This document shows, one piece after another, positions 1-64,000 of a stretch of 64,000 nt of DNA (the first letter of the stretch is position 1; the number at the start of each line of letters is the position of its first letter). A program made the translations under genes and the position numbers. The stretch comes from Flammeovirgaceae bacterium (GTDB lineage Bacteria > Bacteroidota > Bacteroidia > Cytophagales > Cyclobacteriaceae). Below the pieces are notes generated by a model, which was given only the letters and a program-made list of their open reading frames with translations, made no database searches and was not told where the DNA came from. Location of the stretch: the NCBI GenBank assembly GCA_015180985.1, contig CP054185.1, positions 3,285,225-3,349,224 on the forward strand, written 5' to 3'.

Positions 1-1187
1 GCATACGGCAGATAAGCCAGCGAAGGCATGGGTCTGGTAATAACCAGATTTGCTCTTTTTCCAACCGTCACCGCTCCCATCACATCATCCAACTCAAGCG
101 CATAAGCGGTATTAAGGGTGGCCGCATTGATTGCCTCTTCGGGTGTCATTTTCATTTTAATACATGCCAGGGCAACCATCAGGGGCATATTGCCGCTGGG
201 TGAACTGCCGGGATTGTAATCAGACGCAATGGCCAGTGGCAGCCCGGCTTCAAGCATTCTTCTTGCCGGAGGAAACGGAAGGCCGAGAAAAAACGCAGCC
301 CCCGGAAGCGCGGTGGGCATTACACTTGTACCCTTCAGTAAATTGATTTCCTCCTCCCCGATGTTCTCCAGGTGATCCACACTCAACGCCCCGGTTTTAA
401 CACCTACCTGCACCCCGCCCGACCGGTGCAGCTGGTTGGCATGGATGCGGGGTTTCATGCCATGCTCTTTTCCTCGTTCAACAATCCGTTCAGTTTCTTC
501 CGGTGTAAAAAAGCCCTGCTCGCAAAATACATCAATGTAATCGGCCAGGTTCTCAGCTGCTACAGCTGGAATCATTTCGTTTAAAATCAGATCCATGTAC
601 TTGGTTTTGGATGTTTCTTTAGGTACCGCGTGTGCACCGAGAAAAGTGGTTTTAACCGTTAATGGAGTTTCCCGACCGATGCGCCTGGCCACCCGCAACA
701 TTTTCAGTTCGTCTTGCACGGTAAGCCCGTAACCACTTTTAATTTCTACTGCACCCGTTCCTGAACGGATGATCTCCCAGGCACGACCGATGGAGCGATT
801 AAGCAATTCATCTTCCGAAAGCTGTTGAAGTTTTTTTGCAGAATTAAGTATTCCTCCGCCTCTTTTGGCAATCTCTTCGTAGGTGGCTCCCCGAATTTTC
901 ATAACAAACTCCTCCTCGCGGCTGGCTGCAAATACCAGGTGGGTATGCGAATCAACAAAAGCAGGAAATACAAACCGGCCTGATGCATCTATCGTTGCTG
1001 CCGGCAGGATGGAAGCCGGAAGTTCCTGCATGGGGCCGTAACCGGAAATCAATCCGTTGGAAACCGTCAGGTAAGCATCAGCGAGCACAGGGAGTTCGGC
1101 CATGGCACTGCCGCGTACAGGGCCTTTCCAATGTTCGCGAACCTGTACTAATCCTTTACTATTCAGGATCAGTAAATCGCAGGTCAC
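1..1187 (-). CDS. hutI: Imidazolonepropionase HutI (3' end cut by window edge)
   Basis: Amidohydrolase that opens the ring of 4-imidazolone-5-propanoate to N-formimino-L-glutamate in histidine degradation, in the cytoplasm. About 395 codons are visible; the family is usually 400-420 residues, so only a short C-terminal piece is missing. Metal-binding HxH is seen as DSHTHLVFAA (His81, His83). Other family signatures are the GGGI stretch after the metal site, GTGAVEIKSGYGLT, TFLGAHAVP, the HANQL...DHLE region and SDYNPGSSPSGNMPL. The GTG start at 1187 is chosen because an in-frame stop lies 15 bases upstream and no ATG precedes the conserved region. It lies 12 bp after the upstream outer-membrane protein gene, so the two are probably co-transcribed. 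No other hut gene is in the window. Confidence 0.93.
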   Translation of the reverse strand, partial: MTCDLLILNSKGLVQVREHWKGPVRGSAMAELPVLADAYLTVSNGLISGYGPMQELPASILPAATIDASGRFVFPAFVDSHTHLVFAASREEEFVMKIRGATYEEIAKRGGGILNSAKKLQQLSEDELLNRSIGRAWEIIRSGTGAVEIKSGYGLTVQDELKMLRVARRIGRETPLTVKTTFLGAHAVPKETSKTKYMDLILNEMIPAVAAENLADYIDVFCEQGFFTPEETERIVERGKEHGMKPRIHANQLHRSGGVQVGVKTGALSVDHLENIGEEEINLLKGTSVMPTALPGAAFFLGLPFPPARRMLEAGLPLAIASDYNPGSSPSGNMPLMVALACIKMKMTPEEAINAATLNTAYALELDDVMGAVTVGKRANLVITRPMPSLAYLPY

Positions 1188-1199
1188 AAGGGTACAGAA

Positions 1200-2258
1200 T
1201 TATTTTCCAAATGCCTCAACACCATAGTCGAGGTTCGAGCCAAATACCGGGAAGCTGATCTTTAAGAGCGCATAAAAGGTTTTACCCTCAATGCTGGGGC
1301 GGTAACCGATTTCACCGCCATAGGCCCAGCTGAATTGCCGGTTAAATTTACCTTCGATGCCGGCACGGAAACCGAACTTCTTCAGGTTAACAGCACTTAC
1401 ATCATACGATCGCTGTTCGGTGAGGATAGGTAAACCGGAGTTGGAGTCAACAGGTGTGTATACAATATTGTCCAATGCAAGCGAAGGCGCAAACATCAAA
1501 TCGGCAAAAACTGTAAGGATGAGGTCGTCCACACCGGCTTCAAACTTATCAAAGCTAACGGCAACGTTACGAATCCACGTCATCGAACCACCCAGGTAAA
1601 GCCCTCTGGAAGAGATGTTGCTGAAAAGGTTGGCATCGGTGGTGAAATCGGAAAGGAGGATACCGTCTGAACTTCTGAAATCCGAATACGATAGTCCCTG
1701 GTTTTCCATTGCACGGTTCAGGTCGGTTGAACTATCCCAGATGATGCCGCCCAGCCGGGCTCCGTAAATTTTACGAACCTTACAGGGCACCTCGGCAGTT
1801 AACGGTACGCGCGCAGCCCATTTGTTACCCTTGTAGCTGCTTTTGTACAGGAACATTTTTGTCTTCGAGCTTTCATCAAAATCTTTTACGTGATAGGTAA
1901 ACCCGAATTCGTAGTAGTTAAACACCTCGAAACGGTTATCGACATCCGAAGTTTTTGCGGCCAGGTCGCGTGAATAGTCGTAAAAACTTTTACTGTACGT
2001 TTTTCTGAAGTGTGCCTTAAAATCAACCTTGTCGCGCAGGTAGTAGTTGGCTTCCAAACCGAAGCCCGCGTTGACGTTGGTGGCAAACACTTCGCCATAG
2101 AGGGGCTGCAGGTGCACAAACAGCTTATTTACCGAATAAGGTTCATCGTAAATTTCCTCGTATGTAACTGCTGTTTTGTCTTTGCGTTCGCCCTGGGCAT
2201 AACCCGCAAAAGGCAACAGAAGCAGGCAAAAAATGATAAACCGCTGATTGCTGATCAT
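1200..2258 (-). CDS. Predicted outer-membrane beta-barrel protein of unknown function
   Basis: I do not recognise a specific family. The ATG at 2258 gives a typical signal peptide (MISNQRFIIFCLLLLPFAGYAQ); a more upstream ATG at 2306 would bury it behind 16 extra residues. The roughly 330-residue mature part has alternating hydrophobic and polar stretches and many aromatic-rich segments (for example FNYYEFGFTYHV and LYLGGSMTWIRNV), as in outer-membrane barrels, and ends in a strand-like region. It is separated by 12 bp from hutI downstream, but a functional link to histidine breakdown is not evident. Barrel assignment is inference from composition and signal peptide. Confidence 0.6.
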   Translation of the reverse strand: MISNQRFIIFCLLLLPFAGYAQGERKDKTAVTYEEIYDEPYSVNKLFVHLQPLYGEVFATNVNAGFGLEANYYLRDKVDFKAHFRKTYSKSFYDYSRDLAAKTSDVDNRFEVFNYYEFGFTYHVKDFDESSKTKMFLYKSSYKGNKWAARVPLTAEVPCKVRKIYGARLGGIIWDSSTDLNRAMENQGLSYSDFRSSDGILLSDFTTDANLFSNISSRGLYLGGSMTWIRNVAVSFDKFEAGVDDLILTVFADLMFAPSLALDNIVYTPVDSNSGLPILTEQRSYDVSAVNLKKFGFRAGIEGKFNRQFSWAYGGEIGYRPSIEGKTFYALLKISFPVFGSNLDYGVEAFGK

Positions 2259-2366
2259 TTTAAAAGCATTATGGAAGGTAAAAATACGGAATTTATACGG
2301 AATCAAGCGATTACGTAATAGGTACCGGCCGGGCTGATGTAATAGAAAAGGCGTTTTTGCTGAATT

Positions 2367-3848
2367 TTAACCTGCTGTGGCCTTGCTGTTAACCTGTTCT
2401 TCCAATTCGGAAATACGCTTTATGTATTCACGCTCCTTACGGGCCATTTCCTCCTGGGTAGCCGAAAGTTCCTCCATATTCTGACGCATTTCCTCCTCCT
2501 GGGCCCGCATCTCTTCGGCTTGCTGTTGGGTGCGTTCCAACAGCATGCGCGTACTTTCGTTTATTTTAACCGCAGAAACCGTTGCGGCTATACTTTCTGC
2601 AAACTTTTCTATCAACCGGATTTGATGTTCTGCCAATTGCTTAAAACTGGCCAACTCCAATACGCCATATACTTTGTCGTTGGCCTTTAGCGGCACCAGT
2701 AACAGGCAGGTGGGCGTGGCTCCGCCAAGGCCCGATGTAATGTGCACATACTCTTCGGGTAATTTGGTCAGAAAAATCCGGTCGGCTTCCTGATAACACT
2801 GCCCCACCATGCCCTGACCGATATCAACCTGTTTGGAGATAAATTTTTTTCGTTCAAACGCATAAGCCGATACAAGTTCCAGAAACGGATGATGTTCATC
2901 ATCATCATTAAGCAAAAACAAACCACCCTGGTTGCTGCCGGTATAGTTTACAACAAACTTAATGAGTTTATCATACAACGCTGCAGCATTACCTGTCTCA
3001 CGGAGAATCTCACCAATTTGAGCGAGGCCCTGGGTTGCCCAGTTCCTCCGGGCATCTTCATCGGCATTGGCTTTGAGGTTATCCCGCATACTTAAAAGCC
3101 GAGCAGTTAAACCACTTTTATCATCCGTTCCAATAGCAACTGAGTAATCACCGTTGGAAATAGCTTCAATAAAACGCGAAAGTGTATCAACGCGGCTTTT
3201 CTCCTCTTCCAGACTGGAGGCAGTGAGTTTTATTAGTTTATTCTTTTGTCGGTTGGATCGGAAATACATGAAAACACTTATGGTAAAAACTCCGGCCAAC
3301 AGCACCAGCATAAGCAGTGAAACTGATTGCATGCGAACTGAAATTGCTTTTACCTGTACAGCCAACAAGCCGGCTAACCGATCAAGCGAATGGGAGGCCT
3401 GCTCAAATGCATTATCAATTTCCGATTTTACGAACGTTCCTGCCTGCCGCTGCTGGTTTATACCAGTACTTATTCGCTGTACATCGTACAGAAAATTTTT
3501 AATCAAAACCCGGGTGTCTTCATCCGGCTCAGGTAAATCAAAACCGGGCGGGCGATCTCCCGCATAAAATGCTTCCAGGTTATGAATTATCCTGCTTAGC
3601 GGCTTAAGCACCTCATCCTCCATCGCCCGTGGCTGATTTGAATCGGCAATCCGATCATAATGCAGTTGTCCGGTTGCCAGCACCTGCCTGCATTCCATAA
3701 TCAGGTTATTACAGGCCGCTGTTTGCGCATACCCGGTACGGATGTGCCGTACAGCCAATGCCATTAAAACCACAATCACAAGCCCGCTGAATGCCAGGAT
3801 GCCCGTAGCACGGTGTATCGGATTTAATTTCTTAATCGCCTTTAGCAC
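2367..3848 (-). CDS. Membrane GAF-domain sensor with no kinase domain
   Basis: A 493-residue inner-membrane sensor-like protein. Seen in order: transmembrane helix about 14-36, a helical periplasmic region of about 135 residues, a second helix about 175-196, a HAMP-like linker, a GAF domain about 270-425 (TGSNQGGLFLLNDDDEHHPF ... GVLELASFK), then a highly charged coiled coil to the C-terminus (EEEMRQNMEELSATQEEMARKE). There is no histidine kinase, cyclase or methyl-accepting signalling domain, so the output is unknown and may be by protein contact through the coiled coil. It follows the TPR-binding-protein gene by 9 bp and probably shares its transcript. The ligand cannot be inferred. Confidence 0.75.
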   Translation of the reverse strand: MLKAIKKLNPIHRATGILAFSGLVIVVLMALAVRHIRTGYAQTAACNNLIMECRQVLATGQLHYDRIADSNQPRAMEDEVLKPLSRIIHNLEAFYAGDRPPGFDLPEPDEDTRVLIKNFLYDVQRISTGINQQRQAGTFVKSEIDNAFEQASHSLDRLAGLLAVQVKAISVRMQSVSLLMLVLLAGVFTISVFMYFRSNRQKNKLIKLTASSLEEEKSRVDTLSRFIEAISNGDYSVAIGTDDKSGLTARLLSMRDNLKANADEDARRNWATQGLAQIGEILRETGNAAALYDKLIKFVVNYTGSNQGGLFLLNDDDEHHPFLELVSAYAFERKKFISKQVDIGQGMVGQCYQEADRIFLTKLPEEYVHITSGLGGATPTCLLLVPLKANDKVYGVLELASFKQLAEHQIRLIEKFAESIAATVSAVKINESTRMLLERTQQQAEEMRAQEEEMRQNMEELSATQEEMARKEREYIKRISELEEQVNSKATAG

Positions 3849-3857
3849 GTTTCAAGG

Positions 3858-5594
3858 TTATTTTTTATCAATCAATGTTAACTCTCCTGACCGAAATTGT
3901 ACAAACGGAACTAACTGGTTATCGCGCGCCTGCTGAAAATCATATCCTTCGGTAAGGTACCCGGTAAATTTTTGACGCACGAGGGCATCCTGAAAATAAA
4001 CACCATACTTGTGCAATGTATTACCAACAAATAACATAAAATCATACCCCAGTTTGGCGTAATCCGAATACGGATTTGTTGTTGATACCCTGCCGTGCGT
4101 ACGTATAAACTTACGCTGAAAGGCCTGGTAGGCCGGATTGGTTACTGCTGTGAAATTAGAGGCAAACAAAACAATGCCCAACTGCTGGTATTTTTCAAAA
4201 TCAACCGCAGTCTGGTCAAGCCATGCTTCGGACCCTAAAATTGTGACCGAGTCTTTGCGGGCTTCTATGCTGCTGATGACCTTGGTGTAAATCAACGGAT
4301 CATCCGAAGCGACAAACACGCAGCCCAGGCTGTCTTTGGGCAGGCTGAATTGCTTGGGATACTTAAATTCATCAAACTCCGTTGGTGTTGCCAGGATGGA
4401 CATAATCTTAGCTGACTCCGAACGGCTTACACGTTCTATCTGCATGATAGTAAGCCCCGTAGTGGCAGCGCGTTTCAGAAAGCTCATGGCCAGCACCGAG
4501 TCGCGCCTGGTTTCGCCAAAGAACACCATGCACTTTTTATTTTTAAGTTTATATGAGTCGAGGAACTCAGCCGAGTTTGATCCCAGTGATTCAAGTGAGG
4601 GTTGGAATAAATACCCGTAGGGATTATCTTTTACCAGATCGAAATTATTGCTTACCGGGTTAAACAGGTTAATCCGGTTGGCACGCGAAAAATCCTGTAC
4701 CAGTTTATTTTCTTCCTGAAACAACGGCCCGACAATCAGATCGGTATTTCTGATCTCCTCTTTGGTTAAAAGCTCTTTTATCTTTTCCGCGTTGCGTTCG
4801 GTATCGTATGCGCGCAAGCTGATTTTAACGCCTTGTTTAGCCAGTGTATCAACTGCCAGCTTCATACCTTCGTATAAATCAAGTACAAACTGGTTGCGTT
4901 TTCGCTGGGGCGTGGGCTCCAGTGTGTTTACCAGAAACGGAAAAAGGACGGATACACTGTAAATTTCTTTATGCACAGTAGGAGGAACTTCATCCACAAA
5001 ATCAGATTTCTTTAGCTTGAATTTGGCGATGAGCTTATCCAGCAAAGTCTTGTCATCGGGTTGGTTTGATTGGGCAATTACCCGGGCCAGCCGATCGCCC
5101 ACAATTTCATCATTCGGATAACTTTCATGCATGCGCTTCAGCGCCTCCGCATCGGTAACGGCCGCAAGATGACTTCGTTTAAGGGCAGCCTGCTCTTTAG
5201 CCAGTTTTCCGCTTTTAATTTGTGCCAATGCCTGCAAGGCCTGGAAGTACTCGCCTCCATCAAAATAAATTTTTGCCAGCCACAGGTTTACTTCATCGAG
5301 TTGATCCCAGGTGGAGTAAAGGGATTTAACCTGCATGAGCATATCTTTGGCTACCGAACGATAGCCCTGATGATACGCACTTATCGCGTAAAAAAATGAT
5401 GCATACTCTGAAAACGGATTGTTGGCATCGTACTGAATCAAGGGCTTGAACGACTCCATCGCCAGGTTATACCGCCCTTCTTTAAACAACGCTTTGGCGC
5501 TGGCATACTGTTGCTGGTAATTAACCTGGGCAGGCAAGTTGATGGAGGCTGCCAGCCATACCATGCAAAAAAGTAGTACGATGCGTTGTGTCAT
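3858..5594 (-). CDS. TPR plus periplasmic binding-protein-like protein (LpoA-like architecture)
   Basis: About 578 residues. After a signal peptide (MTQRIVLLFCMVWLAASINLPAQ) comes a TPR-like helical region (KEGRYNLAMESFKPLI, DGGEYFQALQAL), then from about residue 210 a type I periplasmic binding fold of the leucine-binding-protein kind (VSVLFPFLVNT, DLYEGMKLAVDTL, ELLTKEEIRNTDLIVGP, LGYDFMLFVGNTLH). This order matches LpoA, the outer-membrane activator of penicillin-binding protein 1A, but no clear lipobox is seen here. The alternative is a branched-chain-amino-acid-type receptor without its transporter; no ABC permease is nearby. An upstream ATG at 5615 would overlap guaA by 10 bp; the ATG at 5594 gives the better signal peptide. 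Confidence 0.75.
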   Translation of the reverse strand: MTQRIVLLFCMVWLAASINLPAQVNYQQQYASAKALFKEGRYNLAMESFKPLIQYDANNPFSEYASFFYAISAYHQGYRSVAKDMLMQVKSLYSTWDQLDEVNLWLAKIYFDGGEYFQALQALAQIKSGKLAKEQAALKRSHLAAVTDAEALKRMHESYPNDEIVGDRLARVIAQSNQPDDKTLLDKLIAKFKLKKSDFVDEVPPTVHKEIYSVSVLFPFLVNTLEPTPQRKRNQFVLDLYEGMKLAVDTLAKQGVKISLRAYDTERNAEKIKELLTKEEIRNTDLIVGPLFQEENKLVQDFSRANRINLFNPVSNNFDLVKDNPYGYLFQPSLESLGSNSAEFLDSYKLKNKKCMVFFGETRRDSVLAMSFLKRAATTGLTIMQIERVSRSESAKIMSILATPTEFDEFKYPKQFSLPKDSLGCVFVASDDPLIYTKVISSIEARKDSVTILGSEAWLDQTAVDFEKYQQLGIVLFASNFTAVTNPAYQAFQRKFIRTHGRVSTTNPYSDYAKLGYDFMLFVGNTLHKYGVYFQDALVRQKFTGYLTEGYDFQQARDNQLVPFVQFRSGELTLIDKK

Positions 5595-5605
5595 GATGCA
5601 ACTTT

Positions 5606-7132
5606 TTACTCCCACTCAATAGTTGCCGGGGGCTTTGAACTGATGTCGTACACCACCCGGTTTACACCCTTCACCCGGTTAATAATATCGCTCGATACAT
5701 CGGCCAGAAAGGTGTAGGGCAAATGTACCCAATCGGCCGTCATGCCATCGGTGCTGGATACGGCACGCAAAGCAACAACCTGTTCGTAGGTGCGTTCATC
5801 GCCCATTACCCCTACCGACTGTACCGGCAATAAAACTGCGCCCGCCTGCCAAACGGTATTATAAAGACCTTGTTGTTTCAGCGCTTCAATAAAAATAGCA
5901 TCTACCTCCTGCAGTATTTTTACCTTTGCTTCGGTTATCTCGCCCAGAATCCGAATTCCAAGACCTGGCCCCGGAAACGGATGCCTTCCTAAAATAGCCG
6001 GATCAATTCCCAGTGTTTTACCTACCAGCCGCACTTCATCTTTAAACAAGGTATTTAATGGCTCTACCACTTTTAGTTTCATGGTTTCGGGCAAGCCACC
6101 CACATTGTGATGCGATTTAATGGTAGCAGAAGGGCCTTTAACAGATACTGATTCAATCACATCGGGATAAATTGTGCCTTGACCCAGCCACTTCACATCC
6201 TTTATGGCATGCGCTTCCTCATCGAACACATCAATAAATGTTTTGCCAATGGCCTTGCGTTTGGCTTCCGGATCGCTCAATCCTTTCAATGCTGAATAAA
6301 ATTTCTGCCGGGCATCAACACCCTTAATATTCAGGCCCATTCCCTCATACGATTTCAGCACCTGGCTGAATTCATCTTTCCGAAGCAGCCCGTTATCAAC
6401 AAATATGCAATGCAGGTTTTTGCCTATGGCGCGGTGAATGAGTGTTGCGGCTACAGTTGAGTCAACGCCACCGGAAAGCGCCATCACCACCTGGTCGTTG
6501 CCAAGTTTGCTTTTTAGTTCAACGATTGTTGATTCAACGAACTGATCAGGCGTCCAGTCTTGTGCGCAACCGCAAATATGCACCACAAAATTGCGCAGCA
6601 GGTTTTTACCCTCAACGGTATGGGTCACTTCAGGATGAAACTGGATGCCAAAAATCTTTTTTCCGGTTACCTGGTAGGCCGCCACCTTAACCGATGGTGT
6701 GCTGGCAATAACCTGGAAATTATCAGGCACCTGGGCAATGGTATCGGCATGCGACATCCACACCTGCGTGTCCAATGAAATTTCTTTCAGCAAGTCGCTG
6801 TGGTGGTCAACCGTGGTAAGCCGGGCCCTTCCGTATTCGCGGGTATGCGAGGGCAACACGGTACCCTTGTTTTTGTGGGCGATGAGCTGCGCACCATAGC
6901 AAACGCCCAGCACCGGCAGGTTGCCAAACCGGCTGAGGTCCACATCCGGAGCGCCTTCATCGCGAACCGAGCATGGGCTGCCGGACAAAATAATACCCTT
7001 TACCTGCCCGGTTATGGGTGGGATTTTGTTGTAGGGATGAATTTCGCAATACACGTTAAGTTCGCGCACCCTGCGTGCAATAAGTTGGGTGTACTGCGAA
7101 CCGAAATCGAGAATGAGGACCTGCTCAGGCAT
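5606..7132 (-). CDS. guaA: GMP synthase (glutamine-hydrolysing)
   Basis: Converts XMP, ATP and glutamine to GMP in cytoplasmic purine synthesis. 508 residues, normal for the family. The N-terminal class I amidotransferase shows the nucleophile Cys78 in GVCYGAQL and the His166/Glu168 pair in FHPEVTHT. The ATP-pyrophosphatase domain carries the PP-loop SGGVDS (220-225). The C-terminal dimerisation domain includes [13 protein letters not shown] and ends TIEWE. The start at 7132 ([16 protein letters not shown]) is the conserved N-terminus; an upstream ATG at 7165 falls inside the promoter. The gene for the TPR-binding protein begins 11 bp after its stop, so guaA likely heads a three-gene transcript. 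Confidence 0.97.
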
Positions 7133-7135
7133 GTG

Positions 7136-7166
7136 CAAAAATAGCAGGGCAATTACGCCTGCCAAA
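7136..7166 (-). promoter_or_regulatory. Bacteroidota-type promoter of guaA
   Basis: On the minus strand TTTG (7166-7163), a 19 bp spacer, then TATTTTTG (7143-7136), an exact match to the Bacteroidota TTTG-N19-TAnnTTTG consensus. Only three bases separate the -7 box from the guaA ATG, so the expected start of transcription is at or next to the start codon. Confidence 0.75.
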
Positions 7167-7194
7167 CGACCGGTAACCGAATTATTGCAACCGG

Positions 7195-8031
7195 TTAATC
7201 CTCAACCTGGTAGCAGAATTTCATCAGGTACCCCGCGGCATCATCAATACCCGCATAAAAGGCTTTGTTTAGCAGCCGGCAGCCTTCATCGTTTTTGCCG
7301 GTTTCTACCAGCGCGATTCCCTTGTAAAAGGTTAACTGTGTATTGCCTGGTTCAAGGCGCAAGGCCAGGTCAACATAGGTAAGAGCAAGTTCGTAGGCAT
7401 CCTGTTCAATACACAAAATTCCTGCATACTGGTAAGCCGGGGCATAACCTCCGTTTAACTCGATAGCCTTATTAAACTGGTTCAGCGCTTCATCCGGATT
7501 ATCGAGGTAGTACCAGGTAAGGCCCAGGTACAATTCAACTTCTTCATCGGTACGAATCTCCTGTACTTTAAGCAAATCGGCCTGCGCCTTGGCATACTCG
7601 CCTGTTTCAAGCATAACACCGGCACGCCATTTTAACAAGTCAACGTTCCATGGGTCAGAGGTTAGTACTTCATTAATATCAATAAGCTGTTTTTCAGGAT
7701 CGCCAAGCTCACGGTAGATAAAGGCACGAAGCAACCGCGCCTGGTAAAATGATGGATTGGCAGGAATAAAGGCATCCAGGTCGGCCAGAGCAAGGTTAAA
7801 CTCCTGCAGGTAATAAAGACAAACAGCCCTTTTATACCTGACCAACGAAGTGCCCGAATACTTTGCCTTTTTCTGAAGGCTTACAACTTTGTTGTATTTG
7901 CCGATAGCCTGAAGAAACTGCTGGTTGTTTAGCAGCGTATCCCCTTCGGTTTCAAGGGCGCTCCATTTTTGTTGTGAATAAACAACCGATGCTGAAAGAA
8001 CCAGGATAAATAACAGGAGTCTGCGCATCAT
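7195..8031 (-). CDS. Exported TPR-repeat protein
   Basis: 278 residues with a cleavable-looking signal peptide ([20 protein letters not shown]) and a series of tetratricopeptide repeats over most of the mature chain (for example [81 protein letters not shown]). Predicted periplasmic scaffold; partners unknown. Its ATG overlaps the typA stop by one base (TGATG), which indicates translational coupling to typA. Confidence 0.8.
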
Positions 8032-9842
8032 CAGCCTTTATTACGTTCGCGCTTGCGGTCGTTTTCTTTTAACAGGATCTTGCGCAACCGGATGGATTTG
8101 GGGGTTACTTCAACGTATTCATCCGACTGGATGTACTCCAATGCTTCCTCGAGTGAAAATTTTATGGGTGGTGCAATTTTCATTTTTTCATCGGCACCGG
8201 ATGCGCGGATGTTGGTAAGCTTCTTGGTTTTGGTAACGTTCACCACCAGGTCGCCCGCGCGGCTGTGTTCGCCAATTACCTGGCCTTCGTACACCGGTTC
8301 ACCCGGCTCAATAAAGAACTTGCCCCTATCCTGCAGGTTGTGCAAACTGTAGGGTATAGCTTCGCCTTCTTCCATAACAATGAGCGACCCGTTTATCCGG
8401 CCCGGTATTTCGCCTTTATAAGGCTGATATTCTTTGTAGCGATGGGTAACGATTGCCTCCCCTGCAGTAACATTCAATAAATAATTTCGCAGCCCGATGA
8501 TTCCACGCGATGGAATTACAAACTTTAAAATCATCCTGTCGCCTTTCGGCTCCATGTTGGTCATTTCGCCTTTGCGGATGGACACCGTTTCGATGGCCTT
8601 GCCGGCATCGGCTTCAGGTAAGTCAATGGTCAGTTCTTCAACCGGCTCGCAACGTACACCGTTAATTTCTTTAAAAATTACCTGCGGCTGGCCAATCTGC
8701 AACTCATACCCTTCGCGCCTCATGGTTTCGATGAGTACCGACAGGTGCAATACCCCGCGGCCATACACCACAAAACTGTCGGCTGAGCCCGAATCACCCA
8801 CCCGCAGCGCCAGATTCTTTTCCAACTCCCTGTCAAGACGTTCCTTAATATGACGCGAGGTAACAAACTTTCCTTCCTTACCGAAAAAAGGCGAATTATT
8901 AATGGTGAATAGCATGCTCATGGTAGGCTCATCAATGGCGATAGACTTCATGGCCTCGGGCTTTTCCGGATCGGCCACCGTATCGCCAATCTCAAAACCT
9001 TCCAGCCCCACCATGGCGCATATTTCACCGGACTTTACCTCTTCCACCTTTTGCTTTTCAAAGCCTTCGAACACATACAAATCTTTGATGCGCGTTTTTA
9101 CAACTGCTTTGCTGTCGCGCTTAACCAACGCCACCGGCTGCCCGCTCCGTAACACCCCGCGGTGCATACGACCAATGGCCACACGACCGATATAAGATGA
9201 ATATTCCAATGAGGTAATTAACGATTGGGTTGTTCCCTCTTCCACTTTCGGAGCGGGAATGTATTTAATGATGCCCTCAAGCAAAGGTGTAATATCCGTT
9301 GTCGGCTTCTTCCAGTCGGTGCTCATCCACCCCTGCTTGGCCGAGCCGTAATAGGTAGGAAAATCCAGTTGGTCTTCGGTGGCATCCAGTGCAAACATCA
9401 GGTCGAATACCTGCTCGTGTACTTCATCAGGTGTACAATTCTTTTTGTCCACCTTGTTAATTACAACAATAGGCTTTAAGCCAAGCTGTAATGCCTTTTG
9501 CAATACAAACCGGGTTTGCGGCATTGGGCCTTCAAAGGCATCCACCAGCAACAGGCAGCCATCGGCCATATTCAGTACACGCTCCACCTCGCCTCCGAAA
9601 TCGCTGTGGCCGGGGGTATCAATGATGTTAATCTTGTAATCCTTGTATCGTACGGAAACATTTTTTGCTAAAATGGTGATGCCGCGCTCACGTTCCAGCT
9701 CGTTGCTGTCCATGATAAGTTCGCCCGGGTTTTCATGGTCTTTAAAAAGATGGCCGGCATGAAGCATTTTATCCACCAGCGTTGTTTTGCCGTGGTCAAC
9801 ATGGGCAATAATGGCAATGTTTCTGATTTTGTTTACGTCCAT
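8031..9842 (-). CDS. typA: Ribosome-associated GTPase TypA/BipA
   Basis: Translational GTPase of the EF-G family that binds 70S ribosomes and helps ribosome assembly under stress or cold. About 603 residues, normal length. The G1 loop is AHVDHGKT (13-20), the switch II motif is DTPGHSDFGGEVERVL, and NKVD is the guanine-recognition motif. EF-G-like domains III and V (VEELTIDLPEADAGKAIE; RGIIGLRNYLLNVTAGEAI) are followed by the BipA-specific C-terminal domain ending in a basic tail (RKILLKENDRKRERNKG). The start at 9842 (MDVNKIRNIAIIAHVDHGKT) gives the conserved N-terminus; an ATG at 9863 would add seven residues. The downstream TPR gene is coupled by a one-base overlap. Confidence 0.96.
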   Translation of the reverse strand: MDVNKIRNIAIIAHVDHGKTTLVDKMLHAGHLFKDHENPGELIMDSNELERERGITILAKNVSVRYKDYKINIIDTPGHSDFGGEVERVLNMADGCLLLVDAFEGPMPQTRFVLQKALQLGLKPIVVINKVDKKNCTPDEVHEQVFDLMFALDATEDQLDFPTYYGSAKQGWMSTDWKKPTTDITPLLEGIIKYIPAPKVEEGTTQSLITSLEYSSYIGRVAIGRMHRGVLRSGQPVALVKRDSKAVVKTRIKDLYVFEGFEKQKVEEVKSGEICAMVGLEGFEIGDTVADPEKPEAMKSIAIDEPTMSMLFTINNSPFFGKEGKFVTSRHIKERLDRELEKNLALRVGDSGSADSFVVYGRGVLHLSVLIETMRREGYELQIGQPQVIFKEINGVRCEPVEELTIDLPEADAGKAIETVSIRKGEMTNMEPKGDRMILKFVIPSRGIIGLRNYLLNVTAGEAIVTHRYKEYQPYKGEIPGRINGSLIVMEEGEAIPYSLHNLQDRGKFFIEPGEPVYEGQVIGEHSRAGDLVVNVTKTKKLTNIRASGADEKMKIAPPIKFSLEEALEYIQSDEYVEVTPKSIRLRKILLKENDRKRERNKG

Positions 9843-9891
9843 AAATCCTCGAAATCCGCTCAAAAAATTGAATCTTACTTAATTAAGGGCG

Positions 9892-9899
9892 CAAAGATA
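9892..9899 (-). promoter_or_regulatory. -7 promoter box upstream of typA
   Basis: TATCTTTG on the minus strand, 49 bp before the typA ATG, fits the Bacteroidota TAnnTTTG -7 consensus. I see no TTG at the expected 19 bp distance, so this is only half of a promoter. Confidence 0.45.
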
Positions 9900-9951
9900 A
9901 CGAATAAGGCCCAAGGTTTGACAGGCCACGCAAAAGGATTGCACTAACACA

Positions 9952-10851
9952 TTAACCTGCAAAGCGAAGGAAGGTACCCATCGGTAAATCGCGGTTCTGT
10001 TTCGATTTTAAGAAAAACTCTCCCCACTCGAATGATACAGTTGGGAAATACGATTTGGCAACGTTTAATCCGACCAGCGATGACAGGCCAACCGCATACA
10101 TATTCAAAATGAAAAAGCAATTTTTCTTTTCCAGCAGTTCGCTGCTTAAGTGTACCAGTTCGTTGAGTTGCTCCTGCAGGGTCCACTTCTCGCCTTCCGG
10201 TCCGCGGCCGTAAGGAGGCGGGTCCATAATAATGCCGTTGTATTTGTTGCCGCGTTTTACTTCGCGTTTTACAAACTTGAACGCATCTTCATATACCCAG
10301 CGGATGTCGGCCAGGTTGTTAAGTTGCATATTCTGGTTGGCCCAGTTCAGCCCGGGGCGCGAGGCATCCACATGGGTTACTTCGGCACCGGCCATGCGGG
10401 CCACTACCGAGGCTGCCCCGGTATAGGCAAACAAATTAAGCACACGGACTTTTGGCAAACTCCACGCATTCAGTGTATCAAAAATAAAATTCCAGTTAGA
10501 GCCCTGTTCCGGAAAAATTCCCACATGGCCAAACCCGGTTAGTGCAAGGCGCAGGGTGAGTTGAAGTTGATTGTGAGAGTAGTGCACTTGCCAGCTTTCA
10601 GGCATCGGTTTGATTTTTTTCCAACCCCCTTTTACCTCATCGGTAAACCTGAACCGGTCTTTCTGCTCCCGGTCGAAACGGGCATGGGCAAGCAATGTCC
10701 ATTCCTTTTCAGGCAACACTTTGCTCCAGATAGCCTGCGGTTCGGGCCGGATAAGCGTAAACTTTCCGAACCGTTCAAGTTTTTCACCATCGCCCGAGTC
10801 TATCAGTTCGTAGTCGGTCCAGGAGGAAGGATGCAGGAGTTTAGGGCTCAA
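9952..10851 (-). CDS. SAM-dependent methyltransferase, RlmI/RlmK-like (COG1092 type)
   Basis: About 299 residues with a Rossmann-fold methyltransferase core: motif I VLNLFAYTGAASVVARMAGA, the acidic residue after beta-2 (VTHVDASRPGLNWANQN), and the catalytic motif IV DPPPYGRGP. This resembles the C-terminal methyltransferase domain of 23S rRNA methyltransferases such as RlmI and RlmK; an N-terminal PUA domain is not evident, so the RNA target is not assigned. No in-frame ATG occurs near the N-terminus. The only early start is TTG at 10851, with an in-frame TAA four to six bases upstream, and this start sits inside a low-complexity repeat (see 10845-10890). The true N-terminus is therefore uncertain. 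Confidence 0.82.
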   Translation of the reverse strand: MSPKLLHPSSWTDYELIDSGDGEKLERFGKFTLIRPEPQAIWSKVLPEKEWTLLAHARFDREQKDRFRFTDEVKGGWKKIKPMPESWQVHYSHNQLQLTLRLALTGFGHVGIFPEQGSNWNFIFDTLNAWSLPKVRVLNLFAYTGAASVVARMAGAEVTHVDASRPGLNWANQNMQLNNLADIRWVYEDAFKFVKREVKRGNKYNGIIMDPPPYGRGPEGEKWTLQEQLNELVHLSSELLEKKNCFFILNMYAVGLSSLVGLNVAKSYFPTVSFEWGEFFLKSKQNRDLPMGTFLRFAG

Positions 10852-10890
10852 GGGTTAAAGTTCAAGGTTTCTGGTTTCAGGTTTATTTAG
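10845..10890. repeat. Short degenerate tandem repeat of GGTT-type units
   Basis: A run of related short units (GGGTTAAAG, TTCAAGGTTT, CTGGTTTCAGGTTTA) lies at the 5' end of the methyltransferase gene and covers its TTG start. It looks like an inserted low-complexity repeat, not coding or promoter sequence. Confidence 0.4.
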
Positions 10891-10891
10891 C

Positions 10892-10906
10892 AACTTTCCG
10901 AAAGTT
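10892..10906. promoter_or_regulatory. Perfect palindrome between divergent methyltransferase genes
   Basis: AACTTTC-C-GAAAGTT, two 7 bp arms around one base, lies between the two divergent RNA methyltransferase-type genes, 22 bp before the plus-strand ATG. Could be an operator or a small hairpin; no regulator is implied by context. Confidence 0.35.
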
Positions 10907-10927
10907 AAAATTTTTATACGCCACCGG

Positions 10928-11722
10928 ATGAAATCGGGTGACCTTATTTCAAGCGTCCACAACCCTAAAATAAAAAGCCTGCTTTCGCTGGAGAAACCAC
11001 GCGAACGCAGGAAGCAGCAGCTTTTTACCATTGAGGGAAGAATGGAACTTATGCTTGCGCTTGAAGCCGGCTACAAAATAGGCAACCTGTTTTTCTGCGA
11101 AGATCTTATTTCATCAACTGATCTGAAGGCACTCGGCCTGGCTGACAAATTTCTTGCCCGTGTTACCAAGCCGGTATTTGATAAAATTGCCGTACGCGAA
11201 AACTCCGGAGGCGTGATAGCCGTTGCTGAAATGAAACCGCACGGACTGGAGCAGATTAGATTATCTAAAAATCCACTGGTACTTGTTCTGGAGGCTGTGG
11301 AAAAACCCGGAAACCTGGGCGCCATTCTGCGCACAGCCGATGCAGCCGGAGTGGATGCCGTGATTAGCTGTGACCCGCTTACCGATTTTTACAATCCGAA
11401 TGTTATCCGGTCGAGCCTCGGATGCATCTTCACCAAACAACTCGCCAGCGCCACCAGCGAAGAAACTATCCGGTGGCTGAAAAAAAATGAGTTGGCAATA
11501 TATTGTACATACTTAAAATCATCAAAGCCGTACACCGAGGTTGATTTTACCAAACCCTGTGCAATTGTAATGGGCACTGAAGCTACGGGCCTTTCGGAAA
11601 TATGGATTAAAAATTCGGATACCAACATCATTATACCCATGCATGGTAAAATTGATTCGATGAACGTGTCCACCTCGGCAGCGGTGGTGGTATTTGAAGC
11701 AAGAAGGCAACGCAGCACGTAA
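10928..11722 (+). CDS. TrmH/SpoU-family RNA 2'-O-methyltransferase
   Basis: 264 residues. Cytoplasmic enzyme that transfers methyl from SAM to a ribose 2'-OH in rRNA or tRNA. The N-terminal substrate-binding segment begins LISSVHNPKIKSLLSLEKPRER, typical of the RlmB/TsnR branch, and the knotted SPOUT domain has the three motifs EKPGNLGAILRTADAAG, AIVMGTEATGLSE and IIPMHGKIDSMNVSTSAAV. The target nucleotide cannot be read from sequence. Divergent from the RlmI-like gene, and followed after 20 bp by the lipoprotein gene at 11743. Confidence 0.92.
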   Translation: MKSGDLISSVHNPKIKSLLSLEKPRERRKQQLFTIEGRMELMLALEAGYKIGNLFFCEDLISSTDLKALGLADKFLARVTKPVFDKIAVRENSGGVIAVAEMKPHGLEQIRLSKNPLVLVLEAVEKPGNLGAILRTADAAGVDAVISCDPLTDFYNPNVIRSSLGCIFTKQLASATSEETIRWLKKNELAIYCTYLKSSKPYTEVDFTKPCAIVMGTEATGLSEIWIKNSDTNIIIPMHGKIDSMNVSTSAAVVVFEARRQRST

Positions 11723-11742
11723 ACCAATCAGATTACACAACT

Positions 11743-12807
11743 ATGAAAAAATTTACCTGGGTAATCTCCTTGCTGCTTCTAACAGCCTGTTCCGATAATG
11801 AAACGCATCAGCACCGCACCTACAAAATGGGTTTTCAGAACTCGGCTCCCCGGTTTGATGACTTCGACCTCTTTATACAATCGCTGCTGCTGTGGAGCGA
11901 ACGGGCCGATGCGGCTATGATTACCACCGAGCCTCCCTGGGAAGAACTGCTGGCCGGACACAACCCCGTAAGCTTTGTGGTTGACAACTACAAAGCTTTG
12001 GCTGACTACTACCGAAGCAAAGGATTTGAGTTGTGGGTTTATATCGATCCGCAGAACGGACTCGATCGCTCTTCGGATGCGCAGGAACTTGTTGCAGCCG
12101 GCCGAAGCATTGCCGAACCGGAGATTCAGGCCCTCTACAAACGCTTTGTAGTAGTGATGGACAGCGTACTAAACCCCGAACACCTTGGCCTTGCCCTCGA
12201 AACCAACCTCATCCGTGATGGAGCGCCAGCGGCCATCTATAATGGCGTGAAACAAGCTGCTGCCGATGCCGCGACCCAAATTAGCAGCCTTCACCCGGAA
12301 ACTAATTTAAGTATCAGCGTACAGGTTGATTACGCCTGGGGCAACCTGGGCGGTGGAACTTACCGGGGCATAGCACAGGATTTCACCGACTTCCCGTTTA
12401 TTGAAGAACTGGGGCTCTCCTCCTATCCGTATCTCGGGTGGAACTCCCCAAATGACCTGCCTGCCAATTATTATACCCGACTGATAGAAGGGAAAAATAT
12501 TGCCGTATTTGTTTCTGAAGGCGGGTGGACCTCTGAGCCCATCAACATTCCTCCCTTTACCATAACCAGTTCACCCGAAAAACAACGCGATTATATCGCT
12601 CACCATCATAAATTACTCAATAACGCAAATGCAACCGCGTATTTTCAACTCGTGTTTACCGATATTGATTTACCGGCTCTTCCACCCGAAGTGAACGACA
12701 ACATCCGGTTCTTTGCATTTTTAGGTATGGTGGATAAGGAACTTAACCCCAAGCCCGCCCTCGCTGCCTGGGACAACCTCTTTCAGTTGCCGTTGATTAG
12801 TCCTTAG
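11743..12807 (+). CDS. Lipoprotein with a TIM-barrel glycosidase-like fold
   Basis: 354 residues. A lipoprotein signal ends in LLLTAC (Cys16), so it is probably anchored in an envelope membrane. The body reads like a (beta/alpha)8 barrel: FELWVYIDPQNG, LGLALETNL, LSISVQVDYAWG, ELGLSSYPYLGW, IAVFVSEGGW, TAYFQLVFTDID. Glu153 (ALETN) and Glu259 (VSEGGW) are about 106 residues apart at the places expected for the acid/base and nucleophile of clan GH-A glycosidases. I cannot name the GH family, and no other carbohydrate gene is adjacent. Function as a glycosidase is inference. The stop codon forms the first three bases of the palindromic element at 12805. Confidence 0.6.
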   Translation: MKKFTWVISLLLLTACSDNETHQHRTYKMGFQNSAPRFDDFDLFIQSLLLWSERADAAMITTEPPWEELLAGHNPVSFVVDNYKALADYYRSKGFELWVYIDPQNGLDRSSDAQELVAAGRSIAEPEIQALYKRFVVVMDSVLNPEHLGLALETNLIRDGAPAAIYNGVKQAAADAATQISSLHPETNLSISVQVDYAWGNLGGGTYRGIAQDFTDFPFIEELGLSSYPYLGWNSPNDLPANYYTRLIEGKNIAVFVSEGGWTSEPINIPPFTITSSPEKQRDYIAHHHKLLNNANATAYFQLVFTDIDLPALPPEVNDNIRFFAFLGMVDKELNPKPALAAWDNLFQLPLISP

Positions 12808-12956
12808 AGGTCATCTCAAAAATAAACTTAACCACAAAGGCCACTAAGTACACACAAAGAACATGGAGAAACACAATATACTGAACTCTTTCTTTGTGAC
12901 CTTTGTGCTTTCTCTGTGCTACTTTGTGGTTAGCCTGATTTTTGAGATGGCCTCTA
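12805..12956. repeat. 152 bp palindromic (MITE-like) element between convergent genes
   Basis: Begins TAGAGG and ends CCTCTA. The outer ~35 bases of each side are imperfect inverted copies (TAGAGGYCATCTCAAAAAT, then AACCACAAAG on both arms), and the inner part has further ACACAAAG / CTTTGTG units that also pair. There is no coding capacity. It fills the whole gap between the stop codons of two convergent genes and could serve as a bidirectional terminator. The AACCACAAAGG-type units resemble repeats I associate with many bacterial intergenic regions; copy number here is unknown. Confidence 0.7.
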
Positions 12957-12957
12957 G

Positions 12958-13416
12958 TTACTTTTTTCTGTTTACCGATTTTTGGTAAACTTCAATCCAT
13001 TGGGCAGGTGTAACCTTCGACACAAGTTCCTTAATAAGAGGAAAGGGAATATCATCCGGATTCTTAAAACGGATACATGATTTACCCATATCTAATTTTC
13101 TAGAGGATACCTTTTTCCATTCCGAAACAAACCAATCATGCAATTTTCCCTGATAGACCATCATGTGGTAGAGAGCGATATGATTTTTCTGCGAAGCCAG
13201 GCAGATAAAGGGCAGCGGCTCATTGGGGTTGGTGTGGTACCCCGCAGGATAGAGTTTGTGCGGCACAACATAGCCTATCATTCCGTATTGCATTACCTCC
13301 TCAAATCCTTTTGGGATAGTGTCGGCTACCAGCCTCCTTAATTTCTTCATTACCGCCTGGCGGTCAGGCGGTAATGATTTGAGGTACTCATTAACAGTTT
13401 TTGCTTTTGATTGCAT
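12958..13416 (-). CDS. DUF1801 family protein
   Basis: 152 residues, small soluble alpha/beta protein of the DUF1801 (YdhG-like) family: VNEYLKSLPPDRQAVMKKLR, then GFEEVMQYGMIGYVVPHKLYPAGYH, SQKNHIALYHMM and the C-terminal KSCIRFKNPDDIPFPLIKEL. Members of this family have been linked loosely to iron or stress, but biochemical function is not settled. Last gene of a long minus-strand run; it starts 14 bp after the DUF4199 gene. A perfect 31 bp palindrome lies inside its N-terminal coding part (13347-13377). Confidence 0.85.
   Translation of the reverse strand: MQSKAKTVNEYLKSLPPDRQAVMKKLRRLVADTIPKGFEEVMQYGMIGYVVPHKLYPAGYHTNPNEPLPFICLASQKNHIALYHMMVYQGKLHDWFVSEWKKVSSRKLDMGKSCIRFKNPDDIPFPLIKELVSKVTPAQWIEVYQKSVNRKK
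13347..13377. repeat. Perfect 13 bp inverted repeat inside the DUF1801 gene
   Basis: TCATTACCGCCTG, a 5 base loop GCGGT, then CAGGCGGTAATGA. It is in frame and encodes the LPPDRQAVMKK part of the DUF1801 protein. Confidence 0.7.
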
Positions 13417-13430
13417 TGTGATTTTATTAG

Positions 13431-13964
13431 TTATTCGGCCGGGAGAAAATCCTTCTTTCGCAGCACACCTGCACTAATAATGGTTATAATTAGCCCTACC
13501 GGAAATATCTCCATCACGGTAAAACCAAACCGGATGAACGGGTTTGCATACATAGATGCAAATTTTTCCATCTCAAGTTTTGCCTCTGCTATTTCCTGAT
13601 CTGAAACCCCTTTATTTGATAATTGCTCCAACTGCAACTGGTTGTACCATTCGGCAAAGTTCGGCCACATTGTACGAACAATAATATCCCAGCTCACGGC
13701 ATACACTACCGAGCCGATAAGTGTTATTAAAATCCCAACAGTAAAACCCATGCCGAAGGAAATGGAGCCGTTAAGATATTTATCCCGGTATGACTTAATC
13801 GCAAAAAAAATCAGTGAAAAGGCAATGATCATGGAAGCGAACCCCACATACATGCCATTATCATGATGCAATAAACCCCTCTGAAACAAGGGCATGCTTA
13901 CAAATAACATTACAGATACAATAGCTCCTGAAATAAGTCCGTACGTGATAATAACCTTTTTCAT
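13431..13964 (-). CDS. DUF4199 integral membrane protein
   Basis: About 177 residues with four hydrophobic helices: an N-terminal one (VIITYGLISGAIVSVMLFV), MYVGFASMIIAFSLIFFAI, GFTVGILITLIGSVVYAV and a last one near the C-terminus (FPVGLIITIISAGVL). A polar helical segment of about 45 residues (WPNFAEWYNQLQLEQL ... EMEKFASMYANPF) separates the third and fourth. This layout matches the Bacteroidota family DUF4199, function unknown. ATG at 13964 (MKKVIITYG) is preferred over one at 14009, which would put 15 basic residues before the first helix. It lies between a membrane-tethered LuxR regulator and DUF1801 on the same strand. Confidence 0.75.
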   Translation of the reverse strand: MKKVIITYGLISGAIVSVMLFVSMPLFQRGLLHHDNGMYVGFASMIIAFSLIFFAIKSYRDKYLNGSISFGMGFTVGILITLIGSVVYAVSWDIIVRTMWPNFAEWYNQLQLEQLSNKGVSDQEIAEAKLEMEKFASMYANPFIRFGFTVMEIFPVGLIITIISAGVLRKKDFLPAE

Positions 13965-14138
13965 TTTAATTTTTTGCCTCAAAACAACCCAGAAGCGTCT
14001 GAATAACAATCGCCCGAAAGTATGAAATGCAAGTGTACAACCAGGATAACCCGAAAGTAGGATGGGTATATATAACCATTGATAGCAGAGTTTAGTGGTT
14101 GTAAATTACTGAAAGTTAGACTGCCGATTGAGGTTATT

Positions 14139-14570
14139 TCAAGGCAGCAACCTAAGCCTCTTAGCCTGTTGAATAGCCTGTGTGCGTCTTTTTGCATCCA
14201 ACTTCAAAAACAAATTAGCCATATGGGTTTTAACCGTATTAAGTGAAATAAACAGTTTGTCGGCAATCTGCTGATTTGAAAGCCCTTGTGCCACCAATTC
14301 CAGTACTTCATATTCTCGCCTGCTGATGCCGGTTCTGGCAAGAACCTCCTCATTCAATATGAAATTACCTGCTGATGCTGCTACAACTACTTTTTTTCTG
14401 CGGGTTATTTTCTGACCAACCCAAATGCCTAGTATGGTAAACAACAACCCTATTATACCTATGTAAATCTCTACCGAAAGTTGCCGGTAAAAAAAGCGGT
14501 ATTCCAGCAACTTAAGCAGAGCAATAGCAACCGCAAGCACTAAACCGTAAATTAGGATTGTCCGATTCAT
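14139..14570 (-). CDS. Membrane-tethered LuxR-type transcription regulator
   Basis: 143 residues: two transmembrane helices (ILIYGLVLAVAIALLKLL, about 4-21; IYIGIIGLLFTILGIWV, about 36-52), a short linker, then a LuxR/FixJ helix-turn-helix (TGISRREYEVLELVAQGLSN ... LFISLNTVKTHMANLFLKL). No receiver domain. A one-component regulator of this shape would sit in the inner membrane and bind DNA from there. The start at 14570 is preferred; an ATG at 14594 would overlap the upstream yifB gene by 13 bp. The DUF4199 gene downstream is a likely partner or target, since such pairs are common in Bacteroidota. Confidence 0.85.
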   Translation of the reverse strand: MNRTILIYGLVLAVAIALLKLLEYRFFYRQLSVEIYIGIIGLLFTILGIWVGQKITRRKKVVVAASAGNFILNEEVLARTGISRREYEVLELVAQGLSNQQIADKLFISLNTVKTHMANLFLKLDAKRRTQAIQQAKRLRLLP

Positions 14571-14581
14571 AACCACCCGAT

Positions 14582-16120
14582 TTAACCCGCCCATCCCTCG
14601 CGATCCAAACTGCGGTACTGAATGGCTTCGGCCAGGTGCTCTGTTTTTATCTCTGCACTTCCGGCTAAATCAGCTATCGTACGCGATACTTTCAGTATCC
14701 GGTCATACGCGCGAGCCGATAAACCAAGCCTTTCCATAGCGGTTTTCAGCAGCACTCTTCCAGCCTCATTAATCTGACAAACTTCTTTAACCATATTCGA
14801 GGGCATCATGGCATTGCAGTAAATGCTTTTCTGATCGCTGAAGCGATCGGATTGAATCGCCCGTGCCTTTACCACACGTTCACGGATTTCTGCGCTGGTC
14901 TCCACTTTCCGGTTGGCTGTCATTTCATCGAAACTAACAGGCACTACTTCAACATGCAGATCAATTCGATCCAACAGCGGCCCGCTTACCTTACTGAGGT
15001 AACGCTGAACAACGCCCGGCCCGCACACGCATTCTTTTTCGGGATGGTTGTAATAGCCGCAAGGGCAAGGGTTCATGCTGGCTACCAGCATAAAGCTGGC
15101 CGGATAATCAATCGAAACTTTCGCGCGTGAGATAGTCACCTTCCTGTCTTCCATTGGCTGGCGCATCACTTCCAACACAGTGCGCTTAAATTCGGGAAGT
15201 TCATCCAGAAACAACACGCCATTGTGTGCCAGCGAAATTTCGCCCGGCTGTGGATTGCCGCCACCACCCACCAGGGCAACATCCGAAATGGTATGATGGG
15301 GCGAACGAAAGGGACGTGTAGCGATAAGTGCGGTATCACGCCCGATTTTTCCGGCCACTGAATGAATCTTGGTCGTCTCCAGCGCTTCCTGAAGGGTTAA
15401 CGGAGGCAAGATGGAAGGCAACCGTTTAGCCAGCATGGTTTTCCCGGCACCGGGCGGACCTATCATAATTACGTTATGGCCACCGGCTGCGGCAATTTCC
15501 ATTGCCCGCTTGATGTTCTCCTGCCCTTGTACATCGCTGAAATCGGCATCGTACTCATTGACTTGCGAAGCAAAGACCTGCCGGGTATCCAGGTGCACCG
15601 GCTCAATGGAAATTTTCCGTTGAAGAAAATCAACGGCCTCTTTTAACGAACTTACACCATACACATTCAAACCATCTACGATGGCTGCTTCGCGCGCATT
15701 GTCTTTTGGAAGGATGAAGCCTTTGAAACTCTCCTTATGGGCCTGGATGGCGATGGGCAAAACTCCCTTAATCGGGCGAAGGGTACCGTCCAAAGCAAGC
15801 TCCCCCATGATGAGGTAGTCTTCCAGTTGATCAATTGTCACCTGGCCGGAGGCTTGCAGGATGCATAGCGCAATGGGCAGGTCATACGCTGAACCTTCTT
15901 TTCGGATATCGGCAGGCGCCAGGTTAACCACGGTTTTTTCGCGTGGCATAAAAAACTGAAATTGCTTAATGGCCGATTCAACCCGGTGCTCGCTTTCTTT
16001 TACGGCTGTATCGGGCAAGCCGCTCATGTGAAAGCGCAGGCCCTGGCCTACACGTACCTCTACGGTAATTTTTCGCGCCTCAACCCCCTGTACTGCACAA
16101 CCGTAGGTTTTGGCCAACAT
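14582..16120 (-). CDS. comM: YifB/ComM family Mg-chelatase-like AAA+ ATPase
   Basis: 512 residues, full length. ComM is a hexameric helicase that promotes branch migration during natural transformation. The N-terminal ChlI-like domain ([35 protein letters not shown]) precedes the AAA+ domain with Walker A GPPGAGKT, the [17 protein letters not shown] block, Walker [10 protein letters not shown] and the cysteine-containing MNPCPCGYY. The C-terminal domain carries the [19 protein letters not shown] signature. Starts 2 bp after gmhA. Whether this organism is naturally competent cannot be told from the window. Confidence 0.94.
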
Positions 16121-16122
16121 GG

Positions 16123-16698
16123 TTACACTTGTTTTTCGATAAGCAAAATAAGGATGTGCACTATCTTATAGTGGATTTCATGAATCCGGTCGGCATAGCC
16201 GAAGTGGGGCACACGAATTTCCACATCGGCATGCGCTGCCAGTTTGCCGCCATTTTTACCTGTAAGGGCTACCACTTTCATTCCCTTCTTTTTAGCAGCC
16301 TGGGCCGCCAGCACTACGTTCTGTGAGTTGCCGCTGGTGCTGATGGCCAGCAGTACATCATTGGGGGTTCCCAGTGCATCGATAAACCTTGAAAAGATGT
16401 AATCAAATCCATACTCATTGCCTACGCAGGTGATGTGGCCGGAGTCGGAGATGGAAATGGCCGGAACGGGTGTGCGGCTTTCGTGATAGCGACCGGTTAG
16501 CTCTTCGGCAAAATGCATAGCCACGCAATGTGAACCTCCATTACCGCAGGCGATGATCTTGCCTCCGTTATTCACTGCTTGTACCATTACCTTTGCGGCT
16601 TCATCTATGCGGAGGTAATTGGTAGGCTCTTTTAAAAAGTTATCGAGTACCGTGGCCGCCTGTTGCAGTTCGGTGGTGATGATATGTCGTGTATCCAT
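16123..16698 (-). CDS. gmhA: Sedoheptulose-7-phosphate isomerase GmhA-like SIS protein
   Basis: 191 residues, one SIS domain. GmhA converts sedoheptulose 7-phosphate to D-glycero-D-manno-heptose 7-phosphate, the first step to LPS core heptose. Family motifs: [21 protein letters not shown] (phosphate-binding GNGGS), [17 protein letters not shown], and [12 protein letters not shown] with the conserved His-Glu-x-His near the C-terminus. It lies in one minus-strand run with an MsbA-type exporter and a Wzi-like barrel, which fits cell-surface polysaccharide work. No other heptose gene is in the window; alternative SIS substrates are possible. Confidence 0.87.
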
Positions 16699-16700
16699 GG

Positions 16701-17024
16701 TTACTTCGAAGAATTTGTCTGGCCGGCAGAAGATTTTGCCTCGTTCAAATCGTAAAGCTTGGCTTTTAATGTGTTGAGTTCGGTTGTCAGTTTTTCTTTT
16801 TCTGCACTATTTCTCCGGTTATCGCGGTAATGCAACACTACATTTGTAGCAAACATCATCAGTAATATAAGGGAGCCGTACTTCAGCATCCAGATTTTTC
16901 CCTGCATTTGGATGAGGAACTGAAAATTCTCTTTCTGGCTGTCCATATATAAACTGAAAAGAAAGATGAACAGATGCAGTACACCAAATACAGCATAGAA
17001 AATCAGCCGGTTTTTCTTCATCAT
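16701..17024 (-). CDS. Small two-helix membrane protein with C-terminal coiled coil
   Basis: About 107 residues from the ATG at 17024 (a second ATG follows directly at 17021). Two transmembrane helices ([19 protein letters not shown] and [19 protein letters not shown]) are followed by a charged heptad-like segment ([20 protein letters not shown]). I do not recognise a family. It sits between the msbA-like gene and gmhA on the same strand, with 2 bp to gmhA, so it is probably co-expressed with envelope genes. Confidence 0.65.
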
Positions 17025-17080
17025 AAAACTGTTATTGGGCAACAAACTTAACTTTTTTGACACAAAGGCAAAAGGAAGCA

Positions 17081-18901
17081 TCAGGCCTTTTGAATCTCGC
17101 TGAGTTTACGGTACAATCCGCTTTGAGCAATCAATTCATCGTGCCGTCCGCGCTCGGCAATATGGCCGTTTTGGATAACAATAATCTCATCGGCATGCTG
17201 AATGGTGCTAAGCCGGTGGGCAATAACAATGCTGGTGCGGTTTTTCATCAGGTTGGTTAAGGCATCCTGTACAAGCCTCTCGGACTCAGAATCCAATGCC
17301 GATGTGGCTTCATCCAGAATTAATATGGGCGGATTTTTTAACACCGCCCGCGCAATGGCTATTCGCTGGCGTTGCCCGCCCGATAGTCTTGAGCCCCGTT
17401 CGCCAATAAAAGTCTGGTATCCGTTTTCGGTGGCCGAAATAAAATCATGTGCATTAGCCACTTTGGCCGCATTTACCACATCTTCTTCTTTTACATTGGG
17501 CATACCAAAGGCAATGTTGTTGAATATGGTGTCGTTAAACAAGATAGATTCCTGGGTTACCACACCAATCAGTTTCCGTAACGATTCCAACTCACAATCG
17601 CGAAGGTCAACACCGTCAAGCAGAACGGATCCTTCTGTTGGATCGTAAAACCGGGGTACCAAATCGGCCAGGGTGGATTTACCTCCTCCCGATGGCCCCA
17701 CCAGAGCAATGGTTTTACCCTTTTCGATTTTGAGTGAAATATTTTTAAGAACAGGTTCCTTTTCGTAAGCAAAACTTACGTTTTTAAATTCGATACAATC
17801 GTTAAAGTCGGCTACCGGCAGCGCCCCGGGTTTATTCTGAATGGCCGGCTCCAAATCCACTACCGCAAAAATCCGCTCGGCTGCAACCGTTCCCTTTTGC
17901 AGGGAGGTAATGCCGTTGGAAAAGTTTTTTGCCGGTTGAATAAGCGAAGCATAAAAGGCAAGAAAACCCATAAATACTTGAGGTTTTAAACCATCCCCGG
18001 CCATCACAAGCTGGCCACCGTAATACATAATTACAGCAACTATAATCACACCAAGAAATTCCGACAAGGGAGAGGATAGTTCGTTCTTTCTTGAGATGGA
18101 CAAATTAACTTTACGGTGATAACTTGTTTCATTATCAATTTTTTTCAGAATGAAATCGCGGGTATTAAACGCTTTAATAACCCGCATACCGCTAAAGGTT
18201 TCATCCAGAATATTAACAATACGGCCCATCGCCTCCTGGCTTTGCTTTGCCTTTCTGCGTAACCGTTTAATAATTTCTGCAACGATGCCGCCAGTAACCG
18301 GAAGCAGAATGAGGGTAAACAGCGTTAGCTTAACCGAGATAACGAAGAGAATAATAAAGTACACGACAATGGTAATCGGCTCTTTTAACACACTCTTTAA
18401 ACTGTTAACAACCGCTGTTTCTACCTCGCTGATGTCGTTGGTGAAGCGTGATATCAAATCGCCCTTACGCTGGTGATTAAAGTACCCGATGTGCAGGCGC
18501 GATACATTCTGAAAAAGATGAACCCGCATACCCTTAACGATATCCACCTTGATGCGGGAAGCTGTCATCCGTTCCATGTACCGAAACATATTGGCCAGGA
18601 AAACGGCCACAACAATAAGAATGCAAACAAAAAGTAATGCGTTGATGCGACCCTCTTCGGCAATAATTTTTGCAAACTGGTATTTAAATAAACCGGTAAC
18701 ATACCCCACCGAAAAGGAAGCTTCGGGCGGGGCGGGTACAGCAGCGGCAACATCCTGGGAAAAGAGCACTTCCAACATGGGCATAATTAACCCGAGGTAA
18801 GAAGCACTGAATAACACACCCAGTATGGAAAACAAAAAAAACTGGATAAGCCGGGGTATAAGATTAGGTGCGTAGTTTAAAATACGGAAGTAAATCTTCA
18901 T
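17081..18901 (-). CDS. msbA: MsbA-type ABC exporter (fused permease and ATPase)
   Basis: 606 residues, half-transporter size. Six transmembrane helices in the first 320 residues, then the nucleotide-binding domain: Walker A GPSGGGKSTL, Q-loop VTQES, signature LSGGQRQRIAIARA, Walker B ILILDEATSALD, and switch His in IVIAHRLSTI. Family function is ATP-driven flipping of lipid A-core or similar lipids across the inner membrane. Its neighbours gmhA and the Wzi-like protein support a lipopolysaccharide role, but other lipid or peptide substrates cannot be excluded. Starts 3 bp after the Wzi-like gene. Confidence 0.9.
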   Translation of the reverse strand: MKIYFRILNYAPNLIPRLIQFFLFSILGVLFSASYLGLIMPMLEVLFSQDVAAAVPAPPEASFSVGYVTGLFKYQFAKIIAEEGRINALLFVCILIVVAVFLANMFRYMERMTASRIKVDIVKGMRVHLFQNVSRLHIGYFNHQRKGDLISRFTNDISEVETAVVNSLKSVLKEPITIVVYFIILFVISVKLTLFTLILLPVTGGIVAEIIKRLRRKAKQSQEAMGRIVNILDETFSGMRVIKAFNTRDFILKKIDNETSYHRKVNLSISRKNELSSPLSEFLGVIIVAVIMYYGGQLVMAGDGLKPQVFMGFLAFYASLIQPAKNFSNGITSLQKGTVAAERIFAVVDLEPAIQNKPGALPVADFNDCIEFKNVSFAYEKEPVLKNISLKIEKGKTIALVGPSGGGKSTLADLVPRFYDPTEGSVLLDGVDLRDCELESLRKLIGVVTQESILFNDTIFNNIAFGMPNVKEEDVVNAAKVANAHDFISATENGYQTFIGERGSRLSGGQRQRIAIARAVLKNPPILILDEATSALDSESERLVQDALTNLMKNRTSIVIAHRLSTIQHADEIIVIQNGHIAERGRHDELIAQSGLYRKLSEIQKA

Positions 18902-18904
18902 GAA

Positions 18905-20617
18905 TCAGAATTCGTACAGGCGTTGCGGGATATTCCAGCGCAAAGCTAACGAAGTTATAGTTGAGTTGTTGTTGTAAAAGGCGAGGTCACACCGGCTTTG
19001 CCGGATTGTTAATTGCAGGTCAATAAACAGGTTATGCTTCAGCATCCACGAAGCCGACAATGATCCGAACGTTATATTATTCTGAAAACCCTGGGCAACA
19101 GAGTTGCCATAGTCTTTATCCGTGGTTCCGTTGTTCCGGGTTGCATTGTCCTTCAGCATATCCCCGCCAAAATTCAGCCCGGTCGAATCCCGTCCGGTTA
19201 TGGTATGAACCAGTTTGCCTACAAGCTGGAGCCGTGGGAATGGCTGATACCGGATGATGCCGGCACCTTCATAAAAATTTGCCCCCAGCGGATGCCCCAA
19301 CGATTGCCGGTAATGCGAGTAGCTGCCATACAAGGTATTGTGGGAGTAGGTGTAGGGCCGCACCAGGTTGGTTTCAACCTGAAAATCAAGATTATCGATG
19401 CCAAATGCATCAATGTATTTGGCTCCGACCTGAATACCAAATTTATTGGCCCACCAGCCGTTACCGTCTTTGATATTATTCAACACAAATTCGTCCAGCA
19501 CAAACTGGCCGTAAAGTTGAACTTCCGGATGAACATTCCATTTAAAATCAAATCCCAGAATTACGTTATCGCTGCTGCCATTTTGTTGTTCAATGGCCCG
19601 ATAAAAAATAACCGGGTTAAGATAATCCAGGCGAAAGGGAGTTGAGCCGGTGGAGTCATCTGCACTAAATACCACGGCTTCAAAAAATCCCAGGTTTAAC
19701 GTTTTACCCACATTAATGCTCAGGTGATGCAAAGCTGTAAACTTTTGCGGGTATCCCCCACTCACTGATTTAAGCCCTCCGGTATCGCCACGCACATCAC
19801 CGGTCATCTGAAAGGTGCTGAAGAAATAATTCAACTTCCACACCTTCACATTGCCTTTTACAAACCAGGCTGGTGGAGAAAAGTCTGAAAAAATCAGCGA
19901 GCGGTATCCGTTACCGATAAAGAAACGGTCATGACCAACCTGCAGGTTAATGTGTCGGGTGGCTTCGAAGGTGATGTAACCCCGCGCCTGCAAAAAATCA
20001 TACCCCTGGTTTTCCTTAAATGTTTTCCAGAATCCTTCATGAGGAATTACCGGATGGCTATTAATTGTATCCGCCACATATTCATTAACATAAGCAGGCA
20101 AACGCATTTGGTTATCCGTCAGGTAACTGTAAAAGCCTACTTTTTTATCAATCATACCACGAACTTCTACCCCGCGGGTATTGGTAAACAGCATGTCGTT
20201 AACGCGCGAATCGCTACCGGCACCCACGTAAAGCACCGGATTCACATGCAGGTCGAAAACGGGTTCATCCACAGCGAAAAAATCCGACTGCTGTTGATAA
20301 AAATGCTTCAGAAAAGGCTTGCGGCTGGCGTTGTTTTCAGGGCGCGACCACTCCCAGTTGTCGTTGTTATAATAATCGCGGTTAAACAGGTCAGCTGTGG
20401 ATGTAAAGCCTTCAAGGTAGGCAATCGTATCCACAAGGGCGGCTATGTCCGACCGCTTATACGGCTTTACCGAAGTGAACACCTGCGGCAGTACCCGGCC
20501 GGTCTTTATTTCGTACCGGTCTATACCGTGGTAATAAGCCTCGTTTAACGGGGCATAGCTGCTCTGGGCAAGAACAGCAAAAGGTGCCAGGAAGGTAAAA
20601 AGCAGGCGTGCAGTCAT
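18905..20617 (-). CDS. Wzi/RemB-like outer-membrane beta-barrel protein
   Basis: About 570 residues. ATG at 20617 gives a signal peptide (MTARLLFTFLAPFAVLAQ); the ATG at 20680 adds 21 residues before it. The mature protein has many barrel-type strands and the segment GNGYRSLIFSDFSPPAWFVK with nearby VGHDRFFIG, which resembles capsule-assembly Wzi proteins and the related Bacteroidota RemB gliding protein. Wzi binds capsular polysaccharide at the cell surface. The family call is by resemblance only. It heads the minus-strand run that includes the MsbA-type exporter and gmhA. Confidence 0.65.
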   Translation of the reverse strand: MTARLLFTFLAPFAVLAQSSYAPLNEAYYHGIDRYEIKTGRVLPQVFTSVKPYKRSDIAALVDTIAYLEGFTSTADLFNRDYYNNDNWEWSRPENNASRKPFLKHFYQQQSDFFAVDEPVFDLHVNPVLYVGAGSDSRVNDMLFTNTRGVEVRGMIDKKVGFYSYLTDNQMRLPAYVNEYVADTINSHPVIPHEGFWKTFKENQGYDFLQARGYITFEATRHINLQVGHDRFFIGNGYRSLIFSDFSPPAWFVKGNVKVWKLNYFFSTFQMTGDVRGDTGGLKSVSGGYPQKFTALHHLSINVGKTLNLGFFEAVVFSADDSTGSTPFRLDYLNPVIFYRAIEQQNGSSDNVILGFDFKWNVHPEVQLYGQFVLDEFVLNNIKDGNGWWANKFGIQVGAKYIDAFGIDNLDFQVETNLVRPYTYSHNTLYGSYSHYRQSLGHPLGANFYEGAGIIRYQPFPRLQLVGKLVHTITGRDSTGLNFGGDMLKDNATRNNGTTDKDYGNSVAQGFQNNITFGSLSASWMLKHNLFIDLQLTIRQSRCDLAFYNNNSTITSLALRWNIPQRLYEF

Positions 20618-20684
20618 TAAAACCAAACGAATCTGAGCAAAATACGCAGGTTCTTCGGTTGTCCCAAAAAAGCAGGGCAATGGC

Positions 20685-20714
20685 TTGAATTTCCTCGATT
20701 TGCGCTTATCTTTG
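20685..20714 (+). promoter_or_regulatory. Bacteroidota-type promoter of rpmE2
   Basis: TTG (20685-20687), a 19 bp spacer, and TATCTTTG (20707-20714). Matches the TTG-N19-TAnnTTTG consensus exactly and lies 33 bp before the rpmE2 ATG. Confidence 0.8.
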
Positions 20715-20747
20715 CAGTCCCTTTTTAAGGAAAACAGTACAAACGCG

Positions 20748-20999
20748 ATGAAAAAGGATATTCACCCAGACTACCAGGAAGTTGTTTTTTACGATACTTC
20801 GAGCGATTATAAGTTTTTGACCCGCTCCACCATCAAATCGAAGGAAAAAATCAAGTGGGAGGACGGCAAAGAGTACCCTCTGGTAAAAATCGAAGTAAGT
20901 TCTGCCTCGCACCCCTTCTTTACCGGCAAAAAGCTGTTTGTTGATACGGCCGGACGGGTGGAGAAATTCCAGAAAAAATACCAAAAGAAATCTTCTTAA
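20748..20999 (+). CDS. rpmE2: 50S ribosomal protein bL31, type B (zinc-independent)
   Basis: 83 residues starting [19 protein letters not shown]. The type B form is shown by length, by the [25 protein letters not shown] segment and by the lack of the CxxC zinc-binding cysteines of type A L31. It is a component of the large ribosomal subunit near the central protuberance. An ATG-less upstream extension of the frame is ignored because the promoter lies there. It has its own promoter and a strong terminator, so it forms a single-gene unit. Confidence 0.95.
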
Positions 21000-21020
21000 T
21001 TACTTCTTCTTATATGCTTA

Positions 21021-21050
21021 AACCCTGACGGCTCCCGTCAGGGTTTTTTA
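21021..21050 (+). terminator. Rho-independent terminator after rpmE2
   Basis: AACCCTGACGG, loop CTC, CCGTCAGGGTT followed by a T tract (TTTTTTATT). The 11 bp stem begins 22 bp after the rpmE2 stop. Confidence 0.93.
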
Positions 21051-21106
21051 TTGGCCGGCTGTGGCAGTTCAACCGATTTTTACAGCCGGAGGTCTATATT
21101 TACTGC

Positions 21107-22294
21107 ATGAACCTGATACTGTTTGATGAACCGGCCATCCGCATCAATCTGCTGCCGTTTACATTTACCCGGCCGGTAGCCAAAATACGTGTTGGAATTT
21201 TAACAATTACCGAAAAATGGGAGCGCCTGCTGAACACGCAGGCTTCATACCTCACCAACGATTACCTCTCACGAAAATTTCCGGTTAGCATTGCCTCTGA
21301 TAACCTGCTCGTTAATGGGGCCGTTTGCCCCGACAACTCACTGCTAACAGCGGTAACCGGACTGAAGGATGGCGAAGGGTTGAAAAAAAATGATATGGTG
21401 CTCGCCTTCCGTTCGGCAAAAGCAACCCCGGAAGCCGTTTCGGTAATTAATTTTAAACCCTATGCACCCGATGCTACCCTGATCGATCAGCCCTGGAAAA
21501 TCTTTCAACACACTGCTGCCGAACTGAGGCGCGACTTCAGCCTGATAACCAGCGGGCGCAAGAGTGAACCCATTACCGATCCGCACACCCGCGTTTACAA
21601 CCAAGCAAACATTTTTTTAGAAAGCGGAGTGCACCTGCGTGCAGCCGTTTTGAATGCCGAGGAGGGGCCTATCTATCTTGGCAAAAACACAGTTATACAG
21701 GAAGGGGCCCTGATTAAAGGACCCTTTTCGCTCGGTGAAGGTTCGCACATAAACATGGGCGCTAAAATGCGTGGCGATACCACCATCGGCCCGTATTGTA
21801 AGGTGGGCGGTGAAATCAGCAACTCCGTTATCTTCGGGTACTCCAACAAGGCACACGATGGGTTCCTCGGTAACTCGGTAATTGGCGAATGGTGTAACCT
21901 GGGTGCCGACACCAACACTTCCAACCTGAAAAACAATTACGAAAACGTAAAGCTATGGAGTTATGCCAAAAGCGGATTTGCCAACACCGGCCTTCAATTT
22001 TGCGGACTGATGATGGGCGACCACAGCAAGTGCGGCATTAATACCATGTTCAACACCGGCACGGTGGTGGGCGTATCGGCCAATATTTTTGGGGATGGAT
22101 TTCCGCGCAACTTTATTCCCTCGTTTGCCTGGGGCGGTGCCAGCGGGTTTACCACGTTTCAACTCGCCAAAGCATTTGAAACGGCTGAAAAAGTGATGGT
22201 TCGAAGGGGTTTGGTGTTGGATGATACCGACAAAGAAATTCTGAAAACCATTTTCAACGACACTGCCATTAACCGCATTTGGGAAAAGAAATGA
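21107..22294 (+). CDS. Alternate Bacteroidota GlmU-family sugar nucleotidyltransferase/acetyltransferase
   Basis: 395 residues. Residues 1-180 resemble the nucleotidyltransferase half of the Bacteroidota GlmU-like family (MNLILFDEPAIRINLLPFTF, TRPVAKIRVGILTITEKWER) but lack the classical LAAGxGTRM loop. Residues 185-370 form a left-handed beta-helix of hexapeptide repeats (IYLGKNTVIQEGALIKGPFS, GDTTIGPYCKVGGEISNSVI, LGNSVIGEWCNLGADTNTSN). The family is proposed to make UDP-N-acetylglucosamine in Bacteroidota; the exact reaction is not proven by sequence. Its position right after rpmE2 is one I associate with this phylum. holB follows with a 4 bp overlap (ATGA). Confidence 0.85.
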   Translation: MNLILFDEPAIRINLLPFTFTRPVAKIRVGILTITEKWERLLNTQASYLTNDYLSRKFPVSIASDNLLVNGAVCPDNSLLTAVTGLKDGEGLKKNDMVLAFRSAKATPEAVSVINFKPYAPDATLIDQPWKIFQHTAAELRRDFSLITSGRKSEPITDPHTRVYNQANIFLESGVHLRAAVLNAEEGPIYLGKNTVIQEGALIKGPFSLGEGSHINMGAKMRGDTTIGPYCKVGGEISNSVIFGYSNKAHDGFLGNSVIGEWCNLGADTNTSNLKNNYENVKLWSYAKSGFANTGLQFCGLMMGDHSKCGINTMFNTGTVVGVSANIFGDGFPRNFIPSFAWGGASGFTTFQLAKAFETAEKVMVRRGLVLDDTDKEILKTIFNDTAINRIWEKK

Positions 22295-23427
22295 AGTTTA
22301 ACTCAATACCCGGCCTGGCCCGCACAAAAAAACTGTTGATAACAGGCATTCAGCATAATCACATGGCCCATGCCCAATTATTTGCCGGCCGCCCTGGTGC
22401 GCTGGTTTTACCGATGGCACTTGCCTATGCCGCTTACCTGCATTGCGAAAACAAAGGCGAAGATGCATGCGGTAGTTGTGCCGCCTGCTCCAAAAGTTTG
22501 AAATACATCCATCCCGATACGCATTTTGTATTTCCGGTAGGAAATATGAAGCGATCAAAAGAAATAAAAGGCTCCGGTGATGACGAGACGTTGAAAGCCG
22601 AACTTCGGAAATTATGGCGCAACTTTTTACTTGAACAACCCTTCGCGATGCCGGATGACTGGACGCTCTACTACGGTGGCGAAGACAAACAGGCCATCAT
22701 CTCCACGGAAGAAAGTCGTGAGATGATAAAAACACTTTCGCTGAAACCCTTCGAAAGTAAATACAAGGTGGTCATCATCTGGTGCCCGGAGTTCATGCAC
22801 ACGGCTGCGGCCAACAGTATATTAAAAGTATTAGAAGAACCCCCGCCTCACACGCACTTTATACTGGCCACGAATGCAAGCGATAAGTTACTCCCCACCA
22901 TTGTTTCGCGTACTCAACGAGTTACCATTCCGTTGCTAACCGATTCGGAGGTTACCGATTACCTCATGCAGCAAGGCATTGAACATAAACGCGCTGCACG
23001 GATTGCCCAACTGGCCGAAGGCGATCCGGGCCTGGCCCTGCAACTACTGGAGAAAGAAGAAGACCGGCATACCCAATTTTTTTTCGATTGGATGGTGGCC
23101 TGCTACCTGAAGAATTATGCCACCCTGCTGGCGATGGCCGAAGAATACCACGAAGCCGATCGGCTCAGGCAGCAGCACCTGCTGCAATACAGCCTGGCCA
23201 TGATGCGCGAAACACTGGTAGCAAAATTTGGAGCACATGAACTTCACCGGGTATCCGATGAAGAACGAAAACGGATTACAAAATTTACGGAGGTAATGAA
23301 CCTGAAAAAAATTGAACGATCAGTTAAACTGATGAATGATGCCGCTTACTACCTGGAACGGAACGGCAGTGCCAAAATGATCTTTCTCGATCTGTCATTG
23401 CAGTTGGCGGAGGTTATCCGTAAGTGA
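22291..23427 (+). CDS. holB: DNA polymerase III subunit delta'
   Basis: About 378 residues. Clamp-loader subunit that helps open and load the beta clamp. ATG at 22291 overlaps the previous stop as ATGA. A four-cysteine zinc module is seen (LHCENKGEDACGSCAACSK), and the AAA+ core includes VVIIWCPEFMHTAAANSILKVLEEPP and ILATNASDKLLPTIVSRTQRV. As usual for delta', the P-loop is degenerate (FAGRPGALVLP instead of GxxGxGK) and the arginine-finger SRC is SRT. Together these argue for delta' and against DnaX. Confidence 0.9.
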   Translation: MKFNSIPGLARTKKLLITGIQHNHMAHAQLFAGRPGALVLPMALAYAAYLHCENKGEDACGSCAACSKSLKYIHPDTHFVFPVGNMKRSKEIKGSGDDETLKAELRKLWRNFLLEQPFAMPDDWTLYYGGEDKQAIISTEESREMIKTLSLKPFESKYKVVIIWCPEFMHTAAANSILKVLEEPPPHTHFILATNASDKLLPTIVSRTQRVTIPLLTDSEVTDYLMQQGIEHKRAARIAQLAEGDPGLALQLLEKEEDRHTQFFFDWMVACYLKNYATLLAMAEEYHEADRLRQQHLLQYSLAMMRETLVAKFGAHELHRVSDEERKRITKFTEVMNLKKIERSVKLMNDAAYYLERNGSAKMIFLDLSLQLAEVIRK

Positions 23428-23463
23428 ATTTAAACTCCTTCGGAGGCATCACAATAAAATCCC

Positions 23464-23471
23464 TATTTTTG
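23464..23471 (+). promoter_or_regulatory. -7 promoter box before the cyclophilin gene
   Basis: TATTTTTG fits TAnnTTTG and lies 22 bp before the ATG at 23494. No TTG at the matching -33 distance is seen, so confidence is moderate. Confidence 0.45.
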
Positions 23472-23493
23472 CGCGCTAACTCGTTGTATCCTT

Positions 23494-24375
23494 ATGAACC
23501 GGATTCTTATAACACTAATTACCCTAATCTTTATCATGACAGGCTGCGCCCAGAATAAGTCAACCGATTATGTAGTTACCATTAAAACCGACTTTGGTAA
23601 CATGGTGGCCATCTTATATGATGAAACCCCAAAACACAAACAAAACTTCATTAAACTGGCCAAAGAAAAATTTTATGACAGCCTGTTGTTTCACCGCGTT
23701 ATACAGGATTTTATGATTCAGGGCGGTGACCCGAACTCAAAAAAAGCCACACCCGGTCAGAACCTCGGTAACGGAGGTCCAGGCTACACCGTTGAGGCGG
23801 AATTCAAACCCCAATACTTTCATGAAAAAGGGGCACTGTCGGCAGCGCGACTGGGCGATAACGTCAATCCTTCAAAAGCCAGCAGCGGCAGCCAGTTTTA
23901 CATTGTTCAGGGCAAGCGCTTTGCCGATGAAGAACTTGTACAACTGGAACAGGGTATGCAGTACCAACGCAAAAACATGGCGCTGCGCGAAGTACTGTTT
24001 ATGCCCGAATATGCCTCGGTGAAGGATATGGTAATACAAAAGCAAACAGCTGGCGATGGCGCCTGGCTCAGCTCATTTTTTGAGAATGCCGATACACTTA
24101 TTGCGCAGGCCAGGAAAAGTTATACCCCCTTTAAATTTTCAGATCAACAAAAACAGGCATACAAAACAACGGGCGGTGCACCGCACCTGGATGGTGAGTA
24201 CACAGTTTTCGGCAAAGTCATCAGCGGGTTGGAGGTAATTGACAAAATTGCGGCTGTAGAAAAAGGCCCGGGCGACCGGCCTGTGAGCGATGTGCGGATG
24301 ATGATTACCGTAGAAGAAATGCCGAAATCAAAAATCGAAAAACTGTACGGATATAAATATCCGGCAAGCAAATAA
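23494..24375 (+). CDS. Cyclophilin-type peptidyl-prolyl isomerase lipoprotein
   Basis: 293 residues. A lipoprotein signal (FIMTGC, Cys18) suggests an envelope location. The cyclophilin fold is clear: FGNMVAILYDETPKHKQNFI, the catalytic Arg in LLFHRVIQDFMIQGGDP, GSQFYIVQGK and GEYTVFGKVISGLEVIDKI. It catalyses cis-trans isomerisation of prolyl bonds during protein folding. Odd feature: about 75 extra residues (YQRKNMALREVLFMPEYASV ... FSDQQKQAYKTTGG) sit between two core strands that are close together in E. coli PpiB. The RmlD-like gene starts 29 bp later on the same strand. Confidence 0.92.
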   Translation: MNRILITLITLIFIMTGCAQNKSTDYVVTIKTDFGNMVAILYDETPKHKQNFIKLAKEKFYDSLLFHRVIQDFMIQGGDPNSKKATPGQNLGNGGPGYTVEAEFKPQYFHEKGALSAARLGDNVNPSKASSGSQFYIVQGKRFADEELVQLEQGMQYQRKNMALREVLFMPEYASVKDMVIQKQTAGDGAWLSSFFENADTLIAQARKSYTPFKFSDQQKQAYKTTGGAPHLDGEYTVFGKVISGLEVIDKIAAVEKGPGDRPVSDVRMMITVEEMPKSKIEKLYGYKYPASK

Positions 24376-24404
24376 ACACCTGATACCGCCCCTGCGGCTA
24401 ACCC

Positions 24405-25301
24405 ATGAAAATACTGGTAACCGGCTGTAACGGTTTACTTGGCCAGAAGCTGGTAAAAAAGCTATGCAGCGATAATGCATTCAAGGTAATAGCAACAGCA
24501 CGTGCAGCGGGTAATGCCTTGCCGGCTGATACACCTTTTTATCAACTGGATATTACCCGTCCGGCTCAGGTTAACGAAGTAATTACCGGAACCCGGCCGG
24601 ATATCGTTATTAACACGGCTGCCGCAACCAACGTTGACTGGTGCGAACAAAACCAGGAGGCCTGCACGCTGGTCAATACTACTGCAGTACAATACCTGGT
24701 TGAAGCCTGCAACAAAACCGGATCGCACTTTATCCAGCTTTCAACCGATTTTATTTTTGATGGAACAAAAGCGTTGTTAACCGAAGAAGATAAGCCCGGA
24801 CCGATTAATCATTACGGCTTGACAAAACTGCAGGCCGAACAACATATTCAAAGGCAATCCGCTTCCTGGTGTATTATCCGCACAGTAATTGTTTACGGTG
24901 TGGCCTCGGGCATTAATCGGTCTAACATTGTTTTGTGGGTTAAAAGCAGTCTCGAAGCCGGTAACCCCATCCGGGTAGTAAATGATCAGTGGCGTACTCC
25001 TACCCTTGCCGAAGACTTAGCCCTTGGTTGTTATCTGGCGGCTAAAAAGAAAGCCACCGGCATTTTCCATATTTCCGGTAAAGATTTTCTAACACCCTAT
25101 GACATTGCGATCCGGACGGCCGATTTCTTTGGATTGAATAAATCATTAATCTCCCCAACAACTTCGGAAGTATTTCAACAGCCGGCACGCAGACCGCTGA
25201 AGACCGGCTTTTCGATTGAAAAGGCAAACCGTAGGCTGGGGTATTCACCACACTCATTTGAACAAGGGCTTGCAATAATTAAAACCCAATTGCAATCCTG
25301 A
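24405..25301 (+). CDS. RmlD-like dTDP-4-dehydrorhamnose reductase family protein
   Basis: 298 residues, extended short-chain dehydrogenase of the RmlD subgroup. NAD(P)-binding motif TGCNGLLGQKL (6-16), the DITRP...PDIVINTAAATNVDWCE block typical of RmlD, the STDFIFDG strand and the catalytic Tyr137-x3-Lys141 (YGLTK). RmlD reduces dTDP-4-keto-rhamnose to dTDP-rhamnose, but no rmlA, rmlB or rmlC is nearby, so a different sugar-nucleotide or small-molecule substrate is possible. MatB-like (methionine adenosyltransferase beta) relatives share this fold. Confidence 0.82.
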   Translation: MKILVTGCNGLLGQKLVKKLCSDNAFKVIATARAAGNALPADTPFYQLDITRPAQVNEVITGTRPDIVINTAAATNVDWCEQNQEACTLVNTTAVQYLVEACNKTGSHFIQLSTDFIFDGTKALLTEEDKPGPINHYGLTKLQAEQHIQRQSASWCIIRTVIVYGVASGINRSNIVLWVKSSLEAGNPIRVVNDQWRTPTLAEDLALGCYLAAKKKATGIFHISGKDFLTPYDIAIRTADFFGLNKSLISPTTSEVFQQPARRPLKTGFSIEKANRRLGYSPHSFEQGLAIIKTQLQS

Positions 25302-25365
25302 AATTATTCTTCACACTTATTTAAACGATAGTCCGGAATCATACCTAAAGATTTATTCTTTTTCA

Positions 25366-25461
25366 GTATGTTCAGACAACGCCTTGGCCAATCTTTGGTC
25401 TGGCAGTGGCATGTGTGGATTGGGCACAGCGTTGGATGAACATACGGGGCCATGCGGCCCC
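25366..25461. ncRNA. Candidate structured RNA in a 305 bp intergenic region
   Basis: The gap 25302-25606 has no gene. It contains nested complementary arms: GTATGTTCA (25366) with TGAACATAC (25437), a symmetric GA/GA internal loop, CAACGC (25377) with GCGTTG (25429), and CCAATC (25388) with GATTGG (25418) around a 24 base terminal region. Directly after comes GGGGCC-ATGC-GGCCCC (25446-25461). The 9+6+6 bp stack is hard to explain by chance. Size and shape would fit a 6S-like regulatory RNA or a leader element, but no known conserved primary motif (SRP, RNase P, tmRNA) was seen. Strand cannot be decided. Confidence 0.55.
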
Positions 25462-25503
25462 GGAGCCTAATCACTTGAACCGTCTACGAATATCATATTT
25501 AGG

Positions 25504-25511
25504 TAAGTTTG
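25504..25511 (+). promoter_or_regulatory. -7 promoter box before the SNF transporter gene
   Basis: TAAGTTTG fits the TAnnTTTG consensus, 95 bp before the ATG at 25607 and downstream of the candidate structured RNA. No -33 TTG at 19 bp. Confidence 0.4.
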
Positions 25512-25606
25512 CGGATTATCAGACTTATTTATGATGTTATCAAAGGCTGGTTTGACTTTCTGAAATATTTTCCAATCTTGGCGCCCGTTAACAAAAACTT
25601 AAAATT

Positions 25607-26980
25607 ATGTCTGCAGGTCGCGGTCAATTCGCTTCAAGATTTGGATTTATTATGGCAGCTGCGGGTTCGGCCATCGGCCTTGGTAACATCTGGCGCTTTC
25701 CATACCTGACCGGAGAAAATGGAGGTGGTGCCTTTGTTATTGTCTACCTGGGTTGCGTTTTACTGATTGGTATTCCGTTACTGTTCAATGAAATCGCACT
25801 CGGAAGAATGACCAGCAAAAATCCGATTGGCGCGTTTAAGGATAGCGGTGCCAATGCATTCTGGATGATAGGGCCTGTACTCGCACTGTGTGTAAGTTTC
25901 TTTGTACTCAGCTATTACAGTGTTATCGCAGGCTGGACAATAGGTTACATTTATTCTTCGTTCCGGGGATTTAATATATCCTTTGATGAATTTCGCGCCA
26001 GTCCGGAGTATGTAATTCCGTTACTGGTATTCTTTCTGGCTATTAACCTGATTATCGTTACGAAAGAAATTTCAAAAGGCATTGAAAAAGCTTCTAAAAT
26101 TTTAATGCCCGTACTTTTCGTATTGATCATTTTGGTTATCCTGCGAAGCGTTACCCTCGAAGGTGCCTCTGCAGGACTTGAGTATTACCTGGTACCTGAC
26201 CTGGATAAAATCAATGCCACAACATTTCTTAAGGCTCTTAGCCAGTGCTTTTTTTCCATGAGCATCGGTTGGGGTATCATGATCACGTACGGATCGTACT
26301 TTTCAAAAAGCGATAGTATTGTAAAAAGTTCGTTGTGGATAGGTTTACTGGATACTGGTGTTGCTTTACTGGGTGGGTTGATGGTTTTTCCGGCTGTTTT
26401 TGCCTTTGGCAAGGACCCGGCTTCAGGACCCACCCTGGTATTTCAGGTGTTGCCGGATATTTTTAATGCCATTCCTTTCGGAGGAAACCTTGTTGGTGCC
26501 TTTTTCTTTTTATTACTGATGATTGCAGCCCTTACTTCTACCATTTCAATGATTGAAGTGCCTGCGTCCTGGCTCATTGATGAACGCAAATGGGATCGTA
26601 AAAAAGCAGCCATTACGGTGGTTATTGCTGCTTTTCTATTTGGCCTACCTGCCGCCCTTTCGCAAGGGGCCAATCAGGCCCTCAGTTCCATGTCGGTAAC
26701 TATTTTCGGTTTAACCATAACCAGTTTTATGGACATTATGGATTTCTTCTGGGGTACACTTTTTATAATGGTTGTGGCATTGTTTGTATGCCTCTACATT
26801 GGCTGGGTACTGAAACCCTACCGAATAATAAGCGAAATAAATGAGGGGTCACCGTACTTCACAAGCGTTAAAATCATGGGGGTTACACCCGCACAGATTT
26901 GGTCGTTTTTTATCCGGTTTGTCTGTCCGATAGTAATTATTGTAGTGATTCTAAATCAATTCAATGTGTTTGGTGGTTAA
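25607..26980 (+). CDS. Sodium-dependent transporter of the SNF (neurotransmitter symporter) family
   Basis: 457 residues, inner-membrane protein with 11-12 helices. The first helix has the family signature GSAIGLGNIWRFPYL followed by the glycine-rich NGGGAFVIVYL, as in LeuT-type Na+-coupled amino-acid symporters. Other matches: GIPLLFNEIALGRMT, the unwound helix 6 region FFSMSIGWGIMITYGSYF and TSTISMIEVPASWLIDE. Bacterial members take up amino acids or related amines; the substrate is not predictable. It is preceded by a 305 bp intergenic region with a candidate RNA structure, and it abuts the convergent pafA-like gene with zero spacing. Confidence 0.92.
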   Translation: MSAGRGQFASRFGFIMAAAGSAIGLGNIWRFPYLTGENGGGAFVIVYLGCVLLIGIPLLFNEIALGRMTSKNPIGAFKDSGANAFWMIGPVLALCVSFFVLSYYSVIAGWTIGYIYSSFRGFNISFDEFRASPEYVIPLLVFFLAINLIIVTKEISKGIEKASKILMPVLFVLIILVILRSVTLEGASAGLEYYLVPDLDKINATTFLKALSQCFFSMSIGWGIMITYGSYFSKSDSIVKSSLWIGLLDTGVALLGGLMVFPAVFAFGKDPASGPTLVFQVLPDIFNAIPFGGNLVGAFFFLLLMIAALTSTISMIEVPASWLIDERKWDRKKAAITVVIAAFLFGLPAALSQGANQALSSMSVTIFGLTITSFMDIMDFFWGTLFIMVVALFVCLYIGWVLKPYRIISEINEGSPYFTSVKIMGVTPAQIWSFFIRFVCPIVIIVVILNQFNVFGG

Positions 26981-28627
26981 TCAGCGATCGGTTATTTCAA
27001 CGATTGGCTGACCCGTACACCCGTTCGGAAATTTTACTTTTAGCAAAACGGCAAGCGTGGGTGCAATATCCGTTATCGGGTGGTATGCCGATGACATACC
27101 GGGTTTAATGCCTTTTCCATAAAAAATAACCGGTACGTGTGTATCGTAGCTGTAGGGCGAGCCGTGTGTGGTGCCGGTTACACGCCCTTGCTCCAGCCAG
27201 CCGGGCTCTAAAATGGTAATGATATCTCCACTGCGTTTCTCGTGGTACCCGCGGATGACCATGCCTTTGATACCTCCTTCGTTGAAATCACCCTGTCGGA
27301 TTACATTACGCGTAAAAGCCTGGGCAATTCCCTCCTGCTGCAACAGAAAATTGCTAATCAGTTCAAGCGATACCATTAACTCCACCCCGCCTGATTTCGG
27401 ATCGCCTTCAAAGAGTTCATGATCCAGGTAAATCTGTTCTTCCGAGATTTCCTCAATAACCTTTTTACCCTGAAAGTACTGCATAAACAGGGTGCCGAAC
27501 CTGGCATTCAGATTATTGGCATTGAGGTACCCGGCCGGCACGTTACTATCGGTGAGGTATTGCGGAACATCAGCCACACCATGATCGGCTGTAAGGAAAA
27601 CGATATAATTGCCATTGCCGGCCACCTGATCAAGTTTTTTCAGCAGGTCGGCAATGTTTCTATCGAGCCGCAAATAAACATCCTGGAGTTCAACCGCGTT
27701 CGGGCCAACCTGGTGCCCGATTTTATCAGGCGCAGAATAGGAAAGGCAGAGGAAATCCGTAACCTCATCGGCACCCAGTTTCTCACCTTCAATCGCTGCA
27801 AAAGCGGCTTCTGTCAGGTAGTCGTTTGAAAACGGGGTGTACGGAAGCAATTCATAATTGCCGTTGGTTTTGCGAAGTGCCTTTAAATCATACGGAAACG
27901 TATTCTTTGTTTCTCCACGATACCTGCTTTCGTACGGGCTGTTATCGCTGCCGCTTTCGGTGTACTTTTCAATTGGAAGCAGCGTGTTCCATACGCCATC
28001 AAGGTATTTATCGGCCAGTTTAAGCATATTAAACTTTTCGGCCCAGAGGGGTAGTTTACTCATGTAATACGAGCTGGATATGAGTTTGCCTGTTTTTTCA
28101 TCGTACCAATAAGCGCCATCGGCCATGTGCCCACCCGGCAGAGCGGCACCGCGATCTTTATCAGCAATGGCTATTACTTTGCTCCGCTTTTGTGTTGCCA
28201 GTTTCAGTTCATCAGTTATGGTGGTTGTGAGCATGCGGTGCGGAGATACTCTACCATTGGCTGCAGTTTCACTGCCCACCGGAGTTCGGGTTTCATCGCT
28301 GGCGCAGTACACCACCTTCTTCAGGTTTTTATCATACCAATTGTTTCCAATAATGCCGTGGTAGGCGGGGGTTGTTCCGGTATACACCGAGGCGTGACCA
28401 GGCCCGGTATAGGTGGGCACATAGTTATAGTGTGCATTGCTTAGCATAAAGCCGCCATCAACCAACCGCTTAAATCCGCCTTCTCCGAATTTATCGTAGT
28501 AACGGTAAACGTACTCCTGGCGCATCTGGTCAACCATGATACCCACCACCAGTTTGGGCCGGTCAGCCGATTGGGTATAGCCGGAAATAAGCCAGCCTGA
28601 AAAAAGTATGACAACTAAAATTCGCAT
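26981..28627 (-). CDS. PafA-type alkaline phosphatase
   Basis: 548 residues with signal peptide (MRILVVILFSGWLISGYTQ), so periplasmic or surface-located. It belongs to the alkaline phosphatase superfamily and shows PafA features: metal ligand Asp in GIMVDQMR, nucleophile Thr74 in VPTYTGPGHASVYTG, the Asn in IIGNNWYD, and the Lys-x-Arg of IADKDRGAALPGGH that in PafA contacts the phosphate. Further metal ligands are in LSYSAPDKIGHQVG and FLTADHGVADVPQ. It releases phosphate from organic monoesters. No phosphate-regulation box was identified. The stop codon abuts that of the SNF transporter gene. Confidence 0.88.
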   Translation of the reverse strand: MRILVVILFSGWLISGYTQSADRPKLVVGIMVDQMRQEYVYRYYDKFGEGGFKRLVDGGFMLSNAHYNYVPTYTGPGHASVYTGTTPAYHGIIGNNWYDKNLKKVVYCASDETRTPVGSETAANGRVSPHRMLTTTITDELKLATQKRSKVIAIADKDRGAALPGGHMADGAYWYDEKTGKLISSSYYMSKLPLWAEKFNMLKLADKYLDGVWNTLLPIEKYTESGSDNSPYESRYRGETKNTFPYDLKALRKTNGNYELLPYTPFSNDYLTEAAFAAIEGEKLGADEVTDFLCLSYSAPDKIGHQVGPNAVELQDVYLRLDRNIADLLKKLDQVAGNGNYIVFLTADHGVADVPQYLTDSNVPAGYLNANNLNARFGTLFMQYFQGKKVIEEISEEQIYLDHELFEGDPKSGGVELMVSLELISNFLLQQEGIAQAFTRNVIRQGDFNEGGIKGMVIRGYHEKRSGDIITILEPGWLEQGRVTGTTHGSPYSYDTHVPVIFYGKGIKPGMSSAYHPITDIAPTLAVLLKVKFPNGCTGQPIVEITDR

Positions 28628-28696
28628 CCGCTAGAATAATTTATGGGTGAAATATACGTACAACCTAATCGGAGAAATCAAGACTCTTGTTACAAA

Positions 28697-31279
28697 TTAA
28701 TTACGGGAACAATAAATTTTATCATAGTCGTCAGCCTCAAATACCTGCCTGCGTAATAGTTTTCCGTTGCTGTCATAATAGATAACAACATAAATCGAAG
28801 CCTCTTCAACATACTTTTCGGTAAAATACAACGGCTGTGTTACCGAACCAAGATTAATTATATCGGTGTAGGTGGCCGGCAGGATGTACCCTTTTCGGTT
28901 GTGGATTACCCCATAGTAATTATCCTGGCGGATGATAAGAATTTTTTCGGCCTCGGTATCGCGTATCCAGGTAAAGTCGCGTATCCGGTCAATAAGGTTT
29001 TTCTTTTCAATGAAGTTATACAACATCCATTGAAAATTCTTTTTGAGCAGCGCGGTAGAGTCGTTCCAATACCGGATCTCTTCATACTCAAACGGTAGCA
29101 CAGGTTTGTTATCCCACCCAATTAAGCCGGACAAATTGCCTTTTGTGGCGATCAGGTACTGCGCGTTATACCGCATGAGGTTCTTTTCATATTCCGGCTT
29201 AATCTGCCTGCGCTGGTTCAGTTCAGCCATGCCAAACTTCTTATCTTTTAAAACCGGCATAGTGCCTTGCAATACATTGCCCACTCCGTCAAACTCGGCA
29301 GGCAAAACGAGTTTACCCTGCGCTGAGAGGACGCCCCGCTTATCGCCTTTTATAACCGTAAAATAATTTTCACCGGCATAGGTTAACCGATCGAAATCGG
29401 TGCTGAACAACTTATGACCAGCGGAATTATACACTGTTTTTGCCGAGGCCGATTCAACCAGAATATAAAACACTGAATCTCTGCCGGGAAGGAAAGTAGC
29501 TTTGGCCAGGCGGGATAATTCAATAAAGTTATAGGGCTCAAAATACACCACCAGGCTATCGGCATAATAACCGGCCCATACCGGTCCGATAAAATAAACA
29601 CTGTCGTAGCCCCTGCCCCCGGCCGAGGCGCTTACCCTGTCAAAAGAAAACCACTTCCCTTGCTGCTCAACGGCTATCCAGGGTTCGTTTACTTTTACCT
29701 TTGTGAATGCCTGTGAAAGCGGCTTTCCATGCTGCCAGACTTTTGTACCTGCATGGGTTGAAACCATCGCCCCGAAAAAAGCCGGAGAAATTTCATGTGG
29801 TTGAAGCGGTACAACTTCGCGAAGACTAAAATCCAGTAATCCCTGTTGATCGCCCCTTCGTATCCAGATCGCATCCTTCCACCGTTTAAGTTCATCGAAG
29901 TTGCGGCTAAAACCCGGCATTACCTGGTCGGCTGCTTTGCTGAGTTCATCAACCCGGCATAACCTGAATGTATTGCCGGATTTGACAGCCAGCACTTCAT
30001 CAAAATCCAATACATCATCGGCACCGGTAACCAGCACCCGCCCGGTTAATGTAGTTATTCTCCAGGTTGTATTCTCTTTGAGGGCCAGCAACCGGCCATC
30101 ACCCATTACTTCGGCACCGGTAAGGCAACCGGATGGAATGGTAAACCCCGATTTATGGATAATGGTAATGCAACCTGAATGTTTAACGGCTAAAAATCCC
30201 CACCCCAGGTCCTCGGCTTCTTCTATCTTGCCTTCTAACAAAATGTGGTTGTTGCGAGTAACCAGTTTAGTGTCACTAATCAGTACATCTTCCGTTACAT
30301 TGCCACACAGGTAGTCCTTACTCAATTCATCGGTAAACGGTGCAACAACCTCCCGGCCCTGTGCATCCATAAAACCAAGTTTACCCTCGCGGTAAAACGG
30401 CACCAGGTAGCCGGCTTCCAGTTTTCGTACCTGGCGAATAGAGTCTGTAAGCAACCACGAAGGAATTGCTTCTTCTTTTTCACGGTACAGGTGATACAGT
30501 ATATTTCTTGCCTTCATGGCATAAGCACTGCGCGGGTACTTGATCAAAAAATCTTCGAACGACTTTTTACTCCCGGAAGCCGTGGTAATTTCAAATACCT
30601 GAAGTTCAACCTCCCTCCGATACGGGGTTTCCGGGTACTCGCGCAAAAATTTTTCGTACGAAGCCAGTTTTTTGTCGCGGGTTTCTGCCTCATAAAGCAA
30701 TTTCTGATACCGGGCATTGGCTTCAGTAGCCCGTGCGGAGGCCGGGTATTTACGGAGGTACTCACGAAAAGCCATGTACGTATTTTCTTTCAGCGCATCG
30801 AGGTAGGCTACCTCATCGCGCAATTCGGCAGCAAGCGCCCGCTGAGCAGCAAACGAAAACCGGTTTAGGAAGTCAATGTAACTCTGTTCAGTATTGAGTG
30901 CCTTGGCCCGCTGAAAAGCGGCACTGTCAATTTTTTCACGGTGCCGGATGATGATGCTGCTGTCAACCGGAAACCGCTTCATCCGTTCGCGTTGCCTGGG
31001 CGATTCAAAGTGAAAGTCAGACAGGCTAAGCAGGGCATGGTGATAGGCTGAATCAATATTAAAATCGGGATTGCCTCCTTTAAAATAGAACACTGAATAA
31101 ACATAATGCGCCAGGGCAGTTACCGAATCCTTGCGCATGGCTTTTTGAAGTTGTGCCCTGGCTTTGGCCCATTTTCCCTTTTGCAGGTTGGTATAGGCCA
31201 GTCGTTCCGGAATTGGTTGCGCCCATGCTAAGGATATACCTGCAAGGCAAAAACTGATAATAAGAATAAGTTGCTTCAC
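28697..31279 (-). CDS. Exported WG-repeat protein with N-terminal TPR-like region
   Basis: 860 residues with signal peptide (MKQLILIISFCLAGISLAWAQ). Residues 25-270 are helical and TPR-like (LQKGKWAKARAQLQKAMRKD; three similar LxxYPxSxYAxxA units such as YPASARATEA, YPETPYRREV and YPRSAYAMKA). The rest holds several WG-type beta repeats (YREGKLGFMDAQGREVVAPF, KGDKRGVLSAQGKLVLPAEF, KGNLSGLIGWDNKPVLPFEY). WG-repeat proteins are common in Bacteroidota, and their function is mostly unknown; cell-surface or periplasmic binding is plausible. No operon partner; the pafA-like gene follows after 69 bp on the same strand. Confidence 0.78.
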   Translation of the reverse strand: MKQLILIISFCLAGISLAWAQPIPERLAYTNLQKGKWAKARAQLQKAMRKDSVTALAHYVYSVFYFKGGNPDFNIDSAYHHALLSLSDFHFESPRQRERMKRFPVDSSIIIRHREKIDSAAFQRAKALNTEQSYIDFLNRFSFAAQRALAAELRDEVAYLDALKENTYMAFREYLRKYPASARATEANARYQKLLYEAETRDKKLASYEKFLREYPETPYRREVELQVFEITTASGSKKSFEDFLIKYPRSAYAMKARNILYHLYREKEEAIPSWLLTDSIRQVRKLEAGYLVPFYREGKLGFMDAQGREVVAPFTDELSKDYLCGNVTEDVLISDTKLVTRNNHILLEGKIEEAEDLGWGFLAVKHSGCITIIHKSGFTIPSGCLTGAEVMGDGRLLALKENTTWRITTLTGRVLVTGADDVLDFDEVLAVKSGNTFRLCRVDELSKAADQVMPGFSRNFDELKRWKDAIWIRRGDQQGLLDFSLREVVPLQPHEISPAFFGAMVSTHAGTKVWQHGKPLSQAFTKVKVNEPWIAVEQQGKWFSFDRVSASAGGRGYDSVYFIGPVWAGYYADSLVVYFEPYNFIELSRLAKATFLPGRDSVFYILVESASAKTVYNSAGHKLFSTDFDRLTYAGENYFTVIKGDKRGVLSAQGKLVLPAEFDGVGNVLQGTMPVLKDKKFGMAELNQRRQIKPEYEKNLMRYNAQYLIATKGNLSGLIGWDNKPVLPFEYEEIRYWNDSTALLKKNFQWMLYNFIEKKNLIDRIRDFTWIRDTEAEKILIIRQDNYYGVIHNRKGYILPATYTDIINLGSVTQPLYFTEKYVEEASIYVVIYYDSNGKLLRRQVFEADDYDKIYCSRN

Positions 31280-31438
31280 AAACCAGGTCCAATCACTGTT
31301 AAAACTACAAACTTTATGCTGAAGCCAATTTAGGCTGTTCGATATTGACCGTTATACCGCATAAAAGAGGCTGTGTTCATTTATCGGCATTGTGCGGTCT
31401 GATAATTTTTGTAAATTTTCAGACCCTAAACCCGTTCA

Positions 31439-32887
31439 ATGGCCAAGCTTAAAAACATCATCAAACAATTATCCGAAAAAGATTTCAAGGCAATACACGA
31501 TTCACTGATTGAAAGCAATGCCGACAAATCCGCTCACCTGCTCAAATCGCTGCGCGAGCGCCAGCTTTCCGACAATAAAATAATGACCGAGCTGGACGTA
31601 AACGCCAACGCCTATTACACGCTGCGCTCCAGGCTTAACCTTAAAATTGAAGAGTACCTGATGCAGCAACTGGAAAGCCCGCGCACCGATGTGCTGCGCA
31701 AGGTGGCTAACATAAACGAAGTGCTGTTTACCAAAAAACGCACCATTGCCATTGCTACGCTTAAAAAACTGGAAAAGGAGCTGATTGATTACGACCTGGC
31801 CAATGAACTGACGATTATTTACAAATCGTTAAAGAAGTTAAATGTTAATTCACCCGATTATTTTCAATACTCCCAGCTTTACAACCGGCACGTAGCCTAT
31901 ATGCTGGCGCTCGACAAGGCTGAAGATCTGCTGGCCGATTATTTTAAGAAATACGGAAGCTATCTGTTTAGTGGTGATGAGATGGAAAAACTTGGTCTTT
32001 CGCTGCTGATGAAGGAAATGCAAAATGTGGCCAATCTGTACGAGTCGCACCGCTTATATGTGTACCGCAGTTGCATGCATGTTTTCCACCGGTTGTTTGT
32101 AGAACCCGATGAAACCCTGGAGCCCGATGCGGAAGGGATTGAGGATATATTTGATAAGGTTCAGAAAATTTTCGACAGCTATAACCTCGATGCCATATAT
32201 TATCACCTGAACCTGGTGTTTGAGTTTTTAAAACTGGAGTACTACAACCATTACAAAGTATACCGGCAAGCCGAGAAATTTTATGAAGAGGTTAATGATG
32301 CTGTGGGTAATCTGCTGTCAAACTATTCAACATATACATTCCCCGCACAATTTCTTATTTCAAAACTGGAGCGAAGCCTGCGGCTGGGCACCGAAGCCGA
32401 GTTATATGCTGAAAGCGAAACCGGCCTTATGGATTATGAAGTGGATATTCAGGATGTACCCCGGCATGTAATATTTGTTGTTTACAAAGCGCTGGCCGCT
32501 TACTATGCAGGTAAGTACGATGAGGCTGCACGCCTGATCAACAACCTGCTTAACGAAGTGAGTATGAAGAAGCATCCGTTTGCCCTGCTGGAGGTAAAAT
32601 CCATCCTGGCGTTGCAATACGTGCTGATGCGCGACTATGAATTATTCAATCAGTTATCCAACAGCATCCAGCGGCAAATCCGAACCTACGGCAAAGAAAG
32701 TTGTGAGAACATCCTTTTGTTTTTAAAGATTCTGAAAATATCAACCAGCGAGGCCAAGCGTGAGAAAGTAAAAAAGATCAATGCCGTAATTCCGAAACTC
32801 AGGCAGCAGTCCGTGCCTTATTTTGCTCCCACCCTGCTGATTAAACTCGATGAAAAACTAATTAAAAACCTGACGGAGTTTGAGTAG
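31439..32887 (+). CDS. Conserved-looking all-helical cytoplasmic protein, function unknown
   Basis: 482 residues, no signal peptide or membrane segment. Almost wholly alpha-helical and charged, with TPR-like stretches in the C-terminal half (YKALAAYYAGKYDEAARLIN, SILALQYVLMRDYELFNQLS). The N-terminus (LKNIIKQLSEKDFKAIHDSL ... ANAYYTLRSRLNLKIEEYL) looks like a helical adaptor that could read a small DNA- or protein-binding helix-turn-helix. I do not recognise the family. It is convergent with a lone receiver-domain gene, 2 bp apart, and the two may be functionally related, but this is only suggested by proximity. Confidence 0.65.
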   Translation: MAKLKNIIKQLSEKDFKAIHDSLIESNADKSAHLLKSLRERQLSDNKIMTELDVNANAYYTLRSRLNLKIEEYLMQQLESPRTDVLRKVANINEVLFTKKRTIAIATLKKLEKELIDYDLANELTIIYKSLKKLNVNSPDYFQYSQLYNRHVAYMLALDKAEDLLADYFKKYGSYLFSGDEMEKLGLSLLMKEMQNVANLYESHRLYVYRSCMHVFHRLFVEPDETLEPDAEGIEDIFDKVQKIFDSYNLDAIYYHLNLVFEFLKLEYYNHYKVYRQAEKFYEEVNDAVGNLLSNYSTYTFPAQFLISKLERSLRLGTEAELYAESETGLMDYEVDIQDVPRHVIFVVYKALAAYYAGKYDEAARLINNLLNEVSMKKHPFALLEVKSILALQYVLMRDYELFNQLSNSIQRQIRTYGKESCENILLFLKILKISTSEAKREKVKKINAVIPKLRQQSVPYFAPTLLIKLDEKLIKNLTEFE

Positions 32888-32889
32888 CC

Positions 32890-33297
32890 TTACAAATCAA
32901 GTTTGATGATGTTTTCGTGTGTGAGGGGTTTGTTGAGGTACAACTTTACGTTTTCGTATTTTTTTGAGCGGCTGAAGTCCTGCGGGTTGATGGAAGAGGT
33001 GAGCATCACAATCTTACATTTCTTTTTTGCCGTATTACTCAGTTTTTCGAACTCCTCCAGAAACTGAAAGCCATCCATCAATGGCATGTCAATATCCAGA
33101 AAAATAATATCGGGGAGCACTTTATCAGCAACATCCAGGCGTTCCATATTGCGCAAGAATTCAATGGCGCTTTTAGCCCCGGTGTGGGTATAAATGTTTT
33201 CGGTGATGGACGCTGCCTCAATCATTTTCTGGTTGATGAGGTTATCAATCTCATTGTCGTCAATCAGCATTACGGTTCGGTATTTTTTACCAGCCAT
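32890..33297 (-). CDS. Single-domain response regulator
   Basis: 135 residues, a bare CheY-like receiver. The acidic pocket Asp13-Asp14 (MLIDDNEID), the phosphoacceptor Asp68 in FLDIDMPLMDG, the Thr of VMLTSS and the Lys of LNKPL are all present, so it should be phosphorylated. No output domain. It resembles the CheY-type receivers in Bacteroidota that follow hybrid kinases, but no kinase gene lies in the window. Confidence 0.92.
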   Translation of the reverse strand: MAGKKYRTVMLIDDNEIDNLINQKMIEAASITENIYTHTGAKSAIEFLRNMERLDVADKVLPDIIFLDIDMPLMDGFQFLEEFEKLSNTAKKKCKIVMLTSSINPQDFSRSKKYENVKLYLNKPLTHENIIKLDL

Positions 33298-33351
33298 GGG
33301 GTTTAAGAATTAGGTATTAAAAATAGGTGTTAATGGTTAATTTACAAGGCG

Positions 33352-34890
33352 CTACACCCCAAATTTAATACCTTGTGCCAGCGGCAACGTGTTGCCGTAA
33401 TTAATGGTGTTGGTTTGCCTGCGCATGTACACCTTCCAGGCATCCGAACCGGACTCTCTTCCGCCACCGGTTTCTTTTTCACCGCCAAAAGCCCCGCCAA
33501 TTTCAGCACCTGATGTTCCGATATTCACGTTGGCAATGCCACAGTCAGAACCTGTGTGTGATAAAAACTGCTCCATCTCCTGCATGTGGGTGGTCATGAT
33601 GGCCGAGGATAGTCCCTGCTTCACACCGTTCTGGTAAGCAATGGCTTCATCAAGTGTTTTATACTTAATGAGGTATAAAACAGGCGCAAAGGTTTCTTGC
33701 TGCACAATGGAGAAATGATTTTTTACTTCGGCAATGGCAGGCTTAACGTAACAACCCGATTCGTAACCTTTGCCGGTAAGTACACCGCCTTCAACCAGAA
33801 ACTTTCCGCCTTCCTTTACAATTTTTTTCAACGCCTCCTGGTACAAGGCTACAGCCTGTTTATCGATAAGCGGCCCAACATGATTGGATGAATCCAACGG
33901 GTTACCAATTTTTAATTGCGAATAGGCCTTGCGAAGTTTTTCTTTAACCGCAGGGTACACTTTTTCATGAACAATAAGCCTGCGGGTGGTGGTGCATCGC
34001 TGGCCGGCTGTACCCACCGCGCCAAACAACGCACCGCGAATGGCCATATCCAGATTGGCATGCTGTGAGATAATAATGGCGTTGTTGCCCCCCAGTTCGA
34101 GCAAGGCACGCCCCAGGCGTTCGCTCACGGTTTTACCAACCGCTTTGCCCATGCGTACCGAACCGGTGGCTGATATGAGCGGGATCCGTTCATCTTGCGC
34201 CAGCAGCTGGCCAACCGTTGCATCGCCATTAACAATGCAGGATACACCTTCGGGCACATTATTTTTTGTAAATACTTCTGCAACAATATGCTGGCAGGCA
34301 ATACTGCAAAGCGGTGTTTTTTCCGAGGGTTTCCAGATGCACGTGTCACCACACACCCAGGCAATCATGGCATTCCACGACCATACAGCCACCGGAAAAT
34401 TAAATGCCGAGATGATACCCACCACGCCCAGCGGATGATACTGTTCATACATCCGGTGGTGCGGGCGTTCGCTGTGCATGGTAAAACCGTGCAACTGCCG
34501 CGAAAGGCCTACGGCAAAATCGCAGATGTCAATCATCTCCTGCACTTCGCCCAGCCCTTCCTGGTACGACTTGCCCATCTCGTACGAAACCAGTTTCCCC
34601 AGGGGCTCCTTGTACTTGCGCAACGCTTCACCAACCTGGCGCACAATTTCACCACGCCTGGGTGCCGGCCATTGGCGCCACTCCAAAAAGGCCCTGTGTG
34701 CCTGCTTAACTACTGCCTCAACCGATTTTTCATCGGCAGAAAAAACAGAACCAATCAACTTGCCATCAACCGGTGAAACGGATTTGAGCGGCCTGCTTGT
34801 TTTGTATGATTTCTTTCCGGTTGAAACACCGGGATTGGTTTTATTTACGCCCAACGTACTGAGGGCGTCCTGAATTCCGAATGCATCCAT
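33352..34890 (-). CDS. amaB: Aldehyde dehydrogenase, ALDH7 (alpha-aminoadipic semialdehyde / L-piperidine-6-carboxylate) type
   Basis: 512 residues. NAD(P)+-dependent oxidation of an aldehyde to a carboxylate in the cytoplasm. ALDH7 features: LELGGNNAIIISQHANLDMA with the general-base Glu, and the nucleophile Cys in the distinctive GTAGQRCTTTRRLIVHE. The C-terminal INYGNTLPLAQGIKF also fits. In bacteria AmaB/Pcd oxidises L-aminoadipate semialdehyde (in equilibrium with piperideine-6-carboxylate) during lysine breakdown. No other lysine gene is nearby, so the pathway assignment rests on the family alone. The putative -7 box TAGTTTTG (34921-34914) lies 24 bp before the ATG. Confidence 0.88.
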   Translation of the reverse strand: MDAFGIQDALSTLGVNKTNPGVSTGKKSYKTSRPLKSVSPVDGKLIGSVFSADEKSVEAVVKQAHRAFLEWRQWPAPRRGEIVRQVGEALRKYKEPLGKLVSYEMGKSYQEGLGEVQEMIDICDFAVGLSRQLHGFTMHSERPHHRMYEQYHPLGVVGIISAFNFPVAVWSWNAMIAWVCGDTCIWKPSEKTPLCSIACQHIVAEVFTKNNVPEGVSCIVNGDATVGQLLAQDERIPLISATGSVRMGKAVGKTVSERLGRALLELGGNNAIIISQHANLDMAIRGALFGAVGTAGQRCTTTRRLIVHEKVYPAVKEKLRKAYSQLKIGNPLDSSNHVGPLIDKQAVALYQEALKKIVKEGGKFLVEGGVLTGKGYESGCYVKPAIAEVKNHFSIVQQETFAPVLYLIKYKTLDEAIAYQNGVKQGLSSAIMTTHMQEMEQFLSHTGSDCGIANVNIGTSGAEIGGAFGGEKETGGGRESGSDAWKVYMRRQTNTINYGNTLPLAQGIKFGV

Positions 34891-34926
34891 GATATCGGCT
34901 TATTTTGCCGCCACAAAACTACATTT

Positions 34927-36348
34927 TTACCACTCGATTCCGTATGATTTTTTTTCACCATTTAAATAATACCCTTCCAGCAAAATGCCTCCCTTTTTGT
35001 ACTGCAGCATTCGGTTAAAATCCTGCACATTGTCTACCGGCACTTTATCCAAAAAACCGATAACAAATCCTCTCTGTACACCCGCTTCCCTCCACTTTCC
35101 CTCGGCAGCCGTCACCAATACCCCGCCTTCCAGGTTAAGCCGGGCTAACTCGTTCAGGGGTACATCTTCCAACATGAGTCCCTCGGCAGTATCTGGAATG
35201 TCCTTAACCTGCACTCCTTCCTTACCAGAGTTGTCCTTAAGGCGCGCAGAGACCTGAGCCGTTTTACCACTGCGAATAAACGTTACCGTTACCGCTTTAC
35301 CGGGACGCTTGCGTGCAACCCACTCCTGCAATTCAGAAACCGAGTTTACCTGGTGATCATCAATTGCTGTAATCACATCACCCTCGATAATGCCCGACTC
35401 TTCGGCCGCACTGCCCCGGTTAACGCGCCTTACCAATACGCCCTGGCTGGTGCCAAGATTCAACTGTTCGGCTATTGTCGCATCTACATTTTCGATTTGG
35501 ACACCCAGCAAACCGCGTTGCACCTGGCCGTACTCTAGCAAATCATCCATTACCTTTTTAACCAGGCTAACCGGAATAGCAAACGAATATCCGGCATACT
35601 GCCCTGTTGAGGTTGCAATAGCCGTATTAATGCCAATAAGGTCACCATTTAAATTAACCAGTGCACCACCGCTGTTGCCGGGGTTCACGGCTGCATCGGT
35701 TTGAATGAACGATTCGATTTGCAGGTTGTTCCTGTCGCGGAGCACACCGATGTTTCGTGCCTTAGCGCTGACAATACCAGCTGTTACCGTAGAGGTCAGG
35801 TCGAAAGGATTGCCAATAGCCAGCACCCATTCGCCCGGGCGCACGTTATCGGAATTACCATACCGGATAAACGGTAAATTTTTAGCCCGTACTTTTAGCA
35901 AGGCCAAATCGGTACTTGGATCCGTGCCCACAACCTTGGCGTAAAAACGTTGGTTATTATTCAACACCACCTCGATGTTGGTGGCATCTTCAACTACGTG
36001 ATTGTTGGTAACAATATATCCGTCATCTGTAATAATTACCCCCGAACCTGACGAGCGCATGGGCGAGCGGTAATAATACTCCAGCGGATTCAGGCTGAAA
36101 GCCCCCGGACCATATGATGTACGGATATGCACCACCCCGGCAATCACCTTATCGGAAGCAGTTAAAAAATTTAATTCTTTCGGAACGCGATAACCCGAAT
36201 CGGTTGCCAGGCCGGTTAAAGCAATCTGCCGTTGTTCAATAGACTGGTAAGAAGGTTCATCTTTACTAAAATATAAATTGGTTAACAAGGAGCCAACCAC
36301 ACCACCCACTACAGCCGCCACCAGCACAAATAAATACACACGCTTCAT
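34927..36348 (-). CDS. HtrA/DegP-family periplasmic serine protease
   Basis: 473 residues. An N-terminal hydrophobic segment (VYLFVLVAAVVGGVVGSLLT) acts as a signal or anchor, then a trypsin-like domain with the catalytic triad His117 (VTNNHVVED), Asp147 (DPSTDLALLKV) and Ser226 (NPGNSGGALV), followed by a PDZ domain (VQRGLLGVQIENVDATI ... GDVITAIDDHQVNSV) and a second PDZ-like C-terminal region. Degrades or refolds misfolded envelope proteins. ATG at 36348 is preferred; an ATG at 36372 adds eight residues. It lies next to Hsp20 but is separated from it by a terminator, so the two are not simply co-transcribed. Confidence 0.93.
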   Translation of the reverse strand: MKRVYLFVLVAAVVGGVVGSLLTNLYFSKDEPSYQSIEQRQIALTGLATDSGYRVPKELNFLTASDKVIAGVVHIRTSYGPGAFSLNPLEYYYRSPMRSSGSGVIITDDGYIVTNNHVVEDATNIEVVLNNNQRFYAKVVGTDPSTDLALLKVRAKNLPFIRYGNSDNVRPGEWVLAIGNPFDLTSTVTAGIVSAKARNIGVLRDRNNLQIESFIQTDAAVNPGNSGGALVNLNGDLIGINTAIATSTGQYAGYSFAIPVSLVKKVMDDLLEYGQVQRGLLGVQIENVDATIAEQLNLGTSQGVLVRRVNRGSAAEESGIIEGDVITAIDDHQVNSVSELQEWVARKRPGKAVTVTFIRSGKTAQVSARLKDNSGKEGVQVKDIPDTAEGLMLEDVPLNELARLNLEGGVLVTAAEGKWREAGVQRGFVIGFLDKVPVDNVQDFNRMLQYKKGGILLEGYYLNGEKKSYGIEW

Positions 36349-36426
36349 ACCTGCACCGTTTACAATTTTCAAAAAGAAAGTTAGCAGAAATTATCCGGAA
36401 TAAACGCTGGATTTACCCGAAGTTAA

Positions 36427-36462
36427 ATAAAAAAGCCCGGCCGGCTGGCAACGGACGGGCTG
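36427..36462 (-). terminator. Rho-independent terminator after hsp20
   Basis: Read on the minus strand, AGCCCGTCCG ... CCGGCCGGGCT forms a GC-rich stem with one mismatch, followed by TTTTTTATTT. It starts 22 bp after the hsp20 stop and precedes the htrA gene. Confidence 0.88.
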
Positions 36463-36483
36463 CAAAAACTAACCTATGGTTGA

Positions 36484-36924
36484 TTAGTCAATCTTAATGC
36501 TGGTCTTCAGGGTTTTCTTCTCATCCTTGGGCACGGTAATCTCCAAAATGCCATTTACATACTTCGCGCTGATTTTAGCGCTGTTGATGTTTTCGGGTAA
36601 TGAGAAGGAACGGCTGAAGGTTCCATACTGGGTTTCGATTGAATGAAAATTGTTTTCATTCTTTTCCTGTGTGAACTTGCGTTCACCGCTGATGGTCATG
36701 TAATTTTCATTCAGGTCGATTTTAAAATCTTCCTTGTTCATGCCCGGCACGGCAACATGGATTTGGTAAGCCTTGTCGTTTTCCATGATGTCCACACGGG
36801 GCACAAACGAGTAAGACGATCCGCCTGAGCGGGTGAGCGTGTCGTTAAAAAAGCGGTCAATCAGGTTGCTGAAGGAAGTCGGTACGAAATCGTTCAGCGT
36901 GGTGTTATAGCGTATCAGGTTCAT
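36484..36924 (-). CDS. Small heat-shock protein Hsp20 / alpha-crystallin family
   Basis: 146 residues. ATP-independent holdase chaperone that binds unfolding proteins. The alpha-crystallin domain runs from about residue 42 (VPRVDIMENDKAYQIHVAVP) to the conserved ISAKYVNGILEITVPK, with the short basic C-terminal extension LKTSIKID. The N-terminus (MNLIRYNTTLNDFVPTSFSN) is typical of bacterial class A members. It is a single-gene unit with its own terminator. A 243 bp region upstream separates it from the divergent SGLT gene; no CIRCE element was found there. Confidence 0.95.
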   Translation of the reverse strand: MNLIRYNTTLNDFVPTSFSNLIDRFFNDTLTRSGGSSYSFVPRVDIMENDKAYQIHVAVPGMNKEDFKIDLNENYMTISGERKFTQEKNENNFHSIETQYGTFSRSFSLPENINSAKISAKYVNGILEITVPKDEKKTLKTSIKID

Positions 36925-37002
36925 AGTTGTAAAGTTTATGGTTCAACATTCATTTTATTCGTACTCAACCCCACTCAGAAAAAGTATGCCGATAGAATTT
37001 TC

Positions 37003-37055
37003 AGGTCATAATGGCATAAAATGAGTACTTATCGGGTAACTAATAGGTCATTATG
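37003..37055. repeat. Pair of 11 bp direct repeats in the hsp20-SGLT divergent region
   Basis: AGGTCATAATG (37003-37013) and AGGTCATTATG (37045-37055) differ at one base and are 42 bp apart (four helical turns). They may be binding sites for a regulator of hsp20 or the symporter; nothing else recognisable lies in 36925-37167 except a weak TATCTTTC near 37136. Confidence 0.35.
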
Positions 37056-37167
37056 TCTTAAAACCCCTTCAGGCCAGGTGAGTTCATAAGCCTTACCAAC
37101 CGCTAAAATCTCTGCAAAACATTATGATCAATGCTTATCTTTCAGTTTAAAGTATAGCTATCCGCCT

Positions 37168-38853
37168 ATGAACCTGTCCACTTTAGATGCGCTTGTTTTC
37201 ATTTCATACTGTGCTTTAATCCTGGGCATCGGCCTGTATGTTTCGCGCGACAAAAAGGGTCACCAAAAAAATGCTGAAGATTACTTTTTGGCCGGCAAAT
37301 CATTACCGTGGTGGGCCATAGGCGCTTCGCTGATTGCAGCCAATATTTCGGCCGAGCAGTTTATCGGCATGTCGGGTTCCGGGTTCGCTATCGGCCTGGC
37401 CATAGCCTCGTACGAATGGATGGCTGCTATTACTTTACTCATTGTAGGAAAATATTTCCTGCCGATTTTCATCAGCAAAGGGATCTACACCATTCCGGAG
37501 TTTGTGGAAAAACGCTTTAGCACCAACCTGAAAACAATACTGGCGGTTTTCTGGATTGCGTTGTTTGTCTTTGTAAACCTGACCTCAGTAATGTACCTGG
37601 GTGCCCGGGCGATGGACACCGTGATGGGAAGCGGTGACGGCAGCCTGATGGTATATGCTATTGTTGGCCTGGGCCTGTTTGCAGCCGCTTACTCACTTTA
37701 CGGGGGCCTTTCGGCCGTTGCATGGACGGATGTGGTACAGGTAGTTTTACTGATTGCTGGCGGATTGATCACTACCTTCCTCGCTCTGCAACATGTATCG
37801 CCTACAGGCAACATCTGGGATGGATTTGCGCACATTTATCAGGTGGTACCCGAAAAATTTTCGATGATACTATCCAAGGGAGAAATTATTACCCCCGATG
37901 GCAAAGATGCCTGGTGGGATTTACCCGGCCTGTCCGTGTTGCTTGGCGGAATGTGGGTGGCCAACATTTACTACTGGGGTTTTAACCAATACATCATTCA
38001 GCGGACATTAGCCGCCAAAAGCATTGATGAATCGCAGAAAGGAATTGTATTTGCTGCTTTCCTGAAACTTATTATTCCGCTGATCGTGGTTATTCCCGGC
38101 ATCATTGCATATGTTCTGAATGCTGATGCAGGCGGAACGTTAAATGCCGGAACCGTTGATCCCAGCTTCCTGACTAAAGAAGGCGCCATTGCCAATGACA
38201 ATGCCGCACCGTGGCTGATAAAAAGTTTTGTTCCGGTTGGGTTAAAGGGGCTGGTGCTGGCTGCACTGGCTGCCGCCATTGTTTCCTCGCTGGCATCCAT
38301 GCTCAATTCAACAGCCACCATTTTCACCATGGATATTTACCGGCCGTATGTCAATAAAAATGCGTCCGACAAACAAACCGTTCGGGTTGGCAGGATAACA
38401 GCAGCCGTAGCCCTTGTAATTGCCATGCTCATTGCCCCGATGTTGGGTAACCTGGGGCAGGCGTTTCAGTTTATTCAGGAATATACCGGAGTAGTCAGCC
38501 CGGGTATTCTGGCGGTATTTCTGGCCGGGTTATTCTTTAAAAAAGCTACCAACAACGGGGCCATTTGGGGCGTAGTGGCCTCCATACCCATTGCCTTGTA
38601 CTTTAAAGTGGCACCCAACGGGTGGTCAGACGCGGCTGTTTTTGTAAACATTCCTTTTCTGGATCAGATGTTTGCCACGGCCTTACTTTCACTTGCCATT
38701 ATTGTCGCGATAAGCCTGGCAGAAGGTAAGGGCAAAGCAAATGAAAAAGGGATTCACTTAACAGCCGGCCTGTTTAAAACCAGCCCGGCTTTTACCATTG
38801 GGGCAACCATTGTGCTGCTAATCTGCGCAGTATTGTACGCGGTTTTTTGGTAA
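37168..38853 (+). CDS. Sodium/sugar symporter, SGLT (SSS) family
   Basis: 561 residues, 13-14 transmembrane helices in the inner membrane. Signature parts: LSLPWWAIGASLIAANISAE-like region near residue 50 (GASLIAANISAEQFIGMSGS), YSLYGGLSAVAWTDVVQ, and YYWGFNQYIIQRTLAAK, which corresponds to the sugar-transporter signature in vSGLT. This subgroup couples Na+ to uptake of glucose, galactose or related sugars. It is convergent with the GH3 beta-glucosidase gene (10 bp between stops), so it likely takes up the glucose released by the neighbouring polysaccharide locus. That link is by position. Confidence 0.92.
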   Translation: MNLSTLDALVFISYCALILGIGLYVSRDKKGHQKNAEDYFLAGKSLPWWAIGASLIAANISAEQFIGMSGSGFAIGLAIASYEWMAAITLLIVGKYFLPIFISKGIYTIPEFVEKRFSTNLKTILAVFWIALFVFVNLTSVMYLGARAMDTVMGSGDGSLMVYAIVGLGLFAAAYSLYGGLSAVAWTDVVQVVLLIAGGLITTFLALQHVSPTGNIWDGFAHIYQVVPEKFSMILSKGEIITPDGKDAWWDLPGLSVLLGGMWVANIYYWGFNQYIIQRTLAAKSIDESQKGIVFAAFLKLIIPLIVVIPGIIAYVLNADAGGTLNAGTVDPSFLTKEGAIANDNAAPWLIKSFVPVGLKGLVLAALAAAIVSSLASMLNSTATIFTMDIYRPYVNKNASDKQTVRVGRITAAVALVIAMLIAPMLGNLGQAFQFIQEYTGVVSPGILAVFLAGLFFKKATNNGAIWGVVASIPIALYFKVAPNGWSDAAVFVNIPFLDQMFATALLSLAIIVAISLAEGKGKANEKGIHLTAGLFKTSPAFTIGATIVLLICAVLYAVFW

Positions 38854-38863
38854 AAAGTAAAAA

Positions 38864-41140
38864 CTACAATAGTTCAAATTCTGCCTGGAGCACATCGCGC
38901 GAATTACCGCCAACAAATACATGAAATGTACCGGGTTCGGCACCATAGGTTAAGTCGGCACGGTAAAATGAAAGCTCCTTTTCGGTAATAATAAAACTTA
39001 CCGTCTGCTTTTCGCCTGGCTTGAGTACAATTTTCTGAAAGCCCTTAAGCTCTTTTACGGGCCGGGTAACTGAACCAACCAAATCGCGGATATACAATTG
39101 CACAACTTCGGCACCTTCGCGTGTGCCGCTATTGGTTATTTCAACCGTTACCCGGATAGAATCCTGAGGCTTCATTTCTTTGCTGCTCAGAGTAAGATTA
39201 CTATAAGAGAATGTAGTATAGCTAAGACCATAGCCAAATGGATAAACAGGATCATTGGAAACATCCAGGTAATTAGACCGAAACTTCTGGAACCACTGTC
39301 CGTTAGCAAGCGGTCGGCCGGTATTTTTTTGCGCGTAATACATGGGTACTTGTCCGACATGCTGCGGAAACGTGGTGGTTAGTTTACCCGAGGGATTAAC
39401 ATCGCCAAACAACACATCAGCAATAGCATCGCCTGCTTCACTCCCGCCAAACCACACATTTACTATAGCCGGGATATTTTCATTCTCCCAGGTTAATGTT
39501 AAAGGTCTTCCGGTAAACAACACAAGCACAACCGGTTTACCGGTATTTACTAATGCTTTAAGTAAATCTCGCTGGGTTTGAGGGATATCGATGTTTACCC
39601 GGCTGGAGGATTCTCCGCTCATCTCGGCCGATTCGCCAACAGCAGCCACAATTACATCAGCCGATTGGGCAATCCGTACGGCCTCTGCCCGCATCATCTC
39701 AGGAGAACGTGGATCGCGGTTGAGTGACTTGCCAAACATGGTTGCCCGTTCTTCCACCAGTGGATCTTCATGCAGGTTTGAGCCTTTAGCATAGATAATT
39801 CTTGCTTTATCGCCAACTGCTTTTTGCAATCCTTGTAAAACAGATACCGATTCTGAGAACCGGGCAGCAACGCTCCAGGTTCCTGTCATATTGGTTGGCG
39901 CATTTGCCAACGGGCCCACCAATGCAATGGTTCCCTTCTTTTGCAGGGGTAATACGTTATTATTTTTCAGCAAAACAAAACTCTGGGCTGCCGCACTTCG
40001 TGCAAACTTTCTGTTATGCTCACTAAAAATTTCTGTTTTGGCCCGATTCTCATCGCAATACCGGTATGGGTCATCAAATAAACCAAGTTTAAACTTAGCA
40101 GTAAGAATTCGCTTGCAGGCAGCATTTATTTGCTGCTCGGTTATTTTCCCTTCCTTTAATGAATTGACCAATGTGGTAAGCAGGCCTTCACTGACCATAT
40201 CCATATCCAGACCGGCCGCCAGCGCTTTGGCTGATACCGACTGTAAATCGCCATAGCCATGATCGATCATCTCGCTCACACTGGTATAATCTGACACGAT
40301 AAACCCGTTAAAGTTCCATTGGCTTCGCAACACGTCCGTTAGCAGCCATTTATTAGCGGTAGCCGGAATGCCATCAACCTCATTGAATGATGTCATTACA
40401 CTTCCTGCTCCGGATTCAACAGCTGCCTTGTAAGGAATGAAGTACTCATTGTACATTCGCTGATGACTCATATCAACGGTATTGTAATCACGACCTGCTT
40501 CGGCCGCTCCATATAGTGCAAAATGTTTTACGCAAGCCAGAATAGTATTGTTTGCAGCCAGGTCATTGCCCTGATAGCCTCGTACCATGGCCTTGGCAAT
40601 TTCAGCACTCAAAAATGGATCTTCTCCGTTACCTTCGGATATTCTGCCCCAGCGTGGATCACGACAAAGGTCAACCATGGGCGAGAATGTCCAGTTTATG
40701 CCGTCTGCGCTTGCTTCCTGAGCTGCTATGCGCGCGGTTTGTTCTATTAGCGCCAGATCCCAACTGCAGCTCAAACCCAGTGGGATTGGAAAAACCGATT
40801 CATACCCATGAATTACGTCCATACCAAACAATAACGGGATCCCCAGGCGACTCTTCTCAACGGCTATCTGCTGCATTTCTCTGATTGCCTTTACTGATTT
40901 AATATTGAACAGCCCTCCTACCATTCCTCGTTCAATTTTTTTTGCAATTTCTGAGTTTGCAGCCTGGCCGGTTGTAAACTGCCCGGCCGATGGAAGATTA
41001 AGCTGGCCTATTTTTTCTTCCAGTGTCATGCGCTGCATCAGGGAGTCGACCTTCCGGTCAAGTTCAGTATGGGTTAATTTTTCCTTTGTCATACAGGAGA
41101 AACCAAGGAAAAAAACTGCGATCCGTAAAAGATTTTTCAT
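38864..41140 (-). CDS. bglX: GH3 beta-glucosidase, BglX-like, signal-bearing
   Basis: 758 residues, full length for BglX. A short signal with a relaxed lipobox (FLGFSC, Cys16) suggests periplasmic or lipid-anchored export. N-terminal barrel: FGMDVIHGYESVFPIPLGLS, DPRWGRISEGNGEDP, VKHFALYGAAEAGRDYN; nucleophile Asp284 in GFIVSDYTSV. The second domain carries the acid/base region GESAEMSGESSS, and a fibronectin-III-like domain ends the protein (GYGLSYTTFSYSNL ... GSVTRPVKELKGFQ). It removes terminal beta-glucose from oligosaccharides. In this locus it would finish hydrolysis of the oligosaccharides made by the two GH144-like enzymes; it starts 4 bp after them in the same run. Confidence 0.93.
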   Translation of the reverse strand: MKNLLRIAVFFLGFSCMTKEKLTHTELDRKVDSLMQRMTLEEKIGQLNLPSAGQFTTGQAANSEIAKKIERGMVGGLFNIKSVKAIREMQQIAVEKSRLGIPLLFGMDVIHGYESVFPIPLGLSCSWDLALIEQTARIAAQEASADGINWTFSPMVDLCRDPRWGRISEGNGEDPFLSAEIAKAMVRGYQGNDLAANNTILACVKHFALYGAAEAGRDYNTVDMSHQRMYNEYFIPYKAAVESGAGSVMTSFNEVDGIPATANKWLLTDVLRSQWNFNGFIVSDYTSVSEMIDHGYGDLQSVSAKALAAGLDMDMVSEGLLTTLVNSLKEGKITEQQINAACKRILTAKFKLGLFDDPYRYCDENRAKTEIFSEHNRKFARSAAAQSFVLLKNNNVLPLQKKGTIALVGPLANAPTNMTGTWSVAARFSESVSVLQGLQKAVGDKARIIYAKGSNLHEDPLVEERATMFGKSLNRDPRSPEMMRAEAVRIAQSADVIVAAVGESAEMSGESSSRVNIDIPQTQRDLLKALVNTGKPVVLVLFTGRPLTLTWENENIPAIVNVWFGGSEAGDAIADVLFGDVNPSGKLTTTFPQHVGQVPMYYAQKNTGRPLANGQWFQKFRSNYLDVSNDPVYPFGYGLSYTTFSYSNLTLSSKEMKPQDSIRVTVEITNSGTREGAEVVQLYIRDLVGSVTRPVKELKGFQKIVLKPGEKQTVSFIITEKELSFYRADLTYGAEPGTFHVFVGGNSRDVLQAEFELL

Positions 41141-41144
41141 AGTT

Positions 41145-42476
41145 TCATTGATGATAAGTGAACCCTAACTTTCGAAGTCCTTCCTGAACCTCGGGAGCTT
41201 CCATAAAAAGTTTCCAGAGAAGGCCCGTACGATAATTCTCAATCATTACCGGTATAGGGCCCTGATCAATAGCCAGGTAGTGTGGCAATAACCAGTTGTA
41301 TTGAAAGCTGAACGCATCGTAAGGGCCATAGGGCCCGATGAGAGAATCCCTTTCAGGAGCATACAGAAATTTCAAAAATTTCATGCTTTCTTCAGGGGTA
41401 TAAGGAAAGGACGATAACGCTGCTGTTGGTGAGATCACGCCCAGATCATTTGTAGGCTGATGTGCAGCATAGCCTATCATGGAGTAACTGGAGGTAAGAC
41501 CCCAGCACGACTCGCCATAGCCTTTAAAGTTTTTTGGATTTTCAACACAGTAGCGGTAATGAATTAGTGCATGGTTTCGGTTTACGTGCCAATAGTTGGC
41601 GTACTGATCAGTAAGTTTACGCGGGTCAAGCCCTAAATAAGAATAATGTGCCCAGAACAAAGGCCCTACCGGGTCATCGCTGTGCTCATAGTGATCAAGT
41701 ATAGTTGGTAAATCGTAAAATACACGAGCTGACTTTATTGCTCCATTTCGTGCCCAACCGTTGTGATAAACCTCCGGTTTTACCGGATGTGTGGGTGATG
41801 CAGCCGCCAGCACATACGCAATTAAACATTCGTTATACCCCCCGATAGGAAAATTCATCTCCCAGCCGTAGGTAGGAGACCAATGCCAATAGAGTACATT
41901 CTTTCCGTTGGTGTACCAGTTCCAATCTACCTGCCGCCAAAGCGTATCAATTTTATTAGCCAACTCTTTTTCTTCAGGATTCCCATTTTTAAAATATTCA
42001 CGCACAGTAAGCAGTCCCTGTACAAGGAATGCGGTTTCAACAATATCTCCACCATCATCTTTTTTACTGAATGGTTTTACTTTTCCTGTTTCACCAAATA
42101 GCCAGTGTGGCCATGCCCCATGGAATCGATCGGCCGTATCCAGGTAATTTACAATGTGTTTATAGAATGCCAGGGCTTCTGCCCGGCTAACAAAGCCGCG
42201 CTCGATGCCTACCAACACCGCCATTAAACCAAACCCCGTACCTCCGGTTGTTACAACATTTTTATCGTTTTGCGGATAGTTATTATCCATGTGCGTTCGT
42301 TCACGCGCCATCCGCGAAACAGGCTCGGCATTATCCCAGAAGTAATTGAAGGTCTGGCGTTGCACCAGTGTGAGCAGAGAATCTTCATCGGTCGAATTGA
42401 TACTTTCATAATCCTGCTTAACCGAACAGTTCAGTACCAGTACAGAAAAAATAATTAAGTACGTTAATTGACGCAT
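41145..42476 (-). CDS. Glycoamylase-fold (GH144-like) lipoprotein
   Basis: 443 residues with lipoprotein signal (VLVLNC, Cys17). Single catalytic domain of the Pfam glycoamylase type (alpha/alpha barrel), which includes the GH144 endo-beta-1,2-glucanases: FNYFWDNAEPVSRMARER, TTGGTGFGLMAVLVGIERGF, DDGGDIVETAFLVQGLLT, WHWSPTYGWEMNFPIGGYNE, TNDLGVISPTAALSSFPYTP, and the C-terminal AIDQGPIPVMIENYRTGLLW. It is clearly a paralogue of the next upstream gene. Expected role is endo-cleavage of a beta-glucan near the cell surface or in the periplasm. GH144 versus a related activity cannot be settled without alignment. Confidence 0.85.
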   Translation of the reverse strand: MRQLTYLIIFSVLVLNCSVKQDYESINSTDEDSLLTLVQRQTFNYFWDNAEPVSRMARERTHMDNNYPQNDKNVVTTGGTGFGLMAVLVGIERGFVSRAEALAFYKHIVNYLDTADRFHGAWPHWLFGETGKVKPFSKKDDGGDIVETAFLVQGLLTVREYFKNGNPEEKELANKIDTLWRQVDWNWYTNGKNVLYWHWSPTYGWEMNFPIGGYNECLIAYVLAAASPTHPVKPEVYHNGWARNGAIKSARVFYDLPTILDHYEHSDDPVGPLFWAHYSYLGLDPRKLTDQYANYWHVNRNHALIHYRYCVENPKNFKGYGESCWGLTSSYSMIGYAAHQPTNDLGVISPTAALSSFPYTPEESMKFLKFLYAPERDSLIGPYGPYDAFSFQYNWLLPHYLAIDQGPIPVMIENYRTGLLWKLFMEAPEVQEGLRKLGFTYHQ

Positions 42477-42485
42477 TTGGTAGCT

Positions 42486-44474
42486 TTAATAAGTAAATCC
42501 CAGAGTTGACAATCCGGCCTGCACTTCGGGAGCGGACATGAACAGATCCCACAGTAACCCGGTCCGGTAGTTTTCAATCATGATTACAATCGGTCCCTGG
42601 TCAATGGCCAGAAAAGAATTTGCCGTCCAGCCCTCGGTAATGTTAAACGCATCATAAAAACCGTAAGCACCCCATAACCTGTCGCCCAGTGTGTAATAAA
42701 AAAACTTAAGTGCTTTCATTGATTCCACCGGTGTAAACGGAAATGAAGACAAGGCAGCCGTTGGGGTTATCACTCCTAAATCATTTGTAGGTGAATGTGC
42801 TGCATAGCCCAGGTGGTTATCACTGGCCGTGAGCCCCCAGCATTCTTCGCTATAGCCTACAAAATTTTTCGGGTTACGCACGCAATAGGCATGGTTGATA
42901 CGTGAGTGATTTTGATTTTGCAAAAGATAATCAGCGCAATAAAAGTCGCTTAATCCGTGCGGATCGATACCTAAAAATGAATAATGCGCAAAGAAGAGCG
43001 GTCCGCCATATGCCGGGCCAAGCGGTAATATAATCCCCTCATAGGCATTACCATTCTTCATTCCTCCGTTACTTGCCCAACCATTGTCATACACAATTTT
43101 TGGAATACCGTGGGTTGGTGATGAGGCAGCCAATACATAAATAACCAGGCCTTCATTCCAACCTTTAACCTGCATATTCATTATCCATTGTTTATCAGGC
43201 GACCAATGCCAGTAAAGGGTGTTCTGATTACTACGCCTGTACCAGTCCCATTCAACACTGTGCCATAGAACATTGATTCGGTTTATTAAGGCGTTCTCTT
43301 CAGGAACAGCGTTGTTAAGATATTGTCTGAAAGTAAGTAGCCCCTGAATCAGAAAAGCTGTTTCCACCAGGTCGCCTCCGTTATCGTTCGTACTAAAAGG
43401 AATGACCTTACCCGTATTGCCGTCAATCCAATGTGACCAGGCTCCGTGAAACCGGTCGGCTGATTCAAGAAATGTGAGGATTTTATCCATTCGCGCCAAT
43501 CCTTCAGCACGGGTAATAAATCCGCGTTCAATACCTACAATAATTGCCATAATGCCGAACCCGGAACCGCCACTGGTTACCAGGTTACCACTGGTATTAC
43601 GTTCGCGCGCCATACCGCTGGCCGGATGGGCAAAGTCCCAGAAATACTTAAAAGTTTGTTGTTGCACTAAGGTGAGCAACTCCTCATCGGTTATTATCGG
43701 GAATTTGGGTGTTGGATCAACCTCCGTATAAAAGTTTTTGGTAAACTGAGTAATCGTCTCCTGGTTTACACCGGTCAACTCAGGTGACACATAAACGCGA
43801 TAGCGCTGCAGGTGGCTTAAAGGCAGCAGCGGGGTAATGGTAACTTTCCGGTTTTCGTCTGTGGCTGCGTATGTTGATTGAACCGAACCTGCCGGACCGG
43901 TAATCCGAAGGTAAGTAGAATTAATTTTAGCCGGATCCAGTGAATGAGAAAATGTAATTTCGACAGTTGTTGATCGTGGTATATCAATTACCGGTGAGGT
44001 GTATAACGATTCAACACCGTTGAATTTTAGTGAAACAACGCTAAGAATGCCGGCCTTTGTTTTAAATAATACGGTTATGCCGGCAAAGGTTTCACCTTGT
44101 TTACCACGCAGATCCGTGGTTATGGATAATTCATAAAATTGATTAGGCTCAAGGGCCGCGGCAGGCGTTAACGTAAGGCGCCTGTCATTATCAAAAGCGA
44201 TAAAGTTAAATGGCATTTCATCCCCTCCCTGAACTTTCAAGGTTATTGCGTCATCCACCGTACTTAACAGCAGGCTGGCTGAAAAAACAACAGTAATTGG
44301 CTGTTCAATTGGGATATTATTGTTGTCAGCCGGATTAGTAAGGTTAAGGTTGCTCTCGCCAATGGTTACCTGAAGAAGTTGCAAAGCCGATGTGCCGGAG
44401 CCATCATTATCATTACAGGACAGCACCAACGATAACAGCAGTAGTACAGGAATAATTTTTTTGAAAGATTGCAT
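42486..44474 (-). CDS. Glycoamylase-fold (GH144-like) lipoprotein with N-terminal Ig-like domains
   Basis: 662 residues with lipoprotein signal (LSLVLSC, Cys20). Residues 30-145 and 150-255 are two bacterial Ig-like (Big_5/SbsA-type) domains (IEQPITVVFSASLLLSTVDD, IDIPRSTTVEITFSHSLDPA). From about residue 260 comes the same alpha/alpha catalytic domain as the downstream paralogue, with matching FKYFWDFAHPASGMARER, NDNGGDLVETAFLIQGLLTF and TNDLGVITPTAALSSFPFTP. The Ig domains probably hold the enzyme away from the outer membrane, so this copy is the likely cell-surface endo-enzyme. Starts 70 bp after the LamG lipoprotein gene, across a strong hairpin. Confidence 0.85.
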   Translation of the reverse strand: MQSFKKIIPVLLLLSLVLSCNDNDGSGTSALQLLQVTIGESNLNLTNPADNNNIPIEQPITVVFSASLLLSTVDDAITLKVQGGDEMPFNFIAFDNDRRLTLTPAAALEPNQFYELSITTDLRGKQGETFAGITVLFKTKAGILSVVSLKFNGVESLYTSPVIDIPRSTTVEITFSHSLDPAKINSTYLRITGPAGSVQSTYAATDENRKVTITPLLPLSHLQRYRVYVSPELTGVNQETITQFTKNFYTEVDPTPKFPIITDEELLTLVQQQTFKYFWDFAHPASGMARERNTSGNLVTSGGSGFGIMAIIVGIERGFITRAEGLARMDKILTFLESADRFHGAWSHWIDGNTGKVIPFSTNDNGGDLVETAFLIQGLLTFRQYLNNAVPEENALINRINVLWHSVEWDWYRRSNQNTLYWHWSPDKQWIMNMQVKGWNEGLVIYVLAASSPTHGIPKIVYDNGWASNGGMKNGNAYEGIILPLGPAYGGPLFFAHYSFLGIDPHGLSDFYCADYLLQNQNHSRINHAYCVRNPKNFVGYSEECWGLTASDNHLGYAAHSPTNDLGVITPTAALSSFPFTPVESMKALKFFYYTLGDRLWGAYGFYDAFNITEGWTANSFLAIDQGPIVIMIENYRTGLLWDLFMSAPEVQAGLSTLGFTY

Positions 44475-44492
44475 TATTTGATGATAAAACTA

Positions 44493-44520
44493 TGAGGGTT
44501 CCCGTTTCCAGGAACCCTCA
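44493..44520 (-). terminator. Ten-base-pair hairpin between the LamG and GH144-like genes
   Basis: TGAGGGTTCC, an 8 base loop, GGAACCCTCA; on the transcribed strand it is followed by TAGTTTTATC. The short U-run suggests partial termination or a stability hairpin that would set lower expression for the enzymes than for the SusCD genes. Confidence 0.6.
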
Positions 44521-44543
44521 GTACAAAAGTAAACCTAACCTAC

Positions 44544-45791
44544 TTAAGGCTTTCCGGAGTTGTACATGGCTGTAATTTCAGCCTGTGTAAGCACTTTATG
44601 ATAAATAATCAAATCATCCATAAGGCCATGGAAGTGATTCGCACCCGGGTTATCATAATTACCCCAAGGTTCACCATCCCATAAGGTTCCTCCACGCGAA
44701 TGAACAAACCCAAGTGCCAGTTCATTAAGAACGTCAGGTACGTCACCCCGGTAACTTAACCCGGTTGCAAACCTCGGATTAGCACCATCGGGCCACAAAT
44801 CGAAATCCTGTTCTTTAATTTTCTCACCGTTCAGGTAAACAATACCCTGGCGTGTTGTGGCATTATACACAAATACGTAATGCGCCCAATTATCTTTTAT
44901 AACCACATTCATTCCTCCGGTTGGTGTAAAATCTTTAGAGAAGACCCAACCTTGCCAACCCAGGTTTCCTGTTCCATCGGCCCAAAGGTCTTCACTGAAT
45001 TTACCGGCACCACTTGGATTATCATGTGCATACGAAGCGGCCAGTTTAAAGGCATTATAGTCGCCAAAAATTTCCATTTGGAAACCATAAAATGCGCCAA
45101 GGCCAAACACGAACTGGCCCTTGCCAAGCGAAGAATTAGGTTTAACCCATACGCTAAGTGCCCAACTGCCATTGTTCATCAACTGGTCACCATTAGCATA
45201 TTCAACAATAGTGGTTGTGCCATTAAAGCTGGCTGCTTTTCCGGCATCGGCTTTCCGGCCGTCAACAAACGTTAAGTCAACCGTACCGCCCGTTTTTGGT
45301 GCACGACCGCCAATAATATCCACTGCATTATCTTCAAACGTCCAGTGTGCGAAAGCACCCGGTACGGCAAATGTTCCTTCGGAAGTAAAGTTCCGTTCGA
45401 TGGCTGAAGTAAGTGTTTTTCCTTCCGCGCTTTTGAGGCCGGCACCAAAGGTCAGTATAAATAACGTTCCGGTACTGAAGTCGGCATTGGGGTTAATTGT
45501 TACTTCATTACCATCAACTGTAATGGTGGCATCAAAATTCTGGCTATCGAACTGACGTACCAGTGTTATAGCAGAGGTTGTGGTTTCATCTACCGGCACA
45601 TTAAATGTAGCGACAATAGACGCACCTACAGGCACACCGGTAGCACTCGTAGCCCCATTCAAATCAATGTCGCCAGCGGTGAGGCTGACCAAGGCTAATG
45701 CAGGCGGCTCATCATCATTACACCCAACAAACACTGTGGCCATCAATGCCGCAACCAGCAGTGTACTCAACATCCATTTTACATTTTTCAT
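44544..45791 (-). CDS. Surface lipoprotein with Ig-like and LamG domains (probable glycan-binding protein of the locus)
   Basis: 415 residues with lipoprotein signal (ATVFVGC, Cys24). An Ig-like domain (VPVGASIVATFNVPVDETTT; LKSAEGKTLTSAIERNF) is followed by a concanavalin-like LamG jelly roll: VPGAFAHWTFEDNAVDIIGG, KAASFNGTTTIVEY, SWALSVWVKPNSSLGKGQFV, WAHYVFVYNATTRQGIVYLN, and the classic end FHGLMDDLIIYHKVLTQAEI. It occupies the place after susD where SusE/SusF-type surface glycan-binding proteins lie, and I infer that role. No catalytic motif is seen. Confidence 0.8.
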   Translation of the reverse strand: MKNVKWMLSTLLVAALMATVFVGCNDDEPPALALVSLTAGDIDLNGATSATGVPVGASIVATFNVPVDETTTSAITLVRQFDSQNFDATITVDGNEVTINPNADFSTGTLFILTFGAGLKSAEGKTLTSAIERNFTSEGTFAVPGAFAHWTFEDNAVDIIGGRAPKTGGTVDLTFVDGRKADAGKAASFNGTTTIVEYANGDQLMNNGSWALSVWVKPNSSLGKGQFVFGLGAFYGFQMEIFGDYNAFKLAASYAHDNPSGAGKFSEDLWADGTGNLGWQGWVFSKDFTPTGGMNVVIKDNWAHYVFVYNATTRQGIVYLNGEKIKEQDFDLWPDGANPRFATGLSYRGDVPDVLNELALGFVHSRGGTLWDGEPWGNYDNPGANHFHGLMDDLIIYHKVLTQAEITAMYNSGKP

Positions 45792-45840
45792 AACTGGTTA
45801 AATTTAATTTTAAGGTTGAACATACATTTGATCTATCTGA

Positions 45841-47352
45841 TTAATCCCAACCGGGATTTTGATCCAAAGCTCCCTGAGAAATGTCTATTTCGGTTTGGGG
45901 TATTGGCAACAGCTCGTGTTTCCCGGCAATAAAACCCAAAGGACCTAACACGGCAGTGGCTTTGTTGGTTCTAACCAAATCCCAAAACCGATGGCCTTCC
46001 AATGCCAGTTCTACCCTGCGTTCATGCAGAATAATATCGCGGAGAAGGTTTTTATCAGTCGTGGTAACATCGGGTAATATCAATCCATTTCCTTCACGGG
46101 CCCGTGCACGTACCCGGTTAAGGTGAATCAGCGCATCCGTGGGGTTATCAATCTCATTTAATGCCTCTGCGGCCATCAGCAGCACATCGGAGAACCGGAT
46201 AAACCTGCGGTTATGACCGAATGAAGGAGGCACATTGTTGCCCGGTGTCCACACCTTCTGGTTGTAACACTCAATTTCATCTTGTCCATGCGAATCTACC
46301 GAGAGGTCAGGCGTTGCACCATCGCCAATAATGGTCACTCCGTCTAAAACTTCGCCTAAGAATATTACTGTAGATTCCAGCCTGGGGTCTCCGGCTTCAA
46401 ATGCATCGCGAAGATTTTTGGTAGGGCGGTTAAATCCCCAGCCCCGGTTTGGCGTGCCCCGAACAGCCTGAACATTTCCGTATTGATTTCCTCCGTTTGA
46501 AATTCCTTCCTCACCAAACGAAGCAACTTCAAAAACCGATTCGATACCCTGCTCACCCAGTACGCTGTTTGCATTATCGAAATCGGGCTCCAGGTTGTAC
46601 TCCAATGAATTAATTACCTCGAGTGCATACGTGGCTGCAGCCGTAAAGTCCTGTTGTTTTGTAGCCGGTATGAGGCCCGCTCTGAATAAATAAACTTTGG
46701 CCAACAAGGCTTTGGCTGCACCTTTGGTGGCCCGTCCTAAATCGGAGGCCCCATAGGCTGATTTTTCAGGCAGCGTACTGATAGCAAACTGCAAATCATC
46801 AATAATCAAGTCATAAATTTCTTCCGCACTGCTTCGGGGCAACACCTGGGGTGTTGTTGTAACCAGTTTTGGTACTCCGCCCCAGGCCCGAACCAGGTCG
46901 AAATAGAAGAATGCGCGCAAAAATTTTGCTTCACCAACGTAGCGATCACGTAATACCGGATCCATGTTAATGAGCGGAACTTTTTCAATAACTACGTTTG
47001 CCCGCCTGACGGCCAGATAGAGTGTGTTCCACCAGCGCAAAATGGCACCTTCGGTTTTAATGTGCTGAAACCTGTCGAACGGACCAATGGTAGCCGATTG
47101 GTCATCGGGGTTACTGCCTTTATTGGCATCATCCGACATGATATCCATCAGCGGAAACAACCCGCTATTGAAATTCGGCTCGCGCAACGCATTGTATACT
47201 GCATTGGTAGCCAGCAGGGCATCCTGGGCAGTTACCGGGAAACTGGTTTGTGTTAAACTTCCCTGCGGTGGCTTATCCAGAAAATCCTCGCACGCTGTTG
47301 GCAGGAGTACCACTATCAGTAATGAAACAATTGAAACTATTCTATTTTTCAT
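45841..47352 (-). CDS. susD: SusD/RagB-family outer-membrane glycan-binding lipoprotein
   Basis: 503 residues with lipoprotein signal (LLPTAC, Cys21) followed by the family's EDFLDKPPQGSLTQTSF. SusD-type TPR-like body (AKFLRAFFYFDLVRAWGGVP, AKALLAKVYLFRAG) and the C-terminal RagB signature region with RRFIRFSDVLLMAAEALNE, ALIHLNRVRARAR and RRVELALEGHRFWDLVR. SusD caps the SusC channel and delivers glycans to it at the cell surface. It begins 10 bp after susC and is surely co-transcribed. Confidence 0.96.
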   Translation of the reverse strand: MKNRIVSIVSLLIVVLLPTACEDFLDKPPQGSLTQTSFPVTAQDALLATNAVYNALREPNFNSGLFPLMDIMSDDANKGSNPDDQSATIGPFDRFQHIKTEGAILRWWNTLYLAVRRANVVIEKVPLINMDPVLRDRYVGEAKFLRAFFYFDLVRAWGGVPKLVTTTPQVLPRSSAEEIYDLIIDDLQFAISTLPEKSAYGASDLGRATKGAAKALLAKVYLFRAGLIPATKQQDFTAAATYALEVINSLEYNLEPDFDNANSVLGEQGIESVFEVASFGEEGISNGGNQYGNVQAVRGTPNRGWGFNRPTKNLRDAFEAGDPRLESTVIFLGEVLDGVTIIGDGATPDLSVDSHGQDEIECYNQKVWTPGNNVPPSFGHNRRFIRFSDVLLMAAEALNEIDNPTDALIHLNRVRARAREGNGLILPDVTTTDKNLLRDIILHERRVELALEGHRFWDLVRTNKATAVLGPLGFIAGKHELLPIPQTEIDISQGALDQNPGWD

Positions 47353-47362
47353 AACCGATATG

Positions 47363-50300
47363 TTAGAAAGTTAGATTTAAACCCAATGAATAAATTCTTG
47401 GAATTGGATAGGTGGCAATATCAATTCCGTTAAGCACAGGATTACCGCTAACTATTTCGGGTGTATATCCCGTAAAACTGCTTAGGGTAAAAAGGTTAGT
47501 AACCCGGGCAAATGCTCGGACTGATTTCATGCCTGCTTTCCGGACGAGGTGTTCGGGCACTGAGTAACCAATTGAAAAGTTCCGTAACCGAAAGAATGAG
47601 CCATTATAGATGTACCGTGAAGAGGGCTCATAATTTACCCCTCCATTACTGGGCCGGGGTTCAGAATTTGTAGTGCCTTCACCATCCCAAAAATTAAAGT
47701 ACCGTTGTTCAAAATTGTAGGGATCGGGTCGGACCGTTTCTTTGCCGTTAAATATTTTGTTTCCACTCTGCCCCTGAAAATCAATAGTAACATCAAACCT
47801 TTTGAATTCTGCCGATAGGTTAACACCATACAACAGCGTAGGAATTGGAGAGCCCAAATTGGTGCGATCAGCCGAATTTAACACGCCATTGTTATCACTA
47901 TCAGCAAACTTCAGGTCACCAACTTCGGTATTGCTCAAATGTGGGTAGGCATCTAACTCGGCCTGGCTTTGAAACACTCCGATAACCTGGTATCCATAGA
48001 AAGACCCAATTGGTACGCCCGGTACTGTACGGGTTACCTGTCGGCCATTAAATAGCCCTACAAGTTGCTCATCGGTACCTCCGGTTCCACTTACTTTCAG
48101 TGTTTCATTATGTATGGTTGTTATGTTGGCATTTATGCTGTACCGCAAATCTTTAAATTCACTTTTCCACCCAACTGCGGCCTCAATTCCCTTATTCAAC
48201 ACCTCACCGGCATTAAATGTAATCAGTGCTCCGTCACCATTTCCATAATATCCAGGAACAGGCAAGTCAATAAGTATATCACTGGTGTTGCGATTATAAT
48301 AATCAATTTCAGCCGTCAGTTTATCATCCATAAACCCAAGTTCAATACCAATATCCAATTGCTCGGTGTTTTCCCACTTTAAATTCGGATTACCGGCAAC
48401 ACCATATGTTGCACCAGGATACTGTTCATCGTTGCCGAATAGCGCATTGACTCCGTTCAAAACGAGTGAATACTGGCGCAGGTAGTTAATTTTTTCATTG
48501 CCGATGATGCCCCAACTTGCGCGAAGTTTCAGATTAGAAAATAACTTATTAGCAGCAAGAAAATTCTCATTTATCGCATTCCACCCTATTGCAAAGGAAG
48601 GGAAATTTGCAAAGCGGTTATCATCTGTAAATTTTGACGATCCATCACGCCTGAAAGTAACCGTAAACAAGTACCGGTTATCGTAGGTATAATTGGCCCG
48701 AAATAAGTATGAAATCATTGAGAAATTAAAAGCCGCATTAACATCATTCCGGGCTGAATTAGGACTGACCAGGTTAGGGAAAATATTAACATACCAAAAA
48801 TCTTCTCCGGGCCTAATCAGGTTCTCAGCGCCTAAAAAAACTGTTTCCGATGAAGACTCCTGCAGGGTATAACCCGCCAAGGCATTAAGCCGGTGAACGC
48901 CAATATCTTTATTGTATGTCAGGGTATTCTCCCACAACCAGTCGGTTCTATCAGAATAACCTTTACCTAAATCATCGGTGGCATTTTGTTGTTGTGGGTT
49001 TACAAAGAAAACCGGTGTGTAGCTGGTTGACTTGTTGTACTCTAAATCGGCTCCAAAACTTGACCTAAAAGTGAAACCATTTAAAAAATCAATCTCTGTA
49101 TAAAGATTATTTACACTGCGTATTCCCCTATTAAAGCTATTGGTATATTTAATATCAGCCAACACATTTCCAACCCCTGGAACGGGGGAGAATGAACCGT
49201 CTGGCTGATAGGGTTCAATGGTTGGCCAGGCTCGGTATACTACAAATACTGCGTTGCCATTTGTATTTTGTTGATCATAGGGCGTGAAGGACAGGTTGCT
49301 TCCAAGCCGTACATTATCAGAAAGTCTCAGCGTATTGTTAAATTTCAAAGACAATCGCTGGTAATCCGATTTCGTAATGATCCCTTCCTGATTAAAATAC
49401 CCCACTGATGTATAGTATTGAAACTTATCCGAACCCCCCGAAAATGAAAGTTGGTAATTTTGAATAGGAGCTGTCTGAAAAATCAAGTCTTGCCAATCCG
49501 TATTCGGCACGGCATCAACATTGTTATATGTTCCGGGATTAATTTTGTTACGAACAATTGCGTACTCCCTGCCGCTCAGTAAATCTATTTTCTTAGGTAA
49601 TTCCTGAATACTGTACTCAGCCGTTACATTAATGGCAGGATAATTCCCTGCAGCTGAATCGCCTTTTTTTGTAGTAACGATAATAACACCGTTTGCACCC
49701 CGTGCCCCATAAATTGCTGTAGCTGATGCATCTTTCAGCACCTCCATGGAGGCAATGTCAGCCGCATTTAAAAAGTCGATATTTTGAAGTATTACACCAT
49801 CCACCACATAAATTGGTGATGCATCATTAAAGGTACCGATACCGCGGATTCGAACATAGGTGCTTGCACCCGGTGCACCGGAAAGATTAGCAACCTGCAG
49901 GCCGGGCACCTTGCCCTGCAACGATTGCATGGGGTTTATTGAAGGAACCGAGGTTAATTGATTTCCTCGTATTGATGAAACTGAACCGGTTAAATCTGAT
50001 TTGCGAACAGTTCCATATCCCACAACCACAACTTCCTCAAGGGCAAGGGCTTCGGGCTCCATACTAATATTTAATGTTTCGCGCCCATCAACATTTACCG
50101 TTTGAGTTTTATAGCCAACAAATGTGAAAACAAGGGTATTTTCTCCTGGTCCCAGGTCGACTGAGAAATTTCCGTTGGTATCGGAAGCAGTACCTTTTGT
50201 TGTACCCTGAACGATGACGTTAACACCGGGAAGACCCTGGCCATCATCAGCACTGATTACCCGGCCCCGAACTACACTGGTTTGGGCAAAAACATCCGCA

Positions 50301-50365
50301 CCGCCAATAAGTAGTATGGCTAAAAACTGTAATACAACAATCCCTCTAAGCATAGAAACTTTCAT
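47363..50365 (-). CDS. susC: SusC/RagA-family TonB-dependent outer-membrane transporter
   Basis: 1000 residues. Signal peptide (LRGIVVLQFLAILLIGGADVFAQ), then the carboxypeptidase-D-like regulatory domain (RGRVISADDGQGLPGVNVIV ... FVGYKTQTVNV), the plug with EEVVVVGYGTVRKSDLTGSV and YVVDGVILQNIDFLNAADI, and a long 22-strand barrel ending in YSLGLNLTF with a terminal aromatic. It imports oligosaccharides using TonB-ExbBD energy. No extra signalling domain of the ECF-sigma transducer type is seen at the N-terminus, so the regulator is likely the membrane sensor gene upstream. ATG at 50365 gives the best signal peptide. Confidence 0.97.
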   Translation of the reverse strand: MKVSMLRGIVVLQFLAILLIGGADVFAQTSVVRGRVISADDGQGLPGVNVIVQGTTKGTASDTNGNFSVDLGPGENTLVFTFVGYKTQTVNVDGRETLNISMEPEALALEEVVVVGYGTVRKSDLTGSVSSIRGNQLTSVPSINPMQSLQGKVPGLQVANLSGAPGASTYVRIRGIGTFNDASPIYVVDGVILQNIDFLNAADIASMEVLKDASATAIYGARGANGVIIVTTKKGDSAAGNYPAINVTAEYSIQELPKKIDLLSGREYAIVRNKINPGTYNNVDAVPNTDWQDLIFQTAPIQNYQLSFSGGSDKFQYYTSVGYFNQEGIITKSDYQRLSLKFNNTLRLSDNVRLGSNLSFTPYDQQNTNGNAVFVVYRAWPTIEPYQPDGSFSPVPGVGNVLADIKYTNSFNRGIRSVNNLYTEIDFLNGFTFRSSFGADLEYNKSTSYTPVFFVNPQQQNATDDLGKGYSDRTDWLWENTLTYNKDIGVHRLNALAGYTLQESSSETVFLGAENLIRPGEDFWYVNIFPNLVSPNSARNDVNAAFNFSMISYLFRANYTYDNRYLFTVTFRRDGSSKFTDDNRFANFPSFAIGWNAINENFLAANKLFSNLKLRASWGIIGNEKINYLRQYSLVLNGVNALFGNDEQYPGATYGVAGNPNLKWENTEQLDIGIELGFMDDKLTAEIDYYNRNTSDILIDLPVPGYYGNGDGALITFNAGEVLNKGIEAAVGWKSEFKDLRYSINANITTIHNETLKVSGTGGTDEQLVGLFNGRQVTRTVPGVPIGSFYGYQVIGVFQSQAELDAYPHLSNTEVGDLKFADSDNNGVLNSADRTNLGSPIPTLLYGVNLSAEFKRFDVTIDFQGQSGNKIFNGKETVRPDPYNFEQRYFNFWDGEGTTNSEPRPSNGGVNYEPSSRYIYNGSFFRLRNFSIGYSVPEHLVRKAGMKSVRAFARVTNLFTLSSFTGYTPEIVSGNPVLNGIDIATYPIPRIYSLGLNLTF

Positions 50366-50624
50366 GTTTGAACCAGGCCCAAGCATTAACCAAGCAAATA
50401 ATTATGCTCCCTTATCCTTTTTTAGCAATAGAAAGTTTGAAAGTTCAAAGGTTTTATAAAATATTTTTTTGAAAAAATGACTGTTTGGAGGACTGTAAAA
50501 CTGAATTACATGAAGAGCTTTTTCCCCCGAAAAAAACATTGATTTTAAATAAAAAAAGCCCGTTATTGAATAATTAAAAACTAACTTTAATTCAAAAAAA
50601 ACATTGAACTGAAAACGATTGAGG
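50366..50624 (-). promoter_or_regulatory. AT-rich upstream region of susC with repeated sites
   Basis: 259 bp, very AT-rich and without an open frame worth naming. A palindrome TTTGAA-AG-TTCAAA lies at 50436-50449, about 70 bp before the susC ATG. Two direct copies of AAAAAAACATTGA begin at 50530 and near 50595, 65 bp apart. No TAnnTTTG promoter was found on the minus strand. These are candidates for sites bound by the PUL regulator. Confidence 0.4.
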
Positions 50625-52541
50625 TTAACCGGTTTTAGCAATGGTTTTCGGTTTTGGCTTGCTGCTCTTACTCCTTCTTTTTGAATCTTCCAGAATGACT
50701 TCTTCCCAACGTGAAACAAGTGGCCTTTTATGGTTTTTTTCAAGTTCCAGAATGCGGTTATTGACTTTTGTTTTAAATGCCCAGACAGTATTCGTGCCCA
50801 AATCAAGCATGCTTGCCAGGAACTCCAGGGTGCTGTCGCGTTTGCCTGTTACGGTCAGGTATGCAATGTAAAATGCCTTTTCAATCGGGAATTTGATTCC
50901 CTGGAAAATCGTAAAGGCAGTTATTGATTCATTGTAGCCACATCGCGAACACCTCCGCGCAAACTTAGCCGTTCCGGCAAAGTACTTTTCATTACTACAC
51001 CTCTTACATCGGAATCCTTTTTCCCATTTAAGGTTTTCTAAAAAGCGGTAGCAGGCCAGTTTATCGGGGTAAAGGGTTTTAAACTGCGTATAATCCATTG
51101 TTTTTTCCTGAAGGCGTTCGTTTAAAACTTCTTTAATGCTGCTTTTAAGTTTCCAGTTGTCCAAATCCAGCATTGAGTTTATCCTGTTAAGTTTCTCTGC
51201 CTGTTGCAACAGCTTCTGATTTGATTCCGCCAACTCTTTGTTTTTAGCGTCCAACTCTACTGTACGTGCCAGCACCTTTTCTTCAAGCTCCCGGTTCACT
51301 TTATCTTTTAATTGCATGTTCAATTCATGCTGATGAATTATTCTTCGCAAAGCCCGGTCGCGCATATCCTTCAGAATTCTAATCCTGTCGCCCAGGGCAA
51401 ACGTCAGAAACAACATTTCCAACACAAAGGCAAAGTGCAAACTGTAATGCGATGCAATGGTAAAGGGCAATACATTAAAGTAAACCAGCATACGAAGGAA
51501 AAATCCGGTAAAGAGAATCCCATAGGCAATAACAAAAAAGCGGGCAGGTTTATACCCGTTACGCCATACGGTAATGCCCGTGTAAAAAATCAATGAAAGC
51601 GGTAGAATGTCTAAATTCCGATAGGTTAAAAACTGAGGGAAGAAGAAAAGCTCGGTTACAAAAATAACGGAGCGTATAATCATAACTAACTTTATTACCT
51701 TATCCAGCTTGGGTGCATTTGCACGCGTGCTTAAAAATTTACGGGTAAAAATCAGTGCCCAAATAATTAATGAATACAGAAAAATACCCACCGCATAATT
51801 ATTCCAATAAGGATGTTCGGGCCATAGGTACTGAAAACCAATTCCATCCAGGCTCATGGCATAACCTGCTACACTAAGTATATAACAGATATAATAGATG
51901 TTTTTGATTTCACGAATACCCAGGTAAACAAGGAAGTTATAGAGGGCAATAATCAGTATCATGCCATAAAACGTTCCAAATAAAAAGTATTCGTTTAGGG
52001 CATAATAAACAAACCGGTTTACTGAGCGTAAGGCAATACGCAAATCGGCAAATTCATGCGATTGAACTCTGAAATAAAATACCATCAGCGTATCTCGCTG
52101 AGTATCTATCTGGATTTCAAAATTCTTATGATGGAAAAATCGCTTTGAAAACGGCTGTTGATCACCCAGATGAACAATACGGTATGCGCCACCGGTCATT
52201 GGAACAAATGCCTCGATATGATCGATGGTCTGATCGTAAAATTCTAACAGCCAGGTCCTTTTTGAATCGGATGAAGTACGTATCGGCAAACGAATCCAAT
52301 AGGCTGCATTTACCTGGAAATCAATATTCTGATAGTTGGTGTGGGTTTGAAATCGGTTGGAATATTCCGGTGAAGAGATTTCGATGAAACTTAGTTTGTT
52401 GGTTGGATCAATGAAATATGAAAGTTCATAGGGCATGAAATTGCGCTCTTCAACATCATCGGTGATTTCAAAAGGCGTTTGAGCTAACCCGGGTAATGCA
52501 AAAATGACGTAAACAACTAAAAATTGTATTCTTGGCTGCAT
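50625..52541 (-). CDS. 7TM-DISM membrane sensor fused to an IS1595-type zinc ribbon and helix-turn-helix
   Basis: 638 residues, one unbroken frame. Signal peptide 1-20 (VVYVIFALPGLAQ); extracellular DISMED2-like beta domain about 35-175; seven transmembrane helices about 184-385 of the 7TM-DISM type; coiled coil about 386-480; then a C-terminal domain about 487-600. That domain starts YPDKLACYRFLENLKWEKGF, has a zinc ribbon with Cys512, 515, 531 and 534 (CKRC ... CSRC), then ITAFTIFQGIKFPIEKAFYI and a helix-turn-helix (LEFLASMLDLGTNTVWAFKTK). This layout is that of the zinc-ribbon plus HTH of IS1595/ISXO2 transposases, but no DDE nuclease follows; the tail is basic (SKRRSKSSKPKPK). I infer a membrane-bound DNA-binding regulator of the PUL immediately downstream. 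Start ATG 52541 chosen for the signal peptide; 52589 is possible. Confidence 0.85.
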   Translation of the reverse strand: MQPRIQFLVVYVIFALPGLAQTPFEITDDVEERNFMPYELSYFIDPTNKLSFIEISSPEYSNRFQTHTNYQNIDFQVNAAYWIRLPIRTSSDSKRTWLLEFYDQTIDHIEAFVPMTGGAYRIVHLGDQQPFSKRFFHHKNFEIQIDTQRDTLMVFYFRVQSHEFADLRIALRSVNRFVYYALNEYFLFGTFYGMILIIALYNFLVYLGIREIKNIYYICYILSVAGYAMSLDGIGFQYLWPEHPYWNNYAVGIFLYSLIIWALIFTRKFLSTRANAPKLDKVIKLVMIIRSVIFVTELFFFPQFLTYRNLDILPLSLIFYTGITVWRNGYKPARFFVIAYGILFTGFFLRMLVYFNVLPFTIASHYSLHFAFVLEMLFLTFALGDRIRILKDMRDRALRRIIHQHELNMQLKDKVNRELEEKVLARTVELDAKNKELAESNQKLLQQAEKLNRINSMLDLDNWKLKSSIKEVLNERLQEKTMDYTQFKTLYPDKLACYRFLENLKWEKGFRCKRCSNEKYFAGTAKFARRCSRCGYNESITAFTIFQGIKFPIEKAFYIAYLTVTGKRDSTLEFLASMLDLGTNTVWAFKTKVNNRILELEKNHKRPLVSRWEEVILEDSKRRSKSSKPKPKTIAKTG

Positions 52542-52624
52542 ATCCTTCCTGCTGAATTTCAAACTAACAAGAAATTCAGCCTGGAACAAGGGTACGGTGC
52601 AAACAAAGGACCCTGAATGCTAAC

Positions 52625-52664
52625 AAAAATGTAAAGAAAGGCAGTTGTACAAATAACAACTGCC
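52625..52664 (-). terminator. Terminator after tRNA-Asn
   Basis: Minus strand: GGCAGTTGT, 7 base loop, ACAACTGCC, then CTTTCTTTACATTTTT. It starts 12 bp after the tRNA and separates it from the sensor gene. Confidence 0.8.
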
Positions 52665-52675
52665 TCATTTTCAAG

Positions 52676-52749
52676 CTCCTCCTGTTGGACTTGAACCAAC
52701 GACCCTCTGATTAACAGTCAGATGCTCTAACCAGCTGAGCTAAGGAGGA
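52676..52749 (-). tRNA. tRNA-Asn (anticodon GTT)
   Basis: A 74 base cloverleaf on the minus strand: acceptor TCCTCCT/AGGAGGA, D arm with AGCTCAGCTGGTTAGAGC, anticodon stem TCTGA/TCAGA around loop CTGTTAA (anticodon GTT), T arm TTGGTTCAAGTCCAA, discriminator G. The 3' CCA is not encoded. Confidence 0.95.
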
Positions 52750-52775
52750 ATAACCTCAAATAAACTCCTACCCCC

Positions 52776-52853
52776 TCAGATGCTCTAATGCTGACGCTTC
52801 GGTCAGCACCCTGACACGCTTTGCTTCGTCAGGGCCAGCTGAGCTAAGGAGGA
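52776..52853 (-). pseudogene. Broken 5' half copy of tRNA-Asn interrupted in the D loop
   Basis: On the minus strand the first 19 bases of tRNA-Asn (52853-52835) and then 13 more from the D loop to the start of the anticodon stem (52788-52776) are identical to the intact gene 26 bp downstream. Between them is a 46 bp double hairpin (52789-52834). After the anticodon stem's TCTGA the copy diverges. It cannot make a tRNA. Confidence 0.85.
52789..52834. repeat. 46 bp double-hairpin element inserted in the tRNA-Asn half copy
   Basis: Two adjacent hairpins with 7 bp stems: TGCTGAC/GTCAGCA with loop GCTTCG, and CCCTGAC/GTCAGGG with a 12 base loop. Both share the CTGAC...GTCAG core, like paired REP units. 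It is inserted cleanly between bases that are adjacent in the intact tRNA, with no visible target duplication. Confidence 0.75.
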
Positions 52854-52955
52854 ATTCCTTCAAAAAAGGAGTGCAATATTAAGGTACTCCTGTTTCAAAA
52901 TCAAATCAATTAACCCTGTTAATCAGAAGCCTTTCGGTGATTACCCGGATTTTTT

Positions 52956-52987
52956 TTTGATGAATCAGAAAATTATAATTAACTTTG
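52956..52987 (+). promoter_or_regulatory. Bacteroidota-type promoter of the membrane protein / winged helix / creD operon
   Basis: TTTG (52956-52959), a 20 bp spacer and TAACTTTG (52980-52987). It matches the consensus apart from one extra spacer base and lies 19 bp before the ATG at 53007. Confidence 0.65.
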
Positions 52988-53006
52988 AAAATAAAAGTAC
53001 TTTTAA

Positions 53007-53627
53007 ATGAAAGAAACCCACGATTATCAACACGACATCGCCTCCATCCGGGAAGTCATGGAACGCTCCTCCAAATTTCTTTCGCTTAGCGGCCTGTCGG
53101 GTGTGATGGCCGGTGTGTACGCCCTGGCCGGGGCCGTGGTGGCCTACCACCTCCTTTACTATCCGCAGGCACCGCTCGGATCACCTCCGGTAACGGCTAC
53201 CCAGGCAGTAATCCTCCGCCTGCTAACACTGGCAAGCGCAGTACTTGTCCTTTCAATCGGGACAGCCATTGCAATGAGTTATCGCAAAGCTAAACGGGCC
53301 GGCAGCAGCATCTGGAATAAAACCAGCCGGCAGTTGCTGGCATTGCTGGGTATGCCCCTGGTAACCGGAGGCCTGCTCATCCTTACCTTTATTATCAATA
53401 AGTATTTCGCCCTTATTGCACCGGCCTGCCTTGTCTTTTACGGTCTTGCTTTGGTAAACGCCAGTTCCATAACAGTTAAGGAAATCGGCTACCTGGGATT
53501 TTCACAACTTTTACTGGGTCTTGTTGCTGCCCTGCTGCCGGGTTACGGACTTATTTTTTGGGGTGTTGGCTTTGGCGTACTCCACATTATATATGGAGCA
53601 GTAATGCATTACCGATACGATTTGTGA
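53007..53627 (+). CDS. Six-helix integral membrane protein of unknown function
   Basis: 206 residues: a short charged N-terminus with an amphipathic helix (HDYQHDIASIREVMERSSKF), then about six transmembrane helices (LSGLSGVMAGVYALAGAVVA, ILRLLTLASAVLVLSIGTAI, LLALLGMPLVTGGLLILTFI, ALIAPACLVFYGLALVNASS, YLGFSQLLLGLVAALLPGYG, FGVLHIIYGAVMHY). I do not recognise the family beyond its regular association with the next gene. The stop overlaps the next start as GTGA, so the membrane protein and the winged-helix regulator are translationally coupled, and the membrane protein may sense something for it. Confidence 0.75.
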   Translation: MKETHDYQHDIASIREVMERSSKFLSLSGLSGVMAGVYALAGAVVAYHLLYYPQAPLGSPPVTATQAVILRLLTLASAVLVLSIGTAIAMSYRKAKRAGSSIWNKTSRQLLALLGMPLVTGGLLILTFIINKYFALIAPACLVFYGLALVNASSITVKEIGYLGFSQLLLGLVAALLPGYGLIFWGVGFGVLHIIYGAVMHYRYDL

Positions 53628-53923
53628 AAAATCCGTTTGAACAACTGGACCGGATCCTGGAGCACCGCGTGCGCCTGCAAATTATGTCGGTGCTGGTGGC
53701 CAACGATTCGTACGATTTCAATTCGCTGAAAGAGGTACTAAACGTTACCGATGGCAACCTGGCTACTAACCTGAAAGCACTGGAAAAAGAAAAATACCTC
53801 GTGGTTTCAAAATCGTTTGTAAACCGTAAGCCAAACACCAAATACAAAGCCACTGAAAAGGGACGAGCGGCTTTTAAGAAACACCTTGATGCCCTGGAAG
53901 AACTGATAAAAAACCAACACTGA
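53624..53923 (+). CDS. Winged-helix transcription regulator (HTH_27 / MarR-like)
   Basis: 99 residues from the GTG at 53624, which overlaps the previous stop by 4 bases; an earlier ATG in this frame lies inside the upstream gene and is not used. The winged helix is seen as HRVRLQIMSVLVANDSYDFN, LKEVLNVTDGNLATNLKALE (recognition helix) and the wing KEKYLVVSKSFVNRKPNTKY, ending in KGRAAFKKHLDALEELIK. This matches the small PadR/MarR-like regulators that precede creD in Bacteroidota. Likely controls its own operon. Confidence 0.9.
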   Translation: MKNPFEQLDRILEHRVRLQIMSVLVANDSYDFNSLKEVLNVTDGNLATNLKALEKEKYLVVSKSFVNRKPNTKYKATEKGRAAFKKHLDALEELIKNQH

Positions 53924-53945
53924 TAATTTCAATCAATAACTTTCT

Positions 53946-55361
53946 ATGGAAAACCTGCCATCACCCACCTTGCTCGACCGGTTTAACCGCTGGCTCAGTG
54001 AATCCATTACCATAAAACTGCTATCCATTGGCTTCCTGGTGCTCATCCTGCTGATACCCGCCAGCTGGATTGAGCACCTGATGGAGGAGCGGCAACAACG
54101 GGCTGAATCAGTCATTACCGAAGTTTCCGAAAAATGGTCGGGCAGCCAAACGCTGTCCGGGCCGGTGCTAATCATTCCGTACAAATACCGCGAAACAATT
54201 AAACTTGAAAAAGGTCAGGTTGAAGTAAAAGAAACCATCCGCAAAGCTTTTTTCCTGCCGGAAACGCTGCAGATAACCGGGGTCGTTAATCCTGAAAAAC
54301 TGCACCGCGGAATTTTCGATGCCGTTGTGTATGAAGCATCCCTTACTATGAACGCCTCGTTCAGCAAGCCGGATTTTAAGCGACTGGATATTGCCGAAGA
54401 CAGGGTGCTGTGGAGTGAAGCCCACCTGGTAGTTGCCGTGAGCGACCTGCGCGGCATCAGTAAAAATCCACCCGTGGTATCACTCAGCGAACATGCACTT
54501 ACTTCTGAACCTGCCCAACATATCGGCATTGCCGTAGGCCAACCAAGGCCGCCTGCACACGCTGTGGTTTCTAATGCACTTTCTCTTCCAAATCAATCAA
54601 CAACCGGATTCACAGTGGATGCCAACTGGAACAGCGAAGCCGATTTTAACTCCGAAACTAAAATTTCATTCACGCTGAAAGGCAGTAGTGCACTTAGTTT
54701 TGTGCCATCCGGAAAAACAACCTCCGTAAACCTATCGGGGCCCTGGCCTGATCCCAGTTTTGATGGCGACTTCCTGCCTTCCACGCGCGAGGTAACCGAA
54801 ACAGGCTTTACGGCAACCTGGCAGATTCTTCATTTCAACAGGCCCATCGCACAAAGCTGGAAAGACCGCGAGGATGAACTCTCCGGTTCAGCATTCGGCT
54901 TAAAACTGCTGATGCCGGTTGACCAATACCAAAAAAGCATACGCACCGCTAAATACGGAATATTAGTTATACTACTCACTTTTGTTTCGTTGGTACTTGT
55001 AGAAATTACCCAACGCATCCGAATACACCCCTTTCAATATATCCTGATTGGCGCTGCACTGATTATTTATTATACCCTGTTGCTCAGTTTCTCCGAACAG
55101 GTTGGTTTTGGCATGGCTTACTGGATAAGTACAGTGGCCACGGTGGTTTTGTTAGCTGCCTATTCCACCACCTTCTTTACCATGCGAAGACTAACCGTAT
55201 TGTTTGCGCTTTTGCTAGCGGCTTTTTACACCTTCATCTTTGCCATCATCCTGCAGCAGGATTATTCGCTGCTTATCGGCAGTATCGGCTTATTCCTGGT
55301 GCTGGCGGCATTGATGTATTTCAGCCGTAAGGTAAACTGGTACAAAGAAAAATTGTCGTAA
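53946..55361 (+). CDS. creD: Cell envelope integrity protein CreD
   Basis: 471 residues. An N-terminal transmembrane helix (SITIKLLSIGFLVLILLIPA) is followed by the CreD region (IEHLMEERQQRAESVITEVS, WSGSQTLSGPVLIIPY), a large periplasmic beta domain, and five to six C-terminal helices (KYGILVILLTFVSLVLVEIT, LIGAALIIYYTLLLSFSEQV, LLIGSIGLFLVLAALMYFSR). In E. coli creD is induced by the CreBC system and relates to envelope stress and colicin E2 tolerance; here it is instead in an operon with a winged-helix regulator and a membrane protein. The mechanism is not known. Confidence 0.92.
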   Translation: MENLPSPTLLDRFNRWLSESITIKLLSIGFLVLILLIPASWIEHLMEERQQRAESVITEVSEKWSGSQTLSGPVLIIPYKYRETIKLEKGQVEVKETIRKAFFLPETLQITGVVNPEKLHRGIFDAVVYEASLTMNASFSKPDFKRLDIAEDRVLWSEAHLVVAVSDLRGISKNPPVVSLSEHALTSEPAQHIGIAVGQPRPPAHAVVSNALSLPNQSTTGFTVDANWNSEADFNSETKISFTLKGSSALSFVPSGKTTSVNLSGPWPDPSFDGDFLPSTREVTETGFTATWQILHFNRPIAQSWKDREDELSGSAFGLKLLMPVDQYQKSIRTAKYGILVILLTFVSLVLVEITQRIRIHPFQYILIGAALIIYYTLLLSFSEQVGFGMAYWISTVATVVLLAAYSTTFFTMRRLTVLFALLLAAFYTFIFAIILQQDYSLLIGSIGLFLVLAALMYFSRKVNWYKEKLS

Positions 55362-55364
55362 GAC

Positions 55365-56996
55365 TTATTCTTTTGCCAGAAACGGATACCGATAATCCTT
55401 AGGTGGAACAAAGGTTTCCTTGATGGTGCGCATAGACACCCAGCGCATCAGGTTTACTTTGGCACCGGCCTTATCGTTGGTGCCCGAACCCCTGGCTCCG
55501 CCAAACGGCTGTTGACCTACCACCGCCCCTGTTGGTTTATCGTTTATATAAAAGTTACCGGCTGCATGGGTAAGTTTTTTAGTGGCCAACTCAATAGCGT
55601 AGCGGTCTTGCGCAAAGATGGAACCGGTAAGCGCATAAGGCGAAGTATTGTCCACCAGTTCGAGTGTCTGTTCAAAATTTTCCGAATGATACACATAAAC
55701 CGTCAGCACCGGGCCGAAAATCTCTTCGCACATGGTAACCGATGAAGGATCCTTTGTTTCGATGATGGTGGGTTCAATAAAGTATCCTTTCGATTTATCG
55801 TACTTTCCGCCTGCAATAATTTCATTCATCGGATTTTTGCGCGCAGTTTCTATATAGCCGGTAATTGAATTAAACGCTTTTTCATCAATTACGGCATTGA
55901 TAAAGTTTGAGAAGTCTTCGGTGCCGCCCATTTTCATGGTTTTCAAATCCTCCAGTACCAGTTTTTTTATTTCTGCCCACAAGTTAGATGGGATGTAACA
56001 CCTTGATGCAGCCGAGCATTTCTGGCCCTGAAACTCAAAGGCTCCGCGAGATATAGCTGTAGCTACTTCGCGCGGGTTGGCGCTTTTATGCACCATGATG
56101 AAATCTTTGCCACCGGTTTCGCCAACAATGCGCGGGTAGCTGCGGTAGTGGTGAATGTTGTTGCCGATGGTCTTCCACATGTTCTGAAAAACACCCGTGC
56201 TTCCGGTAAAGTGAATACCGGCAAAATCTTTATGGTTAAAAATAACCTCACCGGCATCAGGGCCATTAACATAGATAAGGTTGATGACGCCATCCGGAAG
56301 CCCGGCTGCCTTCAATACCTGCATGATCACATTGGCGGCATAGATTTGTGTGTTGGCCGGTTTCCACACCACCGTATTGCCCATCATGGCTGCGCTGGTG
56401 GGCAGGTTGCCGGCAATGGCCGTAAAGTTGAATGGTGTGACTGCAAAAACAAAACCTTCAAGCGGGCGGTATTCCATGCGGTTCCAGATGCCGCCAGCCG
56501 AATCGGGTTGCTCGCTGTAAATCTGGCTCATGTAGTATACGTTGAAGCGCAGAAAGTCGATCAGTTCACAAGCTGAATCAATTTCAGCCTGAAAGGCATT
56601 TTTTGATTGCCCCAGCATGGTGGCTGCATTAATTTTATAGCGGTACGGGCCGGCAAGCAGTTCGGCCGCTTTCAAAAATACACTGGCGCGGTGTTCCCAG
56701 CCCAGGTTTTCCCATAACTCCTTCGCACCCAGCGCAGCATTGATAGCCTGCTCCGCATGCGATTTATCGCCCTCATGATAGTGTCCCAGTACATGCTTGT
56801 GATCGTGCGGAGGACTGAGCAGCTTTTTCTTACCGGTACGTACTTCCTCGCCACCGATGTACATCGGGATATCTTCTACCCGTGAACGGGCTTCATCAAT
56901 AGCTTTTTTCAACAACGCACGCTCAGTAGTACCCGGAGCGTATGAATACACCGGCTCATTCTTCGGAACCGGAACATGGTAAAAACCTTTAGGCAT
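55365..56996 (-). CDS. pruA: L-glutamate gamma-semialdehyde dehydrogenase (1-pyrroline-5-carboxylate dehydrogenase)
   Basis: 543 residues, single-domain PruA similar in length to the mammalian ALDH4 type. Oxidises glutamate gamma-semialdehyde to glutamate with NAD+, the last step of proline breakdown. Signatures: GGEEVRTGKKKLLSPPHDHK, catalytic base Glu in GETGGKDFIMVHKSA, nucleophile Cys in FQGQKCSAASRCYIP, and the C-terminal GGARGSGTNDKAGAKVNLMR. No putA-type proline dehydrogenase is in the window. A TAACTTTG box lies 28 bp before the ATG. Convergent with creD, 3 bp between stops. Confidence 0.95.
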   Translation of the reverse strand: MPKGFYHVPVPKNEPVYSYAPGTTERALLKKAIDEARSRVEDIPMYIGGEEVRTGKKKLLSPPHDHKHVLGHYHEGDKSHAEQAINAALGAKELWENLGWEHRASVFLKAAELLAGPYRYKINAATMLGQSKNAFQAEIDSACELIDFLRFNVYYMSQIYSEQPDSAGGIWNRMEYRPLEGFVFAVTPFNFTAIAGNLPTSAAMMGNTVVWKPANTQIYAANVIMQVLKAAGLPDGVINLIYVNGPDAGEVIFNHKDFAGIHFTGSTGVFQNMWKTIGNNIHHYRSYPRIVGETGGKDFIMVHKSANPREVATAISRGAFEFQGQKCSAASRCYIPSNLWAEIKKLVLEDLKTMKMGGTEDFSNFINAVIDEKAFNSITGYIETARKNPMNEIIAGGKYDKSKGYFIEPTIIETKDPSSVTMCEEIFGPVLTVYVYHSENFEQTLELVDNTSPYALTGSIFAQDRYAIELATKKLTHAAGNFYINDKPTGAVVGQQPFGGARGSGTNDKAGAKVNLMRWVSMRTIKETFVPPKDYRYPFLAKE

Positions 56997-57023
56997 AGAA
57001 CTAATGAATGATTTTCAGGGTGG

Positions 57024-57031
57024 CAAAGTTA
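57024..57031 (-). promoter_or_regulatory. -7 promoter box of pruA
   Basis: TAACTTTG on the minus strand fits TAnnTTTG and lies between the yjjG stop and the pruA start. No -33 TTG at 19 bp was seen. Confidence 0.45.
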
Positions 57032-57032
57032 A

Positions 57033-57725
57033 TCAAAGCAGTGAACAAAGTTCCTTCAGGCTGCGGATTTCGTGTTTTACCGACACATCATGCTTTACAC
57101 CTTCCGGATTAAAAAAAACTGCATCCACTGCGGCATTACGCGCTCCGGCAATATCGGTAAGCAGGTTGTCGCCTACCATAATCGCCTCTGTTGAAGATAC
57201 TCCGTTGGCCGCCAGGGCAAAATCAAAAATCTGGCGTGCCGGCTTTTTGTAGCCGGCTCTTTCGGAAGTTACAATGTGCTTAAAATAACGCGTAAGCTTA
57301 CCGGAAGCCAGCTTGGTGTGCTGTACATCATCAAACCCATTGGTAACCACAGTTAACGGATATTCTTCAACAAGGTACTGCAGTGTTTCTTCGGCTCCGG
57401 GTAAAAGCTTTCCTTTTTTTGGTGATGCGCTGATGTAATCCTGCGAAAGCTGATTGGCCAACCGGTCGTCTGCAACATTAAATGCATCCAGAATTTTTTG
57501 AAAACGCTGTTCGCGGATTACGGTGCTATCGATACGGCCGTGATCATATAAATACCAAAGTTCCTGATTAATCCGTTTAAAAACAGCATGAAACTCCTCA
57601 AATTGGATAATGCCCTTTTGTTGCAGGCCATGCTGTTCAAAAAGTTCATGCAGGGTATCGCGTGAGTTTGCTTCATAATCCCACAGGGTATGGTCCAGGT
57701 CAAAAAAAACACATTTGTACTTCAT
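57033..57725 (-). CDS. yjjG: HAD-family hydrolase, YjjG-type noncanonical pyrimidine nucleotidase
   Basis: 230 residues. HAD motif I is FFDLDHTLWDYE (nucleophile Asp), motif II is the Thr of LTVVTNGFDD, motif III Lys lies in RAGYKKPARQIF and motif IV is VGDNLLTDIAGA. The DLDHTLWD form, the helical cap (FEEFHAVFKRINQELWYLYD) and the length fit YjjG, which dephosphorylates modified pyrimidine nucleotides as a house-cleaning enzyme. Starts 3 bp after the arsR-type gene and is probably in its operon; that pairing gives no obvious functional clue. Confidence 0.88.
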   Translation of the reverse strand: MKYKCVFFDLDHTLWDYEANSRDTLHELFEQHGLQQKGIIQFEEFHAVFKRINQELWYLYDHGRIDSTVIREQRFQKILDAFNVADDRLANQLSQDYISASPKKGKLLPGAEETLQYLVEEYPLTVVTNGFDDVQHTKLASGKLTRYFKHIVTSERAGYKKPARQIFDFALAANGVSSTEAIMVGDNLLTDIAGARNAAVDAVFFNPEGVKHDVSVKHEIRSLKELCSLL

Positions 57726-57728
57726 GGT

Positions 57729-58130
57729 TTAAGGGCGCTTTTCTTCCTGCACATGCCAGGCTTCTCGATGCAGTTTGTTTACGGCCAGTTCGCGGTTAGA
57801 GAAGAGGGTTTGATACAGTTGCTGATCTTTTTGCAATTGCCGGTCTTTTCGCAAAAACTGAACTATCTGGTTAATGATTTCCTGAACTTCCTCTTTCATC
57901 TCATAAAACACCCAGTGATTATACCTCCGGTAAGATAAAATTCCTGAATTTTTAAGGTAAATCAGGTGCCTGGACGTCTTTGCCTGGGTAAACTCCAGTA
58001 TTTTTTCCAGATCAGAAATGCACATGGCCCCGTTATGAAAAATAAGACTCAATATCCGCAGCCGCGATTCATCGGCACAGGCTTTAAAAATCTGCGCACC
58101 CAGTGTAAGATTGAATGTTTTTAACCGCAT
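57729..58130 (-). CDS. ArsR-type winged-helix transcription regulator
   Basis: 133 residues. Dimerisation helix and winged helix: KACADESRLRILSLIFHNGA, MCISDLEKILEFTQAKTSRH (recognition helix), LIYLKNSGILSYRRYNHWVF. The usual metal-binding ELCVCDL box is only partly kept (MCISDL, one Cys), so metal sensing is uncertain. An unusually long charged C-terminal helix (KDRQLQKDQQLYQTLF) follows. Divergent from the gene at 58266 across a 135 bp region with two promoter-like boxes and a palindrome, where it may bind. Confidence 0.88.
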   Translation of the reverse strand: MRLKTFNLTLGAQIFKACADESRLRILSLIFHNGAMCISDLEKILEFTQAKTSRHLIYLKNSGILSYRRYNHWVFYEMKEEVQEIINQIVQFLRKDRQLQKDQQLYQTLFSNRELAVNKLHREAWHVQEEKRP

Positions 58131-58165
58131 ACAGCCAACTAAATGATGAACGGTATCATCTTCAC

Positions 58166-58173
58166 CAAAGATA
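58166..58173 (-). promoter_or_regulatory. -7 promoter box of the arsR-yjjG pair
   Basis: TATCTTTG on the minus strand, 35 bp before the ATG at 58130. No clear -33 box. Confidence 0.5.
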
Positions 58174-58204
58174 ATGGAATACTTTGCTTGCCCATTGCGC
58201 TATT

Positions 58205-58219
58205 AGGCGGTTGCCGCCT
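58205..58219. promoter_or_regulatory. Palindrome in the divergent arsR region
   Basis: AGGCGG-TTG-CCGCCT with 6 bp perfect arms, between the two divergent -7 boxes. It covers the expected -33 position of the plus-strand promoter, so a protein bound there could repress it. Confidence 0.45.
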
Positions 58220-58226
58220 GAATGCG

Positions 58227-58234
58227 TATTTTTG
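58227..58234 (+). promoter_or_regulatory. -7 promoter box of the gene at 58266
   Basis: TATTTTTG, 31 bp before the GTG start. No -33 TTG at 19 bp; the palindrome occupies that place. Confidence 0.45.
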
Positions 58235-58265
58235 GAACTTTGTGGAGCAATAAAATACTGTTGAC

Positions 58266-58907
58266 GTGACCAAAAGGTACTTTTACCTGTTTCTTTTAAC
58301 GATCGTTTGCGGAACCGCCTGCTTTCAGGCGCAGGCCCAAAATCAGCGCAGAATCATTCAACTCTCGGGCGTTGTACTGGGTGAAGACGATAACGACAAT
58401 GTGTACCAACTGCCGGGTGTGCATGTGTATGTGCCAAAAGCCGGCCGCGGAACCACCACCAATGCCTTTGGTTTTTTTTCAATGCCGGTATTGGTTGGCG
58501 ACAGTATCGTTATCAGTATGGTCGGTTATGAACGCCAGCATTACATTGTACCTAACCACCCAAGCGAATACCTTACCATTATTATTGAGATGGTACAGGA
58601 CGTTACCTACCTAAAAGAAATTGAAATCATGCCATTCCCCACGGAAGAAGTTTTTAAAGAAGCCATCCTTGCCCTTAACATCCCCACTGATAACGGCAAG
58701 ATTGATAAGAAAAACCTGAACCAGGAGTTGCTGGCCCTGATGGTAAAAACCACACCGATGGACGGCCCCATGAACCAGCGCTATTACCTTGATCAGTGGG
58801 CAATTGCTCAGGGACAACAATACGCACCGATAACCAATCCTTATCTGAACGTTTTTAATTGGGCCAAATTCTTTAAGTCGCTCAAGCAGGATAAGAAGAA
58901 AAAGTAG
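58266..58907 (+). CDS. Exported protein with carboxypeptidase-regulatory-like domain
   Basis: 213 residues. A signal peptide (YFYLFLLTIVCGTACFQAQAQ) is followed by a CarboxypepD_reg-like beta sandwich (IQLSGVVLGEDDNDNVYQLP, GVHVYVPKAGRGTTTNAFGF, FSMPVLVGDSIVISMVGYER) of the kind found at the N-terminus of SusC proteins, here without a barrel. The remaining 110 residues are polar and helical. It is a common stand-alone Bacteroidota family of unknown role, probably periplasmic. GTG at 58266 is taken as the start because it places the signal peptide at the N-terminus. Confidence 0.78.
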   Translation: MTKRYFYLFLLTIVCGTACFQAQAQNQRRIIQLSGVVLGEDDNDNVYQLPGVHVYVPKAGRGTTTNAFGFFSMPVLVGDSIVISMVGYERQHYIVPNHPSEYLTIIIEMVQDVTYLKEIEIMPFPTEEVFKEAILALNIPTDNGKIDKKNLNQELLALMVKTTPMDGPMNQRYYLDQWAIAQGQQYAPITNPYLNVFNWAKFFKSLKQDKKKK

Positions 58908-58958
58908 GGTTTGGGTCTGCTTACATTAATTGCTAATATTGCAACCCAAAATTGAGTT

Positions 58959-59033
58959 CGGGGTGTAGCGCAGCCCGGTTAGCGCACCACGTTAGGGACG
59001 TGGGGGTCGGAAGTTCGAATCTTCTCACCCCGA
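58959..59033 (+). tRNA. tRNA-Pro (anticodon AGG)
   Basis: A 75 base cloverleaf: acceptor CGGGGTG/CACCCCG with the bacterial tRNA-Pro-specific C1:G72 pair, D arm GCGC-AGCCCGGTTA-GCGC, anticodon stem CCACG/CGTGG around loop TTAGGGA, so the anticodon is AGG, T arm GGAAGTTCGAATCTTCT, discriminator A. CCA is not encoded. An A at position 34 is uncommon for bacterial proline tRNAs. Confidence 0.93.
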
Positions 59034-59044
59034 CAAACTTTTTT

Positions 59045-59076
59045 ACGGCAATCATACCGATTGCCGTTTTTGCTTT
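59045..59076 (+). terminator. Terminator after tRNA-Pro
   Basis: ACGGCAATC, loop ATACC, GATTGCCGT, then TTTTGCTTTT. A 9 bp stem with a T tract, 11 bp after the tRNA. Confidence 0.9.
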
Positions 59077-59105
59077 TATACAATAACTATTAACACCTGC
59101 ATATC

Positions 59106-59178
59106 AGGACGTGGGGTCGCCCCGCCCTGGCAGAGTAATCTTTAAGCATGACAGGAAAGTAGTGTCGGGGAGTTCGAA
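59106..59178 (+). pseudogene. Degenerate tRNA-Pro-like fragments flanking a palindromic insert
   Basis: AGGACGTGGGGTCG (59106-59119) and GTCGGGGAGTTCGAA (59164-59178) each resemble, with one or two changes, the anticodon-stem-to-variable-loop and T-arm parts of the tRNA-Pro 75 bp upstream, and they occur in the same order. The 44 bases between them contain a CCTGGCA...TGACAGG inverted pair. The match is short, so chance similarity is possible. Confidence 0.4.
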
Positions 59179-59211
59179 AATAAATACCTTTATAAGCTAA
59201 TCTTCGCTTCT

Positions 59212-60828
59212 ATGAAAAGAGTCTGTTCCTTCCTGATATCGTTCTGCCTTCTGTGCATTCTGCTTCAGGCTCAGCCAGCGGATACCCTCAAGCAGGTGGA
59301 TGAACTTTTCTCTTCGTGGAACAATGCCACACCGGGAATGGCCGTGGCCATTGAACGCAATGACCAATTGATTTACAACAAAGCATTCGGGCTGGCCGAT
59401 CTGGAGCGAAGTGTGCCCAACACAACCAACACCATATTTGAATGCGGCTCGGTGTCCAAACAATTTACCGCTGCAGCCATTCTGTTGCTGGCTAAGGAAG
59501 GCAAGCTTTCACTTAGCGATAATGTAAGAAAATACATTCCTGAATTACCCGAATACGATACCCCCATCACCATACAACACCTGCTTAACCATACCAGTGG
59601 GCTTAAAGACTGGGGCGTGATTTACGGGTTGGCCGGCTGGCCACGGTCAACCCGCGTATATACGCAGGAACTGAGTTTCGATATAGTATTTAAACAGCGA
59701 TCGCTCAACTTTACTCCGGGCAGTCAGTATTCGTACAGCAATTCAAATTATGTTTTACTGGTGCTGATTACCGAGCGGGTTTCCGGACAATCGCTTGCAG
59801 AGTTTACCACCAGTCGTTTTTTCAGGCCGCTTGGGTTAACCCACACGCAATGGCGCGATAACTTCCGTGAGGTAATCGCCAACCGGGCCGAAGCCTACCG
59901 GAAAAACGGTAACCGCTATGAACACGACATGCCCTTCGAAAATGTGCACGGCCCCGGTGGTTTGCTTACCACTACAGCCGATTTACTGCGTTGGAATAAA
60001 TTGCTTGAAACGTACGAGATTCTCGGACCGGATATTTCTGCCCTGCGGATTAAACCCGGCAAACTTACCAGCGGAAGTGATATTGATTATGCAGCCGGAT
60101 TAACCATTGGCCAGGTAAATGGCTTTAAAGAGATTAGCCACTCAGGCGCCACAGCGGGCTACCGGGCCTGGCTGGCGTACTATCCTGAAAAGAAATTATC
60201 GGTTGCCATCCTGAGTAACGATGGAAGCTTCAATCCTGCACGGGCAGGCCGTAACATTGCCGAAGTGTTTTTGGGAAAGCAACCCGAAGTAAAAATTGCC
60301 GAACCCACACGGTTTATTGAACTATCCGAAACTGAAGCTAAACGCTATGAAGGCTTTTTCCGCATCATTGATCAGGATTATGTTATAAAAGTTGATAACA
60401 ACCAGGGTAAACTCAGCATTAAAGGCGATCCGGTAAAGGCGGTGCATCCGGATACCCTGTACTTGGGCAGACTCGGATGGTTGATTTCTACTTCTAATGG
60501 ATTGTTGCTAAAAACTCCCGGACGAACAGAGAATCTTGTTCGAACCAGTGCTCCACCCTCAAGCCTGAAAGAACTAAGTGTGTACACGGGAACGTACACC
60601 AGTGCCGATGCCGATGCCACCTTCCGCATTGAAGCGAAAGAAGGACACCTGCTGGTTCATCGGAAGCCAGGCGACTCATTTAAACTGCAGCCCATTTTCA
60701 AAGACGGCTTTCGCACCGATGATTTTTCAGTTTTTGAATTTACCCGCGATAAACGCGGAACAATTACCGGTTTTTTGGTGACTTTATCCCGTGCCAAAAA
60801 TGTTCCGTTCAGAAAAAAAAATCCATAG
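59212..60828 (+). CDS. Exported serine hydrolase of the beta-lactamase class C / PBP4* family
   Basis: 538 residues with signal peptide (VCSFLISFCLLCILLQAQ). Catalytic motifs of the family: Ser80-x-x-Lys83 (GSVSKQF), Tyr175-x-Asn177 (YSNSN) and HSGATAGYRAW in place of KTG, as in esterase- or peptidase-type members such as EstB. The catalytic domain ends near residue 350; the last 170 residues form a beta-rich C-terminal domain (LKELSVYTGTYTSADADATF). The substrate is unknown; D-amino-acid peptides or esters are possible. Beta-lactam resistance should not be assumed. Its own promoter is unclear (TACCTTTA near 59187). Confidence 0.88.
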   Translation: MKRVCSFLISFCLLCILLQAQPADTLKQVDELFSSWNNATPGMAVAIERNDQLIYNKAFGLADLERSVPNTTNTIFECGSVSKQFTAAAILLLAKEGKLSLSDNVRKYIPELPEYDTPITIQHLLNHTSGLKDWGVIYGLAGWPRSTRVYTQELSFDIVFKQRSLNFTPGSQYSYSNSNYVLLVLITERVSGQSLAEFTTSRFFRPLGLTHTQWRDNFREVIANRAEAYRKNGNRYEHDMPFENVHGPGGLLTTTADLLRWNKLLETYEILGPDISALRIKPGKLTSGSDIDYAAGLTIGQVNGFKEISHSGATAGYRAWLAYYPEKKLSVAILSNDGSFNPARAGRNIAEVFLGKQPEVKIAEPTRFIELSETEAKRYEGFFRIIDQDYVIKVDNNQGKLSIKGDPVKAVHPDTLYLGRLGWLISTSNGLLLKTPGRTENLVRTSAPPSSLKELSVYTGTYTSADADATFRIEAKEGHLLVHRKPGDSFKLQPIFKDGFRTDDFSVFEFTRDKRGTITGFLVTLSRAKNVPFRKKNP

Positions 60829-60941
60829 TATCAGTTTATAGTAATGCGATTCAGCAAGCCGGTAACAACAAACAGGGCCAGGTATAAAATTTAACCAAAA
60901 AATAATACTCCTCTCTCCATCCATATTAATAAAATGCCTAT

Positions 60942-60949
60942 TATATTTG
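60942..60949 (+). promoter_or_regulatory. -7 promoter box of the metal-efflux operon
   Basis: TATATTTG fits TAnnTTTG and lies 15 bp before the ATG at 60965. No TTG at the -33 distance, which may mean that an activator is needed. Confidence 0.5.
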
Positions 60950-60964
60950 CCCGCCTGATTGGTA

Positions 60965-61318
60965 ATGCAAACCAAAAAAGTCATATTATCACTCCTCCTT
61001 TTATTGAATTACTTTGCTGGTATTTCTTCGGATTTAGCCTCTAGTTCAAAGGACAGGCTGGCACCACTTACAGAAGAAACTGTCTTTCAAAGTGCCTCCA
61101 TTGAGAGCACAACGCAAGCATTGAAAGTTGAATTTGATTCAGAGCCTTGCGTTCGCTCAAAAACTATTTTTTGCAGTCCTGTTATTATTTCAATTGTCAT
61201 CCAGGAAGTTTCTTTACTTCCACAAGTCTGTTTTGGATTTCCAGACAACGTTTCGCACTCAGTTCACTCGGTCAGTTCAGTAAGTACCACTGTTCTTTTA
61301 AGAAAACTACGTCTTTAA
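60965..61318 (+). CDS. Small exported protein leading an RND efflux operon
   Basis: 117 residues from ATG 60965. N-terminal hydrophobic segment (KVILSLLLLLNYFAGISSD), then a short polar chain with three cysteines (SEPCVRSKTIFCSP, LPQVCFGF) and a Ser/Val-rich C-terminus. I do not recognise the family. Its place before tolC, cusB and cusA-type genes, with a promoter box just upstream, suggests a small metal-binding or accessory protein of the efflux system, but translation itself is not certain. Confidence 0.5.
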   Translation: MQTKKVILSLLLLLNYFAGISSDLASSSKDRLAPLTEETVFQSASIESTTQALKVEFDSEPCVRSKTIFCSPVIISIVIQEVSLLPQVCFGFPDNVSHSVHSVSSVSTTVLLRKLRL

Positions 61319-61396
61319 TTACGTATCTTCTTTAGCTCCCGTGTAATGACTTAATCTGTCATTACTCCTCAATTCCTTTTACTAATTTTTTTTAAC

Positions 61397-62644
61397 ATGA
61401 AACTAATGGTAATAGCTATTATCATGTCGGTTATTATACCGACAGGGTATGGGCAACAAACACTGTCCCTCCAATATAATGAGGCGAAATCAAGGCTCAT
61501 GAATGAGAACTTGGCGCTGCTTGCGTCATATTACAATGTCAACATCGCCAAAGCTGAGGTGAAGCAAGCTAAACTTTGGAATAATCCGTATTTCATCTTC
61601 AATGGCGATCTCTATTCAAACGAAACAAACGAGTATTTTCATTTCAGAAATCAGCACCTGCTTCAAATTGAACAAACATTTTCGTATGCGGGCAAGCATA
61701 CCAACAATGTAAAACTAGCGCGCATCGGTGTTGAAATGGCTGAAAAGCAACTGGAGGATGTGATGCGCTGTTTACTTTTCGAAATGGGCAACATCTACAA
61801 TAATTTAGCTGCGCTTCAGGAAAAACAGGGACTTTACAATCAGGTTATCTCGAATTATGACCGCTTGATGGAAGCAACCCGTAAACAATTACAGGTGGGT
61901 GCTATCTCGTTAACGGAGGCCTTGCGTTTAGAGTCTGAGTACATAGCGGTAAAAGCAGAGGCACTTCAAAATTACAACGACATGGAAAGAGCTATGGCTG
62001 ATTTGCGGACCATGCTAAGGCTTCCTGAAAATACATTGATTAGAGTTGAACTAAAACCTCCGCTGCTAGTTCAAACGTTCGATTCGTTAAGTCTCTCCGA
62101 TCAAGCTATTAGCATTCGACCTGATTTGGAAGCCATGAAAATCAGCAAGCGATACCAGGAAAGAAATTTAAAACTTCAAAAATCGATAGCTGTACCGGAT
62201 GTGAAGCTGGCGTACCAACCCCGCGATCGGGGCAGTAACTACGTTAGGCCCTATCAAGGGTTTAACGTTGAATTTGCTGTTCCATTGTTTGATCGTAACC
62301 AGGGACGAATTCAATCGGCAGAGTTTAGTGTAAAAAAAATTGTTCTTGAAATTGAACAAATGGAAAACCGGGTCCGAAATGAGGTAATGGCTGCTTACAA
62401 ACGTTACAAAAATTCCAGCATTGGCCTCACCAACTATAAGCCGGAGTTTATTAACCAAATCAGGCAATTGAATGAAAGTACCAATCAAAATTTCCAAAAA
62501 AGAAATATCAGTCTGCTGGAGTTTATTGACCAGCAGCGGATTTTTATTCTTACCAACATTCAACTGATTGAATTGAGGCAACAATACTTAAACAATGTAA
62601 ATGAATTAAACTTCACCGTAGGCACTACCGTGATTGAAAACTGA
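61397..62644 (+). CDS. TolC/CusC-family outer-membrane efflux channel
   Basis: 415 residues with signal peptide (LMVIAIIMSVIIPTGYGQQ). Two-fold repeated TolC-type helical pattern: LSLQYNEAKSRLMNENLALL, YYNVNIAKAEVKQAKLWNNP in the first half and RYQERNLKLQKSIAVPDVKL, YQGFNVEFAVPLFDRNQGRI in the second. The VPLFDRNQGR motif is typical of CzcC/CusC-type members. It exports ions across the outer membrane together with the adaptor and the RND pump downstream. The adaptor ATG lies 13 bp after its stop. Confidence 0.92.
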   Translation: MKLMVIAIIMSVIIPTGYGQQTLSLQYNEAKSRLMNENLALLASYYNVNIAKAEVKQAKLWNNPYFIFNGDLYSNETNEYFHFRNQHLLQIEQTFSYAGKHTNNVKLARIGVEMAEKQLEDVMRCLLFEMGNIYNNLAALQEKQGLYNQVISNYDRLMEATRKQLQVGAISLTEALRLESEYIAVKAEALQNYNDMERAMADLRTMLRLPENTLIRVELKPPLLVQTFDSLSLSDQAISIRPDLEAMKISKRYQERNLKLQKSIAVPDVKLAYQPRDRGSNYVRPYQGFNVEFAVPLFDRNQGRIQSAEFSVKKIVLEIEQMENRVRNEVMAAYKRYKNSSIGLTNYKPEFINQIRQLNESTNQNFQKRNISLLEFIDQQRIFILTNIQLIELRQQYLNNVNELNFTVGTTVIEN

Positions 62645-62657
62645 AAATAACATAATT

Positions 62658-63767
62658 ATGAAAAATCTGATTTATCCATTTGTCTGTATCTCATTGCTTT
62701 TGCTTTCATGCGATAAACACGAGGATTCAACGGTTGTAGCCTCCGAGCAGCCTAAAAACAACATTACCTTCACGGCCGATCAAATGAAAGAAATAAGCAT
62801 TGAAAAAGCCAGCCTTATTCCGGTTTCTGAAGAATTTACGGCTGTTGGTGAAGTGAGTTTTGATGAAGACAACGTAGTCAGAATCTATCCAATTGTTAGC
62901 GGCTCTGTCGATAAAGTAAGTGTTTCGCTTGGCGACTATGTGCAGCGCGGGCAATTACTTGCCACTCTACTAAGTACGGACATTACAACGTTTCAAAGAG
63001 ATTACAATGTAGCTAAGGCAGACCTTGAAGTAGCTGAGAAAAATATGAGCCGGGCCAATGATTTGTATTCAAGCGGCATGATGTCAGAAAAAGATTTTGC
63101 TGAAGCTAAGAAAGACTATACTAATGCAACTTCCGATTTTAATGAGAAAAAGCAAATTCTTGAATTATACGGTGGTTCTTCCGATAGGCTGGACGCTGTT
63201 TTTCGTGTAGTAGCACCCCGGTCAGGATACATTGTGGAAAGAAACATTAATGAAGGAACACAAATCCGTACTGATAATAACACAGCTATACTTACAATTT
63301 CAGACTTAAAAACAGTTTGGATTTGGGCCAACGTCCATGAAAGCGACATGTCAAAGGTAAAAGTTGGTGATAATGTTTCAGTGAAGACTATTGCTTATCC
63401 TGAAAAAACCTTTACCGGAAAAATAAGCACTATCGGGACCATGCTCGATCAGGCTTCTCGCGTGATTCGTGTTCGCACAGAGTTAAACAATGAAGATGGT
63501 TTGTTAAAACCTGAAATGTTTGCAACAGTCACAATCACTTCTCAAACCAGTGAAAAAGTTTTGGCTGTCCCTCAGCGCGCATTAGTGCTTGAAAACAATA
63601 ATTACTATGTCATGAAAGAGGTGCAAGCCAACACCTTTGCAAAGGTACAGGTCACTATTGGTAGAAAATTCAGTGATTTTGCTGAGGTAACCGTTGGATT
63701 GCAGCCGGATGACCGAATAGTAGTAAAAGGGTCCTTATTCGCTGTGAACGCTTATAATTTAAACTAA
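62658..63767 (+). CDS. RND efflux periplasmic adaptor, CusB/CzcB type
   Basis: 369 residues with lipoprotein signal (ISLLLLSC, Cys18). Adaptor architecture: barrel-sandwich half (VVRIYPIVSGSVDKVSVSLG, GDYVQRGQLLATL), alpha hairpin (NVAKADLEVAEKNMSRANDL, MMSEKDFAEAKKDYTNATSD), second lipoyl half (VVAPRSGYIVERNINEGTQI) and beta barrel (VWIWANVHESDMSKVKVGDN). Joins the pump to the TolC channel. ATG at 62658 is used; a TTG at 62634 in the same frame would overlap the tolC gene. Confidence 0.93.
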   Translation: MKNLIYPFVCISLLLLSCDKHEDSTVVASEQPKNNITFTADQMKEISIEKASLIPVSEEFTAVGEVSFDEDNVVRIYPIVSGSVDKVSVSLGDYVQRGQLLATLLSTDITTFQRDYNVAKADLEVAEKNMSRANDLYSSGMMSEKDFAEAKKDYTNATSDFNEKKQILELYGGSSDRLDAVFRVVAPRSGYIVERNINEGTQIRTDNNTAILTISDLKTVWIWANVHESDMSKVKVGDNVSVKTIAYPEKTFTGKISTIGTMLDQASRVIRVRTELNNEDGLLKPEMFATVTITSQTSEKVLAVPQRALVLENNNYYVMKEVQANTFAKVQVTIGRKFSDFAEVTVGLQPDDRIVVKGSLFAVNAYNLN

Positions 63768-63788
63768 CTGCCTTACACAATTTAGACC

Positions 63789-64000
63789 ATGAATAATTTT
63801 ATAAAAGGCATTATTGGTTTTTCACTAAAAAACAAAGCCTTGGTATTTCTGGGCACTGTAGTGGTTATCGCTGCCGGTATTCGTAGTTTTCTTCTTACAC
63901 CAATCGAGGCATTTCCTGATGTAATCAACACACGCGTTGTAATTATAACGCAATGGCCGGGACGCAGCGCGGAAGAATTGGAAAAATTCGTAACAATTCC
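63789..64000 (+). CDS. CusA/CzcA-family RND efflux pump (5' end only)
   Basis: 70 codons are visible before the window ends; full members are about 1030-1060 residues. The N-terminus MNNFIKGIIGFSLKNKALVF, a first transmembrane helix (LGTVVVIAAGIRSFLL) and the conserved LTPIEAFPDVINTRVVIITQ with WPGRSAEELEKFVT are diagnostic of the heavy-metal efflux branch. It pumps metal cations, in exchange for protons, through the adaptor and channel encoded upstream, 21 bp after the adaptor gene. The metal (Cu/Ag versus Co/Zn/Cd) cannot be told from this part. Confidence 0.93.
   Translation, partial: MNNFIKGIIGFSLKNKALVFLGTVVVIAAGIRSFLLTPIEAFPDVINTRVVIITQWPGRSAEELEKFVTI

Follow-up and report, generated by a model that had tools for sequence, protein, structure and literature searches.

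A 7TMR-DISM receptor fused to an IS1595 transposase-type domain as a candidate membrane-bound regulator of susCD loci in Bacteroidota

CadC and ToxR carry an N-terminal winged helix and one membrane helix, with no 7TM domain and no known transposase ancestry. It has been reported that the ChiS family of membrane regulators includes a version in which a 7TMR-DISM receptor bears the ChiS-type DNA-binding domain, and the architectures set out in the same place also include kinase and receiver domains (Fig. 5 legend of PMC8092284). A 7TMR-DISM protein with a GGDEF domain is described in PMC5342196. According to a 2024 review, enzyme genes of the kind considered here are commonly controlled by hybrid two-component systems, by ECF sigma/anti-sigma pairs or through catabolite repression (PMC10766802). 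No description of a 7TMR-DISM/transposase-domain fusion was found in the openly licensed papers that were searched.

The locus considered here lies in a window of 64 kb (the whole stretch of DNA that was analysed). A preliminary description had claimed a single frame in which a DISMED2 ectodomain, seven membrane helices and a coiled coil are joined to a zinc ribbon, with cysteines at 512, 515, 531 and 534, and a helix-turn-helix (HTH), the DDE nuclease being missing. The gene and the parts of its protein are as follows.

50625..52541, minus strand: fusion regulator gene, 638 aa from the ATG at 52541, with an alternative TTG at 52589
52029..52424, minus strand: 7TMR-DISMED2 ectodomain (PF07696), residues 40-171, Pfam E 1.1e-26, with a fold like that of the RetS periplasmic domain
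51384..51992, minus strand: 7TMR-DISM_7TM (PF07695) seven-helix membrane domain, residues 184-386, Pfam E 2.6e-48, with the helices present in the AlphaFold2 model
51105..51383, minus strand: coiled-coil linker, residues 387-479, part of an unbroken helix (367-479) in the model, with pLDDT <50 at 454-468
50934..51056, minus strand: Zn_ribbon_IS1595 (PF12760), residues 496-536, with Cys512/515/531/534, 28.2 bits against a cut-off of 25.4
50736..50828, minus strand: helix-turn-helix, residues 572-602; position 582 is Gly here and Arg in many relatives

The upstream TTG start would lengthen the protein to 654 aa, and the plus strand across 50625-52541 has stops throughout. Both profiles named for checking, PF12760 and 7TMR-DISM_7TM, matched above the cut-off, the latter over profile positions 1-205 of 205, and the ectodomain matches the RetS periplasmic domain 3jyb both by profile (E 1.8e-7) and by Foldseek (E 7.3e-5). 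The AlphaFold2 model of the whole protein, which was built from 27 sequences and has a mean pLDDT of 82.5, contains a beta-rich ectodomain, the membrane helices and a long cytoplasmic helix (367-479), with a zinc-ribbon hairpin and an HTH at the end; the proposed structure prediction of the C-terminal domain, carried out on the last 125 residues alone, gave a zinc ribbon and an HTH at pLDDT 89.6. Pfam and the model agree with the claimed single frame, all four cysteines are present, and no match to the DDE domain (PF12762) was found by Pfam up to E 1. The protein has the DISM ectodomain, the 7TM domain and the cytoplasmic signalling module of a 7TMR-DISM receptor, the module here being the coiled coil with the zinc ribbon/HTH, so that sensor, membrane part and DNA-binding-type domain stand in one chain without a phosphorelay domain. 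Kinase, receiver and AraC-type domains gave no Pfam match in it, and neither sigma-70 regions nor FecR-like anti-sigma proteins were matched by Pfam in the fusion protein, in the three divergent upstream proteins or in the four downstream proteins scanned. NCBIfam holds no fitting model for the fusion, its single match (15.3 bits against a cut-off of 400) being noise.

A fusion of this kind might be recent or accidental, an IS1595 element having been inserted behind a receptor gene, and this explanation is refuted by the distribution of the architecture. The fusion was found in all 16 congeners searched with orthologue identities of 66-86% (in G006 the match is divided between two overlapping frames), which excludes chance or a frame error, and further families, as well as genomes from outside the order, also have it. 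Of 390 genomes drawn from the order, with three candidates scored per genome, 230 match the full-length profile at 1e-60, fusions being mixed with non-fused receptors at that level; among the matches listed (to about 1e-159), all reach profile position 597 or beyond of 618 and are therefore fusions. Of 395 genomes drawn from the class, 16 gave full-length matches at 1e-110, 9 within the order (the own genome included) and 7 outside it. In the own genome of 3.38 Mb, the fusion gene is the sole PF07695 match and the sole PF12760 match above the cut-off, three further PF12760 matches being weaker and below it. Together with the separation from transposases described next, these results leave a recent insertion with a negligible probability.

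The same 120 residues form the N-terminal part of those IS1595 transposases that have a DDE domain; in one of them, L225, PF12760 and PF12762 are both matched, the latter at E 1.1e-24, which served as the positive control for the DDE search above. Homology thus shows the output domain to be a descendant of the DNA-binding half of an IS1595 transposase. In a midpoint-rooted tree of 122 rows and 128 columns, for which the tool warns of few columns and from which 13 of 104 7TM rows taken for close relatives had been dropped beforehand, a branch with support 98/84 has on one side 91 7TM fusions, 4 Reg_prop/Y_Y_Y fusions and the short protein L182, and on the opposite side all 19 transposases, 6 proteins of G747 and L183. 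This branch, by parting fusions from transposases, fits one capture; the transposase DNA-binding domain was probably taken up a single time and joined to more than one sensor afterwards. The Reg_prop rows require two changes on the tree. Three of these relatives (L254, L255 and L256) consist of Reg_prop, Y_Y_Y and the zinc ribbon by Pfam, the zinc ribbon of L254 scoring 18.2 bits and thus below the cut-off, and L257 was judged by eye to be a fusion of the same type; no kinase, receiver or AraC domain was matched by Pfam in L254-L256. L255 lies directly before susC and susD, and L254, L256 and L257 do not. As for the multi-copy proteins of G747, their identity as true transposases is doubted because, in the alignment (read by eye against L055), they lack acidic residues of the DDE motifs.

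The gene had been placed directly upstream of a SusCD locus, which is correct because susC is the next gene on the same strand and starts 238 bp beyond the stop codon of the fusion gene. The genes that follow are listed below.

47363..50386, minus strand: susC-like TonB-dependent transporter (Pfam)
45841..47352, minus strand: susD-like glycan-binding lipoprotein (Pfam)
44544..45791, minus strand: protein with Big_5 and Laminin_G_3 domains (Pfam)
42486..44474, minus strand: PF10091 enzyme with Big_5 domains, like endo-beta-1,2-glucanase 5gzh (E 1.5e-154)
41145..42476, minus strand: second PF10091 enzyme, like endo-beta-1,2-glucanase 5gzh (E 2.8e-184)
38864..41140, minus strand: GH3 beta-glucosidase, with PDB matches to GH3 beta-glucosidases
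37168..38853, plus strand: sodium:solute symporter (PF00474), at the far end of the locus

Adjoining susC and susD genes with glycoside hydrolases beside them form the setting of a polysaccharide utilization locus. Both PF10091 enzymes are presumably members of family GH144. The first has as its top match 4gl3, a "putative glucoamylase" (E 3.3e-163), ahead of 5gzh, and the second matches 5gzk, an "uncharacterized protein", at E 2.7e-184, level with 5gzh. From these two relatives of the solved endo-beta-1,2-glucanase, the operon most likely handles beta-1,2-glucan. The symporter is present in 9 of the 16 congener loci fetched, several of which are cut short, and the copy in L071 is partial and in the other orientation.

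Across the genus, 17 loci were examined, 16 of them with room for a next gene, and susC is that gene in 15; the exception, L060 (in G001), has lost susCD and the second of the two repeats described below, the regulator being kept and a GH144-type remnant following the first repeat. A further 84 fusion loci comprise 80 outside the genus and four congener paralogues (L040, L042-L044), some genomes supplying two or three. These were chosen by hand from score-ranked lists, so that nearer relatives are over-represented. Room for a next gene exists in 83 of them; susC occupies that place in 33, lies no further than three same-strand genes away in 46 and is lacking from that range in 37. In the tally of neighbours that had been proposed earlier, susC is far commoner beside fusions (46/83) than beside non-fused 7TMR-DISM receptors (0/20 within three same-strand genes; Fisher p 1.4e-6), the 20 controls also being hand-picked, with somewhat shorter loci, and one of them having susC elsewhere in the locus. 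The enzymes in fusion loci vary (PF10091, GH30, GH3, GH10, GH43, GH81 and sulfatase, some of them upstream or on the opposite strand), so the fusion design, which is common to many genomes, is not tied to one glycan.

A new observation here is a pair of 22-bp direct repeats, 64-66 bp apart, before susC. In the window, the two copies are placed as follows.

50586..50607, minus strand: repeat copy 1, 22 bp, a proposed operator half
50521..50542, minus strand: repeat copy 2, in the same orientation and 65 bp further on, with its end 137 bp short of the last base of the annotated susC start codon

The sequence TCAATGTTTTTTT occurs in these two copies, 65 bp apart, and nowhere else in the 64 kb, none being expected. 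The exact paired pattern is found once in the own 3.38-Mb genome, namely before this susC. For a comparison across loci, the 48 with susC next were reduced by 4 near-duplicate gaps to 44 gaps, on which both expectation-maximization (EM) and a spacing scan were run. Unconstrained EM at W=22 reached a log-likelihood of 231 against 59-79 in 6 simulated sets (6 simulations per width, with 25 restarts each against 60 for the real data); two or more matches were found in 24 of the 44 gaps, and the pair lies 64-66 bp apart in 23 of these 24, the exception being L164 at 55 bp. A model-free scan for direct-repeat spacing gave a combined z of 7.6 at 65 bp in the same gaps; in the 250 bp upstream of these fusion genes, z did not exceed 2.3. 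With the scan restricted to the 31 gaps outside the genus orthologues, 66 and 65 bp came top (z 4.8 and 3.6), followed by 67, 59 and 64 bp (z 3.0, 3.0 and 2.9), and in 24 loci with another same-strand next gene there was no clear 65-bp peak (best 77 bp, z 2.7; 66 bp, z 2.4).

Models trained on one set of loci were also applied to the other, a pair being counted as just after the gene when it lay within 430 bp of the gene end on the gene's strand. The model from the genus gaps found 5 pairs in the 84 other loci (1.26 Mb) and the model from the other gaps found 9 in the 17 genus loci (0.27 Mb), so each recovers only part of the other set; all 14 pairs, three of them in the near-duplicate loci L117, L068 and L071, lie just after the fusion gene, and none was found elsewhere in the 1.5 Mb on both strands. 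With training limited to loci that share less than 60% identity over the last 260 residues, 31 of 34 loci had their best pair, out of the whole locus, just after the gene, as against 1.6% expected, and the misses were L066, L073 and L134; these 34-locus tests also omit 8 loci with CGTAT-type repeats at another spacing and two with gaps >500 bp (L153 and L164).

These repeats might instead be the operator of another, unlinked regulator, for example of LacI type, with the fusion acting elsewhere. Sites that we take to be LacI-like, recognized by eye, adjoin the first repeat in the genus gaps and speak for this reading, as does the rarity of the pair where susC is not the next gene: in only 5 of 53 such fusion loci does the best pair lie after the gene (with a model trained on all 34). 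However, the pair persists where SusC has been replaced and the fusion has stayed: in 7 of 16 congener loci (L061, L066, L067, L068, L069, L071 and L074), SusC is only 31-39% identical to that of the window, the regulator and the GH144-type genes are kept, and repeat pairs were placed in all 5 that were modelled, L068 and L071 being left out as near-duplicates. The pair is, moreover, nearly confined to the stretch before susC, since a looser form of the paired pattern has 10 matches in 8 of 17 genus genomes, 8 of them just after the gene by position and 2 elsewhere (reversed pattern, 0), and the spacing peak is absent upstream of the fusion gene. The repeats also covary with the fusion's own HTH, subject to the cautions on kinship and on the two models given below. 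An unlinked regulator is therefore regarded as rather unlikely.

Residue 582 of the HTH is Arg, Gly or Ser among relatives, and GCG is present in a repeat in 13 of 19 loci with Arg582 but in 0 of 15 with Gly or Ser (Fisher p 3.9e-5, which ignores kinship). The covariation is weaker than this p value suggests, because 14 of the 15 non-Arg loci form one kin group (13 genus loci and L110, with only L132 separate) and because one model was used to place the pairs of the genus loci and a second one those of the other loci, GCG being favoured by only one of the two; for 11 of these 13 genus loci, a pair in the same stretch was also picked by the model that had been trained on the others. Meanwhile, another layout was found in 11 loci (L040, L042-L044, L113, L142, L143, L145, L146, L169 and L171), in which CGTAT cores lie 76-80 or 90-91 bp apart and residue 582 is Arg in all 11.

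Since its DDE domain is gone, the transposase-derived part could also have ceased to bind DNA and might serve in contacts with proteins or in the sensing of zinc; the repeats, moreover, show no firm likeness to IS1595 ends. Against this, Cys512, 515, 531 and 534 are cysteine in every one of the 100 fusions, out of 101 loci, that exceed 560 aa, and the majority-residue frequency is 0.56 in the transposase-derived domain as compared with 0.53 in the membrane domain. The operator-like repeats and the covariation at 582 point the same way, and a loss of DNA binding is considered very improbable.

With regard to transposon ends, 19 ends of 10 IS1595 elements were compared with the repeats, the left end of L228 not being found. 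Scored in one reading direction, 18 of the 19 ends fall below zero and one lies at 0.0. Read outward, the ends beat the interior of the element in 18 of 19 (fraction <0.5, median 0.26, the fraction being that of inner stretches scoring as high), the ends being inter-related and their A+T content not controlled, and only 2 of 19 pass 0.05, both from L227. An early look at L189 was suggestive of such a likeness. The comparison is compatible with a descent of the repeats from transposon ends but does not establish it.

Six turns of DNA come close to the spacing of about 65 bp, which would place the two repeat copies on the same face of the helix; the CGTAT-core loci, spaced at 78 and 91 bp, do not fit whole turns. 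Among the 34 modelled gaps, no full match to what we take as the Bacteroidota promoter consensus was found, and 8 of 9 positions were matched in 4 (L061, L070, L075 and L078). Ten of the 11 CGTAT-core loci have a promoter-like element, TTG-N18-21-TAnnTTTG, at 41 or 54-57 bp past the second repeat (distances worked out by hand); all positions are matched in 5 of the ten and 8 of 9 in the other 5. These data bear on the possibility that the fusion binds the repeats but represses the operon or tethers the locus to the membrane, the ligand bringing release. The spacing of about six turns would permit a loop, and sequence does not reveal the sign of control, but the promoter-like element past the second repeat in the CGTAT-core loci corresponds to an activator-like place, as a raw count and thus weakly. 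Repression or tethering is considered unlikely, though it deserves more weight than the other alternatives.

The fusion is best read as a one-component regulator in the membrane that would serve polysaccharide loci and would bind DNA with a domain captured from a transposase. Such a regulator, acting upstream of susC, had been proposed in the preliminary description, and the paired repeats found there lend it independent support. Because of this added operator evidence, the fusion likely controls the susC operon directly through the repeats, with either sign, and we put the probability of this at roughly 0.77, a figure that overlaps with the repressor alternative. In the mechanism envisaged, SusCD would admit sugars of beta-1,2-glucan to the periplasm, where the DISMED2 ectodomain would bind them. 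The signal would pass through the seven-helix domain and the coiled coil, which, as family and model suggest, would also dimerize the protein. The zinc ribbon and HTH of each protomer would then grip one 22-bp repeat, as the location, specificity and covariation of the repeats suggest, and this would alter expression of the susC operon, more likely turning it on than off.

We incline, with some reserve, to a wider reading, in which one capture of a transposase domain supplied the output of a whole class of Bacteroidota regulators. This output would have been swapped between at least two sensors (7TMR-DISM and Reg_prop/Y_Y_Y), and its bearers would control loci for different glycans directly, with neither phosphorelay nor sigma factor, by way of two direct repeats at a fixed spacing before the operon, which may themselves derive from the ends of the transposon. 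If true, this would place a further class of regulator, present in many genomes of the order, beside the three kinds of system named in the review, for susCD loci with an adjoining fusion, and a domain of a bacterial transposon would have been turned into the output of a receptor. It would also yield predictions to the base for the operator, suggest beta-1,2-glucan sugars as the class of inducer, and predict that position 582 of the recognition helix sets part of the specificity for the repeat.

The fusion can be compared with several known systems. With IS1595/ISXO2 transposases it shares the zinc ribbon, the HTH and the layout of the output domain, but it has no DDE domain, is joined to a receptor and is present in one copy in the genome, which gives no sign of mobility. 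With RetS and other 7TMR-DISM receptors it shares the DISMED2 and 7TM sensor; the output of those receptors is a kinase or cyclase, whereas that of the fusion is predicted to be a DNA-binding-type domain. Hybrid two-component systems of polysaccharide loci resemble it in periplasmic sensing and in their place beside susCD, and their Reg_prop/Y_Y_Y sensor type is found in four relatives of the output domain (three by Pfam and one by eye), but the fusion, like L254-L256, has no kinase, receiver or AraC domain by Pfam. CadC and ToxR, like the fusion, are membrane proteins that act on DNA without a phosphorelay. The nearest precedent is the ChiS family, in which sensor and C-terminal DNA-binding domain likewise stand in one polypeptide; by its description in PMC8092284, that family is set apart by a ChiS-type HTH variant and by its occurrence in proteobacterial genomes, in contrast to the transposase zinc ribbon and HTH of the fusion. 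Compared with known membrane-bound one-component regulators, what is unusual in the fusion is the origin of its DNA-binding part and its wide spread.

Read outward, the two ends of L227, an IS1595 element of genome G181, score 6.3 and 3.7 with the motif model built from the repeats of the regulator, the former being the highest score among all stretches compared and the latter lying in the top 1.5%. The ends of the remaining nine IS1595 elements, also read outward, gave no good scores under this model.

The zinc ribbon/HTH of the fusions also occurs in other proteins. Four Reg_prop/Y_Y_Y sensors of 997–1068 aa (L254, L255, L256 and L257) carry a zinc ribbon/HTH of the fusion type at the C-terminal end, as judged by eye for L257, and a Pfam scan of L254, L255 and L256 matched no kinase, receiver or AraC domain. 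Two short proteins, L182 (137 aa) and L183 (185 aa), have the zinc ribbon, with no DDE domain or sensor domain matched in either; they are possibly stand-alone regulators or transposon remnants. In G747, 14 scattered genes (L190–L203) encode full-length IS1595-like proteins of 294–332 aa, one of the 14 being truncated at a contig end, and inspection by eye suggests that acidic residues of the DDE motifs are missing. The six included in the output-domain tree form a single clade with support of 99/96, and the G747 proteins may represent a domesticated DNA-binding protein family.

L118 (G285) and L119 (G317) each hold a pair of fusion genes arranged head to head, with no adjoining susC. L060 (G001) has lost susCD, and a remnant of a GH144-type gene (a relative of endo-β-1,2-glucanase) comes after the first repeat; the locus still has the regulator, along with GH3 and another GH144-type gene. 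In the window, the following set lies upstream of the fusion and is found at the same position in three more loci of the genus (L064, L069 and L073):

53007–55361, divergent from the fusion: unnamed protein, HTH_34 regulator and CreD

The repeat cores are spaced 76–80 or 90–91 bp apart in L040, L042–L044, L113, L142, L143, L145, L146, L169 and L171; the spacings of 65, 78 and 91 bp differ by 13-bp steps, which are not whole turns of DNA. Directly ahead of the first repeat, at 50608–50624 in the window, are AAACGTTT/AATCGATT-like sites, which by eye occupy this position in all 15 genus gaps inspected and which we take to resemble the operators of LacI-family regulators.
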